From NCBI RefSeq assembly GCF_027484505.1, contig NZ_JAIXSV010000216.1:1-42924 (forward strand): DNA of 42,924 nucleotides. The letters run 5' to 3'. The translations under genes were made by a program, and so were the position numbers. The stretch is from Asticcacaulis sp. (GTDB lineage Bacteria > Pseudomonadota > Alphaproteobacteria > Caulobacterales > Caulobacteraceae). This document shows, in pieces, positions 1-42,924 of the stretch. Position 1 is the first letter of the stretch; each line of letters starts with the position of its first letter. The notes below the pieces were generated by a model, which worked only from the letters and a program-made list of their open reading frames with translations, was not told where the DNA came from and did not search any database.

Positions 1-102
1 AAACTCAAAGAGTTTAAACGCGTCGCCATGAGAGCAGACAAAACCGACAACAGCTTCAAGGCTATGATCTATCTCGCAGCCGCCGTCATAAACTCAAAAT
101 GA
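1..102 (+). CDS. IS5-family transposase, C-terminal fragment (cut by window edge)
   Basis: An open frame enters from the left edge and stops at TGA 100-102. Its 33 residues contain RVAMRADKTDNSF followed by a hydrophobic IYLAAAVINS stretch. This matches the usual C-terminus of IS5-family DDE transposases, where an 'F-R-x-A-x-R-x-D-K-x-x-x-x-F' segment is followed by a short LA-rich end. Only the tail is visible, so whether the transposase is intact cannot be judged. Family assignment is from memory of the motif, not from a search. Confidence 0.75.
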   Translation, partial: KLKEFKRVAMRADKTDNSFKAMIYLAAAVINSK

Positions 103-115
103 ATCCCCACAAACC
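1..115 (+). mobile_element. Right end of an IS5-type insertion sequence
   Basis: The transposase stop is followed by 13 bases ending in GAATCCCCACAAACCC and then CTAA at 116-119. IS5-type elements commonly insert at YTAR, so CTAA is a plausible target duplication and the element probably ends at base 115. The terminal repeat would read GGGTTTGTGGGGATTC from outside inward. The other end lies outside the window, so both boundary and duplication are inferred. Confidence 0.5.
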
Positions 116-1342
116 CTAAAACGCCGGGCCATCCCTGAGCACAAAGCGCTCTGAGCCGTGTTCGGCAGCGTAGCTCTGCGCCTTGGCGGCCAGTGTCGCA
201 TCTCCCGTCGCGGCGGTGGCCTTGAGCAACATCTGATAGACCATCTCCGGTTCGGGCGAGATTTCCTTCCATGCCCACGATTTGCCATCGCCTGCAAACG
301 ATGCGTGGAATTCGACGGCGGTGCGCAGGGATTGTCCCTGTGGTCCCTTGTGTGCCCAAAGATCGACCGCGACGCAGCGCGACACGGCGGCGATATCGAG
401 CATGGCCGACAGGTTGGTGTAGCTGTAGTGCTGAGAACGCGTGCGTTCCAGCTCCTTCGGCTGGCGGCCGTCGGCGGCGATCTGTGCGTCGATGCGTTTC
501 GTAAAGCCCTCGGCCACCCGCCGCGCCAGATCGTCCCGCCCGGCAAACAGGGCAAAGGTGATCAGCTGATGATCATAATGGACGGCGTGGTTATTCAGCG
601 CCGCGGCCTCTTCCCTGCCCAGCGGATCGGTGACGAACCAGTCCGCCATGTCCGAAAACCACTGTTGCAGGCCCGCCGTGTCCTGCGCCGTCAAAGCGCC
701 CGACGGGGCCAGAAGACCGACGCCTTCGACCACCCCGATCAGATTTTCCATATCGATCAGGCCTTCGGCGCGGCCTTTTGTGCGCCCGGGGATGCCCTGA
801 CCGAAGTTGACATTGGGGTTCATGCGTGTCTGAGGATCGAGGAACCACACGCGCAGGATCAGAGCTGCCCGCTCGGCATAGGCGCGCTTGCCCGTGAAAT
901 AGTAGGCTAGCGACAGCGCCTCCACCGCATCGGCCATGCGGGTGATGGCTGTGCGGTCGAAGGCGTCGGTGGCGCGCTCCGGATTGACCTGCCCGTCGCG
1001 GCGGATATAGGGCTCGCCGCCCTCTACGGCCGGATCGGGCCACCAATAGGGCCCCAGACTCATATAGTCGTGCCGGTTTCCGGACGGCGGGGTGCGCGTC
1101 TTATAGGTGACGCTCCACGGCCCGGCGGTCAGGGCCTTGTCAGCGTCTTTAATGACTTTCACCACAGAAGGGGCCTTCGGGTCCTTGGTCCGGAAGCTCT
1201 CAAGCCGCGCCGGGGACCAGCCGAAGGTGCGCCGTCCGTCAAAGGCGGCGCTGTAGCCTTTGGTGCCTTCGCATACCGGTGCGGCAGCGACCGCAGAAGC
1301 ACCCAGCGACAGGATAAGGCTCAGGGCGATGAGATTACGCAT
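116..1342 (-). CDS. Alginate-lyase-family polysaccharide lyase, secreted
   Basis: This 408-residue protein starts with a type I signal peptide (hydrophobic residues 4-20, Ala-rich cleavage region). Two hallmarks of the PF05426 alginate lyase fold are visible: SGNRHDYMSLGPYWWPDP at residues 87-104 and NNHAVHYDHQ at 250-259, where Asn, His and Tyr residues form the beta-elimination site in this alpha/alpha-toroid family. Length is normal for a single-domain member. It probably cleaves uronate-containing polymers in the periplasm; alginate is one option, glucuronan another. Its start overlaps the end of the upstream transporter gene by 8 bases, so the two are likely translationally coupled. The stop codon lies directly against the IS5 end. 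The exact substrate cannot be read from sequence. Confidence 0.85.
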   Translation of the reverse strand: MRNLIALSLILSLGASAVAAAPVCEGTKGYSAAFDGRRTFGWSPARLESFRTKDPKAPSVVKVIKDADKALTAGPWSVTYKTRTPPSGNRHDYMSLGPYWWPDPAVEGGEPYIRRDGQVNPERATDAFDRTAITRMADAVEALSLAYYFTGKRAYAERAALILRVWFLDPQTRMNPNVNFGQGIPGRTKGRAEGLIDMENLIGVVEGVGLLAPSGALTAQDTAGLQQWFSDMADWFVTDPLGREEAAALNNHAVHYDHQLITFALFAGRDDLARRVAEGFTKRIDAQIAADGRQPKELERTRSQHYSYTNLSAMLDIAAVSRCVAVDLWAHKGPQGQSLRTAVEFHASFAGDGKSWAWKEISPEPEMVYQMLLKATAATGDATLAAKAQSYAAEHGSERFVLRDGPAF

Positions 1343-2657
1343 CCGTCTTCGCCTTCAAAATCTTCTCTTCGGGGACCTTTTCGAGTTTGGGCGTCAGGGT
1401 GTGGATGACGAGGATGGCGATCAGATAGGCCGAGCCGGCGACGAAGAAGATCGGCTGATAGGATTTGAACAGCTCCAGAATATAGCCGTTATAGGTCGTC
1501 ATCAGCATCCCGCCGATGGCTCCGGCCATGCCGCCGATGCCGATGACTGAGGCCACGGCCTGTTTGGGGAAGAGGTCCGACGGCAGGGTCATCAGATTGG
1601 CCGACCACGCCTGATGCGCGGCGGCGGCCAGACCGATAATGGCGACGGCTCCCCACAGATTGCCGACGAACTGCGCCGCGACGATGGGCGTCACCAGCAG
1701 GGCGCACATCAGCATGGTCGATTTGCGCGCCGCATTGGGGGTGCGCCCGGCTTTCAACTGCTTTGACGACGCCCAGCCGCCGAAGATCGACCCGAAATCG
1801 GCCAGCAGATAGATGGCGATCAGCGGCGGTCCGAAGGTCTTGAGGTCAAGGCCGTGGCGCTTGTGCAGGAAGTCCGGCAGCCAGAACAGATAGAGCCACC
1901 AGATGGGATCGGTCAGGAACTTACCCAGCGCATAGGCCCAGGTCTGACGGAAGGTCAGCAGTTTGAACCACGAGATTTTCGCCGTGGGCGCGGCGGTCTC
2001 AGTGGCGCTCGTGTCGTCAGACTGAATGTGCGCCAGTTCGGCGGGCGACACCTTCGGATGCTCCTGTGGACGGCGGTACATGATCACCCACGCCACCAGC
2101 CACAGGGCGGTGATGATGCCGATGGCGATAAATGCGGCGCGCCAGCCAAAGGCCAGCGTAATGGCCGGGACGAGCAAGGGCGTGATGATCGGGCCCATGG
2201 CCGTGCCGGCGTTGAAGATGCCGACAGCCTGCGCGCGTTCCTTCTGCGGGAACCATTCTGACACGGCCTTAAGCGAGGCGGGGAAGGCGCCAGCCTCCCC
2301 GAAGCCCAGAACCGAGCGGGCAATGGCGAACTGCGTGACGCTGTGGATCAGGCCGTGGCCGATCGAGGCGATGGTCCAGATGGTAAAGGCCACCGCATAG
2401 CCGATGCGCACGCCGACGGCATCGATAATGCGCCCGAAGGTCAGAAAGCCCACCGCATAGAAGCACTGAAACCAGAAGACGATATGGGCATAGTCGATCT
2501 CGGTCCACTGAAGCTCACTCTGAAGGGTGGGCTTTAAGATGCCGATCATCTGCCGGTCGATATAGTTGATGCCGATGGCGATGAACAACAGCGCGCAGAT
2601 CACCCAGCGATAGCGGGTGACCGGGCCCGTCGCGGCCGGTGAGGCGGAGGCGGTCAT
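1335..2657 (-). CDS. MFS transporter, hexuronate (ExuT-like) type
   Basis: This is a 440-residue, twelve-helix major facilitator protein. The first helix carries INYIDRQMIGILKP, the pattern of the ExuT/anion:cation symporter family, and a GFGEAGAFPASLKAVSEWFP segment follows near helix 4. Such carriers bring galacturonate, glucuronate or unsaturated uronates across the inner membrane with protons. The ATG at 2657 is preferred because AGGGAG lies 4-9 bases upstream; an in-frame TTG at 2681 lacks such a site. It heads a two-gene operon with the lyase (8-base overlap) and diverges from kduI. A homologous transporter lies at 32832-34052. Confidence 0.85.
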   Translation of the reverse strand: MTASASPAATGPVTRYRWVICALLFIAIGINYIDRQMIGILKPTLQSELQWTEIDYAHIVFWFQCFYAVGFLTFGRIIDAVGVRIGYAVAFTIWTIASIGHGLIHSVTQFAIARSVLGFGEAGAFPASLKAVSEWFPQKERAQAVGIFNAGTAMGPIITPLLVPAITLAFGWRAAFIAIGIITALWLVAWVIMYRRPQEHPKVSPAELAHIQSDDTSATETAAPTAKISWFKLLTFRQTWAYALGKFLTDPIWWLYLFWLPDFLHKRHGLDLKTFGPPLIAIYLLADFGSIFGGWASSKQLKAGRTPNAARKSTMLMCALLVTPIVAAQFVGNLWGAVAIIGLAAAAHQAWSANLMTLPSDLFPKQAVASVIGIGGMAGAIGGMLMTTYNGYILELFKSYQPIFFVAGSAYLIAILVIHTLTPKLEKVPEEKILKAKTDA

Positions 2658-2710
2658 GCAGAACTCCCTGTGCAGCCGCAAAACGGCTGGAGTTTCATTT
2701 ATGGAGATAG

Positions 2711-2731
2711 TTGTTTCTTATATAGAAACAA
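2711..2731. promoter_or_regulatory. Inverted repeat, putative operator for transporter-lyase operon
   Basis: Perfect 7-base arms TTGTTTC (2711-2717) and GAAACAA (2725-2731) flank an AT-only 7-base spacer. The site lies 53 bases upstream of the transporter ATG, a position suited to a repressor overlapping the promoter. Its regulator is unknown; no regulator gene adjoins this block. Confidence 0.45.
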
Positions 2732-2954
2732 ATCCAGCCAGGTTTCAACCCGCTTTTTGGTGATATCCGTCGATGGTGTCCGGCCAGACCTGTAGGCCGG
2801 AACGCTTTGCGACCGCGCGCCCGACGTTACATGGCGCTTTATTCACGGCGTACCTCGGTTTGAACGCCAGTTCATCCAGCATACGCATCCGGGCGAAGGG
2901 ATCAATGCGTTTTTGAAGGCGCATCACCCGGCGTTGTCCAAGACAGAGATTATT

Positions 2955-2967
2955 CGTCACGATATAT
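2955..2967 (+). promoter_or_regulatory. CGTCACGATATAT site upstream of kduI
   Basis: The word CGTCACGATATAT is repeated with small changes at 7431-7443 (CGTTCCGATATAT) and 7524-7536 (CGTCCCGATATAT). The best copy is a perfect dyad, ATATCG-TCC-CGATAT, suggesting one dimeric regulator for the kdu block. The site is about 104 bases before the kduI start. Confidence 0.4.
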
Positions 2968-3070
2968 GGACTACGGCATCATAAAATGATACGCGTTATT
3001 TGTAAGATAAAAATCGGGTGCAGGGCCCGAAACCGTAGTCCCAGAGACCCTATATCCCAGAGACCTTTCC

Positions 3071-3919
3071 GTGTACGAGCGAACCTTTTACGCCACCCAT
3101 CCTGACGAACTGATGGGGGCCTCGGTGGATGATCTGCGCGATCGCTATCTTATTGATGGCCTGTTTGTCGCCGATGACATCCGTTTGAACTATGTCCATC
3201 AGGAGCGGCTGGTGATCGGTGGCGTCGTACCGGTTAGCGGTTCTGTCGCGCTGCCGGTCGTGTCCGAACCGGCGTCTCTGGCCGGTCAGCCCTTTCTGTC
3301 GAACCGCGAAATGGCGGCGGTAAATATCGGTCCGGGTGTGGGTACGGTCTGCGTCAACGGCGTGGATTATACCCTGGCTGTGCACGACGCCCTCTATCTG
3401 CCCAGAGGGGTAGACAGCGTCATCTTCCGTTCCCTGACGCCGCAGAACCCGGCCCGGTTTTATCTGGCCTCCACGCCTGCGCACAAGGCCTTTGAGGTCA
3501 GGCATCTGTCGATAGCGGACGCCCATCCACTGCATCGCGGGGCGCTGGAAACCGCCAATGCCCGCACGATTTATCAGCTTGTCGTGCCGGGCGTGTGCGA
3601 ATCGGCGCAGCTTCTGGTCGGACTGACCCTCCTTCAGCCGGGCAGCGTGTGGAACACCATGCCACCGCACACCCATGACCGGCGTTCGGAGGTCTATTTC
3701 TATTTCGATCTTGGCGCGGACGACGCGGTGTTTCACTTTATGGGCCGGCCTGATCAGATGCGGCATATGGTGGTGCGCAATGAACAGGCCGTCATCTGCC
3801 CGCCCTGGTCCGTGCATACCGGCGCGGGCACGTCGCGCTATGCCTTTATCTGGTCGATGGGGGGCGAAAACCTCGACTATAACGATATGACCCCGCTCGA
3901 TATCTGCCAGTTGTCCTGA
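3071..3919 (+). CDS. kduI: 5-keto-4-deoxyuronate isomerase KduI
   Basis: This cytosolic isomerase converts 5-keto-4-deoxyuronate to 2,5-diketo-3-deoxygluconate in breakdown of unsaturated uronates from pectin, alginate-like polymers or glycosaminoglycans. The 282 residues match the family length. The cupin metal site is complete: His200, His202 and Glu207 in HTHDRRSE, and His249 in PPWSVHTG, with the same spacing as His196, His198, Glu203 and His245 of E. coli KduI. It starts with GTG after an AGAGA sequence. It is the first gene of a likely operon with GH105 and DUF2264, diverging from the lyase/transporter pair. No kduD dehydrogenase is present in the window, so that step must be encoded elsewhere. 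Confidence 0.95.
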
Positions 3920-3994
3920 GGCGATGAAAAGAGGAAGCTCACGCCCATGACCTGTCCCGCCGCGTCTGAAATCAAAACTACAGAGAGAACGCCC

Positions 3995-6085
3995 ATGAAA
4001 ACGTTTCTGTTTGCGACCGCCGCCCTTACGGCCTGTGTGACGGCGGGCCTGCCCTTAACCGCCGTCTCGGCGACGCCGCAAGCCGCTCAAAAGGCAACGG
4101 CTCAGGCGGCGGCGGCCATTCCTTACCGTCCGGCGGAGGTTATGGCGCTGGCTGACAAGGTGGCGGCGTATCAGCTGGCCAATCTGGCGGGCGGGGCCAT
4201 TCCGGCCAATGCCTCTGCCGATACGCCGCACAAGACCGGCTGGGTGCAGGGGGCCCTGTTCGTCGGCCTGACCGAAATGGCCAAACACTCCGGCAATCCG
4301 ATCTATAAGCAAACCATCCTCGCCCGGGGTCAGGCCAATAAATGGCAACTGGGCCCGACACCCTACCACGCCGATGATCACGTGATCGGTCAGTCCTATC
4401 TGTGGGCCGCGCAGAACGGGGCGGGTCCGGAGGCCATTGCGCCTTTGAAGCAGAGGTTTGACACCATCCTGGCCTTCCCGCCCGAAGTCGGCCTGAAACA
4501 CCGGGAATATTCCGATCCGCGCGGCGTCGATTGCGATGAGCGCTGGTGCTGGGTCGATGCGCTGTTCATGGCTCCGCCGGCGTGGTTCGAGCTGTCGCGC
4601 GTGACCGGCGATCCGAAGTATGCCGAGTACGCCAAGAAAGAGTTCCTGGCAACGACCGACTATCTTTATGATCCGCAGGAGCGCCTCTATTTCCGCGATT
4701 CCCGCTTCTTTGATCGCCGCGGACCCAATGGGGAAAAGGTGTTCTGGAGCCGGGGCGATGGCTGGGCCTTTGCCGGGCTGGCGCGCATGATCCCGCTTCT
4801 GCCCGAGGGCGACCCCGTGCGCGGACGCATGGAGACCGTCTTCAAGGAAATGGCGGGCAAGCTGAAAACGATCCAGAAGCCGGATGGCTACTGGTCGCCG
4901 TCGCTGTTGTCTGACCCCACCAAGTCGCTGCCGGAATCGAGCGGTACGGCCTTCTTCACCTATGGGTTTGCGTGGGGCATCAAGGCGGGTCTGCTGGACG
5001 CGCGGGAGTATGAGCCCACCCTGCGCAAGGGCTGGACGGCCCTTGTGCGTGCCGTGCATCCCGACGGCAAGTTTGGCTGGGTGCAGCCGGTTTCTGACCG
5101 CCCGGAAAACGTCTCCTATGACGATACGCAGTTCTATGGCGTCGGGGCGTTTCTGCTGGCCGCCACGGCGGTGGCCGATCTCGATCTGAAGCCGGGCAAG
5201 GATTTGACGGTGCAAAGCGCGCCGGTTCCGGTGCAGGCGGTGCTGAACGTTCAGGACGGCGGCACACTGATCAACACTGTGCTGAGCGGCGGTGTCTTCC
5301 ATCTGCGTAAGGATTACACTGTGCCGGAGTCGCACTTTATCCATGATGGCCTGCTGGCCTTCGAGGGGATCGGCTGGGAATCGGACCTTGCCGCCTACCG
5401 CATGTATCTCGATGAGCGTCTGGCCATCGACATCTTTGGTAAGAAGACGCCGGGCCCCATCCTGCACACGATCGGGCAGGGCGTTGACAACTATCACGCC
5501 ATGGCGCCGTGGGGCATGGACATCTTCAAGGTTGGTGACACGGTCGGTATCGGCGGTGTCGGGGTGTTGCGCAACAACCGCGCGACCCAGCTGGGCAAGT
5601 CGGCCATCACGGCGAAGATCATCGAAAACGGTCCGGCGGCAGCGGTCATCGAAGTGGGCAATGCCGGCTTTGACGGGGCCGCGTCGCGTCTGACGACGCG
5701 GTTGGAGATCCGCAAGGGCTCGGCTCTGACCCATGTCACCGCCAAGGGCGAAGGGGGCCAGTCTCCGCTGCTGACCGGCTTTGTCAAACATCCGGGCGTC
5801 ACGCTTGTACGTGGGGAGGCCGATGCGTCGGGCTGGGCCTATATCGCCTCGTGGGGTGTGCAGTCTCTGGCCGATGACGCGCTGGGCCTCGTTGTGTTTT
5901 ACCGGCCGGAGGCCATTGACGGCGGCGTTCGCGATGATGGCAACTCCATCTTCGTCACCTTCCGCGACGCGCAGAATGTCCGCTACGCCTTTGGCACGGC
6001 GTGGAGTCAGGATCAGCAAGGCGTTAAGAGCCTTGAGGCTTTCCGGACGTGGCTGGATGCGCGTCGCGCGGAACTTAAGCAATAA
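3995..6085 (+). CDS. GH105-type unsaturated glycuronyl hydrolase fused to DUF4861
   Basis: This exported enzyme of about 696 residues joins two domains. The N-terminal half (about residues 35-400) is an alpha/alpha-barrel of the GH88/GH105 type, with WVDALFMAPP holding the presumed catalytic Asp188 and WSRGDGWAFAGL as the second family signature. These enzymes hydrate the double bond of unsaturated uronic acids at oligosaccharide ends and release a 5-keto-4-deoxyuronate precursor, the substrate of KduI encoded just upstream. The C-terminal half (about 410-690) matches DUF4861, with an FEGIGWESDLAAYRMYLD-like core. I chose ATG 3995 because a clean signal peptide (MKTFLFATAALTACVTAG) begins there; an in-frame ATG at 3947 would add a non-hydrophobic leader. 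It lies 75 bases after kduI. Confidence 0.85.
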   Translation: MKTFLFATAALTACVTAGLPLTAVSATPQAAQKATAQAAAAIPYRPAEVMALADKVAAYQLANLAGGAIPANASADTPHKTGWVQGALFVGLTEMAKHSGNPIYKQTILARGQANKWQLGPTPYHADDHVIGQSYLWAAQNGAGPEAIAPLKQRFDTILAFPPEVGLKHREYSDPRGVDCDERWCWVDALFMAPPAWFELSRVTGDPKYAEYAKKEFLATTDYLYDPQERLYFRDSRFFDRRGPNGEKVFWSRGDGWAFAGLARMIPLLPEGDPVRGRMETVFKEMAGKLKTIQKPDGYWSPSLLSDPTKSLPESSGTAFFTYGFAWGIKAGLLDAREYEPTLRKGWTALVRAVHPDGKFGWVQPVSDRPENVSYDDTQFYGVGAFLLAATAVADLDLKPGKDLTVQSAPVPVQAVLNVQDGGTLINTVLSGGVFHLRKDYTVPESHFIHDGLLAFEGIGWESDLAAYRMYLDERLAIDIFGKKTPGPILHTIGQGVDNYHAMAPWGMDIFKVGDTVGIGGVGVLRNNRATQLGKSAITAKIIENGPAAAVIEVGNAGFDGAASRLTTRLEIRKGSALTHVTAKGEGGQSPLLTGFVKHPGVTLVRGEADASGWAYIASWGVQSLADDALGLVVFYRPEAIDGGVRDDGNSIFVTFRDAQNVRYAFGTAWSQDQQGVKSLEAFRTWLDARRAELKQ

Positions 6086-6110
6086 AAACAGCCAGCAGGG
6101 AGGCGATACC

Positions 6111-7367
6111 ATGCAAAGACGGGATTTTCTGACTGCGGCTGTCGCAGGCACGGCGGCACTGGGGGCCGGGGCTGCGTCGGCGGCTAAGCCCAAGGCCGCC
6201 GCGGCTGAGACGGATCGCGCCTATATGGCTGGGCTGTTGCAAAAGATAGCCGAGCCGGTGCTGTCGAACATGGCCAAGGGCCAGTTGAAAGCTCGGTTTC
6301 AGCTGGAGGTCAGCCCCACCTGGGACGGGCGTAATCGCGACGTCGCCTATATGGAAGCCTTCGCCCGCCTGATTGCCGGGGTGGCACCGTGGCTGACCCT
6401 GCCCGACGATGACACCGCCGAGGGCCGCGTTCGCCGCACGCTGACGCAGCAGGCCTTGCAAGCCTATGTTCATTCCGTTGATCCGCAGAGCCCTGACTAT
6501 CTGTTGTGGCGCGGTCACGGACAGGCGCTGGTCGATTCGGCCTATTTCACCAATGCCCTGATGCGCGCGCCCAAACAGCTCTGGGAGCCGCTTGATGCGA
6601 CGACCAAATCGCGAATCGTGACCGAGATCAAACAGCTTCGCCGCGTGTCGCCGCCCTATACCAACTGGTTGCTGTTTGCCGCCATGAACGAGGTCTTCCT
6701 GCTGATGATCGGCGAAGACTGGGACCCCATGCGCGTCGATCTGACGATCAAGAAGATGGAGGAATGGTACGCGGGCGATGGCTGGATCGCGGACGGCACG
6801 CGGCTGCACTTCGACTACTATAATTCCTATGTCATCTATCCGATGCTGGTCGAAATCCTTGAAGTGCTGGTGCGGCTGAAGCCCAGCTTCAACAACCTCA
6901 AGCCTGAGGTCGAACTGCCCAAATGGCAAAAGCGTATGCAGCGCTACGGCGAGCATCTGGAGCGTTTCGTGTCGCCGACCGGCACCTATCCGCCCATTGG
7001 TCGCTCATTGACCTATCGCACGGCGGCGTTTCAGCCGCTGGCGCTTCTGGCCCTGCGCAAGGCCCTGCCGGCAAAACTCTCGGAAGGGCAGGTGCGTGGG
7101 GCCCTGACCGCCGTGCACCGCGCGGTGTTCAGCGCGCCGTCGAACTTCACGTCGGAGGGGTATCTGACCATCGGTTTTGTCGGACATCATCCGGAACTGG
7201 GCGACTGGTATTCGAACAACGGCAGCATGTACATCACGTCCGAGAGCTTTCTGGCGCTTGGCTTGCCGGCCAGCGACAGCTTCTGGACCGCGCCCGCCGA
7301 GGACTGGACCCAGAAGAAGGCCTTTGCCGGTCAGGGCTTCCCGAAAGACTATCCGGTCGATTATTGA
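6111..7367 (+). CDS. DUF2264 protein, Tat-exported
   Basis: This 418-residue protein opens with a Tat-type signal, QRRDFLTAAVAGTAALGAGAASA. The body matches DUF2264, a toroidal family found in polysaccharide utilisation loci: MEAFARLIAGVAPWL, YTNWLLFAAMNEVFL, GDGWIADGTRLHFDYYNSYVIYPM and PPIGRSLTYR are all visible. The YNSYVIYPM and tyrosine-rich segments suggest a carbohydrate-binding groove. The biochemical role is not settled for most members; some fused versions are linked to uronide hydrolysis. The ATG at 6111 follows an AGGGAGG ribosome site by 7 bases. It lies 25 bases after the GH105 gene and is probably the last gene of the kduI operon. Confidence 0.8.
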   Translation: MQRRDFLTAAVAGTAALGAGAASAAKPKAAAAETDRAYMAGLLQKIAEPVLSNMAKGQLKARFQLEVSPTWDGRNRDVAYMEAFARLIAGVAPWLTLPDDDTAEGRVRRTLTQQALQAYVHSVDPQSPDYLLWRGHGQALVDSAYFTNALMRAPKQLWEPLDATTKSRIVTEIKQLRRVSPPYTNWLLFAAMNEVFLLMIGEDWDPMRVDLTIKKMEEWYAGDGWIADGTRLHFDYYNSYVIYPMLVEILEVLVRLKPSFNNLKPEVELPKWQKRMQRYGEHLERFVSPTGTYPPIGRSLTYRTAAFQPLALLALRKALPAKLSEGQVRGALTAVHRAVFSAPSNFTSEGYLTIGFVGHHPELGDWYSNNGSMYITSESFLALGLPASDSFWTAPAEDWTQKKAFAGQGFPKDYPVDY

Positions 7368-7368
7368 G

Positions 7369-7402
7369 CCGTTGGGCACAGAGGGCGGCCTTTCTCCAAC
7401 GG
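7369..7402 (+). terminator. Possible stem-loop at the end of the kduI operon
   Basis: CCGTTGG (7369-7375) pairs with CCAACGG (7396-7402) around a 20-base loop, two bases after the DUF2264 stop. No clear T-run follows, so this may be an mRNA-end stabiliser or weak terminator. Confidence 0.35.
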
Positions 7403-7430
7403 TATATCCTTACGGCAACGCAATATATGT

Positions 7431-7443
7431 CGTTCCGATATAT
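7431..7443 (+). promoter_or_regulatory. CGTTCCGATATAT site, copy 2
   Basis: Second copy of the word also found upstream of kduI. It lies in an AT-rich context (CAATATATGT just before it) and forms an imperfect dyad around TTC. Confidence 0.4.
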
Positions 7444-7488
7444 GAACGTCGCGTCCCATATGATGCAACAGCGCCACAGGGCGATCTT

Positions 7489-7554
7489 AAAATGTGAGAT
7501 ATGGGCCTTTCGTCATACAATATCGTCCCGATATATATTGCTGCATCTCATTTT
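7489..7554. promoter_or_regulatory. Inverted pair of CTCACATTTT-like words around a CGATAT palindrome
   Basis: AAAATGTGAGAT (7489-7500) is the reverse complement of the 12-base word ATCTCACATTTT that also occurs before the DeoR gene (36779-36790) and before the fourth TonB receptor (37784-37795). A facing partial copy, ATCTCATTTT, lies at 7545-7554. Between them is the perfect dyad ATATCG-TCC-CGATAT (7520-7534) inside CAATAT...ATATTG arms (7518-7540). This suggests two regulators share the promoter. Confidence 0.4.
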
Positions 7555-7606
7555 GTGTTATGACTCTGAGCAGAGCGTCGAAGCGCCAGTCAACGGGGTA
7601 GAAAAC

Positions 7607-7645
7607 ATGAAATCGACTTCAAGGTGGGGACCGGCTCCCGGTTAA
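7607..7645 (+). CDS. Possible 12-residue leader peptide
   Basis: ATG at 7607 opens MKSTSRWGPAPG followed by TAA. A modest GGGG sequence lies about ten bases upstream. The stop codon sits in a hairpin (GCTCC, loop, GGAGC). It lies downstream of the clustered operator sites and 101 bases before the next gene. A regulatory leader is possible, but so is chance; I recognise no known leader family. Confidence 0.2.
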   Translation: MKSTSRWGPAPG

Positions 7646-7702
7646 GGAGCGGCGCAGGGTAACCTTACCGCTTGTGCACACATGAAGTGAGACCAAACGC
7701 CA

Positions 7703-7724
7703 AAGCCAGTGGTCAGTCTGGCTT
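7703..7724 (+). promoter_or_regulatory. Hairpin upstream of the HbpS-like gene
   Basis: AAGCCAG (7703-7709) and CTGGCTT (7718-7724) form a perfect 7-base-pair stem with an 8-base loop, 22 bases before the ATG at 7747. It could control translation or attenuate transcription. No T-run follows. Confidence 0.35.
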
Positions 7725-7746
7725 ATAGTTTACTCGTGAGACCCTT

Positions 7747-8190
7747 ATGATTGTTTTTGCGCTCCTGAGTTCGTCAGCGGTCCTGCCTGACCTGCCCTTG
7801 TCCCGGTCTATGGATCTGGCCAATGCCGCCATAGTGGCCTGCGAGTCCCGCGGGGCGGCAGTGAGCGCGGCGGTTGTCGATGCGCAGGGTGTCCCCATTG
7901 TTATCCTGCGCGCCGATGGCTCGCCAAAGGCCCCGGTGGCGGCCCCGCGCAAGGCGGCGACGGCGGTAAAATACGCCACCTCCGGAGCCGAGCTGGAACA
8001 GCGCGAAAAGACCGATAGCGATTTCGCGGCGTACATCGCCGCCCATGCGGACCAGTATAATGCGCATGGCGGTTCCCTGCCGCTGTACAAGGGCGGTCGG
8101 CTGGTCGGCGGCCTGGCCGTTGCCGATACCGATCATGCGCTGGCCGACACCTGCGCGCGGGCCGCTGTGGTCGCTGTGCCTCTTGAGTAG
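7747..8190 (+). CDS. GlcG/HbpS-like protein (haem-degrading domain family)
   Basis: This 147-residue protein matches the PF03928 family. It has an N-terminal hydrophobic stretch, then LANAAIVACESRGAAVSAAVVDAQGVPIVILRADG, the central APRKAATAVKYAT helix, and a C-terminal GGSLPLYKGGRLVGGLAVA motif typical of GlcG/HbpS. Members bind haem, corrinoids or small ligands; others sit in glycolate or PQQ-linked operons. The short N-terminal hydrophobic run (IVFALLSSSAVLP) may be a signal peptide. The start at 7747 is preceded by GTGAGA. It lies upstream of the ECF sigma gene but on the far side of that gene's own promoter, so a joint function is uncertain. Confidence 0.75.
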   Translation: MIVFALLSSSAVLPDLPLSRSMDLANAAIVACESRGAAVSAAVVDAQGVPIVILRADGSPKAPVAAPRKAATAVKYATSGAELEQREKTDSDFAAYIAAHADQYNAHGGSLPLYKGGRLVGGLAVADTDHALADTCARAAVVAVPLE

Positions 8191-8307
8191 GCGGAGGTAT
8201 TATGCTGCCACTTCCTGTGCGGCCCCGTTTACGCCGCAGACCTACCGCTTTACCCTCCGGCCTGAGCAGGACGTGAAAATAATGGGTGCGCGTGCGGATT
8301 TGACGGC

Positions 8308-8330
8308 GGAAATATTTACCTCGCCCGTTG
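8308..8330 (+). promoter_or_regulatory. Candidate ECF-sigma promoter upstream of the sigma gene
   Basis: GGAA (8308-8311), 14 bases, then CGTTG (8326-8330). The identical arrangement occurs at 13148-13170 before the second receptor. The -35-like element continues AT-rich (GGAAATATTT here, GGAATTTTTT there). The start codon follows 22 bases later, leaving a short leader. This would make the sigma operon autoregulated. Confidence 0.55.
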
Positions 8331-8351
8331 TACACCACAGGAGCCACCGCT

Positions 8352-8945
8352 ATGCGTGGGGCTGACCCGGAAATCGTCTCCTGGGTGAGTTCCGAGATTC
8401 TCCCCTATGAGGCCGAGCTGCGGACCAAGGTCCGACGCTTTTGCCGCAGTGCGGAGGATCTGGACGACCTCATTCAGGACGTCTATTTTCGCTTGCTGAA
8501 ACTGACGTCAACCGACCATATCCATGACCCGCGCGGCTATCTGTTCCAGACCGCGCGCAACCTCATTATCGACCAGGTCCGCCGCGACCAGATTGTAAAG
8601 ATTGGCGCAATGCCCAATATGGACGAACTGATCGCCGACACGCAGCCCGGACCGGAGCTGATGACCGTGGCGCGGTCTGAATTGCGCTGGGCGCTGGGGG
8701 TGATCGCCAGCCTGCCGGGTCGCTGTCAGGACGTGTTCCGGCTGCGGAAGGTGCAGGGCCTGTCGCAGGCCGAAACGGCGACGCGTCTGGGCCTGTCGGA
8801 GAACATCGTCGAAAAGGAAACCATGAAGGGGATGCGGATTATCTCCGCTCTGGTGGCGCAGGGGCCTGCCGCCGGGCCCGGACTGTCAGCAAGCGCCGCC
8901 GGGCAACCGTCTGGCCCTGAGACCGCCGACCATGTCCCGTATTGA
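8352..8945 (+). CDS. ECF RNA polymerase sigma factor, FecI type
   Basis: This 197-residue protein has region 2 (KVRRFCRSAEDLDDLIQDVYFRLLKL, then PRGYLFQTARNLIIDQVRR) and region 4 (LPGRCQDVFRLRKVQGLSQAETATRLGLSENIVEKETMKG), the architecture of FecI-like extracytoplasmic-function sigma factors. It should direct transcription of receptor genes when the FecR-type partner is triggered. ATG 8352 is preferred because CAGGAG lies nine bases upstream; an in-frame upstream ATG at 8328 would overlap the promoter candidate. The stop overlaps the sensor gene by 14 bases, indicating translational coupling. The C-terminal tail (about 25 residues, Gly/Pro/Ala-rich) is longer than the minimal family core. Confidence 0.9.
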   Translation: MRGADPEIVSWVSSEILPYEAELRTKVRRFCRSAEDLDDLIQDVYFRLLKLTSTDHIHDPRGYLFQTARNLIIDQVRRDQIVKIGAMPNMDELIADTQPGPELMTVARSELRWALGVIASLPGRCQDVFRLRKVQGLSQAETATRLGLSENIVEKETMKGMRIISALVAQGPAAGPGLSASAAGQPSGPETADHVPY

Positions 8946-9885
8946 CGAACAGGCCCTTGACTGGGTGGTACGACAGGCGTCGGGTCCGCTGGACGAGGCG
9001 CTTCAGCAGGCGTTTAACGACTGGTATGACCGGGGCCCGCGCGAACAGGGGGCGTATCTGCGCGCACAGGCCCTGTGGCAGCGTCTGGATCAGGCCGCGA
9101 TGGACACCGACCGCACGCCGCCGATGGTTTTGCCGGTCGCAGAGAAACGAAGCGGGTGGCGTCCCGACCGGCGTCTAGTCATGGGCGGTGCGATCGCCGC
9201 CTGTGCGGTTGCCGCCTTTGTCGGATGGCACGCGTTCCAGACACCGGTGCCAACGCTTGTTCTCGAGACCGGTCTGGGCGAAATCAGCAATCATCCGCTC
9301 GAAGACCGCTCGCTGGTCAGCCTGAACAGCGACAGCCGCATAGAGGTCCGGATGACGCCAGAGCGGCGTCAGGTGAACCTCGTGAAGGGGGAGGCGCTGT
9401 TTCAGGTCGCCAAAAACCCTCAACGCCCGTTTGTCGTCACCGCCGGTTCCGTCTCCGTGCGAGCGGTCGGCACAGCCTTTAGCGTCCGCCTGCGCGGCGA
9501 GGGGGCAGAGGTGCTCGTCACCGAGGGGGTGGTGGAAGTCACCGAGAACGGCACGTCCACAAGGCTGCGGGCGGGGGAGGCGGGGCGCATCGCTCAGAAC
9601 GCGGTGTCCGTGCGCTCAGACCCGTCTGAGGTGTCGCGCAAGCTGGCGTGGCGCGAAGGCCGCATCGTTCTGGCCAATCAGTCGCTGGCAGAGGCGGCAG
9701 AGGAATTCAATCGCTATAACCGCACCAGGATCTATATTGCCGACCCGGCGTTGTCGTCGCGCAAGCTGGTGGGTCAGTATGGGCTCAGTCAACCCGAAAA
9801 GTTTGCCGAAAACGTGCATGAGCTCATGGGGGTGCCCGTCACCGTATCGGCTGACCGTATCGATATTGGTCGCCGTCCGGATTAG
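8932..9885 (+). CDS. FecR-family anti-sigma/transmembrane sensor
   Basis: This 317-residue single-pass inner-membrane protein has a cytoplasmic N-terminal DUF4880-like segment (residues 6-50, ALDWVVRQASGPLDEALQQAFNDWY) that should bind the sigma factor. A membrane helix follows at about 82-103 (LVMGGAIAACAVAAFVGWHAF). The periplasmic FecR domain at about 110-215 contains TGLGEISNHPLEDRSLVSLNSDSRIEV, KGEALFQVAKNPQRPFVVTAGSVSVRAVGTAFSVR and EGVVEV. A C-terminal STN-like part (about 235-310) would contact the receptor's signalling domain. It lies between the sigma gene (14-base overlap) and the STN-bearing receptor, the standard FecI-FecR-FecA order. Confidence 0.9.
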   Translation: MSRIDEQALDWVVRQASGPLDEALQQAFNDWYDRGPREQGAYLRAQALWQRLDQAAMDTDRTPPMVLPVAEKRSGWRPDRRLVMGGAIAACAVAAFVGWHAFQTPVPTLVLETGLGEISNHPLEDRSLVSLNSDSRIEVRMTPERRQVNLVKGEALFQVAKNPQRPFVVTAGSVSVRAVGTAFSVRLRGEGAEVLVTEGVVEVTENGTSTRLRAGEAGRIAQNAVSVRSDPSEVSRKLAWREGRIVLANQSLAEAAEEFNRYNRTRIYIADPALSSRKLVGQYGLSQPEKFAENVHELMGVPVTVSADRIDIGRRPD

Positions 9886-9968
9886 GCACGTCTCCCGGAT
9901 TGTGGAAAGGCGGCCGGTGCTCTATCGTTGCGGCCATAATAACAAACGACGGGTGAGGGCACCGCAGG

Positions 9969-12900
9969 ATGGTCCCCTTTTGCAAATCGGGAGTGTCGGC
10001 CAGTCTTCTGTGGCTGGGCGTCAGCGTGTCCGCTGTGCAGGCCCAGACTCAGGAAAAGCCTTTTGACATTCCGTCGGGTCCGGCGCCTGAGTCCGTGATG
10101 CGCTTTGCCCAGCAGTCTGGCTGGCAGATTCTGGCCAATAGCAGCGACCTTGAAGGGATCGACACGCCCTCTGTGCGGGGCAAAATGGCACCCGAAGCGG
10201 CGCTGGCGCGCCTGTTGGCCGGGACGCCGCTCAACATCCGGCGCAAGGGCAGCGAGACGGCCCTGATCGTGCGGCAGGCAGTTTCAGCGCCCGTGCCTGA
10301 GCCCGTAGTCGAGACGCCGCCCGCTCTGATCGTGGTCACCGGTTTCCGGCGCAGCTATGCCGACGCGGTGCAGATCAAGCGCAAGGCGGTGGGTGTTTCG
10401 GATGCCATCTCCTCGGACGGTCTGGGGCGGTTTCCCGATCTCAATATTGGCGAGGCGGCGCAGCGCATCACCGGCGTGCAGATCAATCGCGAGGCCGATG
10501 CGCGATCGGCGACGGTCAATCTGCGGGGGCTGCCCGGTACCTATGCCCGCATCACCATTAACGGGCAGGCCTTTGCCGATCCTGTGCTGGACAGTTCGAC
10601 CCCGCTGGGGGCCTTTCATTCCGACATTTTCACGTCGATCAGGGTCGTGAAAACCCTGGGGCCGGGCGATGCCTCCGGCGGCCTGAGCGGCAATATGGAT
10701 CTGGAGATTCAGCCCGCGCTCAGCCGCAAGCCCGGCGGACAGGCCCGACTGTCGTGGGAATATAACGATCTTGGCAAAAGCCTGACACCGGCGTTCAGTC
10801 TGGGCTATAATGCCCGCCTGAGCGACACTCTGGGGCTTTACGCCACGCTGGCCTATAAGCGCGAACGCTTCCGGCGCGATTCCATTGTCTTTCAGTACAC
10901 GCCCTTAAGCGAAAATACCGCCGATTTTGCCAGTCTTTACGCGGATTACTACGCGCCCTATGCGGCCGATGGCACCTGTCGCTCCGGCAATGTATGCAGT
11001 CAGGTCGGCACGGGTCGTCTGGGGCAATCCGGCGTGCTGTTTCCGTCGGATATCCGGCAGGTCACACGCTATAACAGCGGCCGGCTGTTTTCGACGGCGC
11101 TGGGGGCGCAATACCGACGCGATCGCCTGACCTTCGGCATCAGCGGCTTTTTTACGCAGCGCCGCCTCGACGAAAATCATCTGGAACTGCTCGAAATAGA
11201 CCTGCGGCCAAAGGGCGGTCAGGTCGTGCCTCAGGTTGGCGTGGTGCGCCTACCCGGCGGCACGGCCTATGTCGATCAGTTCAGTTTCGCCACGCCGCAG
11301 GTCAATCTCTCCTCGCGCTCCGAACCCGCCCGGCAACAGGCGTGGAGCGTGGACAGCCGTGTGGCGTGGGCTTCTGAACGCACGACCCTCACCGGGACGC
11401 TGGTCAGCTCACGTGGTCGCAACGTCTATGAGCAGACGCAGATTGACTGGCGCACGGCGGCACGGCCGGATAACGGGCTGAGCGGCACGCTACAGTCGGG
11501 TGGTTCGGATATCGCCAACTACCGCCTGTCGCTCAACAGCGCGGCGATTGTCGTAACGCCGGGTCCCTGGCAGTGGCTCGGTCCCACCAACGCCTCCTTT
11601 CATCAGAACGCGCAAGGTGATCAGATTGTGGTGTCGGGCAGCTCCGGCTATGCCGATAACCGTCTCGATGCCGTGCAATTTGATGCGCAGCAGCGGATCG
11701 GTGTTGCCGGGCTGGAAGCGCTCAGCGGCGGCGTGCGCTTTGAACGCACCGTGTTTGCCTCCGAAGGCTATCGAACAAGCGCCAAAGGCATTCGTGTGGA
11801 CGCGATTGACGACAGCCTGCTGGGCGACAGCGGTATCAGCGACTTCTTCGGTGGCGTGGCTCCCGGCCATCTCACCGGCTTGCGTCAGGTGGACTTTGCC
11901 CGCACGGTCGCGCGACTGCGGCCCCTGCAAGTCTCGCCCTCGGATCAGCTCAATCCCACCGGCTGGATCAACGATCCCTACAACACCTACTATGCCTCAA
12001 ACAATTTCACCGTAGCCACCGAGACGCGGGCGGCCTTTATTCAGGGTGAGTTCCAGAGCCGCGTGTCTGCGCTGCCGCTGACCCTGCTGTGGGGCACGCG
12101 CCACGAGGCAACGCAGCAGGTCATTACGACGCTTAATCGTCAGGAGCGCCGCACGGGTGAGGTGGGCTATCAGCCCGCCACCTTTACCCAGACCCACAGT
12201 CAGTGGCTGCCGTCCGTGCAGATTCGCGCCGGCCTGCGCGACGACCTCGTGCTGCGTCTGGCGGCCTACAAGACGTTTTCGCGGCCGCAGCCCCGAAATC
12301 TGAGCCCGGCCACCAGCGTTTCGGCGACGTCCAACGGCTACGCTATTGTCTATGGCGGCTATGACCTCAGACCCTATACATCCGGCGCGCAGGACCTGTC
12401 TCTGGAATGGTATAACAGGCCCGGCAGTCTGGTCTCGCTGGCCCTGTTTCGCAAACGGATCACCAATCTGATCGCGCCAGAATGGCGGCTGGAACGCCTG
12501 TGTCCGGCCGACGCCACGGCCTTTGGTCTGGGGCATCTGCGCATTGAAGGGGGGCAATGCCTGAGTGATCAGTTTGTGAGCGGACAGCCCGCCGTGATAA
12601 CCGCCAGCGGCAATTTCAATCAGGACAGCCCGCTCACCGTCGATGGTCTTGAACTGAGCGTGCAGCAAACTTTCGACTTCCTGCCGGGGGCGTGGCGGTA
12701 TCTGGGGGGTGTGGCCAATCTGGCCTATACGCGCGTGGCCGGTCGCGTCGCCGATGGCACCCGCTCGGTGCTGCCGGGCGTTTCCGAACGGACCTATAAT
12801 CTGATCGGCTATTATGAGACGCCGCGATTTGGGGTGCGCGTCGTCTATAATTATCGGGACGAATATACCCTCGCCGGGGTCAATACCTTTTTCGGTTCGT

Positions 12901-13094
12901 CCAGCCGTGTCAAATCGCGCGGGCAGGTCGATGCCTCAGCCTCCTATCGTCTGAATCCCGGTCTTACTGTCTCGCTCGATGCCTTCAATCTGAGCGATGC
13001 GCGCCGTTCACAGTTTCAGAGCGATCCACGCCTGCCGCGCGTCAATGATTATGACGGGCGCACCCTGAGCCTGAACCTGCGCGCGCAGTTTTAA
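9969..13094 (+). CDS. TonB-dependent receptor with N-terminal signalling (STN) domain
   Basis: This 1041-residue outer-membrane receptor has a signal peptide ending at VQAQ. An STN domain follows at about residues 30-105 (FDIPSGPAPESVMRFAQQSGWQILANS ... LLAGTPLNIRRKG). The TonB box region is near LIVVTGFRR, then the plug (SDGLGRFPDLNIGEAAQRITGVQINREAD, NLRGLPGTYARITINGQ) and a 22-strand barrel ending in LSLNLRAQF with the C-terminal aromatic used for barrel assembly. The STN domain should signal ligand occupancy to the FecR-type sensor encoded 83 bases upstream. It is strongly similar over its whole length to the next receptor, including matching loop landmarks such as DYYAP and LPSDIRQ. The ligand is unknown; the setting points to an oligosaccharide rather than iron. 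Confidence 0.9.
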   Translation: MVPFCKSGVSASLLWLGVSVSAVQAQTQEKPFDIPSGPAPESVMRFAQQSGWQILANSSDLEGIDTPSVRGKMAPEAALARLLAGTPLNIRRKGSETALIVRQAVSAPVPEPVVETPPALIVVTGFRRSYADAVQIKRKAVGVSDAISSDGLGRFPDLNIGEAAQRITGVQINREADARSATVNLRGLPGTYARITINGQAFADPVLDSSTPLGAFHSDIFTSIRVVKTLGPGDASGGLSGNMDLEIQPALSRKPGGQARLSWEYNDLGKSLTPAFSLGYNARLSDTLGLYATLAYKRERFRRDSIVFQYTPLSENTADFASLYADYYAPYAADGTCRSGNVCSQVGTGRLGQSGVLFPSDIRQVTRYNSGRLFSTALGAQYRRDRLTFGISGFFTQRRLDENHLELLEIDLRPKGGQVVPQVGVVRLPGGTAYVDQFSFATPQVNLSSRSEPARQQAWSVDSRVAWASERTTLTGTLVSSRGRNVYEQTQIDWRTAARPDNGLSGTLQSGGSDIANYRLSLNSAAIVVTPGPWQWLGPTNASFHQNAQGDQIVVSGSSGYADNRLDAVQFDAQQRIGVAGLEALSGGVRFERTVFASEGYRTSAKGIRVDAIDDSLLGDSGISDFFGGVAPGHLTGLRQVDFARTVARLRPLQVSPSDQLNPTGWINDPYNTYYASNNFTVATETRAAFIQGEFQSRVSALPLTLLWGTRHEATQQVITTLNRQERRTGEVGYQPATFTQTHSQWLPSVQIRAGLRDDLVLRLAAYKTFSRPQPRNLSPATSVSATSNGYAIVYGGYDLRPYTSGAQDLSLEWYNRPGSLVSLALFRKRITNLIAPEWRLERLCPADATAFGLGHLRIEGGQCLSDQFVSGQPAVITASGNFNQDSPLTVDGLELSVQQTFDFLPGAWRYLGGVANLAYTRVAGRVADGTRSVLPGVSERTYNLIGYYETPRFGVRVVYNYRDEYTLAGVNTFFGSSSRVKSRGQVDASASYRLNPGLTVSLDAFNLSDARRSQFQSDPRLPRVNDYDGRTLSLNLRAQF

Positions 13095-13147
13095 GCAGGT
13101 TTAGTCCGAAAATTTCGTTTTCTGTCATTTTTGTCAAAATTTTTGGC

Positions 13148-13170
13148 GGAATTTTTTGAGCCACTCGTTG
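13148..13170 (+). promoter_or_regulatory. Candidate ECF-sigma promoter upstream of the second receptor
   Basis: GGAA (13148-13151), 14 bases, CGTTG (13166-13170), identical in words and spacing to the candidate before the sigma gene. It implies the second receptor gene is a direct target of the sigma factor at 8352-8945, with a leader of about 60 bases. Confidence 0.55.
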
Positions 13171-13237
13171 GGACAGTCAGAAAGGGGACAAGTGCCTCTT
13201 TTTCAGACAAATTATAAACCCAGACGAGGAAATACTC

Positions 13238-16183
13238 ATGAAAAAGGTCAGCCCCCGGGCGGGCGCGGCGCTGTGCGCCTCGGTCAGCCTGCTAGCCCTG
13301 GCGACAGCTCCGGCATTTGCGCAGGAGGCGACGTCCCCGGCGGCCTCTGCGCCCAAGGATCAGACGGAAACGGTCGTGGTCACGGGCTTTCGCAAGAGCT
13401 ATGCCGACGCGCTGCGTATGAAGCGTTCGGCGGTCGGGGTTTCGGACAGTATTTCGTCGGACGGTCTGGGGCGTTTCCCTGATCTCAATGTGGGTGAAGC
13501 TCTGCAACGTATCCCCGGCATTCAGGTCAACCGCGAAGAAGATTCGCGCAATGCCTCGATCAACCTGCGTGGCCTGCCGGGCAGCTATGCCAAGATTACG
13601 CTCAACGGGATGAATTTTGCCTCGCCGGTGCTGGGCGGGGCCGCGCCTCTGGGGGCGTTCAACTCGGATATTTTCAGCGCCATCTCGGTCATCAAGTCGG
13701 TGTCGGCGGCGGATCAGTCGGGCGGCATCAGCGGCAATATCGACCTTCAGATCCAACCGGCGCTCAGCCGTAAGGACGGCGCCTTTGCCAAGGTGAGCAC
13801 CGAATATAATACGCTCGGTGACTATGTGACGCCCTCGGTTACGCTGGGGGGCACGCGGCATTTCCTCAATGAACGCCTCGCCGTGTTTGGCACCATCGCC
13901 TATCGCAAGGAAAACTTCCGCCGCGACTCTATCCACTTCCCGCAATATACGACGCTTTCGGCGACCACGACGCCGGGCTTTGCCACGCGTTTTGCCGATT
14001 ATTACGCGCCGTTTGAAACCAACGGGTCGTGCGCGGCCGGTAATGTCTGTGCCGCGGGTGGCACGGGGGCCAAGTCCAAGACCGGCGTCCTTCTGCCCTC
14101 GGATATCCGGCAGGGCGTCAAATATAACGAAGGTGAGCTTCTCACCGGCGTTATCGGTGGCGAATACAAGGTCAATGACAATCTGCGCGTCAACGGCACC
14201 TATTTCTACAGCAACCGCGATATGCCGCTGACCGGGACCGACATCCTCGATATCGACTTCCGTGACGCCAATACCATTATCGACCCAACCATCACGCCGT
14301 ATCAGCAGGCGGACGGGCGCTATTATGTCGATCAGTACAATTTTACCAATCCGCGCGTATACGCCTCCTATCGCAAGGAGTCGTTCAAGCAGATGACCAA
14401 CGGGGTGCATCTGTCGGCGGAATTCCGCAACAAGACGTGGCGCATCAACGGGGCCTTTGGGTATTCCGAGGCTGAAAACTTTGCGTACCAGAGCCAGCTG
14501 GACGTGCGTAATCCCGCCAAGCCGCTGGGGACGTCAGGGGTTGGCAATGGCCTGACGGGCAGCCTGTTCAGCGGCGGCTCTGACATCGAAGCCTTCCGCA
14601 TGGCCTTCACCCAGACCACACCGCTGGTCACCGATACGTCCGGCCCCTGGATCAGCCCCAATACGCCGCCCTCCGGTCCGGAACTGGTCAACGGCAATCT
14701 GAACCGCTTCATCGTGGCGGGCAGCGACTCCGCCGCCAAGAACTCGGTCCGCACCGTTCAGGCCGATATTGAGCGCTTTGTGGAGTCATCCTGGCTGTCC
14801 AGCGTGCAGTTCGGTCTGCGCTCGGAAGCCAGCGAATATTCATCGACCGGCTACCGCGCCAGCGCCGTCGGCGTGCAGAGCCAGAATATCGATAGCCGCT
14901 TTGTGGTCCGCAGCGCCTTTGCCGATGACTTTTTCGGCGGTAAGGCCGATGGCTATCTGAAGAACTGGCAGACGGTCGATTTCGACTATGCGGTGTCGCG
15001 TCTGCAACCGGTGACCCTGCTGCCAGGTCAGCGCCTGACCAATGGCGGCTGGGTCAATGATCCGGCCGATGGCAACTTCACGGGCAATAACTTCACCAAG
15101 TCTGATGATGTCAATGTGGCCTATCTGATGGGTAAGGTCGATGCCGAGGTGCTCGGCATCCGCCTGCGCGGTCATGTGGGCGTGCGTCAGGAGAACACCA
15201 AGCAGAAGATCACCTCGCTGGATCGTACCGGCAGCGGCCTGACGGCGACCTTCAAGCTGAACGAGCGGGAAACGGAATATAGCAATACGCTGCCGTCCCT
15301 GCTGCTGGCCGCCGATGTCGCTGAAAACTTTGTGGTGCGCTTAGGGGCTTACAAGACCTTTGTGCGCCCCAATCCCCGCGACATTTCCCCCATCTCGACG
15401 ACGGTCACGCCGACCGTGGATGGCTATAATATCGCCCTTGGACGCGTGGAGATCGAACCCTATACCTCCAACTCCTACGATGTGTCTTTTGAATGGTATA
15501 ATCGCCGCAATGGCCTGATCGGCCTCGCCCTGTACAAGAAGGAGATCAAGGGTCAGATTCAGGCCGAAACCCGCGATGCCTTCCTCTGCCCGGCGGATGG
15601 CTATGGTCTCGGTCTGGGGACGTGGTCGGTGAATGGCGATCTCTGCTACAGCTCGCTGAACACCCCGGCGGGTACGCGGGCGCAGATCAATGTCGATGGG
15701 GCGATCAACTCACCGACGCCGCTGGAAGTGACCGGGGCTGAACTGACCATTCAGCAAAACCTCGACTTCCTGCCGGCCCCGTTTGACAAGCTGGGTGGCG
15801 CGTTCAACTATTCCTACGCCGACGTCAATGGCAAGACGGTCAATGGCGCTTCGGCCGTCCTGCCGGGTGTGTCGAGAAACGCGGCCAACCTGATCGTTTT
15901 CTATGAGACGGATCAGTTTGGCGTGCGCGCCGTCTATAACTACCGTGATGTCTATGATCTGGCGGCTGGTGGCACCTTTGCCGGCGCGGCCCGCTCGGTC
16001 AAGGCGCGCGGACAGTTTGACCTGTCGGCCTCCTATAACCTCAGCAGCCGCATCACCATCGGTCTGGATGCTTTCAACCTGACCGACGAAAAGCGCACGG
16101 AGTTTGAAGGCGATGAGCGTAAGGTGCGGCGCGTCGATTATGACGGACGGACCTTCCAGGTCAGTGTAAGAGCGACCTTTTAA
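13238..16183 (+). CDS. TonB-dependent receptor, paralogue of the preceding receptor without STN domain
   Basis: This 981-residue receptor has signal peptide MKKVSPRAGAALCASVSLLALATAPAFAQ, plug motifs TGFRKSYADALRMKRSAVGVSDSISSDGLGRFPDLNVGEALQRIPGIQVNRE and NLRGLPGSYAKITLNG, and a barrel ending QVSVRATF. It aligns through its length with the receptor at 9969-13094, but the plug begins about 45 residues after the start, so there is no STN domain. It is therefore likely the main transporter, while the first receptor is the sensor. An ACGAGGA ribosome site precedes the ATG, and its own ECF-type promoter candidate lies upstream. The conserved YYAPFETNGSCAAGNVC loop has two cysteines, as in the paralogue, possibly a disulphide. 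Confidence 0.9.
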   Translation: MKKVSPRAGAALCASVSLLALATAPAFAQEATSPAASAPKDQTETVVVTGFRKSYADALRMKRSAVGVSDSISSDGLGRFPDLNVGEALQRIPGIQVNREEDSRNASINLRGLPGSYAKITLNGMNFASPVLGGAAPLGAFNSDIFSAISVIKSVSAADQSGGISGNIDLQIQPALSRKDGAFAKVSTEYNTLGDYVTPSVTLGGTRHFLNERLAVFGTIAYRKENFRRDSIHFPQYTTLSATTTPGFATRFADYYAPFETNGSCAAGNVCAAGGTGAKSKTGVLLPSDIRQGVKYNEGELLTGVIGGEYKVNDNLRVNGTYFYSNRDMPLTGTDILDIDFRDANTIIDPTITPYQQADGRYYVDQYNFTNPRVYASYRKESFKQMTNGVHLSAEFRNKTWRINGAFGYSEAENFAYQSQLDVRNPAKPLGTSGVGNGLTGSLFSGGSDIEAFRMAFTQTTPLVTDTSGPWISPNTPPSGPELVNGNLNRFIVAGSDSAAKNSVRTVQADIERFVESSWLSSVQFGLRSEASEYSSTGYRASAVGVQSQNIDSRFVVRSAFADDFFGGKADGYLKNWQTVDFDYAVSRLQPVTLLPGQRLTNGGWVNDPADGNFTGNNFTKSDDVNVAYLMGKVDAEVLGIRLRGHVGVRQENTKQKITSLDRTGSGLTATFKLNERETEYSNTLPSLLLAADVAENFVVRLGAYKTFVRPNPRDISPISTTVTPTVDGYNIALGRVEIEPYTSNSYDVSFEWYNRRNGLIGLALYKKEIKGQIQAETRDAFLCPADGYGLGLGTWSVNGDLCYSSLNTPAGTRAQINVDGAINSPTPLEVTGAELTIQQNLDFLPAPFDKLGGAFNYSYADVNGKTVNGASAVLPGVSRNAANLIVFYETDQFGVRAVYNYRDVYDLAAGGTFAGAARSVKARGQFDLSASYNLSSRITIGLDAFNLTDEKRTEFEGDERKVRRVDYDGRTFQVSVRATF

Positions 16184-16192
16184 CTGAAGCTT

Positions 16193-16329
16193 GAGCGGAA
16201 TGATTTCTGATGGAGTCATTCCGCTCAAGCCGCCATTGAGGCGGCGGCCAAGGTGGCGCCGCCCGTACCCGGCGAGGGGCTAAACAAAATCTGGATCATC
16301 ATGTTTCTACCAGAAATCATAATGATCTA
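16193..16329 (+). repeat. 137-bp structured intergenic repeat, copy A
   Basis: This copy matches 19558-19694 with the same length and orientation. It opens with GAGCGGAATGA pairing to TCATTCCGCTC, followed by GCCGCC-ATTGAG-GGCGGC. The middle of this copy diverges from copy B, then the shared CGAGGGGCTAAACAAAA and a final stem of GATCAT against ATGATC around a TTTCTACCAGAAA loop complete it. It begins nine bases after the second receptor's stop, so the first hairpin could also end that transcript. Confidence 0.8.
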
Positions 16330-16391
16330 AGGGGGCCGTCGCAGGGCGGCCCCGTTCCTGACAAGGCCTTTTCACACAGGACACTTGCCTT

Positions 16392-17717
16392 ATGCGTGCG
16401 TTATCCACCCTCTTCCTGAGTGCTTTGCTGGCGACGACGGCGATCGCTCAGACGCCCCCTTCGGCCCCGCCCGAAGCGATTGATCGCGTGTGGTCGGGCC
16501 ACAGCGCGCGCTTTGCCATGGCGGTGTCAAAGACGCATCTGTACGTCGCCTATTACGACGCCAACCGGCAACTGACCGTGGCGCAGCGGCCGCTGAACAA
16601 CCCGGCGCACTGGGTCTATCACAAGGTCGATACCTGGCTCGGCTGGGACAGCCATAACTATATCGCCATGGCGCTCGATCCCGCAGGGGCGCTGCACGTG
16701 GCGGGCAACATGCACGTCGATCCCCTGACCTATTTCCGCAGCGACCCGTCCGGCGATGTGCGCACCCTGAAACGCATGCCGGTCATGGTCGAGGCGACGC
16801 GTGAAGCCCACATGACCTATCCCATCTTCCTGCACGATGGCGATGGGCGGCTGGTCTATAAGTATCGCGATGGCTCAAGCGGCCGCGGCAACGAAGTCTA
16901 TAATGTCTATGATGCCGCCACCGGTCGCTGGTTGGCCCTGACCTCAGCCCCGCTGGTCGATGGCGAAGGGCAGCGAAATGCCTATTTCGTAGGCCCGGTG
17001 TCGGGGCCGGACGGCTGGTTTCACATCACCTGGGTGTGGCGCGACTCGCCGATGGCCGAAACCAATCACGACCTGTCCTATGCGCGCAGCCGTGACCTGA
17101 TCCACTGGGAAAAGGCTGACGGGTCGCCTTTGCCCCTGCCGATCCGGCTGAAGGACGCCGAAATCGTCGATCCGGTGCCGGTCCGAGGCGGCATGATCAA
17201 CAACAATACGGTCATCGGCTTCGATGCCGACAAGCGCGTGACCATCACCTACCACAAGTACGACGCCGCCGGAAACACGCAGATCTGGCTGGCGCGCCGC
17301 GAAGGCAAGACGTGGAACCGCCAACAGATCAGCGCCTGGACTAACTATCGCTGGGACTTCAAAGGCGGCGGCTCGCTGAACAGCGAACTGTTTGTCGAAG
17401 GCGCGCGCCCCGGTTCGGCTGGCCAGCTCATTATACCGGTGACGCGGCTGGGGCAGGCGCTTGAGTTCGTCGTCGATGCACGTACCCTGAAGCGGATTGA
17501 GGAGCGCAGGGTCGAGAGCCTCAACGCCCGGGCGGCGGCGCGTATCGGGGTCACGGATGTCAGCCGCGTGCAGACGGCCCAGACGACCGGCCCGAACGGC
17601 CGGGTGTACACCCTCGTCTGGCAGGCCCTGCCGCCCAATCGCGACCTGCCACAACCGCGTATTCCGGAGCCGTCTGACCTGATCCTGCTGACCGACCTGA
17701 CCGCTACGCAGCCTTAG
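16392..17717 (+). CDS. BNR_4-family seven-bladed propeller, probable secreted polysaccharide lyase
   Basis: This 441-residue protein has a signal peptide (MRALSTLFLSALLATTAIAQ). It shows the BNR_4 signature WDSHNYIAMALDPAGALHVAGNMH at residues 85-108, with His88-Asn89-Tyr90 and Asn106-Met107-His108. This fold includes ulvan lyases of families PL24 and PL25 and related rhamnose/glucuronate lyases, in which histidines of these blades take part in catalysis. Asp-box-like repeats recur (DGDGRLVYKYRDGSSGRGNEVYNVYD). Substrate and even catalytic activity are inferred; non-catalytic sugar-binding members also exist. It follows a receptor and precedes a DeoR-type regulator by about 15 bases, consistent with one polysaccharide module. 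Confidence 0.75.
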   Translation: MRALSTLFLSALLATTAIAQTPPSAPPEAIDRVWSGHSARFAMAVSKTHLYVAYYDANRQLTVAQRPLNNPAHWVYHKVDTWLGWDSHNYIAMALDPAGALHVAGNMHVDPLTYFRSDPSGDVRTLKRMPVMVEATREAHMTYPIFLHDGDGRLVYKYRDGSSGRGNEVYNVYDAATGRWLALTSAPLVDGEGQRNAYFVGPVSGPDGWFHITWVWRDSPMAETNHDLSYARSRDLIHWEKADGSPLPLPIRLKDAEIVDPVPVRGGMINNNTVIGFDADKRVTITYHKYDAAGNTQIWLARREGKTWNRQQISAWTNYRWDFKGGGSLNSELFVEGARPGSAGQLIIPVTRLGQALEFVVDARTLKRIEERRVESLNARAAARIGVTDVSRVQTAQTTGPNGRVYTLVWQALPPNRDLPQPRIPEPSDLILLTDLTATQP

Positions 17718-17732
17718 ATTCATAAGGGGTTG

Positions 17733-18572
17733 ATGATGTATGCGATTGACCGGCGGCGCGCCATTACCGCCCTGCTGCGGCCCAGTCGTATCACCACCAT
17801 AGAGGAACTGGCGAGCCATCTGGCCGTGTCCCGCACGACAATCCACCGTGACCTGACGCAACTGCACAATTCGGGTCATCTGATACGCGTAAAGGGAGGG
17901 GCCGTGCCCCGCGCCCTTGCACAGGCTGCCCCAAACCCTGAGCGTCTTCCGCCGGCAAACCTCGCGGCGCGCCGCGCTATCGCTCAGGCGGCTTTGAGGT
18001 TCGTTGAACCGCATGACAGCCTTATCCTCGCTGGCGGGGCGACGATCGCTCTCATGGCTGAACAGATGGGAGACAGGCCGTGTCAGGTGCTGACCGCTTC
18101 GATCCCCGTTCTGCTGAACCTGTTCGACAAGCCACAGGTCCGGGTACGGCTGGCGGGCGGGGAGGTTTTCCGCGAACAACAGGTCATGCTGACGCCTTAT
18201 GAGACCGATGGCCGAACAGGCCGCCCGCATCCGGCCGCTGATGAACCCCCGATCTCAACGGGGTTCGGCGCCAGCAAGCTGTTTCTGGGGTGTCAGGCCC
18301 TGTCGCGCAAGGGCGTGATGCAGACCGATCCCTTGCGGGTGCAATCCGACCGTAGGTTTGTGGCGCAGGCTGAAACCGTCATCCTTCTGGCGGAGTCTGC
18401 CAAAATTGACCGCAGCGGCGTTCTGGCGGTGTGCCCGTTGCAAGACATCGATGTGCTTATCACCGATGATCAGATCTCTGATCAGGCCGTCGCCTGGCTC
18501 AATGCAGAGGCTATCCGTGTGATCAGGGCCCCGCTGGCGTCGGGTCCGGAACCGATCGGTCCCAGACCCTGA
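17733..18572 (+). CDS. DeoR/GlpR-family transcriptional regulator
   Basis: The N-terminal winged helix-turn-helix is clear: ITTIEELASHLAVSRTTIHRDLTQLHNSGHLIRVKGGAVPR (about residues 20-62). The C-terminal sugar-phosphate sensor domain shows LILAGGATIALMAEQM, LAGGEVFREQQVML, KLFLGCQALSRKGVM and VILLAESAKIDRSGVLAV. Three possible starts (TTG 17730, ATG 17733, ATG 17736) share the AAGGGG at 17724-17729; spacing favours 17736, and I report 17733. It is 15 bases after the propeller gene and likely cotranscribed, so probably represses this module until a phosphorylated sugar intermediate appears. It is distinct from the DeoR protein at 36903-37679. Confidence 0.8.
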   Translation: MMYAIDRRRAITALLRPSRITTIEELASHLAVSRTTIHRDLTQLHNSGHLIRVKGGAVPRALAQAAPNPERLPPANLAARRAIAQAALRFVEPHDSLILAGGATIALMAEQMGDRPCQVLTASIPVLLNLFDKPQVRVRLAGGEVFREQQVMLTPYETDGRTGRPHPAADEPPISTGFGASKLFLGCQALSRKGVMQTDPLRVQSDRRFVAQAETVILLAESAKIDRSGVLAVCPLQDIDVLITDDQISDQAVAWLNAEAIRVIRAPLASGPEPIGPRP

Positions 18573-18575
18573 CGC
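18537..18575 (+). terminator. Stem-loop at the end of the DeoR gene
   Basis: GCGTC-GGGTC (18537-18546) pairs with GACCC-T-GACGC (18565-18575), with an inner ACCGATCGGT palindrome, followed by TTTCTC. It spans the stop codon and lies between convergent genes. Confidence 0.45.
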
Positions 18576-18595
18576 TTTCTCATCATGCGCTTTCC

Positions 18596-19450
18596 TCAGA
18601 ACACAGCGCGCAGTTTCAGCGTCACCGGCACCACAAGACGGTTGCCTTCCTCATTGATCGAGGCGAGGCCCAGACCGCCAATGGTGCTGTCGTTTCCGTC
18701 CAGCTTGCCATAGTAGCGCAGGCCCGTTTCCGCGATCAGCGACACGTTTTCCGACATCTTATAGCTGACGCCCGCTTCGACCCCGGCGGTCAGGATCGTC
18801 GTGTCATCATAGAAGGGGACGTTGCGCAGAGACTGATTGATGGTCAGGTCCGGGATGGTGGAGGTAGCGCGGATTTCGTCGATCTTGCTGACGCCGATGC
18901 GTCCGGCGATATAGGGCTCGAACGTGCCGCCTTCGTTGAACCACTGACGCGCACCGACAGAGACGCCCATACCCTTATATTCGCCAAAGCGGCCATAGAC
19001 CGGGACTTCGGCCACGGTGTTGGTGCCATTGACCACAGCGGCGGTGCCGACCTGGGTCGAGCCTTCATCGGCCTTTACATAGTCAAAGCTGCCGAACAAT
19101 TCGCGACCCTCGCCGATGCCATAGGTGGCTTCGAAGTTCAGCGCGGTGGCATTGTCATAGATATCATCGAAACCACGCGACTGAATGCGCAACTGACCGG
19201 CATTGCCGGTGGCGGTCAGCGCAGCGGGCAGGGCGGGCGCGCCGGTGTCACGCAGCGAGGCAATGGTGGCCAGAGGAATCTGACCCGTCGTCGTGCCACC
19301 GTGCACGTCGCCGGAGACGGGGACTTCGGTGCCAATGCTGCCGCTGACGGCCCAGCGGCCAGACTCAACAGGGCCGGCATGGGCCACAGAGGCCAGAGAC
19401 AGGGACGCAAGCGCGGGTGCGCAAAGCAGGATAAGTGCAAGCGTTTTCAT
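18596..19450 (-). CDS. Outer-membrane beta-barrel protein, porin-like
   Basis: This 284-residue protein has signal peptide MKTLALILLCAPALASLSLASVAHA and alternating amphipathic strands through the body (RELFGSFDYVKAD, YKGMGVSVGARQWF, FEPYIAGRIGVSKI, ILTAGVEAGVSYKM, VSLIAETGLRYYG). It ends in VVPVTLKLRAVF with a C-terminal Phe, the assembly signal of outer-membrane barrels. The length suggests an 8-10-strand OmpA/OmpW-like barrel without a periplasmic peptidoglycan domain. It is transcribed alone, convergent with the DeoR gene and separated from the LysR gene by the 137-bp repeat. Its role could be passive diffusion or structural; nothing in the sequence decides this. Confidence 0.75.
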   Translation of the reverse strand: MKTLALILLCAPALASLSLASVAHAGPVESGRWAVSGSIGTEVPVSGDVHGGTTTGQIPLATIASLRDTGAPALPAALTATGNAGQLRIQSRGFDDIYDNATALNFEATYGIGEGRELFGSFDYVKADEGSTQVGTAAVVNGTNTVAEVPVYGRFGEYKGMGVSVGARQWFNEGGTFEPYIAGRIGVSKIDEIRATSTIPDLTINQSLRNVPFYDDTTILTAGVEAGVSYKMSENVSLIAETGLRYYGKLDGNDSTIGGLGLASINEEGNRLVVPVTLKLRAVF

Positions 19451-19557
19451 AAGATTTCCATAAGGTTAGAGGTCTGTTTAAAACGCACGTTCCGTCATCG
19501 CGATGTGCCTTTAGTACGTCGCGACTTCAATTTCGGATTTTATGAAGCGCGTCTTTC

Positions 19558-19694
19558 GAGCGGAATGATTTCTAGTGGAATCATTCCGCTCAAGCCGCCA
19601 TTGAGGCGGCGGCCAAGGTGGCAAAGCCACCGCCCGGCGAGGGGCTAAACAAAACCTGGACCATTATGTTTCGACCAGAAATCATAATGATCCA
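19558..19694 (+). repeat. 137-bp structured intergenic repeat, copy B
   Basis: Second copy of the element at 16193-16329. Here the first stem reaches 13 base pairs (GAGCGGAATGATT with AATCATTCCGCTC), the second is GCCGCC-ATTGAG-GGCGGC, and the third is a clean GGTGGC-AAA-GCCACC. The last is CATTATG with CATAATG, closed by TGGA/TCCA. In the last stem the two copies carry different single C-A mismatches at neighbouring pairs. It lies between the 5' end of the barrel gene and the 3' end of the LysR gene. Confidence 0.8.
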
Positions 19695-19705
19695 GGCGGC
19701 TAAAG

Positions 19706-20569
19706 CTAGAGCAAGGTGGCCAGTAATGGGTTGGGAAAACGGCGTTCAACCGTTACCGCATAAAAGGTTTCGCGCAGGTCGGGCAGGGCGGCAAATTCGG
19801 CCAGAAGACCACTCTGTAATTCATCGCGCACGACGATCGGCGGCACGATAGCCAGACCAAATCCTTCGCGGGCCAGAAGACGCATCATGGCCATGTCGTC
19901 GATTTCAGCGGCAATTACCGGACGGATATTCAGCCGGTTGATCATGGCGTCGAATCCGGCGCGGATGCTGCTCGAATGACCGGGCAGGATCAGGGGCGCT
20001 TCGCTTAAATACGCGCGCAGGCTGGCCCCGTCGCGCATGCGCTGCGGCGATCCGATCAGGCTCACCGTCTGATCAGCAATGCGATGTGAAATCAGCGGGT
20101 TAAGCCGGTCACGCGCCGGGGCCATATTGGCCAGAACCACGTCGAGTTCGAGGGCCTGAAGCCCCTCCAGAAGCTCACTCAGAGCCCCCGAACGCAGGAC
20201 GATATCGACATCGGTGCGCGCCATCAGGGGTTTCAGAAACTGCATCTGAAAATTGCGTGACAGCGTGGCCAGCGCGCCGATGCGTAGCACTTGCCGCGCC
20301 CGCCCACGGTTTTCCAGTGTGCCGATCAGTTCGTCACCCGCTGCAAAAATCGTATCGGCATAGTCGAGCGTCACGCGCCCGGCCTCAGTCAGGATCATCT
20401 GCCGCCCGCGCCGTTCAAACAGGGCGTGCCCCAGTTGTGCCTCCAGTGCCTGAATCTGAACCGACAGGGCCGATTGCGACACATTGCAGGCCTCGGCGGC
20501 GCGCGTCAGATGCCCTTCGTGTGCCACCGCCCAGAAATAGCGCAGGTGTTTGAAATTCAGGCTGGCCAT
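19706..20569 (-). CDS. LysR-family regulator, NhaR-like, probable regulator of dabBA
   Basis: This 287-residue LysR protein has helix-turn-helix LTRAAEACNVSQSALSVQIQALEAQLGHALFERRGRQMILTEAG near residues 19-65 and an effector-binding domain after it. The opening ASLNFKHLRYFWAVAHEGHL resembles NhaR, the sodium-antiporter activator, more than CbbR-type regulators. It is divergent from dabB with 95 bases between starts, and that gap holds two nested inverted repeats, including a T-N11-A LysR box. Control of the neighbouring carbon-uptake operon is therefore likely. The effector could be an ion, pH or a bicarbonate-related signal; the sequence does not tell. Confidence 0.85.
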   Translation of the reverse strand: MASLNFKHLRYFWAVAHEGHLTRAAEACNVSQSALSVQIQALEAQLGHALFERRGRQMILTEAGRVTLDYADTIFAAGDELIGTLENRGRARQVLRIGALATLSRNFQMQFLKPLMARTDVDIVLRSGALSELLEGLQALELDVVLANMAPARDRLNPLISHRIADQTVSLIGSPQRMRDGASLRAYLSEAPLILPGHSSSIRAGFDAMINRLNIRPVIAAEIDDMAMMRLLAREGFGLAIVPPIVVRDELQSGLLAEFAALPDLRETFYAVTVERRFPNPLLATLL

Positions 20570-20593
20570 GGGTTCGTTCTAATTTATCTAACA

Positions 20594-20627
20594 AAACAAT
20601 TCAATCTTTGAATTTTTTATATTGTTT
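20594..20627. promoter_or_regulatory. Nested inverted repeats, putative LysR binding site for dabBA
   Basis: The inner dyad is perfect: AATTCAA-TCT-TTGAATT at 20598-20614, containing a T-N11-A LysR box. The outer arms AAACAAT (20594-20600) and ATTGTTT (20621-20627) share the same AT-rich gap between lysR and dabB. Confidence 0.55.
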
Positions 20628-20664
20628 ATGGCCCCGTATCAGCAACCCAACGGGAGTTTTTGCC

Positions 20665-22179
20665 ATGTCGGTTGCGCTACTTGCCGGGCTCTGTCTCGGT
20701 CTTTGTGTTGGTCTTGCTCTGTTCCATGTGGCCGTAGGGGCTGTGAGCGTGCGGGTTGTTGGCCTGCGAAGCCTGCGCCGTCTGTCCACTGGCCTGTCGA
20801 TGGCCGGGTTCGCGGTCGGTCTGACCGCCCTTCTTTATCTGGCTATCGTGTGGATCAGCGGTGCCGCGCCTCCGGAGACCCAGTGGTTCGGCCTGCGGTT
20901 CGACGCCACGGGCGCGGCACTGGTGGCCATGGTGACGCTGGTCGGCGGGGCGGTGCTGCGCTTTTCGCAGAACTATCTCGATGGCGATGCGCGGCAGGAC
21001 GCTTTTCTGGGCGGGCTGCACCTGACGCTCGCCACCGTCATCCTGTTCGTGCTTTCAGCGAACCTCCTGACCTTCGCGCTGGGCTGGGTGGCCATGTCGC
21101 TGACCCTGCACAAGCTGCTCGTTTTCTATCCGGATCGGGTCGGGGCGCGGTTGGCCGCGCACAAGAAATTCCTTTTGGCGCGCCTCAGCGACGCGGCTCT
21201 GGTCCTCGCCTTTATAGGTCTTTACCGCGCGACCGGCAGCCTCGACATGACTGAGATCGCCGCGCGTCTGCCCGGAGCGGCTCCTTTTGACGTCACTCTG
21301 GCCGCCCTGTTGCTGGTCGTCGCTGCCGTCCTGAAATCGGCGCAGTTCCCGGTGCATGGCTGGCTGATTGAGGTCATGGAGACGCCGACGCCGGTGTCGG
21401 CCCTGCTGCACGCCGGTGTGGTCAATGCCGGTGGCGTCCTGCTGCTGCGCTTTTCGGACGTGCTTATGCTTAGCCCGGTGGCGCAGGGCCTGCTGGTCCT
21501 TCTGGCGCTCGGTTCGATCATCGTCGGTTCGCTGGCCATGATGGCGCAGAACAGCGTCAAGGCGGCACTGGCCTGGTCCACCGTGGCGCAGATGGGCTTT
21601 ATGCTGCTGCAATGCGCGCTGGGGGCCTTCGGGGCGGCTCTGTTCCACATCCTCGCCCACGCCGCCTACAAGGCCAATGCCTTCCTCACCGCCGGCACGC
21701 TCAGCGACAAAAAGCCGGTTCAGGACCGCTCGGTCGCCGCCCTCCTGCCGCTGGCTGTCCTTGCGGGCCTTAGCCTGACGCTTCTGGCCACCGGCACCCT
21801 GTCGGCCAGCCTGCTGGTCACGCTTCTGGCCGCCATGGGGGTTGTTACCGTGCTTGAAGCGCGCCGCCCGCTGATCCTGACCGTCGTCACGGCGGGCATG
21901 GTGACGCTTGCCCTCTTAGGTCACGGCGTGATCGAGCGGCTGCTGGGTGAGGCATCCCTCAATGTTTCGCCGCTGCTGGCCACGGTGACCGTCGCGGGCA
22001 TGGTGATCCTGTGCATCGGGCAGTGGCTGGCCTTAAGTGCGCCTCGCTGGCCGCCGGTGATGGCCCTTTATGTTCATCTGAAAAACGGCTTCTACATCAA
22101 TACCTGGCTTAGAGCGTATTTCGTTCAGAGGGAGTCACAACGCCGTTCGATGCAGCGAAATAACGCTCTAAATTTATGA
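20665..22179 (+). CDS. dabB: Inorganic carbon uptake system membrane subunit DabB
   Basis: This 504-residue polytopic protein is of the NuoL/MrpA antiporter family. The family's charged and proline-bearing helices are visible: VLKSAQFPVHGWLIEVMETPTPVSALLHAGVVNAGGVLLLRF and SVKAALAWSTVAQMGFMLLQCALGAFGAALFHILAHAAYKANAFLTAG. Such a stand-alone subunit next to a DUF2309 gene is DabB, which couples cation flow to CO2 capture by DabA. The ATG at 20665 follows GGGAG; an upstream in-frame TTG at 20608 would add non-membrane sequence lying on the operator. The last 20 or so residues (from about RAYFVQRESQ) are encoded by an inserted palindromic repeat, so the C-terminus is not the ancestral one. Confidence 0.85.
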   Translation: MSVALLAGLCLGLCVGLALFHVAVGAVSVRVVGLRSLRRLSTGLSMAGFAVGLTALLYLAIVWISGAAPPETQWFGLRFDATGAALVAMVTLVGGAVLRFSQNYLDGDARQDAFLGGLHLTLATVILFVLSANLLTFALGWVAMSLTLHKLLVFYPDRVGARLAAHKKFLLARLSDAALVLAFIGLYRATGSLDMTEIAARLPGAAPFDVTLAALLLVVAAVLKSAQFPVHGWLIEVMETPTPVSALLHAGVVNAGGVLLLRFSDVLMLSPVAQGLLVLLALGSIIVGSLAMMAQNSVKAALAWSTVAQMGFMLLQCALGAFGAALFHILAHAAYKANAFLTAGTLSDKKPVQDRSVAALLPLAVLAGLSLTLLATGTLSASLLVTLLAAMGVVTVLEARRPLILTVVTAGMVTLALLGHGVIERLLGEASLNVSPLLATVTVAGMVILCIGQWLALSAPRWPPVMALYVHLKNGFYINTWLRAYFVQRESQRRSMQRNNALNL

Positions 22180-22234
22180 TTTAACGCGCTTTTGCATCCG
22201 AAAAGTGCCTCACACTTTTCGGAAAGCGCTCTAA
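22109..22234. repeat. Composite palindromic repeat inserted across the dabB 3' end
   Basis: TTAGAGCG (22109-22116) faces CGCTCTAA at 22164-22171, with inner TATTTCG and CGAAATA extending the match. A second palindrome, CCGAAAAGTG-CCTCA-CACTTTTCGG (22198-22222), is followed by another CGCTCTAA (22227-22234). The CCGAAAAGTG hairpin resembles short palindromic elements common in alphaproteobacterial chromosomes. It supplies the dabB stop codon and fills the dabB-dabA gap. Confidence 0.7.
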
Positions 22235-22249
22235 CCGGAGTACCCAGCC

Positions 22250-24466
22250 ATGAACGCTTTTACGTTGCTCTTTCCCACGACAGAACAGGCACTGGACACG
22301 CGGTTAAAGGCGATTGTTCGCCGCGTGTCGCCGCAATGGCCGCTCAGAAGCTTTGTCGCCGTCAACCCCTTCATGGCCCGCAGCGGCGTCGATTTCGCGC
22401 AGGCTGCACTTGATGTCGCCCGCAGCCACGGCGCGCACCTGCTGCCCGATGCGGCCCTGCCGTCGCCGGTTGAAACGCTAAGCGATGCTTTCGGCAAGAC
22501 GCTGAATAAACCGCTGAGCGATTTCGTAACGGGGCGAATTTCGCAGTGGGCGTCGGGCTTCTACGATCAGGGGCAGGCCGTCTGGGGCAATCCATGGCAG
22601 GGTGATACGCCCTTTGCCGCCTGGCGCGCCGAAGCCGTGCACGACCGTGCCCCCGAAATCTTTGGGCTTAAGAGTTTCCGCGCGCAGGTCGCGGCCCTGC
22701 CCACCGATGCTGTGGTGGCCGCAGAAGTCCTGCTGAGCGCCCTGAATCTGCCCGCAGAGGCCGAGACCGCCTATCTGGAGCGTCTGATTTGCACGGTTGG
22801 CGGTTGGGCCGCCTGGATGCGTCACCGCGACTGGGAAGCTCAGCTTGACGCGCGCACGGATGACGGCCTGCGCGATCTGCTCGTCATCCGGCTGGCGTGG
22901 GATGTGCTGGCGGCAAGGTCGTTCAAGGATGAGACGACGCTCATGAACTGGCGGCGCGCGTTGTGTGCTACACGTGCGGACGTCTTGCCCGACGTGTCGC
23001 CGCTGGAGGCGCGGGAAACCCGCTGGCGGGAGGGTCTGTTCGACAGCCTGCGTCGCGCGACCCCACCCGCTCCGGCCCCGCTGGCGCAGGCGATCTTCTG
23101 CATCGACGTGCGTTCGGAGCTATATCGCCATGCGCTGGAACAGGCCGGGCCGCGGATTGAGACCTTGGGCTTTGCAGGCTTTTTCGGCCTGCCTATCGCC
23201 GTTGAAACGACCGATGGCCGCCGTCAGCCCGCCTGCCCGCCGCTGTTGCGGCCCGGCGCGCTGGTCTGCGAGGCCGTACCCTCTGAGGCGACCCGAAAGT
23301 CCGTGCTCAAAACGGTCGTCGAAGGTCTGAAGCGCACCGGGGCTTCGGCCTTTGGCTATGTCGAAAGTTTTGGACTGGCGTCGGCCCAGTCTCTGGCCGC
23401 GACCCTGTTTGCCAAAGGACCGGAAACGGTGCGGGCCGTCACCGAGGTGACCCTGCATATGCCCATCGCCCAGCAAGTTGACATGGCGGCGGGCCTTTTG
23501 AAGGGGGCGGGGCTCACCCAGCCGACGGCGAAGCTGGTCGTGCTGGTCGGCCATGAAGGCGAGTCGCTGAACAATCCGCACGCGGCGGGCCTGCACTGCG
23601 GGGCCTGCGGCGGACGCAGCGGCGCGGTCAATGCGCGCGCCGCGGCCCTGATGCTCAATCACCCGCAGGTGCGGCGTCTGCTGAAAGCCGAAAAAGGCAT
23701 AGAACTTAGCCCCGACGTTTGGTTTGCCGGTGCGGTTCATAACACCACGACCGATGAGCTGAGCCTGCTCGATGAGACCTTAATCCCGGCGCATCTCGCC
23801 GCTGAAGTCGCGGCGTTCAAGGCTGCCACGGTTCGGGCCGGTGAGAGGATGCGGCAGGTGCGCGCGCCGACCCTGAACGAGGCCCCGACCCTGAAGGCTT
23901 TTCGCCGCCGGGCCGCTGATCCGTCTCAGGTGCGGCCGGAATGGGCCCTGGCCGGCTGTGCCGGTTTCATCGCCGCGCCGCGTCAACTGACGCGCGGCAA
24001 GGATCTCGGTGGACGGGTGTTTCTGCATTCCTACGATTGGCGAAATGACGAAGGGTTTGCCGTATTAGAGCAGATACTGACCGCGCCGGTGATTGTGGCG
24101 AGCTGGATCAACCTGCAATACTTTGCCTCGACCGTGGCACCGGAGGTGTTCGGGGCGGGCAATAAGGTGCTGCACAATGTGGTCGGCGGTAATCTGGGTG
24201 TGCTGGAAGGCAATGGCGGCGATCTGAGACTGGGGCTGCCGCTGCAATCGGTCTTTGATGGTCAGCGCTTCCGGCACGAGGCGTTGCGTCTGTCGGTCGT
24301 CATCGCCGCCCCGACCGAGGCGATTGACGGCGTTCTGAGCCGCCACGCCGCCCTGCGCGATCTGGTCGAAAATGGCTGGATTCACCTGTTCGCCACGGAC
24401 GAGGCGGGCCAGACGGTACAGCGCCGCACGGCTAACGGCTGGTATCCTGAAACGGGAGGAATCTAG
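22250..24466 (+). CDS. dabA: Inorganic carbon uptake system subunit DabA (DUF2309)
   Basis: This 738-residue protein is the catalytic partner of DabB, a beta-carbonic-anhydrase-like zinc protein at the inner face of the membrane that traps CO2 as bicarbonate. The zinc/active-site set is intact: Cys284 and Asp286 in FCIDVRSE, His435 in VLVGHEGESLNNPHAAGL and Cys450 in HCGACGGRSG. The spacing matches Cys351, Asp353, His524 and Cys539 of Halothiobacillus DabA. It is somewhat shorter than many DabA proteins, mainly before the first motif. In a heterotroph it would supply bicarbonate for anaplerotic carboxylases under low CO2. The start is preceded by CCGGAG. It shares an operon with dabB across a 70-base repeat-filled gap. 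Confidence 0.9.
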   Translation: MNAFTLLFPTTEQALDTRLKAIVRRVSPQWPLRSFVAVNPFMARSGVDFAQAALDVARSHGAHLLPDAALPSPVETLSDAFGKTLNKPLSDFVTGRISQWASGFYDQGQAVWGNPWQGDTPFAAWRAEAVHDRAPEIFGLKSFRAQVAALPTDAVVAAEVLLSALNLPAEAETAYLERLICTVGGWAAWMRHRDWEAQLDARTDDGLRDLLVIRLAWDVLAARSFKDETTLMNWRRALCATRADVLPDVSPLEARETRWREGLFDSLRRATPPAPAPLAQAIFCIDVRSELYRHALEQAGPRIETLGFAGFFGLPIAVETTDGRRQPACPPLLRPGALVCEAVPSEATRKSVLKTVVEGLKRTGASAFGYVESFGLASAQSLAATLFAKGPETVRAVTEVTLHMPIAQQVDMAAGLLKGAGLTQPTAKLVVLVGHEGESLNNPHAAGLHCGACGGRSGAVNARAAALMLNHPQVRRLLKAEKGIELSPDVWFAGAVHNTTTDELSLLDETLIPAHLAAEVAAFKAATVRAGERMRQVRAPTLNEAPTLKAFRRRAADPSQVRPEWALAGCAGFIAAPRQLTRGKDLGGRVFLHSYDWRNDEGFAVLEQILTAPVIVASWINLQYFASTVAPEVFGAGNKVLHNVVGGNLGVLEGNGGDLRLGLPLQSVFDGQRFRHEALRLSVVIAAPTEAIDGVLSRHAALRDLVENGWIHLFATDEAGQTVQRRTANGWYPETGGI

Positions 24467-24471
24467 AGCAT

Positions 24472-24493
24472 CGGCGGCTCAGTTGAGCCGCCG
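24472..24493. terminator. Bidirectional stem-loop between dabA and the beta-helix gene
   Basis: CGGCGGCTCA-GT-TGAGCCGCCG is a perfect 10-base-pair stem with a 2-base loop, lying between convergent stops. TAGAGC and GCTCTAA flank it, the same terminal words as in the repeat at 22109-22234. The minus-strand gene's stop codon lies in the stem. The T-rich flank toward AATTATTTC supports termination for dabA. Confidence 0.7.
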
Positions 24494-26218
24494 AATGGCT
24501 CTAATTATTTCTAACGCCTCATGCCGTCGCTGGGCCAGCTGATGATCGTAGAGTGAGGGGGCGGCGTCGATGCAGACATTAACCCCCTCAATCCGCGCGG
24601 CGTCGGGATAGAGCACGCTCAGGCGGCGGTTGCCATAGACGCCGATGACGTTTTCGCCGATCCCCTGTTTGAGGCCGCGCAAGGTGACTTCGGCGTCCCA
24701 CGGCGCGCCGCCTTCGATCACGACTTCGAGGTTCCACGTCGTGTTGTGCAGGCCGTGATTGGGTTGCCAGTAGGGGGCGCCGCCCCCGGCCCAGGTGTCG
24801 TGCACCCACATCTCGCGCCCTTGGCCGTCCACTTTCTTGGGGCGGATGTGCAGGCGCACCGCGTCAAACAGGTTCTCATGATTGGCCCCGGCGTGCTGGT
24901 CGATCAGGCCGCGCGTCAGGACGACCGCGCGTGAATAGACGGCGCGCGTCGCCTGCGTATTGACGCTTAAAGGATGAACGACCGGATTGGCGACCAATAC
25001 GTCCTTGACCAGCACATTGTGGGCATTGCCGACGTGCACCGAATAGTGCGCTTCGCGTGCGCCGGTCGTGGCTATGCCGCTGAGGGTCAGGCTGGCGCTG
25101 TCATAGGTCAGGATGCCGGAATCGGCATTGTGGATGGTGACATCGCGCACCCAGCCGTCAAACATCTCATTGAGCGCGATGGCATTATAGCCTTCTTCCA
25201 GATGGTGGCCGAAGGCGGGCGCGTCGGGAAATTCGATGCGCAGGCCCTGAATGCCGACATCGGTCAGAAAGGCCTTGCGCACAAGGCGCGCCGGTTGCGC
25301 CGCCGATACGGCGTGCAACAGAGGGTCGCCCAGCTCCAGCCGGTTACCCTTGACCGAGACGACACGGGTGGTCTGGCTGATCAGGGCGCGCGCCGGATTG
25401 TCGTAGTGGCGCTGCCCCAGGGTGCGTGTGGTGTTGCCATAGAGCGAGTGCAGGATAGCGCTGCCGCGACCCTTGTCGGCAAACCACTGGATCTGGATAA
25501 TTTGACCGGGGGTGATACCCGAAGCGTCGGCCACCTCCAGTTGTCGCGTCCATTTGGCACCCGAAACCCCGGCCGTCACGATGTCTGGCGGCGTGTCATA
25601 TTCCGGCAGGTACTCGGCATAGCGCACGCCGGGGATGCCCACCCGGATAAAGCCTTCGCTCCAGCTATACTCGCTGAACCAGTAGTCGATATTGCGGTCC
25701 TTTTCGACCTGCCGCTTGTTTTCCTTGCGGATATACTCGCGCAGTTCTTTCAGGGTCTGAGTCTCATCGACCAGCCGTAGCGGGCGCGGGAAGTAGAGGG
25801 TGGTGCCTTCATCGTCGTGTCCGGCCCCTTCAAGGACAAAATCGCTGCGTTCGATGCGCAGCACCTCGGTCAGGACGAAGCGCCCGGCCGGAAAGCGCAG
25901 CGTGACCTTGCCTTCGACCTTGTGTGCGGCGGCCAGCGCCTCACGCGCGGCGCGCGAATCATCGGTCTCACCGTCGCCCTTCGCGCCGAAGCTTTTGACG
26001 TCGATGATGGTGCCCGGCTCAGACGGGATCGCCGCCACGCCGAAGCCGTAACCGGCGTAGGAATAGTCGGGCAGCCCTTTCAGCGAGGGCAGGCTGTGCG
26101 TACGCGTAAACGGCGTCCGCGACAGGGCCTCACCCGACACCCCCATACCCGTCAGGCCCGCCACTGCAAGGACAGACAGATGGCGCAACGTATCGCGGCG
26201 GGAGGGCGCGTCAGGCAT
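24479..26218 (-). CDS. Right-handed beta-helix protein, pectate-lyase superfamily, Tat-exported
   Basis: This 579-residue protein begins with a Tat-like signal (SRRDTLRHLSVLAVAGLTGMGVSG). The entry motif IDVKSFGAKGDGETDDSRAAREAL at about 68-91 is the standard start of Pectate_lyase_3/GH28-like beta-helices. Coil repeats follow (GIQGLRIEFPDAPAFG, GWVRDVTIHNADSGILTYDSASLTLSGIATTG, VHVGNAHNVLVKDVLVANPVVHPLSV). An inserted segment at about 155-200 (ELREYIRKENKRQVEKDRNIDYWFSEY) interrupts the early coils. It probably acts on polyuronides or decorated glycans in the periplasm; lyase versus hydrolase activity cannot be decided. It is 13 bases after the LacI gene and is the last gene of the receptor-LacI operon. 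AAGGAA precedes the ATG. Confidence 0.75.
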   Translation of the reverse strand: MPDAPSRRDTLRHLSVLAVAGLTGMGVSGEALSRTPFTRTHSLPSLKGLPDYSYAGYGFGVAAIPSEPGTIIDVKSFGAKGDGETDDSRAAREALAAAHKVEGKVTLRFPAGRFVLTEVLRIERSDFVLEGAGHDDEGTTLYFPRPLRLVDETQTLKELREYIRKENKRQVEKDRNIDYWFSEYSWSEGFIRVGIPGVRYAEYLPEYDTPPDIVTAGVSGAKWTRQLEVADASGITPGQIIQIQWFADKGRGSAILHSLYGNTTRTLGQRHYDNPARALISQTTRVVSVKGNRLELGDPLLHAVSAAQPARLVRKAFLTDVGIQGLRIEFPDAPAFGHHLEEGYNAIALNEMFDGWVRDVTIHNADSGILTYDSASLTLSGIATTGAREAHYSVHVGNAHNVLVKDVLVANPVVHPLSVNTQATRAVYSRAVVLTRGLIDQHAGANHENLFDAVRLHIRPKKVDGQGREMWVHDTWAGGGAPYWQPNHGLHNTTWNLEVVIEGGAPWDAEVTLRGLKQGIGENVIGVYGNRRLSVLYPDAARIEGVNVCIDAAPSLYDHQLAQRRHEALEIIRAIRRLN

Positions 26219-26231
26219 GGCGGTATTCCTT

Positions 26232-27326
26232 TCATCGGGCGGGTGCGTCCAGAGACTCGCGACGTATCAGTGACGGGGCGACCATGGAGGGCAGGGCCGC
26301 GGGGTCTTCGCCCGCCGGCAGGGTTTCGGGCACCAGCTTGTGCACAGCCAGCACGCCCATCTCGATCACGGGCCAGTGAACCGTGGTCAGGGAGGGCCAG
26401 AGCTGCACAGCGACCGGTCCATCGTCAAAGCCGACAATCGACAGCTCCTGCGGCAGCCTCAGCCCCTTTTCATGCGCCGCCCGCACCACGCCAGCGGCCA
26501 TGGAGTCGTTGCTGGCGAAAATCACGCTGGGCGGTTGCGGCAGGCTGAGCAGGGCCTGACCGGCGGCAACACCAGAGTCGAACGTATAGCGCCCGTCGGC
26601 AAACAGCGTTTCGTCCGGCGTGACCCCGGCCGCGACCAGCGCCTGACGAAAGCCCGTTTCGCGTTCGCGCGCCGATAGAAAGCCTTTGGGACCACGCACA
26701 AAGCCGATGCGCTTGTGACCGAGGGCCACGATATCGCGCACCGCACCCATCACCGCCTCGCGGTCGTTCGACCAGACGCTGCGTGACATCATATCGAGCT
26801 GGGCCGAGCCGACGCGCACATATTTGACGTTTAGCCTCTGGCACATCTCACCAATATCGTCGCGCTCGGACAGGGGCGGCAGGAAGATGGCCCCCATCGG
26901 CTTCTGACGCGCCAGAAACGTCTCGATCTCACTCAACAGTTCCGGCGACTCACGGTTGACCGGCCGCACCGCCAGAGCCAGCTCGCTGTCGCCAATGGCC
27001 GACAGGACGCCGCGCTGAAACGTCATGGCCATGGGCGAGGTCGAGTCATGGATGAACAGCACGATCACAAAATTCTTGCGAAAGGCCAGCGCCCGCGCCT
27101 GCGCGTTGGGCACAAAGCCCAGGGTCTCGATCGCGGCCTCGACCTTCGCCCGCGTGGTGGCCTTCATCGGTTCGCGATTGAGCACACGGCTGACCGTCTT
27201 TTTCGATACCCCGGCAAATTCGGCGACATCGGTAATGGTCAGGGCTGACCCCGGCTTACGCACAGAGGGGCCAAGGGGGGCCGCGTTGCGCTCCTTGGGG
27301 GCCGGGGTCCGTTTGGTGTCGTCCAC
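26232..27326 (-). CDS. LacI-family transcriptional regulator
   Basis: This 364-residue regulator has a 25-residue basic/Pro-rich leader, then the LacI helix-turn-helix and hinge (LTITDVAEFAGVSKKTVSRVLNREPMKATTRAKVEAAIETLGFVPNAQARAL, about 29-80). A periplasmic-binding-like sugar domain follows (VIVLFIHDSTSPM, GAIFLPPLSERD, GHKRIGFVRGPKG, PSVIFASNDSMAAGVVRAAHEKGL, LSIVGFDDGPVAVQLWPSLTTV). It starts at GTG 27326, 15 bases after the receptor stop, and is probably cotranscribed with it. The two GATACCGGTGTC palindromes in the divergent promoter at 30565-30665 have the CG-centred symmetry expected for a LacI protein and are its likely operators. Confidence 0.9.
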   Translation of the reverse strand: MDDTKRTPAPKERNAAPLGPSVRKPGSALTITDVAEFAGVSKKTVSRVLNREPMKATTRAKVEAAIETLGFVPNAQARALAFRKNFVIVLFIHDSTSPMAMTFQRGVLSAIGDSELALAVRPVNRESPELLSEIETFLARQKPMGAIFLPPLSERDDIGEMCQRLNVKYVRVGSAQLDMMSRSVWSNDREAVMGAVRDIVALGHKRIGFVRGPKGFLSARERETGFRQALVAAGVTPDETLFADGRYTFDSGVAAGQALLSLPQPPSVIFASNDSMAAGVVRAAHEKGLRLPQELSIVGFDDGPVAVQLWPSLTTVHWPVIEMGVLAVHKLVPETLPAGEDPAALPSMVAPSLIRRESLDAPAR

Positions 27327-27341
27327 GCTGGTTACGCCTGT

Positions 27342-30300
27342 TTAAAATTTCTTTGTTACGCTGAGGGAATAGGTGATGCCGTCGTAATCTGCAACGCGGT
27401 TAAAGGCCTCGACGCCTTCGTACTCCTCGCGCCGCGAATTGGTGATATTATAGACCTCAAGGCGCACCTCCGTCGTCGCATTGGGCGTGTAAGCACCGGA
27501 GAAGTCGAGCTGACCACGCGGCCGCACACGGCTGGAGGAGCCGGTAAAGGTCGAGCCGCCTTCGAGCAGGATATCGGACGCGTAGTTATAGGCCAGACGC
27601 GCCTGCCACTTGTCGTCTTCGTAATAGCCGATCAGGTTATAAGTGCTGTCGGCCACGCCATAGAGTTTGGAGCCATTGGCCCCGCTGGAGGTGACCTTCG
27701 TGGCGTTGAAGACCATGCCGAAATTCTTCCAGAGGCCGGGCAGGAACGAGAAGTCCTGCTGGACCTGGAATTCAAAGCCTTCGACCGTAATGGCGTTCGG
27801 GTCATTGATGGTGCGGTTAATCGTGATGCGCTGATTGCCGAGGTCGGTCGTGGCCCCCTGCTGAATGCGGCAGAAGCCCGTGCCATCGACATAGAGCGGC
27901 CCGAAGGTTTGACCCTCCGCGCTGAAGCTCTGCCCCACCGGGCAGTAGTTGTTCTGCAGGACGATGTTGTTTTCGATCTTTTTGTGGAAGTAACCCAGCG
28001 CCACCACATTGCCGCGGCGATTATACCACGACAGGCCCAGATCAAACGCCTTGGAGCTGCGGGGTTTCAGGTCGAAGCGGTTCATGTCGATGCGGATGGA
28101 GCTAAGCGACTCGCCCGTATCCGGATCGACATTTTCCAGCACGCGGGTGGGGGCTGGTGAAAACTCCACCATATCAAAGGCTTCAAACGTCTCGTAATAG
28201 GCGGCGCGCGCCACCAGCTTCGGTGTCAGATCGACGATCAGATTCATCGATGGCAAAAGCGCATCATAGCTGCCACCCGCCGGTTCCGGCGGCAGGAAGT
28301 AGCCGGGGCGGAAGTCGGTGCTGGTGAAGCCCAGAGCCTGATAGAAGTTCAGCGCCTGATCCTCGATCAGGCCCGTCAGGTCGGCCTTGACGTAGCGCAG
28401 GCCCAGATTGCCGCGCACCTTAAGGTCCATCACCTCGGAGAAGTCAAAGCGCGTCAGGGCGAAGGCTTCGAGGTTTTCGCGCGAGGCGCGGAAGTTCTGA
28501 CCCGCCACGCGGTTGAGCGGGAAGCGCTGGATCATGCCCGACAGTTCGTTGCGCGGGGCCAGCTCAAGGATTTTCGCATAGGTGATGCGGTTGCGCGCCG
28601 CCGGCGTCAGCTCCGGGAAGAAGGTGGCCAGTTGCGCCGCCGTCATGGTGAAACCGACATTGGTTGGCACCGTGTTGAGCACCGGGAAGATCTGTTGCTG
28701 GATCAGGCGGTAATCGACCGACCAGAAGTTATCAATCTCGGCATTGGGCGCGCCTGAGCCAAAGAAGTTACCACCCTTGGTCACCGCGTCGTTCAGCTTG
28801 AAGATGTCGTTGGTCAGGTTGTTGAGCTGAAGGCCCAGATTGGCGTTTTCCTGATAGATTTGCCGCGCCTTTTCCTTCGAATAATAGACGCCGAATTCGA
28901 CGCTGGTGAGGGGGCCGAAATCGAGTTCGCGTGCCGCCTTCAGGTCCAGCGCATAGAGGTTGCGCCGCACGCGATGATTGGCTCCGCTGGCGGTAAAGAC
29001 GACGTTTTCCGGCCGCAGACCATTGCGCGCCTGAATGGCGTTGCCGGCGCTGACTGTATAGGGGCCCACAACGTTCAGCAGGCGCGAGGGCAGGTTGAGA
29101 TCGAGACGGTAGTTTTTGTAATCGCCAAGGCCGGTATCAAGCACGGCGGTGATGCCATTGGTCGTATCGTCAATGCCGTCGCCATTGGTGTCGGTGCGGC
29201 CCGTCGTCGGCTGAACACGCTGCTCATAGAGGTATTCGTCGCGCGTGCCCAGGGCTTCGGAAAGCGTGCCAATGGCATCAATGCGCCAGGCCCCGGTGCG
29301 GAAATTGATCTGCGGATAGAGGGCAAAGCTTTCGTCAACCGATGGCATGCCGCGGTTGCCGATGGGCAGTTGCACGTCGCTGGCCTGCACCTTGTTGACC
29401 ACATAGACGTTTTCGATAGTGCCGTCGGAGCCGCGGTCGAACTGTCCGACCTTCACCGGATTGCTGAGCGGCGTGACAATGCCGGTCGTGTCCGAGGCAA
29501 AGGCCGTCAGGATGTCGAGATTGGCCTCATCCAGATCGCGGCGCGTCGCAATGGCGTCGAGGCGCACATTCAGGGCGTCATTGACGCGCCATTCAAAGCC
29601 CGCGGCACCCGACAGGCGATAGCCGTCGGAGGTGCGCGAATATTGCCGCACTTCGGAGGGATAGACGACCTGATTGGCGACGCCGTCCGTGGTGGCCGGG
29701 ATAGCGAAGGCGGGATTGCCCGCCGCCAGCTGCGTCAGGCGGGCCTGCGTATAGGCCGTATAGGCATTGATGCGGATGGTGTCGCGGCGGAACAGCTGGC
29801 GCGAATAGGACAGGGTGCCGTAGATGCCAAAATCCGGTGACAGCTTCTTCGAGCCGGTGACGAAGAAGGCGGGGTTCAGCTTGGCCGTTGTCTCTTCCCA
29901 TTGGGCTTCGGCGCGGAAGACGCCGCCTTCTTTACGCGACAGGGCCGGGCGGATGCGCAGGTTGACAACCGAGCCCAGCCCCCCGGCCGGCATGTCGGCC
30001 GAGAAGGATTTGACCACATCGGCCCCGCCAAATATCGAAGCGTCATAGATGCCGAACGGATTGCCTGAACCGCGGGTCCCCAGAGTCGGCGCGGCGATGC
30101 TTTGCCCCATCACGGTCGTCTTGGTGTATTCGCTGGGCAGGCCGCGCACGCTGATCGTCGCGTCACGCCGGTCGTCGGAGCGGTTGATCTGCACACCGGG
30201 GATGCGTTGCAGGGCCTCCCCCAGATTGAGGTCGGGGGTCGAGCCGATGTCATCGGCGGAGATGCCGTCGAGGATGACATCGGATTTGCGGCGGATTTCC

Positions 30301-30500
30301 AGCGCGTCATTCAGCGAGCCGCGAATACCGCGCACCACCACGACTTCGACGCCGTCGTTAGCGGTAGCGGGCTCTGCGGTCGGACTGGTCTGTGCCATGG
30401 CGGGGTTCAGCCCGGCCAGAAGGGTAAGGGCGGAAGCGGCGACGGTTGACAGGCAGGCCGCCTTGAAGGGCCGGTGGCCCGTCAGGAAAGATGGCATCAT
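27342..30500 (-). CDS. TonB-dependent receptor for a probable acidic oligosaccharide
   Basis: This 1052-residue outer-membrane receptor has a signal sequence ending PAMAQ, a TonB-box-like VEVVVVRGIRGS and plug motifs STPDLNLGEALQRIPGVQINRSDDRRDATISVRGLPSEY. The barrel ends ITYSLSVTKKF. Residues 437-445 (DTNGDGIDD) form an EF-hand-like or thrombospondin-like calcium loop in what should be an extracellular region. There is no STN domain. GGAGGA lies just upstream of the paired ATGs. As first gene of an operon with LacI and the beta-helix enzyme, and divergent from an esterase and an ExuT-like carrier, it most likely imports an acetylated, uronate-rich oligosaccharide. Confidence 0.9.
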   Translation of the reverse strand: MMPSFLTGHRPFKAACLSTVAASALTLLAGLNPAMAQTSPTAEPATANDGVEVVVVRGIRGSLNDALEIRRKSDVILDGISADDIGSTPDLNLGEALQRIPGVQINRSDDRRDATISVRGLPSEYTKTTVMGQSIAAPTLGTRGSGNPFGIYDASIFGGADVVKSFSADMPAGGLGSVVNLRIRPALSRKEGGVFRAEAQWEETTAKLNPAFFVTGSKKLSPDFGIYGTLSYSRQLFRRDTIRINAYTAYTQARLTQLAAGNPAFAIPATTDGVANQVVYPSEVRQYSRTSDGYRLSGAAGFEWRVNDALNVRLDAIATRRDLDEANLDILTAFASDTTGIVTPLSNPVKVGQFDRGSDGTIENVYVVNKVQASDVQLPIGNRGMPSVDESFALYPQINFRTGAWRIDAIGTLSEALGTRDEYLYEQRVQPTTGRTDTNGDGIDDTTNGITAVLDTGLGDYKNYRLDLNLPSRLLNVVGPYTVSAGNAIQARNGLRPENVVFTASGANHRVRRNLYALDLKAARELDFGPLTSVEFGVYYSKEKARQIYQENANLGLQLNNLTNDIFKLNDAVTKGGNFFGSGAPNAEIDNFWSVDYRLIQQQIFPVLNTVPTNVGFTMTAAQLATFFPELTPAARNRITYAKILELAPRNELSGMIQRFPLNRVAGQNFRASRENLEAFALTRFDFSEVMDLKVRGNLGLRYVKADLTGLIEDQALNFYQALGFTSTDFRPGYFLPPEPAGGSYDALLPSMNLIVDLTPKLVARAAYYETFEAFDMVEFSPAPTRVLENVDPDTGESLSSIRIDMNRFDLKPRSSKAFDLGLSWYNRRGNVVALGYFHKKIENNIVLQNNYCPVGQSFSAEGQTFGPLYVDGTGFCRIQQGATTDLGNQRITINRTINDPNAITVEGFEFQVQQDFSFLPGLWKNFGMVFNATKVTSSGANGSKLYGVADSTYNLIGYYEDDKWQARLAYNYASDILLEGGSTFTGSSSRVRPRGQLDFSGAYTPNATTEVRLEVYNITNSRREEYEGVEAFNRVADYDGITYSLSVTKKF

Positions 30501-30564
30501 GGGTGTTCCTCCGCGGGCCTTATTTTATCTTCGCCCGGCTATGGGTATGGCGTAAATCGAATCC

Positions 30565-30576
30565 GATACCGGTGTC
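30565..30576. promoter_or_regulatory. LacI-type operator, left copy (GATACCGGTGTC)
   Basis: GATACCGGTGTC is a near-palindrome centred on CCGG, 65 bases before the receptor start. Its exact reverse complement is at 30654-30665. Confidence 0.65.
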
Positions 30577-30653
30577 AAGTTTGAATCTGGCGCTAAATCC
30601 TTTGTCTTTAAAGAAAGGAATTCGACTTAGGTCGTAGATTGGGGATTAAAATA

Positions 30654-30665
30654 GACACCGGTATC
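30654..30665. promoter_or_regulatory. LacI-type operator, right copy (GACACCGGTATC)
   Basis: This is the exact reverse complement of 30565-30576, centred 89 bases away and 91 bases before the esterase start. Two sites in one divergent promoter would let a LacI tetramer loop the DNA and silence both operons together. Confidence 0.65.
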
Positions 30666-30755
30666 TTTTTTTGATTACCTCCCGGCATAACTCTGGGCAA
30701 ACCTCTGCGCCTGTGCGCAGATGGGCAAAACAAGAGTGAATACAGGAAGACACGC

Positions 30756-32753
30756 ATGATCAGGAAGACCGCCCGACGGGCTGCGGTCATCGGGGCGGGC
30801 CTTATGGCGCTGACCTCAGCCGCGAGCGCCCAAACCCCGCAACCCTCACAGACCCCGCAAACCGCGCTCAGAATCGACCCTTTGTTTGGCGATCATATGG
30901 TGCTTCAGCGCGGTAAGCCCGTCAGCCTGCGCGGCGATGCGCCTGCCGGAGCGACCATCACGGTGCGTTTTGGGGCCGCCTCGGCCACCGCCAAAGCGGA
31001 CAGCGGCGGGCAATGGCGCGCCACCCTGCCGCCTGTCGCGGACGGGACCAATGGCACAGTAGAGGTGAGCGCGTCGGACGGCAGCCGCCTCGCGCTGAAA
31101 GACGTGGTGGCGGGCGATGTCTTCCTCTGTTCGGGTCAGTCGAACATGGACCTGTCGGTCGGCGATACCTCCTACCCCAAGCGCACGGCCGAAGAGGGGC
31201 AGGGCAAGCCCATTCGCCTGTTTAAGGTCAAGCGCACAGCCAGCCCGCGCGCCGAGCGCTTTGTAACGCCGGAACAGGGGTGGGCGCTGGCCGGGCCGGA
31301 GGCTTTGCCGGGCTTTTCCGCTGCCTGCTGGCATATGGCGCGCACAATGGCCGCCGCCAATACCGGGGCCCCCATCGGTCTGGTGCAGGCCTCGTGGGGG
31401 GGCACCTCGATCGAAGACTGGATGGCTCCGGCGGTTCTCGGCCAACGCGCGGACTATGCCGCCGATATCAAGCGGCTCAATGCCTTCGCGGCTGATCCGA
31501 AGGCGGCAACGGCGGAGCTGATTGCGGCGACGGACGTCTGGGCCAAAACCGCCGATGCGGCGGCCTCTGACTGGCACACCCCGGCCTTTGATGACTCTCA
31601 GTGGCCGCAAATGCCGCTGCCCGGCACATGGGAGCGGTCGGGCATCGCCGCCTTGCGCGCCTTTGATGGCCTGATGTGGTATCGCCATAGCGTCGAGCTG
31701 ACGGCGGAACAGGCGGGCAAACCCGCCATCCTGCGGCTGGGGCGCATTGATGAGCGCGATCAGGTGTGGGTCAATGGTCAGGTGGTCGGCGCAACGCTGC
31801 TGGGCAGCGACCCCCGCGTCTATACCCTTCCCGCAGGTCTTCTAAAGGCCGGGCGCAATCTCATCGCTATCCGCGTGCTCGATGAGCGCGGGGCCGGCGG
31901 GCTGATGGGTAAGATGGGGGAACTGCGCCTTGAGCTGAGTGGGGCTCAGGCGCTCGATCTGTCCGGGCCGTGGCGCTATAAGACCGGGTCAGAGCGCCGC
32001 AACTGGAAGACGCCGCCGCCCTTCGTGCCGTGGGCCGCGCCGCGCGGCGTCAGCATGTTGTGGAACGGCATGATCGCCCCGCTCGACGGTTTTGCGCTGA
32101 AAGGCATCGCCTGGTATCAGGGCGAAACCAATACGGCCGAGGCGGCCACCTATGCCGGGCTGCTGGACGGCTGGGCGGCCTCGTGGCGGTCGTTTTTCCA
32201 CGATCCGGCCCTGCCGGTGATCATCGCGCAATTGCCGGGCTATGGGCCGCGCAGCGCCGTGCCGAGCGATAATGACTGGGCAAGGCTGCGGGAAGCGCAG
32301 CGCCTGACCGTGGCCAGGGACCCGCACATGGGCCTTGCTGTCCTGATCGATCTCGGCGTCTCCTATGACATCCACCCGGCGCATAAGGATGAGGTCGGGG
32401 CGCGTCTGGGTACTGAGATGCTGCGCGTCGCCTATGGCCGTCCGCTGTTGCGCGCGCCATCACCGGTCAGGGCCGAAGCCGCCGCTGACGCTATCCGCGT
32501 GCGCTTTACCGATACGGGCGGCAGCCTGATCGCCTACGGCTCGCACGAGGCCGCGACTTTTGAGCTGTGCGACGCGGGCGGTAAATGCCGCTTCGTTCCG
32601 GCGCAGGTCGAGGGCGACACCGTCCGCCTGCCCGCCGACGCTTCTGCGCGTCAGGTGCGCTACGCCTGGCAGGGCTCACCGCCGGTCAATCTCTATGGCA
32701 AGAGCGGTTTACCGGTCGTGCCTTTCAGCCTGCCCCTCGCACCGGGCTCATAA
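30756..32753 (+). CDS. Sialate O-acetylesterase-type SGNH esterase with inserted jelly-roll domain
   Basis: This 665-residue secreted esterase has signal peptide IRKTARRAAVIGAGLMALTSAASAQ. The SGNH/SASA active site is split as usual: CSGQSNMDLSV with Ser129, QASWGGTSIEDW with the oxyanion Gly, WYQGETNT, and DIHPAHKDEVG with Asp538 and His540. Between the halves, about residues 265-400 form a beta-galactosidase-like jelly-roll (WERSGIAALRAFDGLMWYRHSVEL ... LGRIDERDQVWVNGQVVGATLL), known in this family. It likely removes acetyl groups from imported glycans so that the lyase or hydrolases can act; despite the family name, sialic acid need not be the substrate. It diverges from the receptor operon across the LacI operators. 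Confidence 0.85.
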   Translation: MIRKTARRAAVIGAGLMALTSAASAQTPQPSQTPQTALRIDPLFGDHMVLQRGKPVSLRGDAPAGATITVRFGAASATAKADSGGQWRATLPPVADGTNGTVEVSASDGSRLALKDVVAGDVFLCSGQSNMDLSVGDTSYPKRTAEEGQGKPIRLFKVKRTASPRAERFVTPEQGWALAGPEALPGFSAACWHMARTMAAANTGAPIGLVQASWGGTSIEDWMAPAVLGQRADYAADIKRLNAFAADPKAATAELIAATDVWAKTADAAASDWHTPAFDDSQWPQMPLPGTWERSGIAALRAFDGLMWYRHSVELTAEQAGKPAILRLGRIDERDQVWVNGQVVGATLLGSDPRVYTLPAGLLKAGRNLIAIRVLDERGAGGLMGKMGELRLELSGAQALDLSGPWRYKTGSERRNWKTPPPFVPWAAPRGVSMLWNGMIAPLDGFALKGIAWYQGETNTAEAATYAGLLDGWAASWRSFFHDPALPVIIAQLPGYGPRSAVPSDNDWARLREAQRLTVARDPHMGLAVLIDLGVSYDIHPAHKDEVGARLGTEMLRVAYGRPLLRAPSPVRAEAAADAIRVRFTDTGGSLIAYGSHEAATFELCDAGGKCRFVPAQVEGDTVRLPADASARQVRYAWQGSPPVNLYGKSGLPVVPFSLPLAPGS

Positions 32754-32782
32754 GCCGTTCCCGTGGCTGCGCGTGACAAGGC

Positions 32783-32820
32783 CCCGTCTTTGGCCCATGA
32801 TCGGGCAAACAAAAGACGGG
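32783..32820 (+). promoter_or_regulatory. Stem-loop between esterase and transporter genes
   Basis: CCCGTCTTT (32783-32791) pairs with AAAGACGGG (32812-32820), with an inner GCCC (32793-32796)/GGGC (32803-32806) stem. It ends 11 bases before the transporter ATG. It may attenuate, terminate partially or protect one half of the message. Confidence 0.5.
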
Positions 32821-32831
32821 ACAGGTAAACG

Positions 32832-34052
32832 ATGGAAACGGGCGCGCGGCGCGGACCATGGCGGGTCGTGGGCCTTATCTTTGTGGCCTCCTGCCTGACA
32901 TATATGGACCGTCAGATGTTCGGCCTGCTCAAGCCGATGATGCAGGCCGAACTGGGCTGGTCCGAAATCGACTATTCCGGCGTCGTGATCGCCTTTCACG
33001 CGGCCTTTGTGGTGGGTTTTCTTACCTTTGGGCCTTTGATGGACCGTGTGGGGGCGCGGCTGGGCTATGCCGGGGCCTTCACCCTGTGGGCGGCGGCGCA
33101 CACCCTGCTGGGACTGGCCACCACAACCGCGCAGTTTGGCCTGATCCGCTTTTTGTTGGGGGTGGGTGAATCCGGCACCTTTCCGGCGCGTCTGAAGGCG
33201 ATTTCCGAGGGGTTCCGGCCACAGGAGCGGGCGCTGGCCATCGGCCTGTTCAACGCCGGCTCGGCCTCCGGGGCCCTGCTCACTCTGGCGCTCGTGCCGT
33301 GGCTCACCCAGAACTATGGCTGGCGCGGGGCGTTTCTGATCACGGGCCTCGTCAGCTTTTTATGGCTGATCCTGTGGTTCAGAACATACAAGCGGCCACA
33401 GACGGCGGAGGCACCGCGGCCCGTTACGCCACCAAGCTGGTCCACACTGGCGCAGGTGCTGCGGACGCGGCGCGCCTGGGTCTATATTGTGGTGAAGTTC
33501 CTCACCGTGCCCGTGTGGTGGCTTTATCTGTTCTGGCTGCCGGACTTTCTTTATCGCACCCACAGCCTGGATCTGCGGCAGTTTGGCGTCCCGTTATTGC
33601 TGATCTTTCTGCTGGCCGATTTTGGCAGCATCATCGGCGGCTGGGCCTCGGCTCGGCTGATGGCGCGTGGCCTCAGCGTCGGGTCCGCCCGCAGCCGCGT
33701 GATGTTCGTCTGCGCGCTGGTCATCCTGCCTTTGATCGCGGTGCCGCTCAGTCCGTGGCTGTGGCTGTCGGTTGTGATCGTGGCGTTGGCGGCGGCGGCG
33801 CATCAGGCCTTTTCGGCCAACCTGCTGGCCGTGCCGTCGGACCTTTTCCCGCCGGAGGTGGTCGGCAGCGTCGTCGGCCTTGGCGGGGCGGCGGGGGCAG
33901 TGGGTGCGATGTTGATGGCGCTGTTTTCAGGCGTGGTGCTGGAATATACCGGCTCCTACAGCCTGATCTTTTTCGTCGCGGGTACGGTCTATCTGGCCGC
34001 GGTCGGCGTTTTGCATCTGTCGCGGGTCTATGCCGCCCAACCCCAAGCGTAA
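32832..34052 (+). CDS. MFS transporter, hexuronate (ExuT-like) type, second copy
   Basis: This 406-residue, twelve-helix carrier has TYMDRQMFGLLKPMMQAELGWSEIDY at helix 1 and GVGESGTFPARLKAISEGF near helix 4, clearly homologous to the transporter at 1335-2657 over its length, with shared WWLYLFWLPDFL and LLADFGSIxGGWAS blocks. It has a shorter N-terminus than its relative. It would carry the monosaccharide or disaccharide uronate released by the esterase, lyase and hydrolase set across the inner membrane. It follows the esterase by 78 bases, with a hairpin in the gap, and is probably in the same LacI-controlled transcript. Confidence 0.85.
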   Translation: METGARRGPWRVVGLIFVASCLTYMDRQMFGLLKPMMQAELGWSEIDYSGVVIAFHAAFVVGFLTFGPLMDRVGARLGYAGAFTLWAAAHTLLGLATTTAQFGLIRFLLGVGESGTFPARLKAISEGFRPQERALAIGLFNAGSASGALLTLALVPWLTQNYGWRGAFLITGLVSFLWLILWFRTYKRPQTAEAPRPVTPPSWSTLAQVLRTRRAWVYIVVKFLTVPVWWLYLFWLPDFLYRTHSLDLRQFGVPLLLIFLLADFGSIIGGWASARLMARGLSVGSARSRVMFVCALVILPLIAVPLSPWLWLSVVIVALAAAAHQAFSANLLAVPSDLFPPEVVGSVVGLGGAAGAVGAMLMALFSGVVLEYTGSYSLIFFVAGTVYLAAVGVLHLSRVYAAQPQA

Positions 34053-34059
34053 AATAGGC

Positions 34060-34470
34060 TCAGCCTTTGGCCGCAGCCTTGGCCTGCGCCTTGGCCAGAT
34101 CAATGTGGCGACCCATGGCCTTGATGAAGGGGTGACGCGCCAGCAGGCGGCGGCCCAGAATGGCCACGATAACGAAACCGGCCCATACTTCCGGGCGGTT
34201 CCATTCCGGGTGCAGGTCGTAGATGAAGAATTTGAAGCCAATCGACAGCACCAGATAGGGCAGCAGGATCGCGCCCCAGCGCACGCATTCGTCCTTCAGG
34301 AAACCGCGCGGCCCCTCCGGGTGAAAGGCCCACGCCTTATGGCTGACGCCCCAGCGGATCAGCACGATCAGACTGACCACGATCAGCGAGATCACGCTGG
34401 AAATCATCACCATGGTCAGCGGATGGGCGTGCTGCCACGCCGCGGCAGCATTGTGTGGATCGGGCCCCAT
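34060..34470 (-). CDS. Small inner-membrane protein of unknown function
   Basis: This 136-residue protein has three likely membrane helices: LTMVMISSVISLIVVSLIVLIRWG, WGAILLPYLVLSIGFKFFIYDL, and WAGFVIVAILGRRLLA. The basic C-terminus (HPFIKAMGRHIDLAKAQAKAAAKG) is presumably cytoplasmic. ATG 34470 is preferred over an upstream in-frame start at 34533 because GGGGAT precedes it and the extra residues are not membrane-like. It is convergent with the MFS gene with 7 bases between stops, and stands alone on the minus strand. I do not recognise the family. Confidence 0.65.
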   Translation of the reverse strand: MGPDPHNAAAAWQHAHPLTMVMISSVISLIVVSLIVLIRWGVSHKAWAFHPEGPRGFLKDECVRWGAILLPYLVLSIGFKFFIYDLHPEWNRPEVWAGFVIVAILGRRLLARHPFIKAMGRHIDLAKAQAKAAAKG

Positions 34471-34847
34471 CTTTATCCCCTCGATTGTGCAATCGTTAGC
34501 ACGATTAGGCCTCAAGCGTGCCCGTCTGTCCACTGAAACTTGTTCTAATGGTCTGGATCTGAAATTCGCCCGCTCTCAATATCAAAATGAACTGAACTTC
34601 AAATTCACGATACCCGCGCATTCGTTCTCTCATTGCGGCGTCATAATAAATTCACATGATTTGATACTTTAATATTTAAAATAATTATGCAAGAAGGCGC
34701 TTACAGAATGAGGGGTGGCGGCGATCAGAACCCACGCGCGGGCGCTTTTTCATCGTTTTCTGCCGCCGTCCCGCCTTCAAAAACAACCGAGGCCGGGCTT
34801 ATGGAGATCACCTGTAATTATCAGGCTTATGTGGCTTCAGATCAAGG
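34471..34847. other. Long AT-rich divergent gap before the phosphonate genes
   Basis: This 377-base stretch has no credible gene. It is much richer in A and T than its neighbours between about 34540 and 34700. It contains two TTCAC-type words (AATTCACGATAC near 34604 and AATTCACATGAT near 34649) and a possible weak promoter (TTGATA at 34661-34666 followed 16-17 bases later by an AATTATG-like box). The AT richness suggests a strong promoter or acquired DNA. Nothing else stands out. Confidence 0.4.
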
Positions 34848-35978
34848 ATGCCTATGTACGACATAGCCATTATCGGTTCGGGGATAGTCGGGCTGGCGCA
34901 CGCCCTGATGGCGCTGCGGCGGGGGCTGCGGCCTGTGGTGATCGAGCGTCAGGCCGCCCCCATTGGGGCGTCTATTCGCAATTTCGGTTTCGTCACCGTG
35001 ACAGGACAGGGGGAATCCGACACCTGGCGGCGGGCGCGACGCAGCCGCGACATCTGGGCCGAGATCGCTCCACAGGCCGGGATCGAGATCATGCAGCGTG
35101 GGCTGCTCGTCACCGCGCAGCGTCCCGAAGCCATGCAGGTGCTGGAAGCCTTCGCGGCGCATACGATGGGTGCGCAGTGCCAGATTCTGACGCCCGATGC
35201 GGTGCGCGCGACCTATGCCGGCATCGGCGCTGCCCTTGAAGGCGCTCTTTACAGCCCGCACGAGCTGCGCGTGGAATCGCGCACGGCCATACCGCGTCTG
35301 GTGCAGTGGCTGGCGCACAACGGCGTCACCTTCCTGTTCGATACGGCGGCGCTGACGGTAGACGGTACCGAGGTCGTCACACCGCAGGGACGCGTGCGCA
35401 GCGAAGCCGTTATTGTCTGCCCCGGCGACGACCTGACCCACCTCTATCCTGACCTCTATGCCCGCGAGGGCGTGACTCGCAGCCAGTTGCACATGCTGCG
35501 TCTGGCGGCACCGGGCTTTGATCTGATCTGCCCGCGCATGTCCGACCTGTCTCTGGTGCGTTATCGCGGCTATGCCGAGCGCCCGGAAAGTGCGGCGTTG
35601 AGCGCGGTATTGGGTCGCCAACAGCCGGCGCACCGGGACGCCGGTGTGCATCTGATCGTCACCCAGAGCGCCGATGGCTCGCTGATCGTCGGCGACAGCC
35701 ATCATTACGGACGTGCCCCCGAACCTTTTTACGACGTGACGGTCGAGGCGCTGATCCTCGATGAGTTCCGGCGCGTGCTGGGTATCGAGCCGCCGCCTGT
35801 GACGGAGCGCTGGCTCGGTACCTATGCCAGCGCTGCCGAAGACCTGATGCGTCTGTCACCCGCTGAGCGGGTACGGCTGGTCGTGGTGACCAGCGGCACC
35901 GGAGCCTCCACATCTTTTGGCATTGCCGAAGAAACGCTCAATGATCTGTATGGTAAGGAAATCTCGCATGACCACTAA
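34848..35978 (+). CDS. FAD-dependent oxidoreductase of the phosphonate-linked (TIGR03364) type
   Basis: This 376-residue DAO-fold flavoprotein has the Rossmann motif IAIIGSGIVGLAHALMALRRGLRPVVIER at residues 6-34, then APIGASIRNFGFVTVTGQ (the Asn-Phe-Gly segment typical of this clade) and, near the C-terminus, LVVVTSGTGASTSFGIAEETL. Members of this clade travel with phosphonoacetaldehyde hydrolase and are proposed to oxidise 2-aminoethylphosphonate or N-substituted forms to phosphonoacetaldehyde. Here phnX follows with an 11-base overlap, which fits that role and would replace the PhnW transaminase. Start choice is between ATG 34848 and ATG 34854; the AAGG at 34844 favours the second. Exact substrate is inferred from neighbourhood. 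Confidence 0.8.
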   Translation: MPMYDIAIIGSGIVGLAHALMALRRGLRPVVIERQAAPIGASIRNFGFVTVTGQGESDTWRRARRSRDIWAEIAPQAGIEIMQRGLLVTAQRPEAMQVLEAFAAHTMGAQCQILTPDAVRATYAGIGAALEGALYSPHELRVESRTAIPRLVQWLAHNGVTFLFDTAALTVDGTEVVTPQGRVRSEAVIVCPGDDLTHLYPDLYAREGVTRSQLHMLRLAAPGFDLICPRMSDLSLVRYRGYAERPESAALSAVLGRQQPAHRDAGVHLIVTQSADGSLIVGDSHHYGRAPEPFYDVTVEALILDEFRRVLGIEPPPVTERWLGTYASAAEDLMRLSPAERVRLVVVTSGTGASTSFGIAEETLNDLYGKEISHDH

Positions 35979-36750
35979 ACCCGTACACCCTAAGGCCGTT
36001 ATCTTTGACTGGGCCGGGACCATGGTCGATTTTGGTTCTCTGGCCCCGGTTATCGCCATGCAGCAGGGTTTTGCCGCCGCGGGCGTAGAGGTGAGCGAAG
36101 CGGAGGTTCGCCTGCCCATGGGGCAGGCCAAGCGCGATCACGTCGCCGCCCTGATGGCCCAGCCTGCCGTGGCGCAACGCTGGGAGGACCGGTTCCGACG
36201 CCTGCCGACCGACGCGGATATTGAGCGCATCTATGCCCATCTGGATGAGCTGATGCGGGCGGCGGGGACGGCACGCGCCACCCTCATTCCGGGGGCGCGC
36301 GCCACCTTTGAACAGTTGCGCACTGCCGGTATCCGCGTCGGGTCCTCCACCGGCTATACGCGCGCCATGATGACGCCCATTCTGGCGGCCGCTGCGGCGC
36401 AGGGTTATGAGCCGGAGCTGGTCGTCTGCGCCGGAGAAACGCCGCAGGGCCGCCCAGCGCCGCTGATGATCTGGAAAAATCTGGTCGAGCTGGGCGTATG
36501 GCCCGCAGCGGATGTGGTGGTGGTCGATGACGCGCCTGTTGGTATCGCGGCGGGTAAGGCGGCCGGGGCCTACACGATTGGCTTGGCGGCTAGCGGCAAT
36601 GAGCTGGGCCTGACCGAAGAGGCCTTCGCCGCCCTTGAGGCGGCCGAGCGGTCGCAGAGACTTGAGGCGGCACGCACGGCGCTTTATGCCGCCGGGGCCG
36701 ATGCGGTGCTCGATACGGTGGGCGATCTGCCGCAGTGGCTGGGGCTTTGA
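35968..36750 (+). CDS. phnX: Phosphonoacetaldehyde hydrolase PhnX
   Basis: This 260-residue HAD-superfamily enzyme cleaves the C-P bond of phosphonoacetaldehyde to acetaldehyde and phosphate. The key residues are present: nucleophile Asp14 and Ala16 in IFDWAGTMVD, the Schiff-base lysine Lys55 in MGQAKRDHV, the cap-side PGARATFEQL and STGYTR segments, and the acidic VVVVDDAPVGIAAGKAAG loop. Spacing matches Asp12 and Lys53 of the Bacillus enzyme. ATG 35968 is preferred; it overlaps the oxidoreductase gene by 11 bases, so the pair should be made together. No PhnW transaminase or phosphonate ABC transporter is visible in the window. Confidence 0.92.
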   Translation: MTTKPVHPKAVIFDWAGTMVDFGSLAPVIAMQQGFAAAGVEVSEAEVRLPMGQAKRDHVAALMAQPAVAQRWEDRFRRLPTDADIERIYAHLDELMRAAGTARATLIPGARATFEQLRTAGIRVGSSTGYTRAMMTPILAAAAAQGYEPELVVCAGETPQGRPAPLMIWKNLVELGVWPAADVVVVDDAPVGIAAGKAAGAYTIGLAASGNELGLTEEAFAALEAAERSQRLEAARTALYAAGADAVLDTVGDLPQWLGL

Positions 36751-36761
36751 CGCGCGGATTT

Positions 36762-36790
36762 CCACAAAGTCCACAAAATCTCACATTTTT
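36762..36790 (+). promoter_or_regulatory. Three tandem 9-bp half-sites upstream of the DeoR gene
   Basis: CCACAAAGT (36762), CCACAAAAT (36771) and CTCACATTTTT (36780) recur every 9 bases. The last contains ATCTCACATTTT (36779-36790), which is repeated at 37784-37795 and, inverted, at 7489-7500. Tandem half-sites are typical of DeoR-family operators; autoregulation is likely. Confidence 0.5.
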
Positions 36791-36902
36791 CTCGCGCCTG
36801 TTGCCGCCTCGTATAAGGGGTGCGCCCAGGCTGGCCCTGAACCGTTTGACCGCGGACGCCATTGACAGGCTGCGGCAAAACAAAACACAACAGAAGCGTC
36901 GT

Positions 36903-37679
36903 ATGTTTATTCTCCCTCGGGGCCGTATGCTTCAGGATACCCGCCAGTCTGAAATCTATAACCTGCTTCAGGTGCACCGCACCTGTACCATCACCGATCT
37001 GGCGCAGCGTTTTGATGTCAGCGATGAGACTATCCGCCGAGATATCCGCCAGCTCGAAGAGGAGGGGTTCGCCTTCCGCGTCCGCGGCGGGGTCACGCTG
37101 AAGGAAACGGCGGCCGAGGCCCCGTATCTGGTTCGCCGCAATCAGAATGCCGAGAAGAAACAGGCTATTGCGCTTAAAGCGGCGGCCCTTGTCGAAGATG
37201 GTATGACCATTTTGATCGACTCTGGATCGACCTCCTACTGGCTGAGCCGCGCCCTGACCAAACAGCGCAACCTGATTGTCATTACCAATGCGCTGGACGT
37301 GGCGCGTGAGATGACAGGACGCAATGGTTGCAAGGTCTACTTTGCGGGCGGCGAAATCGACTACGATTATCAGTCGTGCTTTGGCCCGGACACCGAGGCC
37401 TTTATGGGCCGGTTCACGCCGGAAATCGCTTTCTTTGCTATCGGGGCCGTGGACTCACGGCGCGGTCTGCTCGACTTCCATTTTCCGGAAGCCTCGCTCA
37501 AATCGGCGATCTGTGCACAGGCCTCGCGCGTGGTGGCTCTGGTCGATTCCACAAAGTTCGAGCGGCAGGGCATTATAAAGGCGCTCGATTTCAGGCAGAT
37601 CGACATTTTCGTCACCGATCAGACGCCACCGCCGCAATTGCTTGAGGCGCTCAACGAGGTCGAGATTCTGGTCGCCTGA
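36903..37679 (+). CDS. DeoR/GlpR-family transcriptional regulator
   Basis: This 258-residue regulator has a winged helix at about residues 26-63 (CTITDLAQRFDVSDETIRRDIRQLEEEGFAFRVRGG) and a sugar-phosphate-type sensor domain (GMTILIDSGSTSYWLSRAL, LIVITNALDVAREM, VYFAGGEIDYDYQSCFGP, FFAIGAVDSRRGLLDFHFPEASLK, VALVDSTKFERQGIIKAL). I chose ATG 36903 because upstream frame extension would cover the operator; ATG 36927 is also possible. It lies 152 bases after phnX and 234 bases before the fourth receptor. Identical operator words before it and before the receptor make it the likely regulator of both. Confidence 0.88.
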   Translation: MFILPRGRMLQDTRQSEIYNLLQVHRTCTITDLAQRFDVSDETIRRDIRQLEEEGFAFRVRGGVTLKETAAEAPYLVRRNQNAEKKQAIALKAAALVEDGMTILIDSGSTSYWLSRALTKQRNLIVITNALDVAREMTGRNGCKVYFAGGEIDYDYQSCFGPDTEAFMGRFTPEIAFFAIGAVDSRRGLLDFHFPEASLKSAICAQASRVVALVDSTKFERQGIIKALDFRQIDIFVTDQTPPPQLLEALNEVEILVA

Positions 37680-37775
37680 GGCGGGAAACGGTGCCCTCGC
37701 CCTCTTTTTGCGTGTGTGAATACACTTTTAAAGAATGTGGTTTTCAGCTTTTGGCCAACACCGTTGCGTAAAAAG

Positions 37776-37795
37776 CTCACATAATCTCACATTTT
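37776..37795 (+). promoter_or_regulatory. Tandem DeoR-type half-sites upstream of the fourth receptor
   Basis: CTCACATAAT (37776-37785) and CTCACATTTT (37786-37795) are direct repeats with a 10-base period. The core ATCTCACATTTT equals that before the DeoR gene. The site lies 119 bases before the receptor start. Confidence 0.55.
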
Positions 37796-37913
37796 GGCGC
37801 TTGAAATACACATCTGTCACAAACAAACGTTAATTGTGTCCTCCGCAGCCGGCCGCGGGGGGCATCTTCCGTGCATCGCGATCGCTCGGCGCGCTCACTC
37901 ACGGAGACATTCT

Positions 37914-40703
37914 ATGAAGATGCTTATGACAGGGGCCGCCGCTGGCGCGCTGTTCTTCATGGCTGCGCCGACCTACGCGCAGACCGCAACGCCCGCCGCT
38001 CCCAAAGCCGGTCAGGCCGAAAGCGACACTATCGACACCGTCGTTGTCACGGGCTATCGCGGCTCGCTGACCAAGGCGCGCAAGCTGAAGCGTGAATCGA
38101 ACGTCATCAAGGACGTGATCGTCGCCGAAGACATGGCCAAGTTCCCGGAACTGAACTTGGCGGAATCACTGCAACGTCTGCCGGGCGTGCAGATCAACCG
38201 CGAAGCCGGTGAAGGCCGCCGCATCAGCCTTCGCGGTCTGGGGCCAGACTTTGCCCGCGTGCAGCTCAACGGCATGGAAGTGCTGGGCAATGTGGACTCG
38301 GCGCAGGACAGCCGTGGCCAGCGTTCGCGCGACCGCGCCTTTGACTTCAACATCTTCGCTTCCGAACTCTTCTCGCGCGTCGAGGTCGAAAAGACCTATC
38401 AGGCCGCGCAGCACGAGGGCGGCATGGCCGGTACGGTCGGCCTGTTCACGGGCAAGCCCTTCGATTACGCGCCGGGGACCAAGGGTGCCGTTTCGGTGAA
38501 AATCGGCACCAATGAGTACACGAAAGACACCCAGCCGCGCATCGCCGCCCTCTACAGCCGCAACTGGGACGACGTGTTTGGCGTCACTCTGTCGGTGGCT
38601 TATGGCAAGCGCGAAACGACCGAGCAGGGCCACAACACCTATAACTACTCGAAGCCCAGCGCTTCGACCCTGTCAGGTCTGGTAACCAAGGGCCTCAATA
38701 TCTCCAAACTCAGCGCCGCGCAGCAGGCCAAGTTCCTGTCGGGCGATCTCTATTTCGCCGACGGCAACCGCATTTCGTCGTGGAACGCCGAGATGGAACG
38801 TCTGGGCGTCACCGCCGCCGTGCAATGGAAGCCGATGGAAAATCTGCTCCTGACGCTGGATGCCCTGCATGGCGAATTCAAGACCAAGCGCAGTGAACTG
38901 CACCTGGCTACCCGCCCGCTGGCTTCCACGGGTTCAGTGGCCTTTGATACTGCCGCTGGCGGTGTCTGGCCGGCCGCGTTCCAGACAAATTCGGTGATCA
39001 ACAATATCGCCTGGGACAGCAGCAACTACGTCACCATGACTGACGTGACGAACATGACCTTCGGCAGCGAAAATCGCCGTTCGCTGAACGAAAACAAGTT
39101 CAACCAGCTGGTGCTGACCGGTAAGTGGGACCTCTCCGATCGCCTGTCATTGGACGGTCATATCGGTTATGAAAAGTCCACCTACGAAACGCCTTATGAT
39201 GACAAGCTCTATATGCGCGCCAAGGGCAACCTGATCGCCAATTACGGTTCGGACGGGCGTTCGGCGTCGTTCCAGTATCCGGGCTGGGATACGACCAATC
39301 CGGCCAACTATGCCCTCGATTCCTTCTACTATCGCGGTTTCAATAACTCTTCGGAGCTGAAGGAAGCCGTCTTTAATGGTCGTTACTCCCTGTCGGACGT
39401 GTGGACCCTGCGTGCGGGCGTGGCCTATCACGAATTCACTCAGGACGGCATCGACAAGTTCTATGACGACAATGTCAACGGCACCCGCAGCAAGATGCGC
39501 GGCAAGCCGGTGGCCGACGTCACGACGGTCTTCACCAACAACTTCGGTTCGTGGCTGATCGGTGACTACGCCAAGACCTTTGCCAAGTATAACGAATATC
39601 ACCGCTTTGGCCCGAATACCGATGGGACGGGCGGCGCGCTTCAGGACATCGAAAACGTCTATACGACCAGCGAAAAGACGACCTCGGTCTATGTGCAGGC
39701 GGATTGGGACAGTGACATTGCCGGAAAGCGCTTCCGCGGTAATGTCGGCCTTCGCGGCTATCAGACCGACACCAACTCGACAGGCTGGATTCAGGGCGAC
39801 TCCTACGCCTATCTTGGCACGACAGATGTGGATGGCAGCTACAGCGGCGTCCTCCCGACCCTGAACACGGTGCTCGAAATGACGCCGGAAGTTATGGTGC
39901 GCTTCTCGGCCACGCAGAACCTGAACCGTCCGGGTATGGGTTCGATGGCTGCCAAGGGCAGCGCCTTCAAGGACGAGACCAGCGGCGAAATCAGCGCGTC
40001 GCGCGGCAATCCGAACCTGAAGCCCTATAAGGACACGACGCTCGATCTGGCCGTTGAATACTACTTCGGCAATGTCGGCCTGCTGTCGGCGGGTGTGTTC
40101 CAGAAGGACGTCAAGAACTTCATCGGGTCTGCCGATTACAGCTCAAAGGATAACAACGCCCTGACCTTTGCCCAGGCGGGTATTCCCATCTCTTCGATCC
40201 CCGGTGCGACGGCGAATACGATCATCAACGACTTCTCCATGCCGATCAATATTGAAGGCACGCAACGCATCAAGGGGATCGAACTGGCCGGTCAGGCGCA
40301 GTTCACCTTCCTGCCCGTGCCGTTCGATAAGTTCGGTATGCAGGCCAACTATACGTCGCTGGATATTCCGGAAAAGATCACCGGCATTTCCAAGACTAGC
40401 TATAACGCCACGGTGTTTTACGAAACCGAGATTTGGGGCGCGCGCGCCTCGCTCAGCCATCGTGACCTGTGGTACAGTGGTCGCAACGACTCTGTGATGA
40501 GTGCCAGCACCCGTGGGTTTGAGGCAGGCACCTATGTCGATGCCTCGGCCTTCTGGAATGTCAGCAAGCAGCTTCAGCTCACCCTGAACGGCATCAACCT
40601 GACGAATCAGAAGGATACGCAGTTCTGGGGTCAGAACCGCTACCTCTATAACCAGAACCAGAGCGGCGCCACCTACATGGTCGGCCTCAGCTATAAGTTC
40701 TAA
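37914..40703 (+). CDS. TonB-dependent receptor, Xanthomonas/Caulobacter (TIGR01782-like) subtype
   Basis: This 929-residue receptor has signal peptide KMLMTGAAAGALFFMAAPTYAQ, a TonB box near DTVVVTGYRGS, plug motifs AKFPELNLAESLQRLPGVQINREAGEGRRISLRGLGPDFARVQLNGMEV, and a C-terminus TYMVGLSYKF. The RGLGPDFxRVQLNGM plug and FNIFASELFSRVEVEKT block mark the Xanth/Caul receptor clade, many of which import plant-derived carbohydrates. The ATG at 37914 follows GGAGA; a longer in-frame opening at 37794 would lack a signal peptide. It is preceded by DeoR-type half-sites and followed, past a terminator-like hairpin, by the sulfotransferase/hydroxylase cassette. The ligand is not evident; proximity to phosphonate genes may be coincidental. 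Confidence 0.9.
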   Translation: MKMLMTGAAAGALFFMAAPTYAQTATPAAPKAGQAESDTIDTVVVTGYRGSLTKARKLKRESNVIKDVIVAEDMAKFPELNLAESLQRLPGVQINREAGEGRRISLRGLGPDFARVQLNGMEVLGNVDSAQDSRGQRSRDRAFDFNIFASELFSRVEVEKTYQAAQHEGGMAGTVGLFTGKPFDYAPGTKGAVSVKIGTNEYTKDTQPRIAALYSRNWDDVFGVTLSVAYGKRETTEQGHNTYNYSKPSASTLSGLVTKGLNISKLSAAQQAKFLSGDLYFADGNRISSWNAEMERLGVTAAVQWKPMENLLLTLDALHGEFKTKRSELHLATRPLASTGSVAFDTAAGGVWPAAFQTNSVINNIAWDSSNYVTMTDVTNMTFGSENRRSLNENKFNQLVLTGKWDLSDRLSLDGHIGYEKSTYETPYDDKLYMRAKGNLIANYGSDGRSASFQYPGWDTTNPANYALDSFYYRGFNNSSELKEAVFNGRYSLSDVWTLRAGVAYHEFTQDGIDKFYDDNVNGTRSKMRGKPVADVTTVFTNNFGSWLIGDYAKTFAKYNEYHRFGPNTDGTGGALQDIENVYTTSEKTTSVYVQADWDSDIAGKRFRGNVGLRGYQTDTNSTGWIQGDSYAYLGTTDVDGSYSGVLPTLNTVLEMTPEVMVRFSATQNLNRPGMGSMAAKGSAFKDETSGEISASRGNPNLKPYKDTTLDLAVEYYFGNVGLLSAGVFQKDVKNFIGSADYSSKDNNALTFAQAGIPISSIPGATANTIINDFSMPINIEGTQRIKGIELAGQAQFTFLPVPFDKFGMQANYTSLDIPEKITGISKTSYNATVFYETEIWGARASLSHRDLWYSGRNDSVMSASTRGFEAGTYVDASAFWNVSKQLQLTLNGINLTNQKDTQFWGQNRYLYNQNQSGATYMVGLSYKF

Positions 40704-40714
40704 TCGACCCGGTG

Positions 40715-40756
40715 GACGCCCTCTTCTTCAGGAAGGGGGCGTCTTCTGCCTTTTTG
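40715..40756 (+). terminator. Intrinsic terminator/attenuator between receptor and sulfotransferase
   Basis: GACGCCC-T-CTTC (40715-40726) pairs with GAAG-G-GGGCGTC (40732-40743) around a 5-base loop, followed by TTCTGCCTTTTTG. It begins 11 bases after the receptor stop and would leave the downstream cassette with reduced, read-through expression. Confidence 0.7.
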
Positions 40757-40769
40757 TACAAGAGCGTTC

Positions 40770-41408
40770 ATGATCGTTTCCCACCGTCATCGCTTCATCT
40801 TCGCCGCCGTCCCCAAGACCGGCACCCATTCGGTGCGGCAGGCCCTGCGCGAGCAGATGGGTAATGAGGATGTTGAGCAGGTGGGTCTGTTCGTCAACAA
40901 GCGCTTTCCGTGGGACGATCTGGCGGCCATCCGCCACGGCCATCTGTCTCTGCAACAGGTCCGGCCCCATCTGGGCGAAGAGGCCTTTGCCGCCTATTTC
41001 AAATTTGCCTTTGTGCGCAATCCGTTTGACCGCTTCGTCTCCTATTGCGCCTTCATGACGCGCGACAGCGACGTCTTCGCGCAGCGACCGCGCGACGTGA
41101 TGCAGCATTTCCTGTTCGTCGCGCCGCCGGAGGGTCATATCCTGTTTCAGCCGCAGTCGGTTCTGCTGGTCGATGCCGACGGGCACACCCTCCTGACCGA
41201 CCGTGTCGGGCGTGTCGAAGACATGCAGGGCTCTTATGACGCCATCTGTGCGCAGATCGGTCTGGCAACCCGCCCGCTCGACCGCGTCAACGGCAGTCGT
41301 CACGGCGATTATCGCCACTACTATGACCGGAGCTTGCAAGACGCTGTCGCGGCGCGCTACGCTTTGGATATCGACCTGTTTGGCTATACGTTCGAAGGCC
41401 TCAAATGA
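40770..41408 (+). CDS. Sulfotransferase-family protein
   Basis: This 212-residue protein has no signal peptide. It carries the two PAPS-binding motifs of the sulfotransferase-2/carbohydrate type: the 5'-phosphosulfate loop VPKTGTHS at residues 14-21 and the 3'-phosphate motif FVRNPFDRFVSYCAF at 81-95. It is shorter than most such enzymes, so it may be a compact form or act with its TPR-sulfotransferase neighbour. The stop shares ATGA with the next gene. The acceptor could be a glycan, lipid or protein; its place behind a receptor gene suggests a modified outer-membrane product or imported substrate, which is inference. Confidence 0.8.
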   Translation: MIVSHRHRFIFAAVPKTGTHSVRQALREQMGNEDVEQVGLFVNKRFPWDDLAAIRHGHLSLQQVRPHLGEEAFAAYFKFAFVRNPFDRFVSYCAFMTRDSDVFAQRPRDVMQHFLFVAPPEGHILFQPQSVLLVDADGHTLLTDRVGRVEDMQGSYDAICAQIGLATRPLDRVNGSRHGDYRHYYDRSLQDAVAARYALDIDLFGYTFEGLK

Positions 41409-42019
41409 GCGAACCCGCTGCCAATCCGCGCAAGACGACGGGGGTGCGCGCGCTCGGAAAGGTCGATGTGGCGGCCCTGACCGAAGCCGTTCTAAGCATT
41501 CCCGAAGCCGTGTGGGCGGCGCAAAATGCGGCCAAGCCCAACAAGTTCGGTGTACTCGAAGACACCCGTCATATCGTCTTTCGCTTTGTCGATAGTCCGC
41601 GTGACTGGCGCGGGTCGCACGACCGGCCGCTATGGGCGGGCTGGCGCGCGCGGCTTGAGCCGGTGCTTACGGCGGCGGTGCGCGATTATGGTTATGCCCG
41701 CGGCGTCTTTCCGCGCGTCATGCTGGCACGCATGCCGGTGGGCGGGGTTATCCAGCCGCATATCGACGCCAATCCGGCTGCCAAATGGCCGCACAAGATC
41801 CATGTGCCCCTGACCACAAATCCCGGCGTCGTCTCCTTTTTCGGCCGGGCGGAGCGCCATTTCGCGGTGGGCGAGGCCGTCGAGGTCGATAATCTGGGGC
41901 CGCACTGGGTGCGCAATGCGGGCGACTGCGACCGCATCCATCTGATCTTTGAATATTACGACGCTGATCAGCCGGACCCGGCGTGGCTTGCGCCCTTTTT
42001 GCGCGGTGGCGCACGATGA
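41405..42019 (+). CDS. Aspartyl/asparaginyl beta-hydroxylase-like 2-oxoglutarate oxygenase
   Basis: This 204-residue cytosolic protein matches the Asp/Asn beta-hydroxylase cupin. IQPHIDANPAAKWPHKIHVPL (residues 117-136) gives iron ligand His119 with a nearby Asp121, and LGPHWVRNAGDCDRIHLIFEYYD (164-186) gives His167 and the 2-oxoglutarate-binding Arg177. Known relatives hydroxylate protein Asp/Asn or free amino acids and related small molecules. Lys131 stands where many members have an arginine before the second strand. It overlaps both neighbours by ATGA (start with the sulfotransferase, stop with the TPR protein), indicating tight co-translation of three gene products. The substrate is unknown. 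Confidence 0.8.
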   Translation: MSEPAANPRKTTGVRALGKVDVAALTEAVLSIPEAVWAAQNAAKPNKFGVLEDTRHIVFRFVDSPRDWRGSHDRPLWAGWRARLEPVLTAAVRDYGYARGVFPRVMLARMPVGGVIQPHIDANPAAKWPHKIHVPLTTNPGVVSFFGRAERHFAVGEAVEVDNLGPHWVRNAGDCDRIHLIFEYYDADQPDPAWLAPFLRGGAR

Positions 42020-42924
42020 GCCTGATGGCCGAGCGTGACCGTCGCCTGCGTGACGCCCAGACCCTGCGCGCGCAACAGCGGCTGCCTGACGCCCTGCACG
42101 CCCTGTCAGAACTGGAGGCGCACTATCCGCGTTTCAGCCGCCTTTATCAGGAACGTGCTCACTGCCAGATTCAATTGGGCAACGCCCCGGCGGCCATCGA
42201 CGCCCTGCGTCAGGCCGTGGCGCTCAATGCGACCCTGCCGGCCAGTTGGGATATGCTGGCGCAGCTTTACCGGCTGATGGGTGACAAGGGGCAGGCGGAG
42301 GCCGCCGAGTGGCATCTGGAGACGCTGCGCCAACTGCCGCCGGAAATTGTGGTGGCTAACAGCCTCTATGCCGACGGCGATCTGGAACCGGCCGAAGAGG
42401 TGCTGCGGACCTATCTGGAGCAGGCGGACGGCAATGTCGGCGCTCTGCGCCTTCTGGCGCGCATTTGCTTTGAACGCGGGGCGTCCGAAGAGGCCGAGGC
42501 GCTGCTGGCGCAGGTGTTGGAACTGGCCCCCGACTATCACGCGGCGCGTTTCGATTACGGCATGGTGCTGCTGCACCTTCAGAAGCCTCTGGCGGCGCGA
42601 CAGGAGGCCGAGCACCTGCTACGCGTCGATCCGGACAATCGCGACTATCTCAAACACTATGGCGCGGCCTCGGTGGCGCTGGGCGATCATGAGCCGGTCA
42701 TCGACCTCTATGAACGGCTGCTGGCCACGACGCCCCCTGCGGGACCGGAGGCCGCCGACCTGCGCCTGTGGCGGGCCAATGCGCTGAAGGTCACGGGGCG
42801 TCAGGCCGAGGCCCTTGCCGACTATCAGGCCTCGCTCGTCGCGCGACCCGACAATGGCGTCGCGTGGTTCAGTCTGGCCAATCTCAAGACCTATCGCTTC
42901 TCCGAGGCCGATATCGCCCGCCTG
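42016..42924 (+). CDS. TPR-containing sulfotransferase, N-terminal part (cut by window edge)
   Basis: An open frame from ATG 42016 runs through the window end (303 codons, no stop). It contains consecutive tetratricopeptide-like repeats, for example LHALSELEAHYPRFSRLYQERAHCQIQLGNAPAAIDALRQAVALNATLPASWDMLAQLYRLMGDKGQAEAA and EEVLRTYLEQADGNVGALRLLARICFERGASEEAEALLAQVLELAPDY. It ends with VAWFSLANLKTYRFSEADIARL, the linker that in this family leads into the C-terminal sulfotransferase domain, which therefore should lie just beyond the edge. Its start overlaps the oxygenase stop (ATGA). The catalytic half is predicted, not seen. Confidence 0.75.
   Translation, partial: MSLMAERDRRLRDAQTLRAQQRLPDALHALSELEAHYPRFSRLYQERAHCQIQLGNAPAAIDALRQAVALNATLPASWDMLAQLYRLMGDKGQAEAAEWHLETLRQLPPEIVVANSLYADGDLEPAEEVLRTYLEQADGNVGALRLLARICFERGASEEAEALLAQVLELAPDYHAARFDYGMVLLHLQKPLAARQEAEHLLRVDPDNRDYLKHYGAASVALGDHEPVIDLYERLLATTPPAGPEAADLRLWRANALKVTGRQAEALADYQASLVARPDNGVAWFSLANLKTYRFSEADIARL

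Follow-up and report, generated by a model that had tools for sequence, protein, structure and literature searches.

Hydroxylation and sulfation genes linked to TonB-dependent receptors in Asticcacaulis and other bacteria

Full-length TPR-sulfotransferases (TPR-STs; profile score of 500 or more) are encoded directly beside TonB-dependent receptors (TBDRs) of about ten receptor groups, a pairing that is new here, and such receptor-linked hydroxylation and sulfation genes hint at a possible chemical modification by bacteria of the receptors they use for uptake. One of these loci lies at the end of an Asticcacaulis sp. contig, NZ_JAIXSV010000216.1, whose 42,924 nucleotides are referred to as the window. 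TPR-STs are common: matches at E 1e-40 occur in at least 145 of 200 genomes of the host order and, in a phylum sample of 299 genomes, in at least 112. Literature searches returned no paper on a TPR-ST/TBDR link, and phrase searches none on TPR-sulfotransferases.

Organization of the Asticcacaulis cassette

The window cassette is organized with all genes on the forward strand, the receptor gene being followed by ST1, OX1, and the TPR-ST gene, the latter three joined by two ATGA overlaps; the coordinates and overlaps given in the original prediction were exact on re-check. The TBDR gene (37914 to 40703, with its ATG at 37914 and its stop at 40703) codes for plug and barrel domains (PF07715 and PF00593) and scores 633.2 bits against TIGR01782 (cut-off, 310), with a signal peptide and a TonB box recognized by eye. 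It is a predicted TonB-dependent uptake receptor of the TIGR01782 family, in agreement with the Xanth/Caul-type class first assigned to it. A terminator-like hairpin on the same strand (40714 to 40755; stem 40714 to 40744 and a T-rich tail; −27.8 kcal/mol, z −2.74) occupies the gap between receptor and enzyme genes, and 44 of 46 cassette gaps longer than 30 nt between receptor and ST1 contain a stem of at least 10 pairs (G-T allowed, one mismatch), compared to 5.4% of mononucleotide shuffles. Such a hairpin could let the cell produce much receptor and little enzyme.

ST1 (40770 to 41408, forward) belongs to the Sulfotransfer_2 family (PF03567, 51 bits; cut-off, 22), with the match spanning residues 1 to 92 of 212, and no signal peptide is apparent by eye. 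The stretches PKTGTH (P15 to H20) and RNPFDRF (R83 to F89), which we take to be PAPS binding, are invariant in 26 aligned sequences. A fold search gave no match below E 0.001; the weak matches (best E, 0.014) are SULTs, a bacterial sulfotransferase, and heparan sulfate sulfotransferases and are uninformative as to substrate. OX1 (41405 to 42019, forward) matches PF05118 with 37.4 bits (cut-off, 22.6) and has an intact HxD...H...R motif, its H119, D121, H167, and R177 being invariant in 36 aligned sequences; the original prediction had correctly named the two histidines and the arginine but omitted D121. The predicted OX1 model has a pLDDT of 93.6, and its nearest solved fold is L-proline cis-4-hydroxylase, with AspH lower in the list.

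The third gene (42016 to 42924, forward) is cut by the contig end and has only TPR families within the window; the sulfotransferase domain originally proposed for it is real. The full-length TPR-ST of A. currens (locus L003) carries a C-terminal PF13469 domain, as does contig C257 of the same assembly as the window, which supplies the C-terminal sulfotransferase part that an extension past 42924 had been expected to reveal. The overlap of C257 with the window end (409 bp) is inexact, at 93% identity, and C257 therefore represents a variant of the locus or a second copy of it, not a straightforward extension of the window. In its catalytic domain the TPR-ST most resembles protein-tyrosine sulfotransferases (4.6e-10 to 8w5z), and its invariant E418, counted along the printed alignment, aligns with the second Glu of the TPST GEET stretch, presumably the catalytic base. 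By catalytic-domain similarity and this aligned Glu, the TPR-ST is a predicted tyrosylprotein sulfotransferase.

The full cassette is larger than the three genes originally described, since a fourth gene in A. currens L003 and C257 codes for a second hydroxylase, OX2, fused to a sulfotransferase. The L003 OX2 domain matches PF05118 with 54.5 bits; its H101, D103, H149, and R159 are invariant in 22 aligned sequences, and its nearest solved proteins by sequence are free-proline hydroxylases. OX1 and OX2 are thus both assigned, from their profile matches, to the Asp/Asn beta-hydroxylase family of 2-oxoglutarate oxygenases. OX2-sulfotransferase fusions are present in Asticcacaulis, in another family of the host order, and in Diaphorobacter, where the gene is head-to-head with one for an IPTL-CTERM surface protein; one cassette locus (L020) keeps the receptor, ST1, OX1, and TPR-ST with no OX2 called. 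Fusions in several lineages support a predicted coupling of hydroxylation to sulfation, and the hydroxylation-then-sulfation pathway originally proposed is supported in part.

Upstream of the receptor are genes on the forward strand for a FAD-dependent oxidoreductase of the phosphonate-catabolism type (TIGR03364, HpnW; 34848 to 35978; 397.9 bits, cut-off 285.1), the phosphonoacetaldehyde hydrolase PhnX (35980 to 36750; TIGR01422, 331.8 bits, cut-off 220), and a DeoR/GlpR-type regulator (36903 to 37679; PF00455 and PF08220). With PhnX and the TIGR03364 protein both above cut-off, this context is a predicted 2-aminoethylphosphonate degradation module. Of the 39 long cassette loci (13 kb or more), 36 have phosphonate or phospholipid genes in their vicinity, compared to none of 24 stand-alone loci. 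Recurring neighbors of the 39 are relatives of the TIGR03364 protein (12/39), PhnX (12/39), and the DeoR/GlpR-type regulator (14/39), a phosphocholine-specific phospholipase C (23/39), and DUF5690 (13/39), which has no known role. This context, the hairpin, the fourth gene, and the wider TPR-ST/TBDR pairing had escaped the original prediction.

Linkage to TonB-dependent receptors

The original prediction expected similar clusters in related bacteria, and among 80 relatives surveyed, 49 are cassette loci. In 46 of these, ST1 is immediately preceded by a TBDR gene; two of the other three fall at contig starts, and the third has a broken receptor. The arrangement is well beyond chance, and the survey bears out conservation with a receptor at cassette loci. 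The remaining 31 loci carry OX1, 30 of them with ST1, without this receptor as neighbor. All 13 stand-alone ST1-OX1 genomes tested are without a close copy of the cassette receptor anywhere (in five the best receptor is only 34 to 37% identical, and eight have none at E 1e-100), and in the seven of these that are in alignment A1, OX1 is 62 to 68% identical to that of the window. Within 200 genomes of the host order, the cassette-type receptor and a close OX1 co-occur in the same four genomes, and five genomes holding only a 47 to 50% identical receptor have no OX1 match; across 24 to 38 loci, distances of the five cassette families are correlated. A class-wide search for receptor plus OX1 returned only the window's own genome among 387 and says little, because that sample is spread thinly over families.

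TPR-STs are paired with receptors well outside the cassette. Full-length TPR-STs are directly beside a TBDR at 68 of 72 loci in the order and phylum samples combined. The order sample (60 loci, L189 to L248) comprises roughly every second listed match with few skips, down to G164 C1, and excludes six cassette-locus matches (two in G000, G042 C1, G161 C1:705645, and two in G176 C16); the phylum sample takes one locus from each of the first 40 genomes outside the order among the matches listed. At any score, 55 of the 60 order-sample TPR-STs directly adjoin a TBDR, 53 of these 55 neighbors being on the same strand; farther out, at offsets 2 to 6, TBDRs account for just 6 of the 327 gene positions. 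The exceptions are L224 (a contig start), L226, L231, L243, and L244. One TPR-ST without a TBDR neighbor adjoins CysD- and CysN/APS-kinase-type genes. Gene calls are our own ORF picks rather than annotations and missed two real genes in L226, so that a "direct neighbor" may hide a missed small gene.

The association is weaker for distant TPR-STs and in a clade-B sample. Only 1 of 20 phylum loci with distant TPR-STs (score, 250 to 400) has an adjacent TBDR, and in the clade-B sample (16 of 24 TPR-ST matches from 13 genomes), just 5 of the 16 TPR-STs directly adjoin a TBDR, whereas 11 have one no more than two genes away; the direct neighbor in L181 is a TBDR-like protein missed by the profile, and a counterpart similar in size and position is present in L182.

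Ten groups of linked receptors are distinguished at 38% identity, the cassette's own included. A converse search by coordinates alone, independent of gene calls, placed a TPR-ST within 1 kb of the receptor in 62 of 66 genomes carrying one such receptor. Other neighbors vary with the receptor group, from BCCT and amino-acid permeases to amine catabolism and phosphonate or phospholipid genes; a BCCT-type similarity group (two members tested) is present in 22 of 60 TPR-ST loci and an amino-acid permease group (one member tested) in 9 of 60. Because these neighbors differ, the receptor is the shared element, and the constant partner of the TPR-ST is the receptor, not one ligand pathway.

Candidate substrates

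We tentatively favor, as quite possible, a reading in which the cassette enzymes hydroxylate and sulfate the neighboring receptor precursor in the cytosol. The enzymes look soluble by eye and would act on the TBDR while it is an unfolded precursor, with the TPR arm of the TPR-ST gripping the receptor chain. OX1 and OX2 would hydroxylate receptor side chains, presumably before ST1, the TPR-ST, and, where present, the OX2-fused sulfotransferase sulfate the new hydroxyls or existing ones such as those of tyrosine. The modified receptor would then be exported, and the added fixed negative charges may act in or near the outer binding site, where the ligand at a window-type locus could be a phosphonate, phosphocholine, or another amine-bearing compound. 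This reading is supported by the TPR-ST/TBDR pairing, seen in both search directions and with many receptor groups, by the shared occurrence of the cassette-type receptor and a close OX1, by the TPST-like catalytic domain, by the OX2-sulfotransferase fusions, by the correlated family distances, and by the TPR-ST that adjoins CysD- and CysN/APS-kinase-type genes. Counting against it are the stand-alone ST1-OX1 genomes, the closeness of OX1 and OX2 to free-proline hydroxylases, the lack of a called OX2 in L020, and the rarity of TBDRs beside distant TPR-STs. More speculative is the broader proposal that Gram-negative bacteria might sulfate (and at elaborated loci hydroxylate and sulfate) their own TBDRs in the cytosol before export, using a TPR-ST encoded beside each client, with the charges tuning sites for amine ligands; betaines, polyamines, phosphocholine, and aminophosphonates are the ligands proposed. 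If true, this would add a new class to the known modifications of outer-membrane proteins. We know of no precedent for cytosolic sulfation of an outer-membrane protein.

The receptors themselves revealed no target motif. Acidic-tyrosine motifs per 1,000 residues are more frequent in cassette receptors (3.40) and TPR-ST-linked receptors (3.22) than in the control (2.04), all as raw per-protein means, but the difference is not significant at the group level (10 versus 13 groups, P = 0.19), nor is enrichment of F, W, N, D, S, T, or H. The control was flawed, in that 9 of 36 "unlinked" receptors are within two genes of a TPR-ST, and moving these nine to the linked side gave P = 0.16 (13 versus 9 groups); acidic-tyrosine enrichment was accordingly dropped as support for receptor sulfation. 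In an alignment of 46 cassette receptors, 12 of 96 cassette-specific invariant residues are Tyr, which ligand binding explains equally well.

It is rather unlikely, by our estimate, that the enzymes instead make or alter a small molecule, such as an amine, amino acid, or siderophore-like compound carrying hydroxyl and sulfate groups, which the receptor would either take back up after its release or import for subsequent modification. The resemblance of OX1 (by fold) and OX2 (by sequence) to free-proline hydroxylases points this way, as do the phosphonate and phospholipid genes at cassette loci, the BCCT-type and amino-acid permeases near other TPR-ST/TBDR pairs, and the occurrence of OX1 and ST1 in genomes lacking this receptor; such neighbors make a shared class of amine-type ligands conceivable. 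Methanobactin operons likewise pair a TonB-dependent transporter with a sulfotransferase (PMC3621798). Against a small molecule, the recurring neighbors that were annotated include, context genes and DUF5690 aside, no biosynthetic core, carrier, or exporter; the receptor groups adjoining TPR-STs are diverse; and the TPR arm and TPST-like domain suggest a polypeptide substrate. Among ORFs of 18 to 90 codons from the receptor-ST1 gap and both flanks of cassette loci, the eight most recurrent groups include no conserved precursor peptide gene of the methanobactin type; candidates for a small precursor gene were rejected, as by eye these groups resembled reading frames, on either strand, within ST1, OX2, the receptor, or DeoR. 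Tiny or unlinked precursor genes could escape such a search. No lasso-peptide genes (Asn-synthetase-like cyclase, B1/B2 proteins) are among the annotated cassette neighbors.

An improbable alternative is that the substrate is some other secreted or surface protein or peptide and that the receptor is merely co-regulated. Probably secreted phosphoesterases, notably the phosphocholine-specific phospholipase C, recur near the cassette as possible clients, and the Diaphorobacter fusion faces a surface protein gene; for Pontixanthobacter relatives, a published table assigns almost successive cluster numbers to a lasso-peptide B2 protein, sulfotransferases, and an aspartyl beta-hydroxylase (PMC10040529), from which we infer adjacency. 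However, no phosphoesterase family is present at every cassette locus or next to the other annotated TPR-STs, and it is a TBDR that full-length TPR-STs nearly always adjoin.

Modification of an envelope lipid or polysaccharide, with the receptor locus serving as a nutrient-responsive site to house the enzymes, is quite improbable. The heparan sulfate sulfotransferases among the weak ST1 fold matches and the phospholipase genes at many loci are consistent with it, and the PF05118 members LpxO and OlsC hydroxylate lipids; these possess membrane anchors, however, whereas the cassette proteins look soluble, and the annotated recurring neighbors include no glycosyltransferase or lipid-synthesis gene. 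That enzymes and receptor are functionally unrelated and joined by chance or shared transfer is highly implausible: the cassette has a scattered distribution, with 4 of 200 genomes in the order carrying it, and is plasmid borne in Asticcacaulis sp. DW145, but a linkage found again and again, with ten receptor groups and from either direction of search, contradicts this reading.

For the favored reading, the pairing gives full-length TPR-STs a concrete candidate substrate in the neighboring receptor. Should receptors prove to be sulfated, cloned or modeled receptors would miss part of the binding chemistry, and ligand predictions for many TBDRs would need revision; otherwise, the pairing would indicate a new compound, hydroxylated or sulfated, with a role linked to the uptake of amines and phosphonates.

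Comparison with known systems

Methanobactin operons have a sulfotransferase gene and a TonB-dependent transporter gene in one operon, and the sulfotransferase, MbnS, is proposed to act on the imported peptide, MbnT being the receptor (PMC3621798). MbnS is a PF00685 protein, however, and no PF05118 oxygenase is named among the methanobactin genes described there (PMC3621798); the cassette also differs in that its top eight small-ORF groups include no precursor peptide gene.

Among solved proteins, TPST1 and TPST2 (for example, 3ap1, 5wri, and 8w5z) come closest to the catalytic domain of the TPR-ST, which shares with them the PAPS P-loop and the aligned Glu. The TPR-ST is a predicted enzyme that differs in looking soluble, in its N-terminal TPR superhelix, and in the location of its gene beside a TBDR. 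OX1 and OX2 share fold or profile and the Fe/2-oxoglutarate motifs with L-proline cis-4- and 3-hydroxylases and AspH, but OX1 fold matches are at about 12 to 18% identity, and OX1 and OX2 are paired or fused with sulfotransferases. TIGR01782 loci of Caulobacter, Sphingomonas, and Xanthomonas relatives have linked halogenase, SapC, and cupin genes and are associated with sugar uptake. They have the same receptor class with cytosolic-looking oxygenases beside it, whereas the window cassette has sulfotransferases and phosphonate or phospholipid genes instead.

Organization and distribution of the cassette

The cassette lies at the end of a gene run that starts at position 34848 with a TIGR03364 FAD oxidoreductase and continues with a PhnX phosphonoacetaldehyde hydrolase, a DeoR regulator, a TIGR01782 TonB-dependent receptor (TBDR), the PF03567 sulfotransferase ST1 (40770-41408), the PF05118 hydroxylase OX1 (41405-42019), and the N-terminal part of a TPR protein (42016 onward), the last gene in the window, which is the entire contig C42. 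The gene coordinates and overlaps of the original prediction proved exact on re-reading. OX1 shares 95% identity with its counterpart in Asticcacaulis currens, whose locus (L003) bears out the anticipated C-terminal sulfotransferase: its TPR protein (TPR-ST; 637 residues) ends in a Sulfotransfer_3 domain, and the next gene codes for a protein of 596 residues in which an Asp/Asn-hydroxylase domain (OX2) is joined to another Sulfotransfer_3 domain. In the window's assembly, contig C257 holds pieces of TPR-ST and of the hydroxylase-sulfotransferase as in L003. Its 409-bp overlap with 42516-42924 has 93% identity, with gaps, so C257 represents a variant locus and the contigs were left unjoined; the assembly has two versions of the locus, from either co-binned strains or two copies. 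Plasmid NZ_AP029026.1 of Asticcacaulis sp. DW145 carries a complete cassette, in which the OX2-sulfotransferase fusion is a single open frame; upstream of the cassette are genes for an HD-domain protein, TIGR03364, PhnX, and a regulator of the DeoR type. Elsewhere, the window codes for a DabA-type inorganic carbon transporter subunit (PF10070; 22250-24466) and three more TBDR-type proteins (9969-16183 and 24479-34052). The latter are accompanied by BNR_4, pectate-lyase-like, sialate-esterase-like, LacI, and MFS genes, and these loci probably serve sugar use.

ST1 was called in 78 of the best 80 of 95 confirmed OX1 relatives (it is absent from the calls in L027 and L070). The cassette loci (clade A; 49/80) are from Caulobacterales and Sphingomonadales, plus some assemblies labeled otherwise, and here the proposed receptor linkage stands, with a TBDR immediately 5' of ST1 in 46 of the 49; among the exceptions, L042 and L043 start just before or inside ST1, and the L027 receptor is split into three ORFs. 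It does not extend to the stand-alone loci (clade B; 31/80), mostly from Lysobacter relatives and Sphingomonas, in which OX1 has no such receptor and ST1 is present in 30 of 31. TPR-ST and OX2 are both called in 45/49 cassette loci (L008, L040, and L050 end early, and L020 has no called OX2). The sulfotransferase fusion to OX2 is seen in L003 and L010; most other OX2 proteins are ∼315 residues. At least one of seven phosphonate/phospholipid families (TIGR03364, PhnX, phosphonate HD oxygenase, PhnR, phosphocholine-specific phospholipase C, PI-PLC-like, and phosphodiesterase) occurs in 36 of 39 cassette loci with at least 13 kb fetched versus 0/24 stand-alone loci, an association rather than proof, since the two differ in lineage.

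A strong stem-loop separates the receptor from ST1 in nearly all cassettes, often with a T-rich stretch 3' of it. Stems of at least 10 pairs, allowing G-T pairs and one mismatch, are present in 44 of 46 receptor-ST1 gaps exceeding 30 nt (one in the window and 45 in surveyed loci; the L008 gap is 21 nt), versus 5.4% of mononucleotide shuffles. The window hairpin is predicted at -27.8 kcal/mol (z -2.74), and pairing appears to be kept while stem sequences vary widely among cassettes. Such a hairpin would likely give high receptor and low enzyme output.

Predicted enzymes and their solved relatives

The OX1 residues H119, H167, and R177 singled out previously are invariant in 36 aligned sequences, as is D121. 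Likewise invariant are H101, D103, H149, and R159 of OX2 (22 sequences), the PKTGTH and RNPFDRF motifs of ST1 (26 sequences), and PRSGST and E418 of TPR-ST (20 sequences), and by these residues all four look like working enzymes. A structure model of OX1 (pLDDT 93.6) has L-proline cis-4-hydroxylase as its closest solved fold, followed by a 2OG oxygenase of uncharacterised substrate, a nucleoside-antibiotic hydroxylase, proline 3-hydroxylase, and AspH. L-Proline cis-4-hydroxylase is also the closest match to OX2 by sequence profile (7.9e-11), with AspH at 0.004 and weaker. The closest solved relatives of the TPR-ST catalytic domain are protein-tyrosine sulfotransferases; no convincing solved relative of ST1 was found.

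Pairing of TPR-ST with TonB-dependent receptors

TPR-ST relatives are present in at least 145 of the 200 genomes sampled evenly from the order. In 60 non-cassette loci drawn among the matches listed, a TBDR is the direct neighbor in 55, on the same strand in 53 of these, and TBDRs occupy only 6 of 327 gene positions at offsets 2 to 6. Outside the order, 18 of 40 loci among the matches listed have a direct TBDR neighbor, and pairing follows profile score (17/18 at 500 or above, 0/2 at 400 to 500, and 1/20 at 250 to 400); over both samples, 68 of 72 full-length TPR-STs are paired. For the 16 TPR-ST loci sampled from clade B genomes the figures are 2/3 at 500 or above and 5/16 overall. Conversely, a receptor like that of L198 was found in 66/200 order genomes, with a TPR-ST within 1 kb in 62; among the four exceptions are two receptor matches listed only in part, at 1.2 kb from TPR-ST, a third spread across contigs, and a fourth at 10 kb. 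One receptor group accounts for 49 of the 59 linked receptors longer than 650 residues, so the pairs are not independent events; the remainder form eight further groups, and the cassette's own group is additional. No description of this pairing was found among the matches listed in open-licence PMC literature.

Oxygenases recur in other TPR-ST loci. An OX2-sulfotransferase fusion is 5' of TPR-ST in L231, a PF05118 protein adjoins the TBDR in L243, and in four Pfam-tested Lysobacter loci (L183, L184, L186, and L187) a PF13759 2OG oxygenase adjoins the TBDR on the TPR-ST side; the oxygenase-plus-sulfotransferase combination thus recurs with different oxygenase families. In the Lysobacter loci, TPR-ST is next or close to the TBDR/PF13759 pair, which repeats the trio of functions with an oxygenase of an unrelated family. 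One TPR-ST without a TBDR neighbor adjoins CysD-type (PAPS_reduct domain) and CysN/APS-kinase-type genes at L226:2787-7828, which would supply PAPS.

Candidate substrates

We tentatively favor modification of the neighboring receptor by the cassette enzymes, as full-length TPR-ST is consistently partnered by a TBDR, across diverse receptors and nutrient contexts. This reading is weakened by the 13 of 13 tested stand-alone ST1-OX1 genomes that lack the cassette-type receptor, although each of them carries some relative of TPR-ST, by the proline-hydroxylase likeness of OX1 and OX2, and by the failure of a group-level test for acidic-tyrosine motif enrichment in TPR-ST-linked receptors. The substrate of ST1-OX1 may be more general than that of TPR-ST.

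A small-molecule substrate is somewhat unlikely. Among the 60 order loci, TPR-ST/TBDR pairs have a BCCT-type transporter group next to or near them in 22 (within L191-L244; two members tested), an amino-acid permease group nearby in nine (one tested), and DAO-type and glutamine-synthetase-type genes in six and four (one of each tested), with one quinohemoprotein amine dehydrogenase; amine-bearing ligands are a common thread, though confounded by ancestry.

That another protein or peptide is modified is unlikely, one possible client being an IPTL-CTERM surface protein on a plasmid of Diaphorobacter sp. HDW4B, head-to-head with an OX2-sulfotransferase fusion (38% identical over 99%; L150:9380-14987). 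A TIGR03032 gene follows this fusion.

An envelope lipid or glycan is a still less probable substrate.

Receptors at least 77% identical to the cassette's occur in four of the 200 order genomes (G000, G042, G161, and G176), and exactly these have a close OX1 (Fisher p = 1.5e-8), which in G176 is represented by a short fragment at another contig's end; two other genomes have OX1 matches of 60% and 31% identity. Receptors of 47 to 50% identity occur in nine genomes, including these four, and no OX1 match at 1e-20 was found in the other five. At the thresholds applied, a single OX1 and no TPR-ST beyond the C42/C257 pair were found in the window's genome, so the 50% identical receptor paralogue on its contig C35 (L116:3211-9028) has no TPR-ST beside it; the cassette is absent there, and a Ca2+-dependent PI-PLC-like protein (by eye) and a cupin-like protein are nearby. 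In another family of the order, a 60% identical OX1 is immediately 5' of a 43% identical TPR-ST (G137:C22:69743-72309). Pairwise distances among ST1, OX1, TPR-ST, OX2, and the receptor correlate (r 0.34 to 0.82, for 24 to 38 loci; values this high arose in no more than 2 of 500 permutations), as would also be expected from common descent alone. Mere chance neighborhood is very improbable.

The available portion of PMC10040529 includes a table of receptor, hydroxylase, and sulfotransferase clusters, without comment on them there, and methanobactin operons hold a sulfotransferase and a TonB-dependent transporter, according to the portion of PMC3621798 consulted. Every part of the cassette is from a known family; receptor modification, if proven, would be of a new kind.
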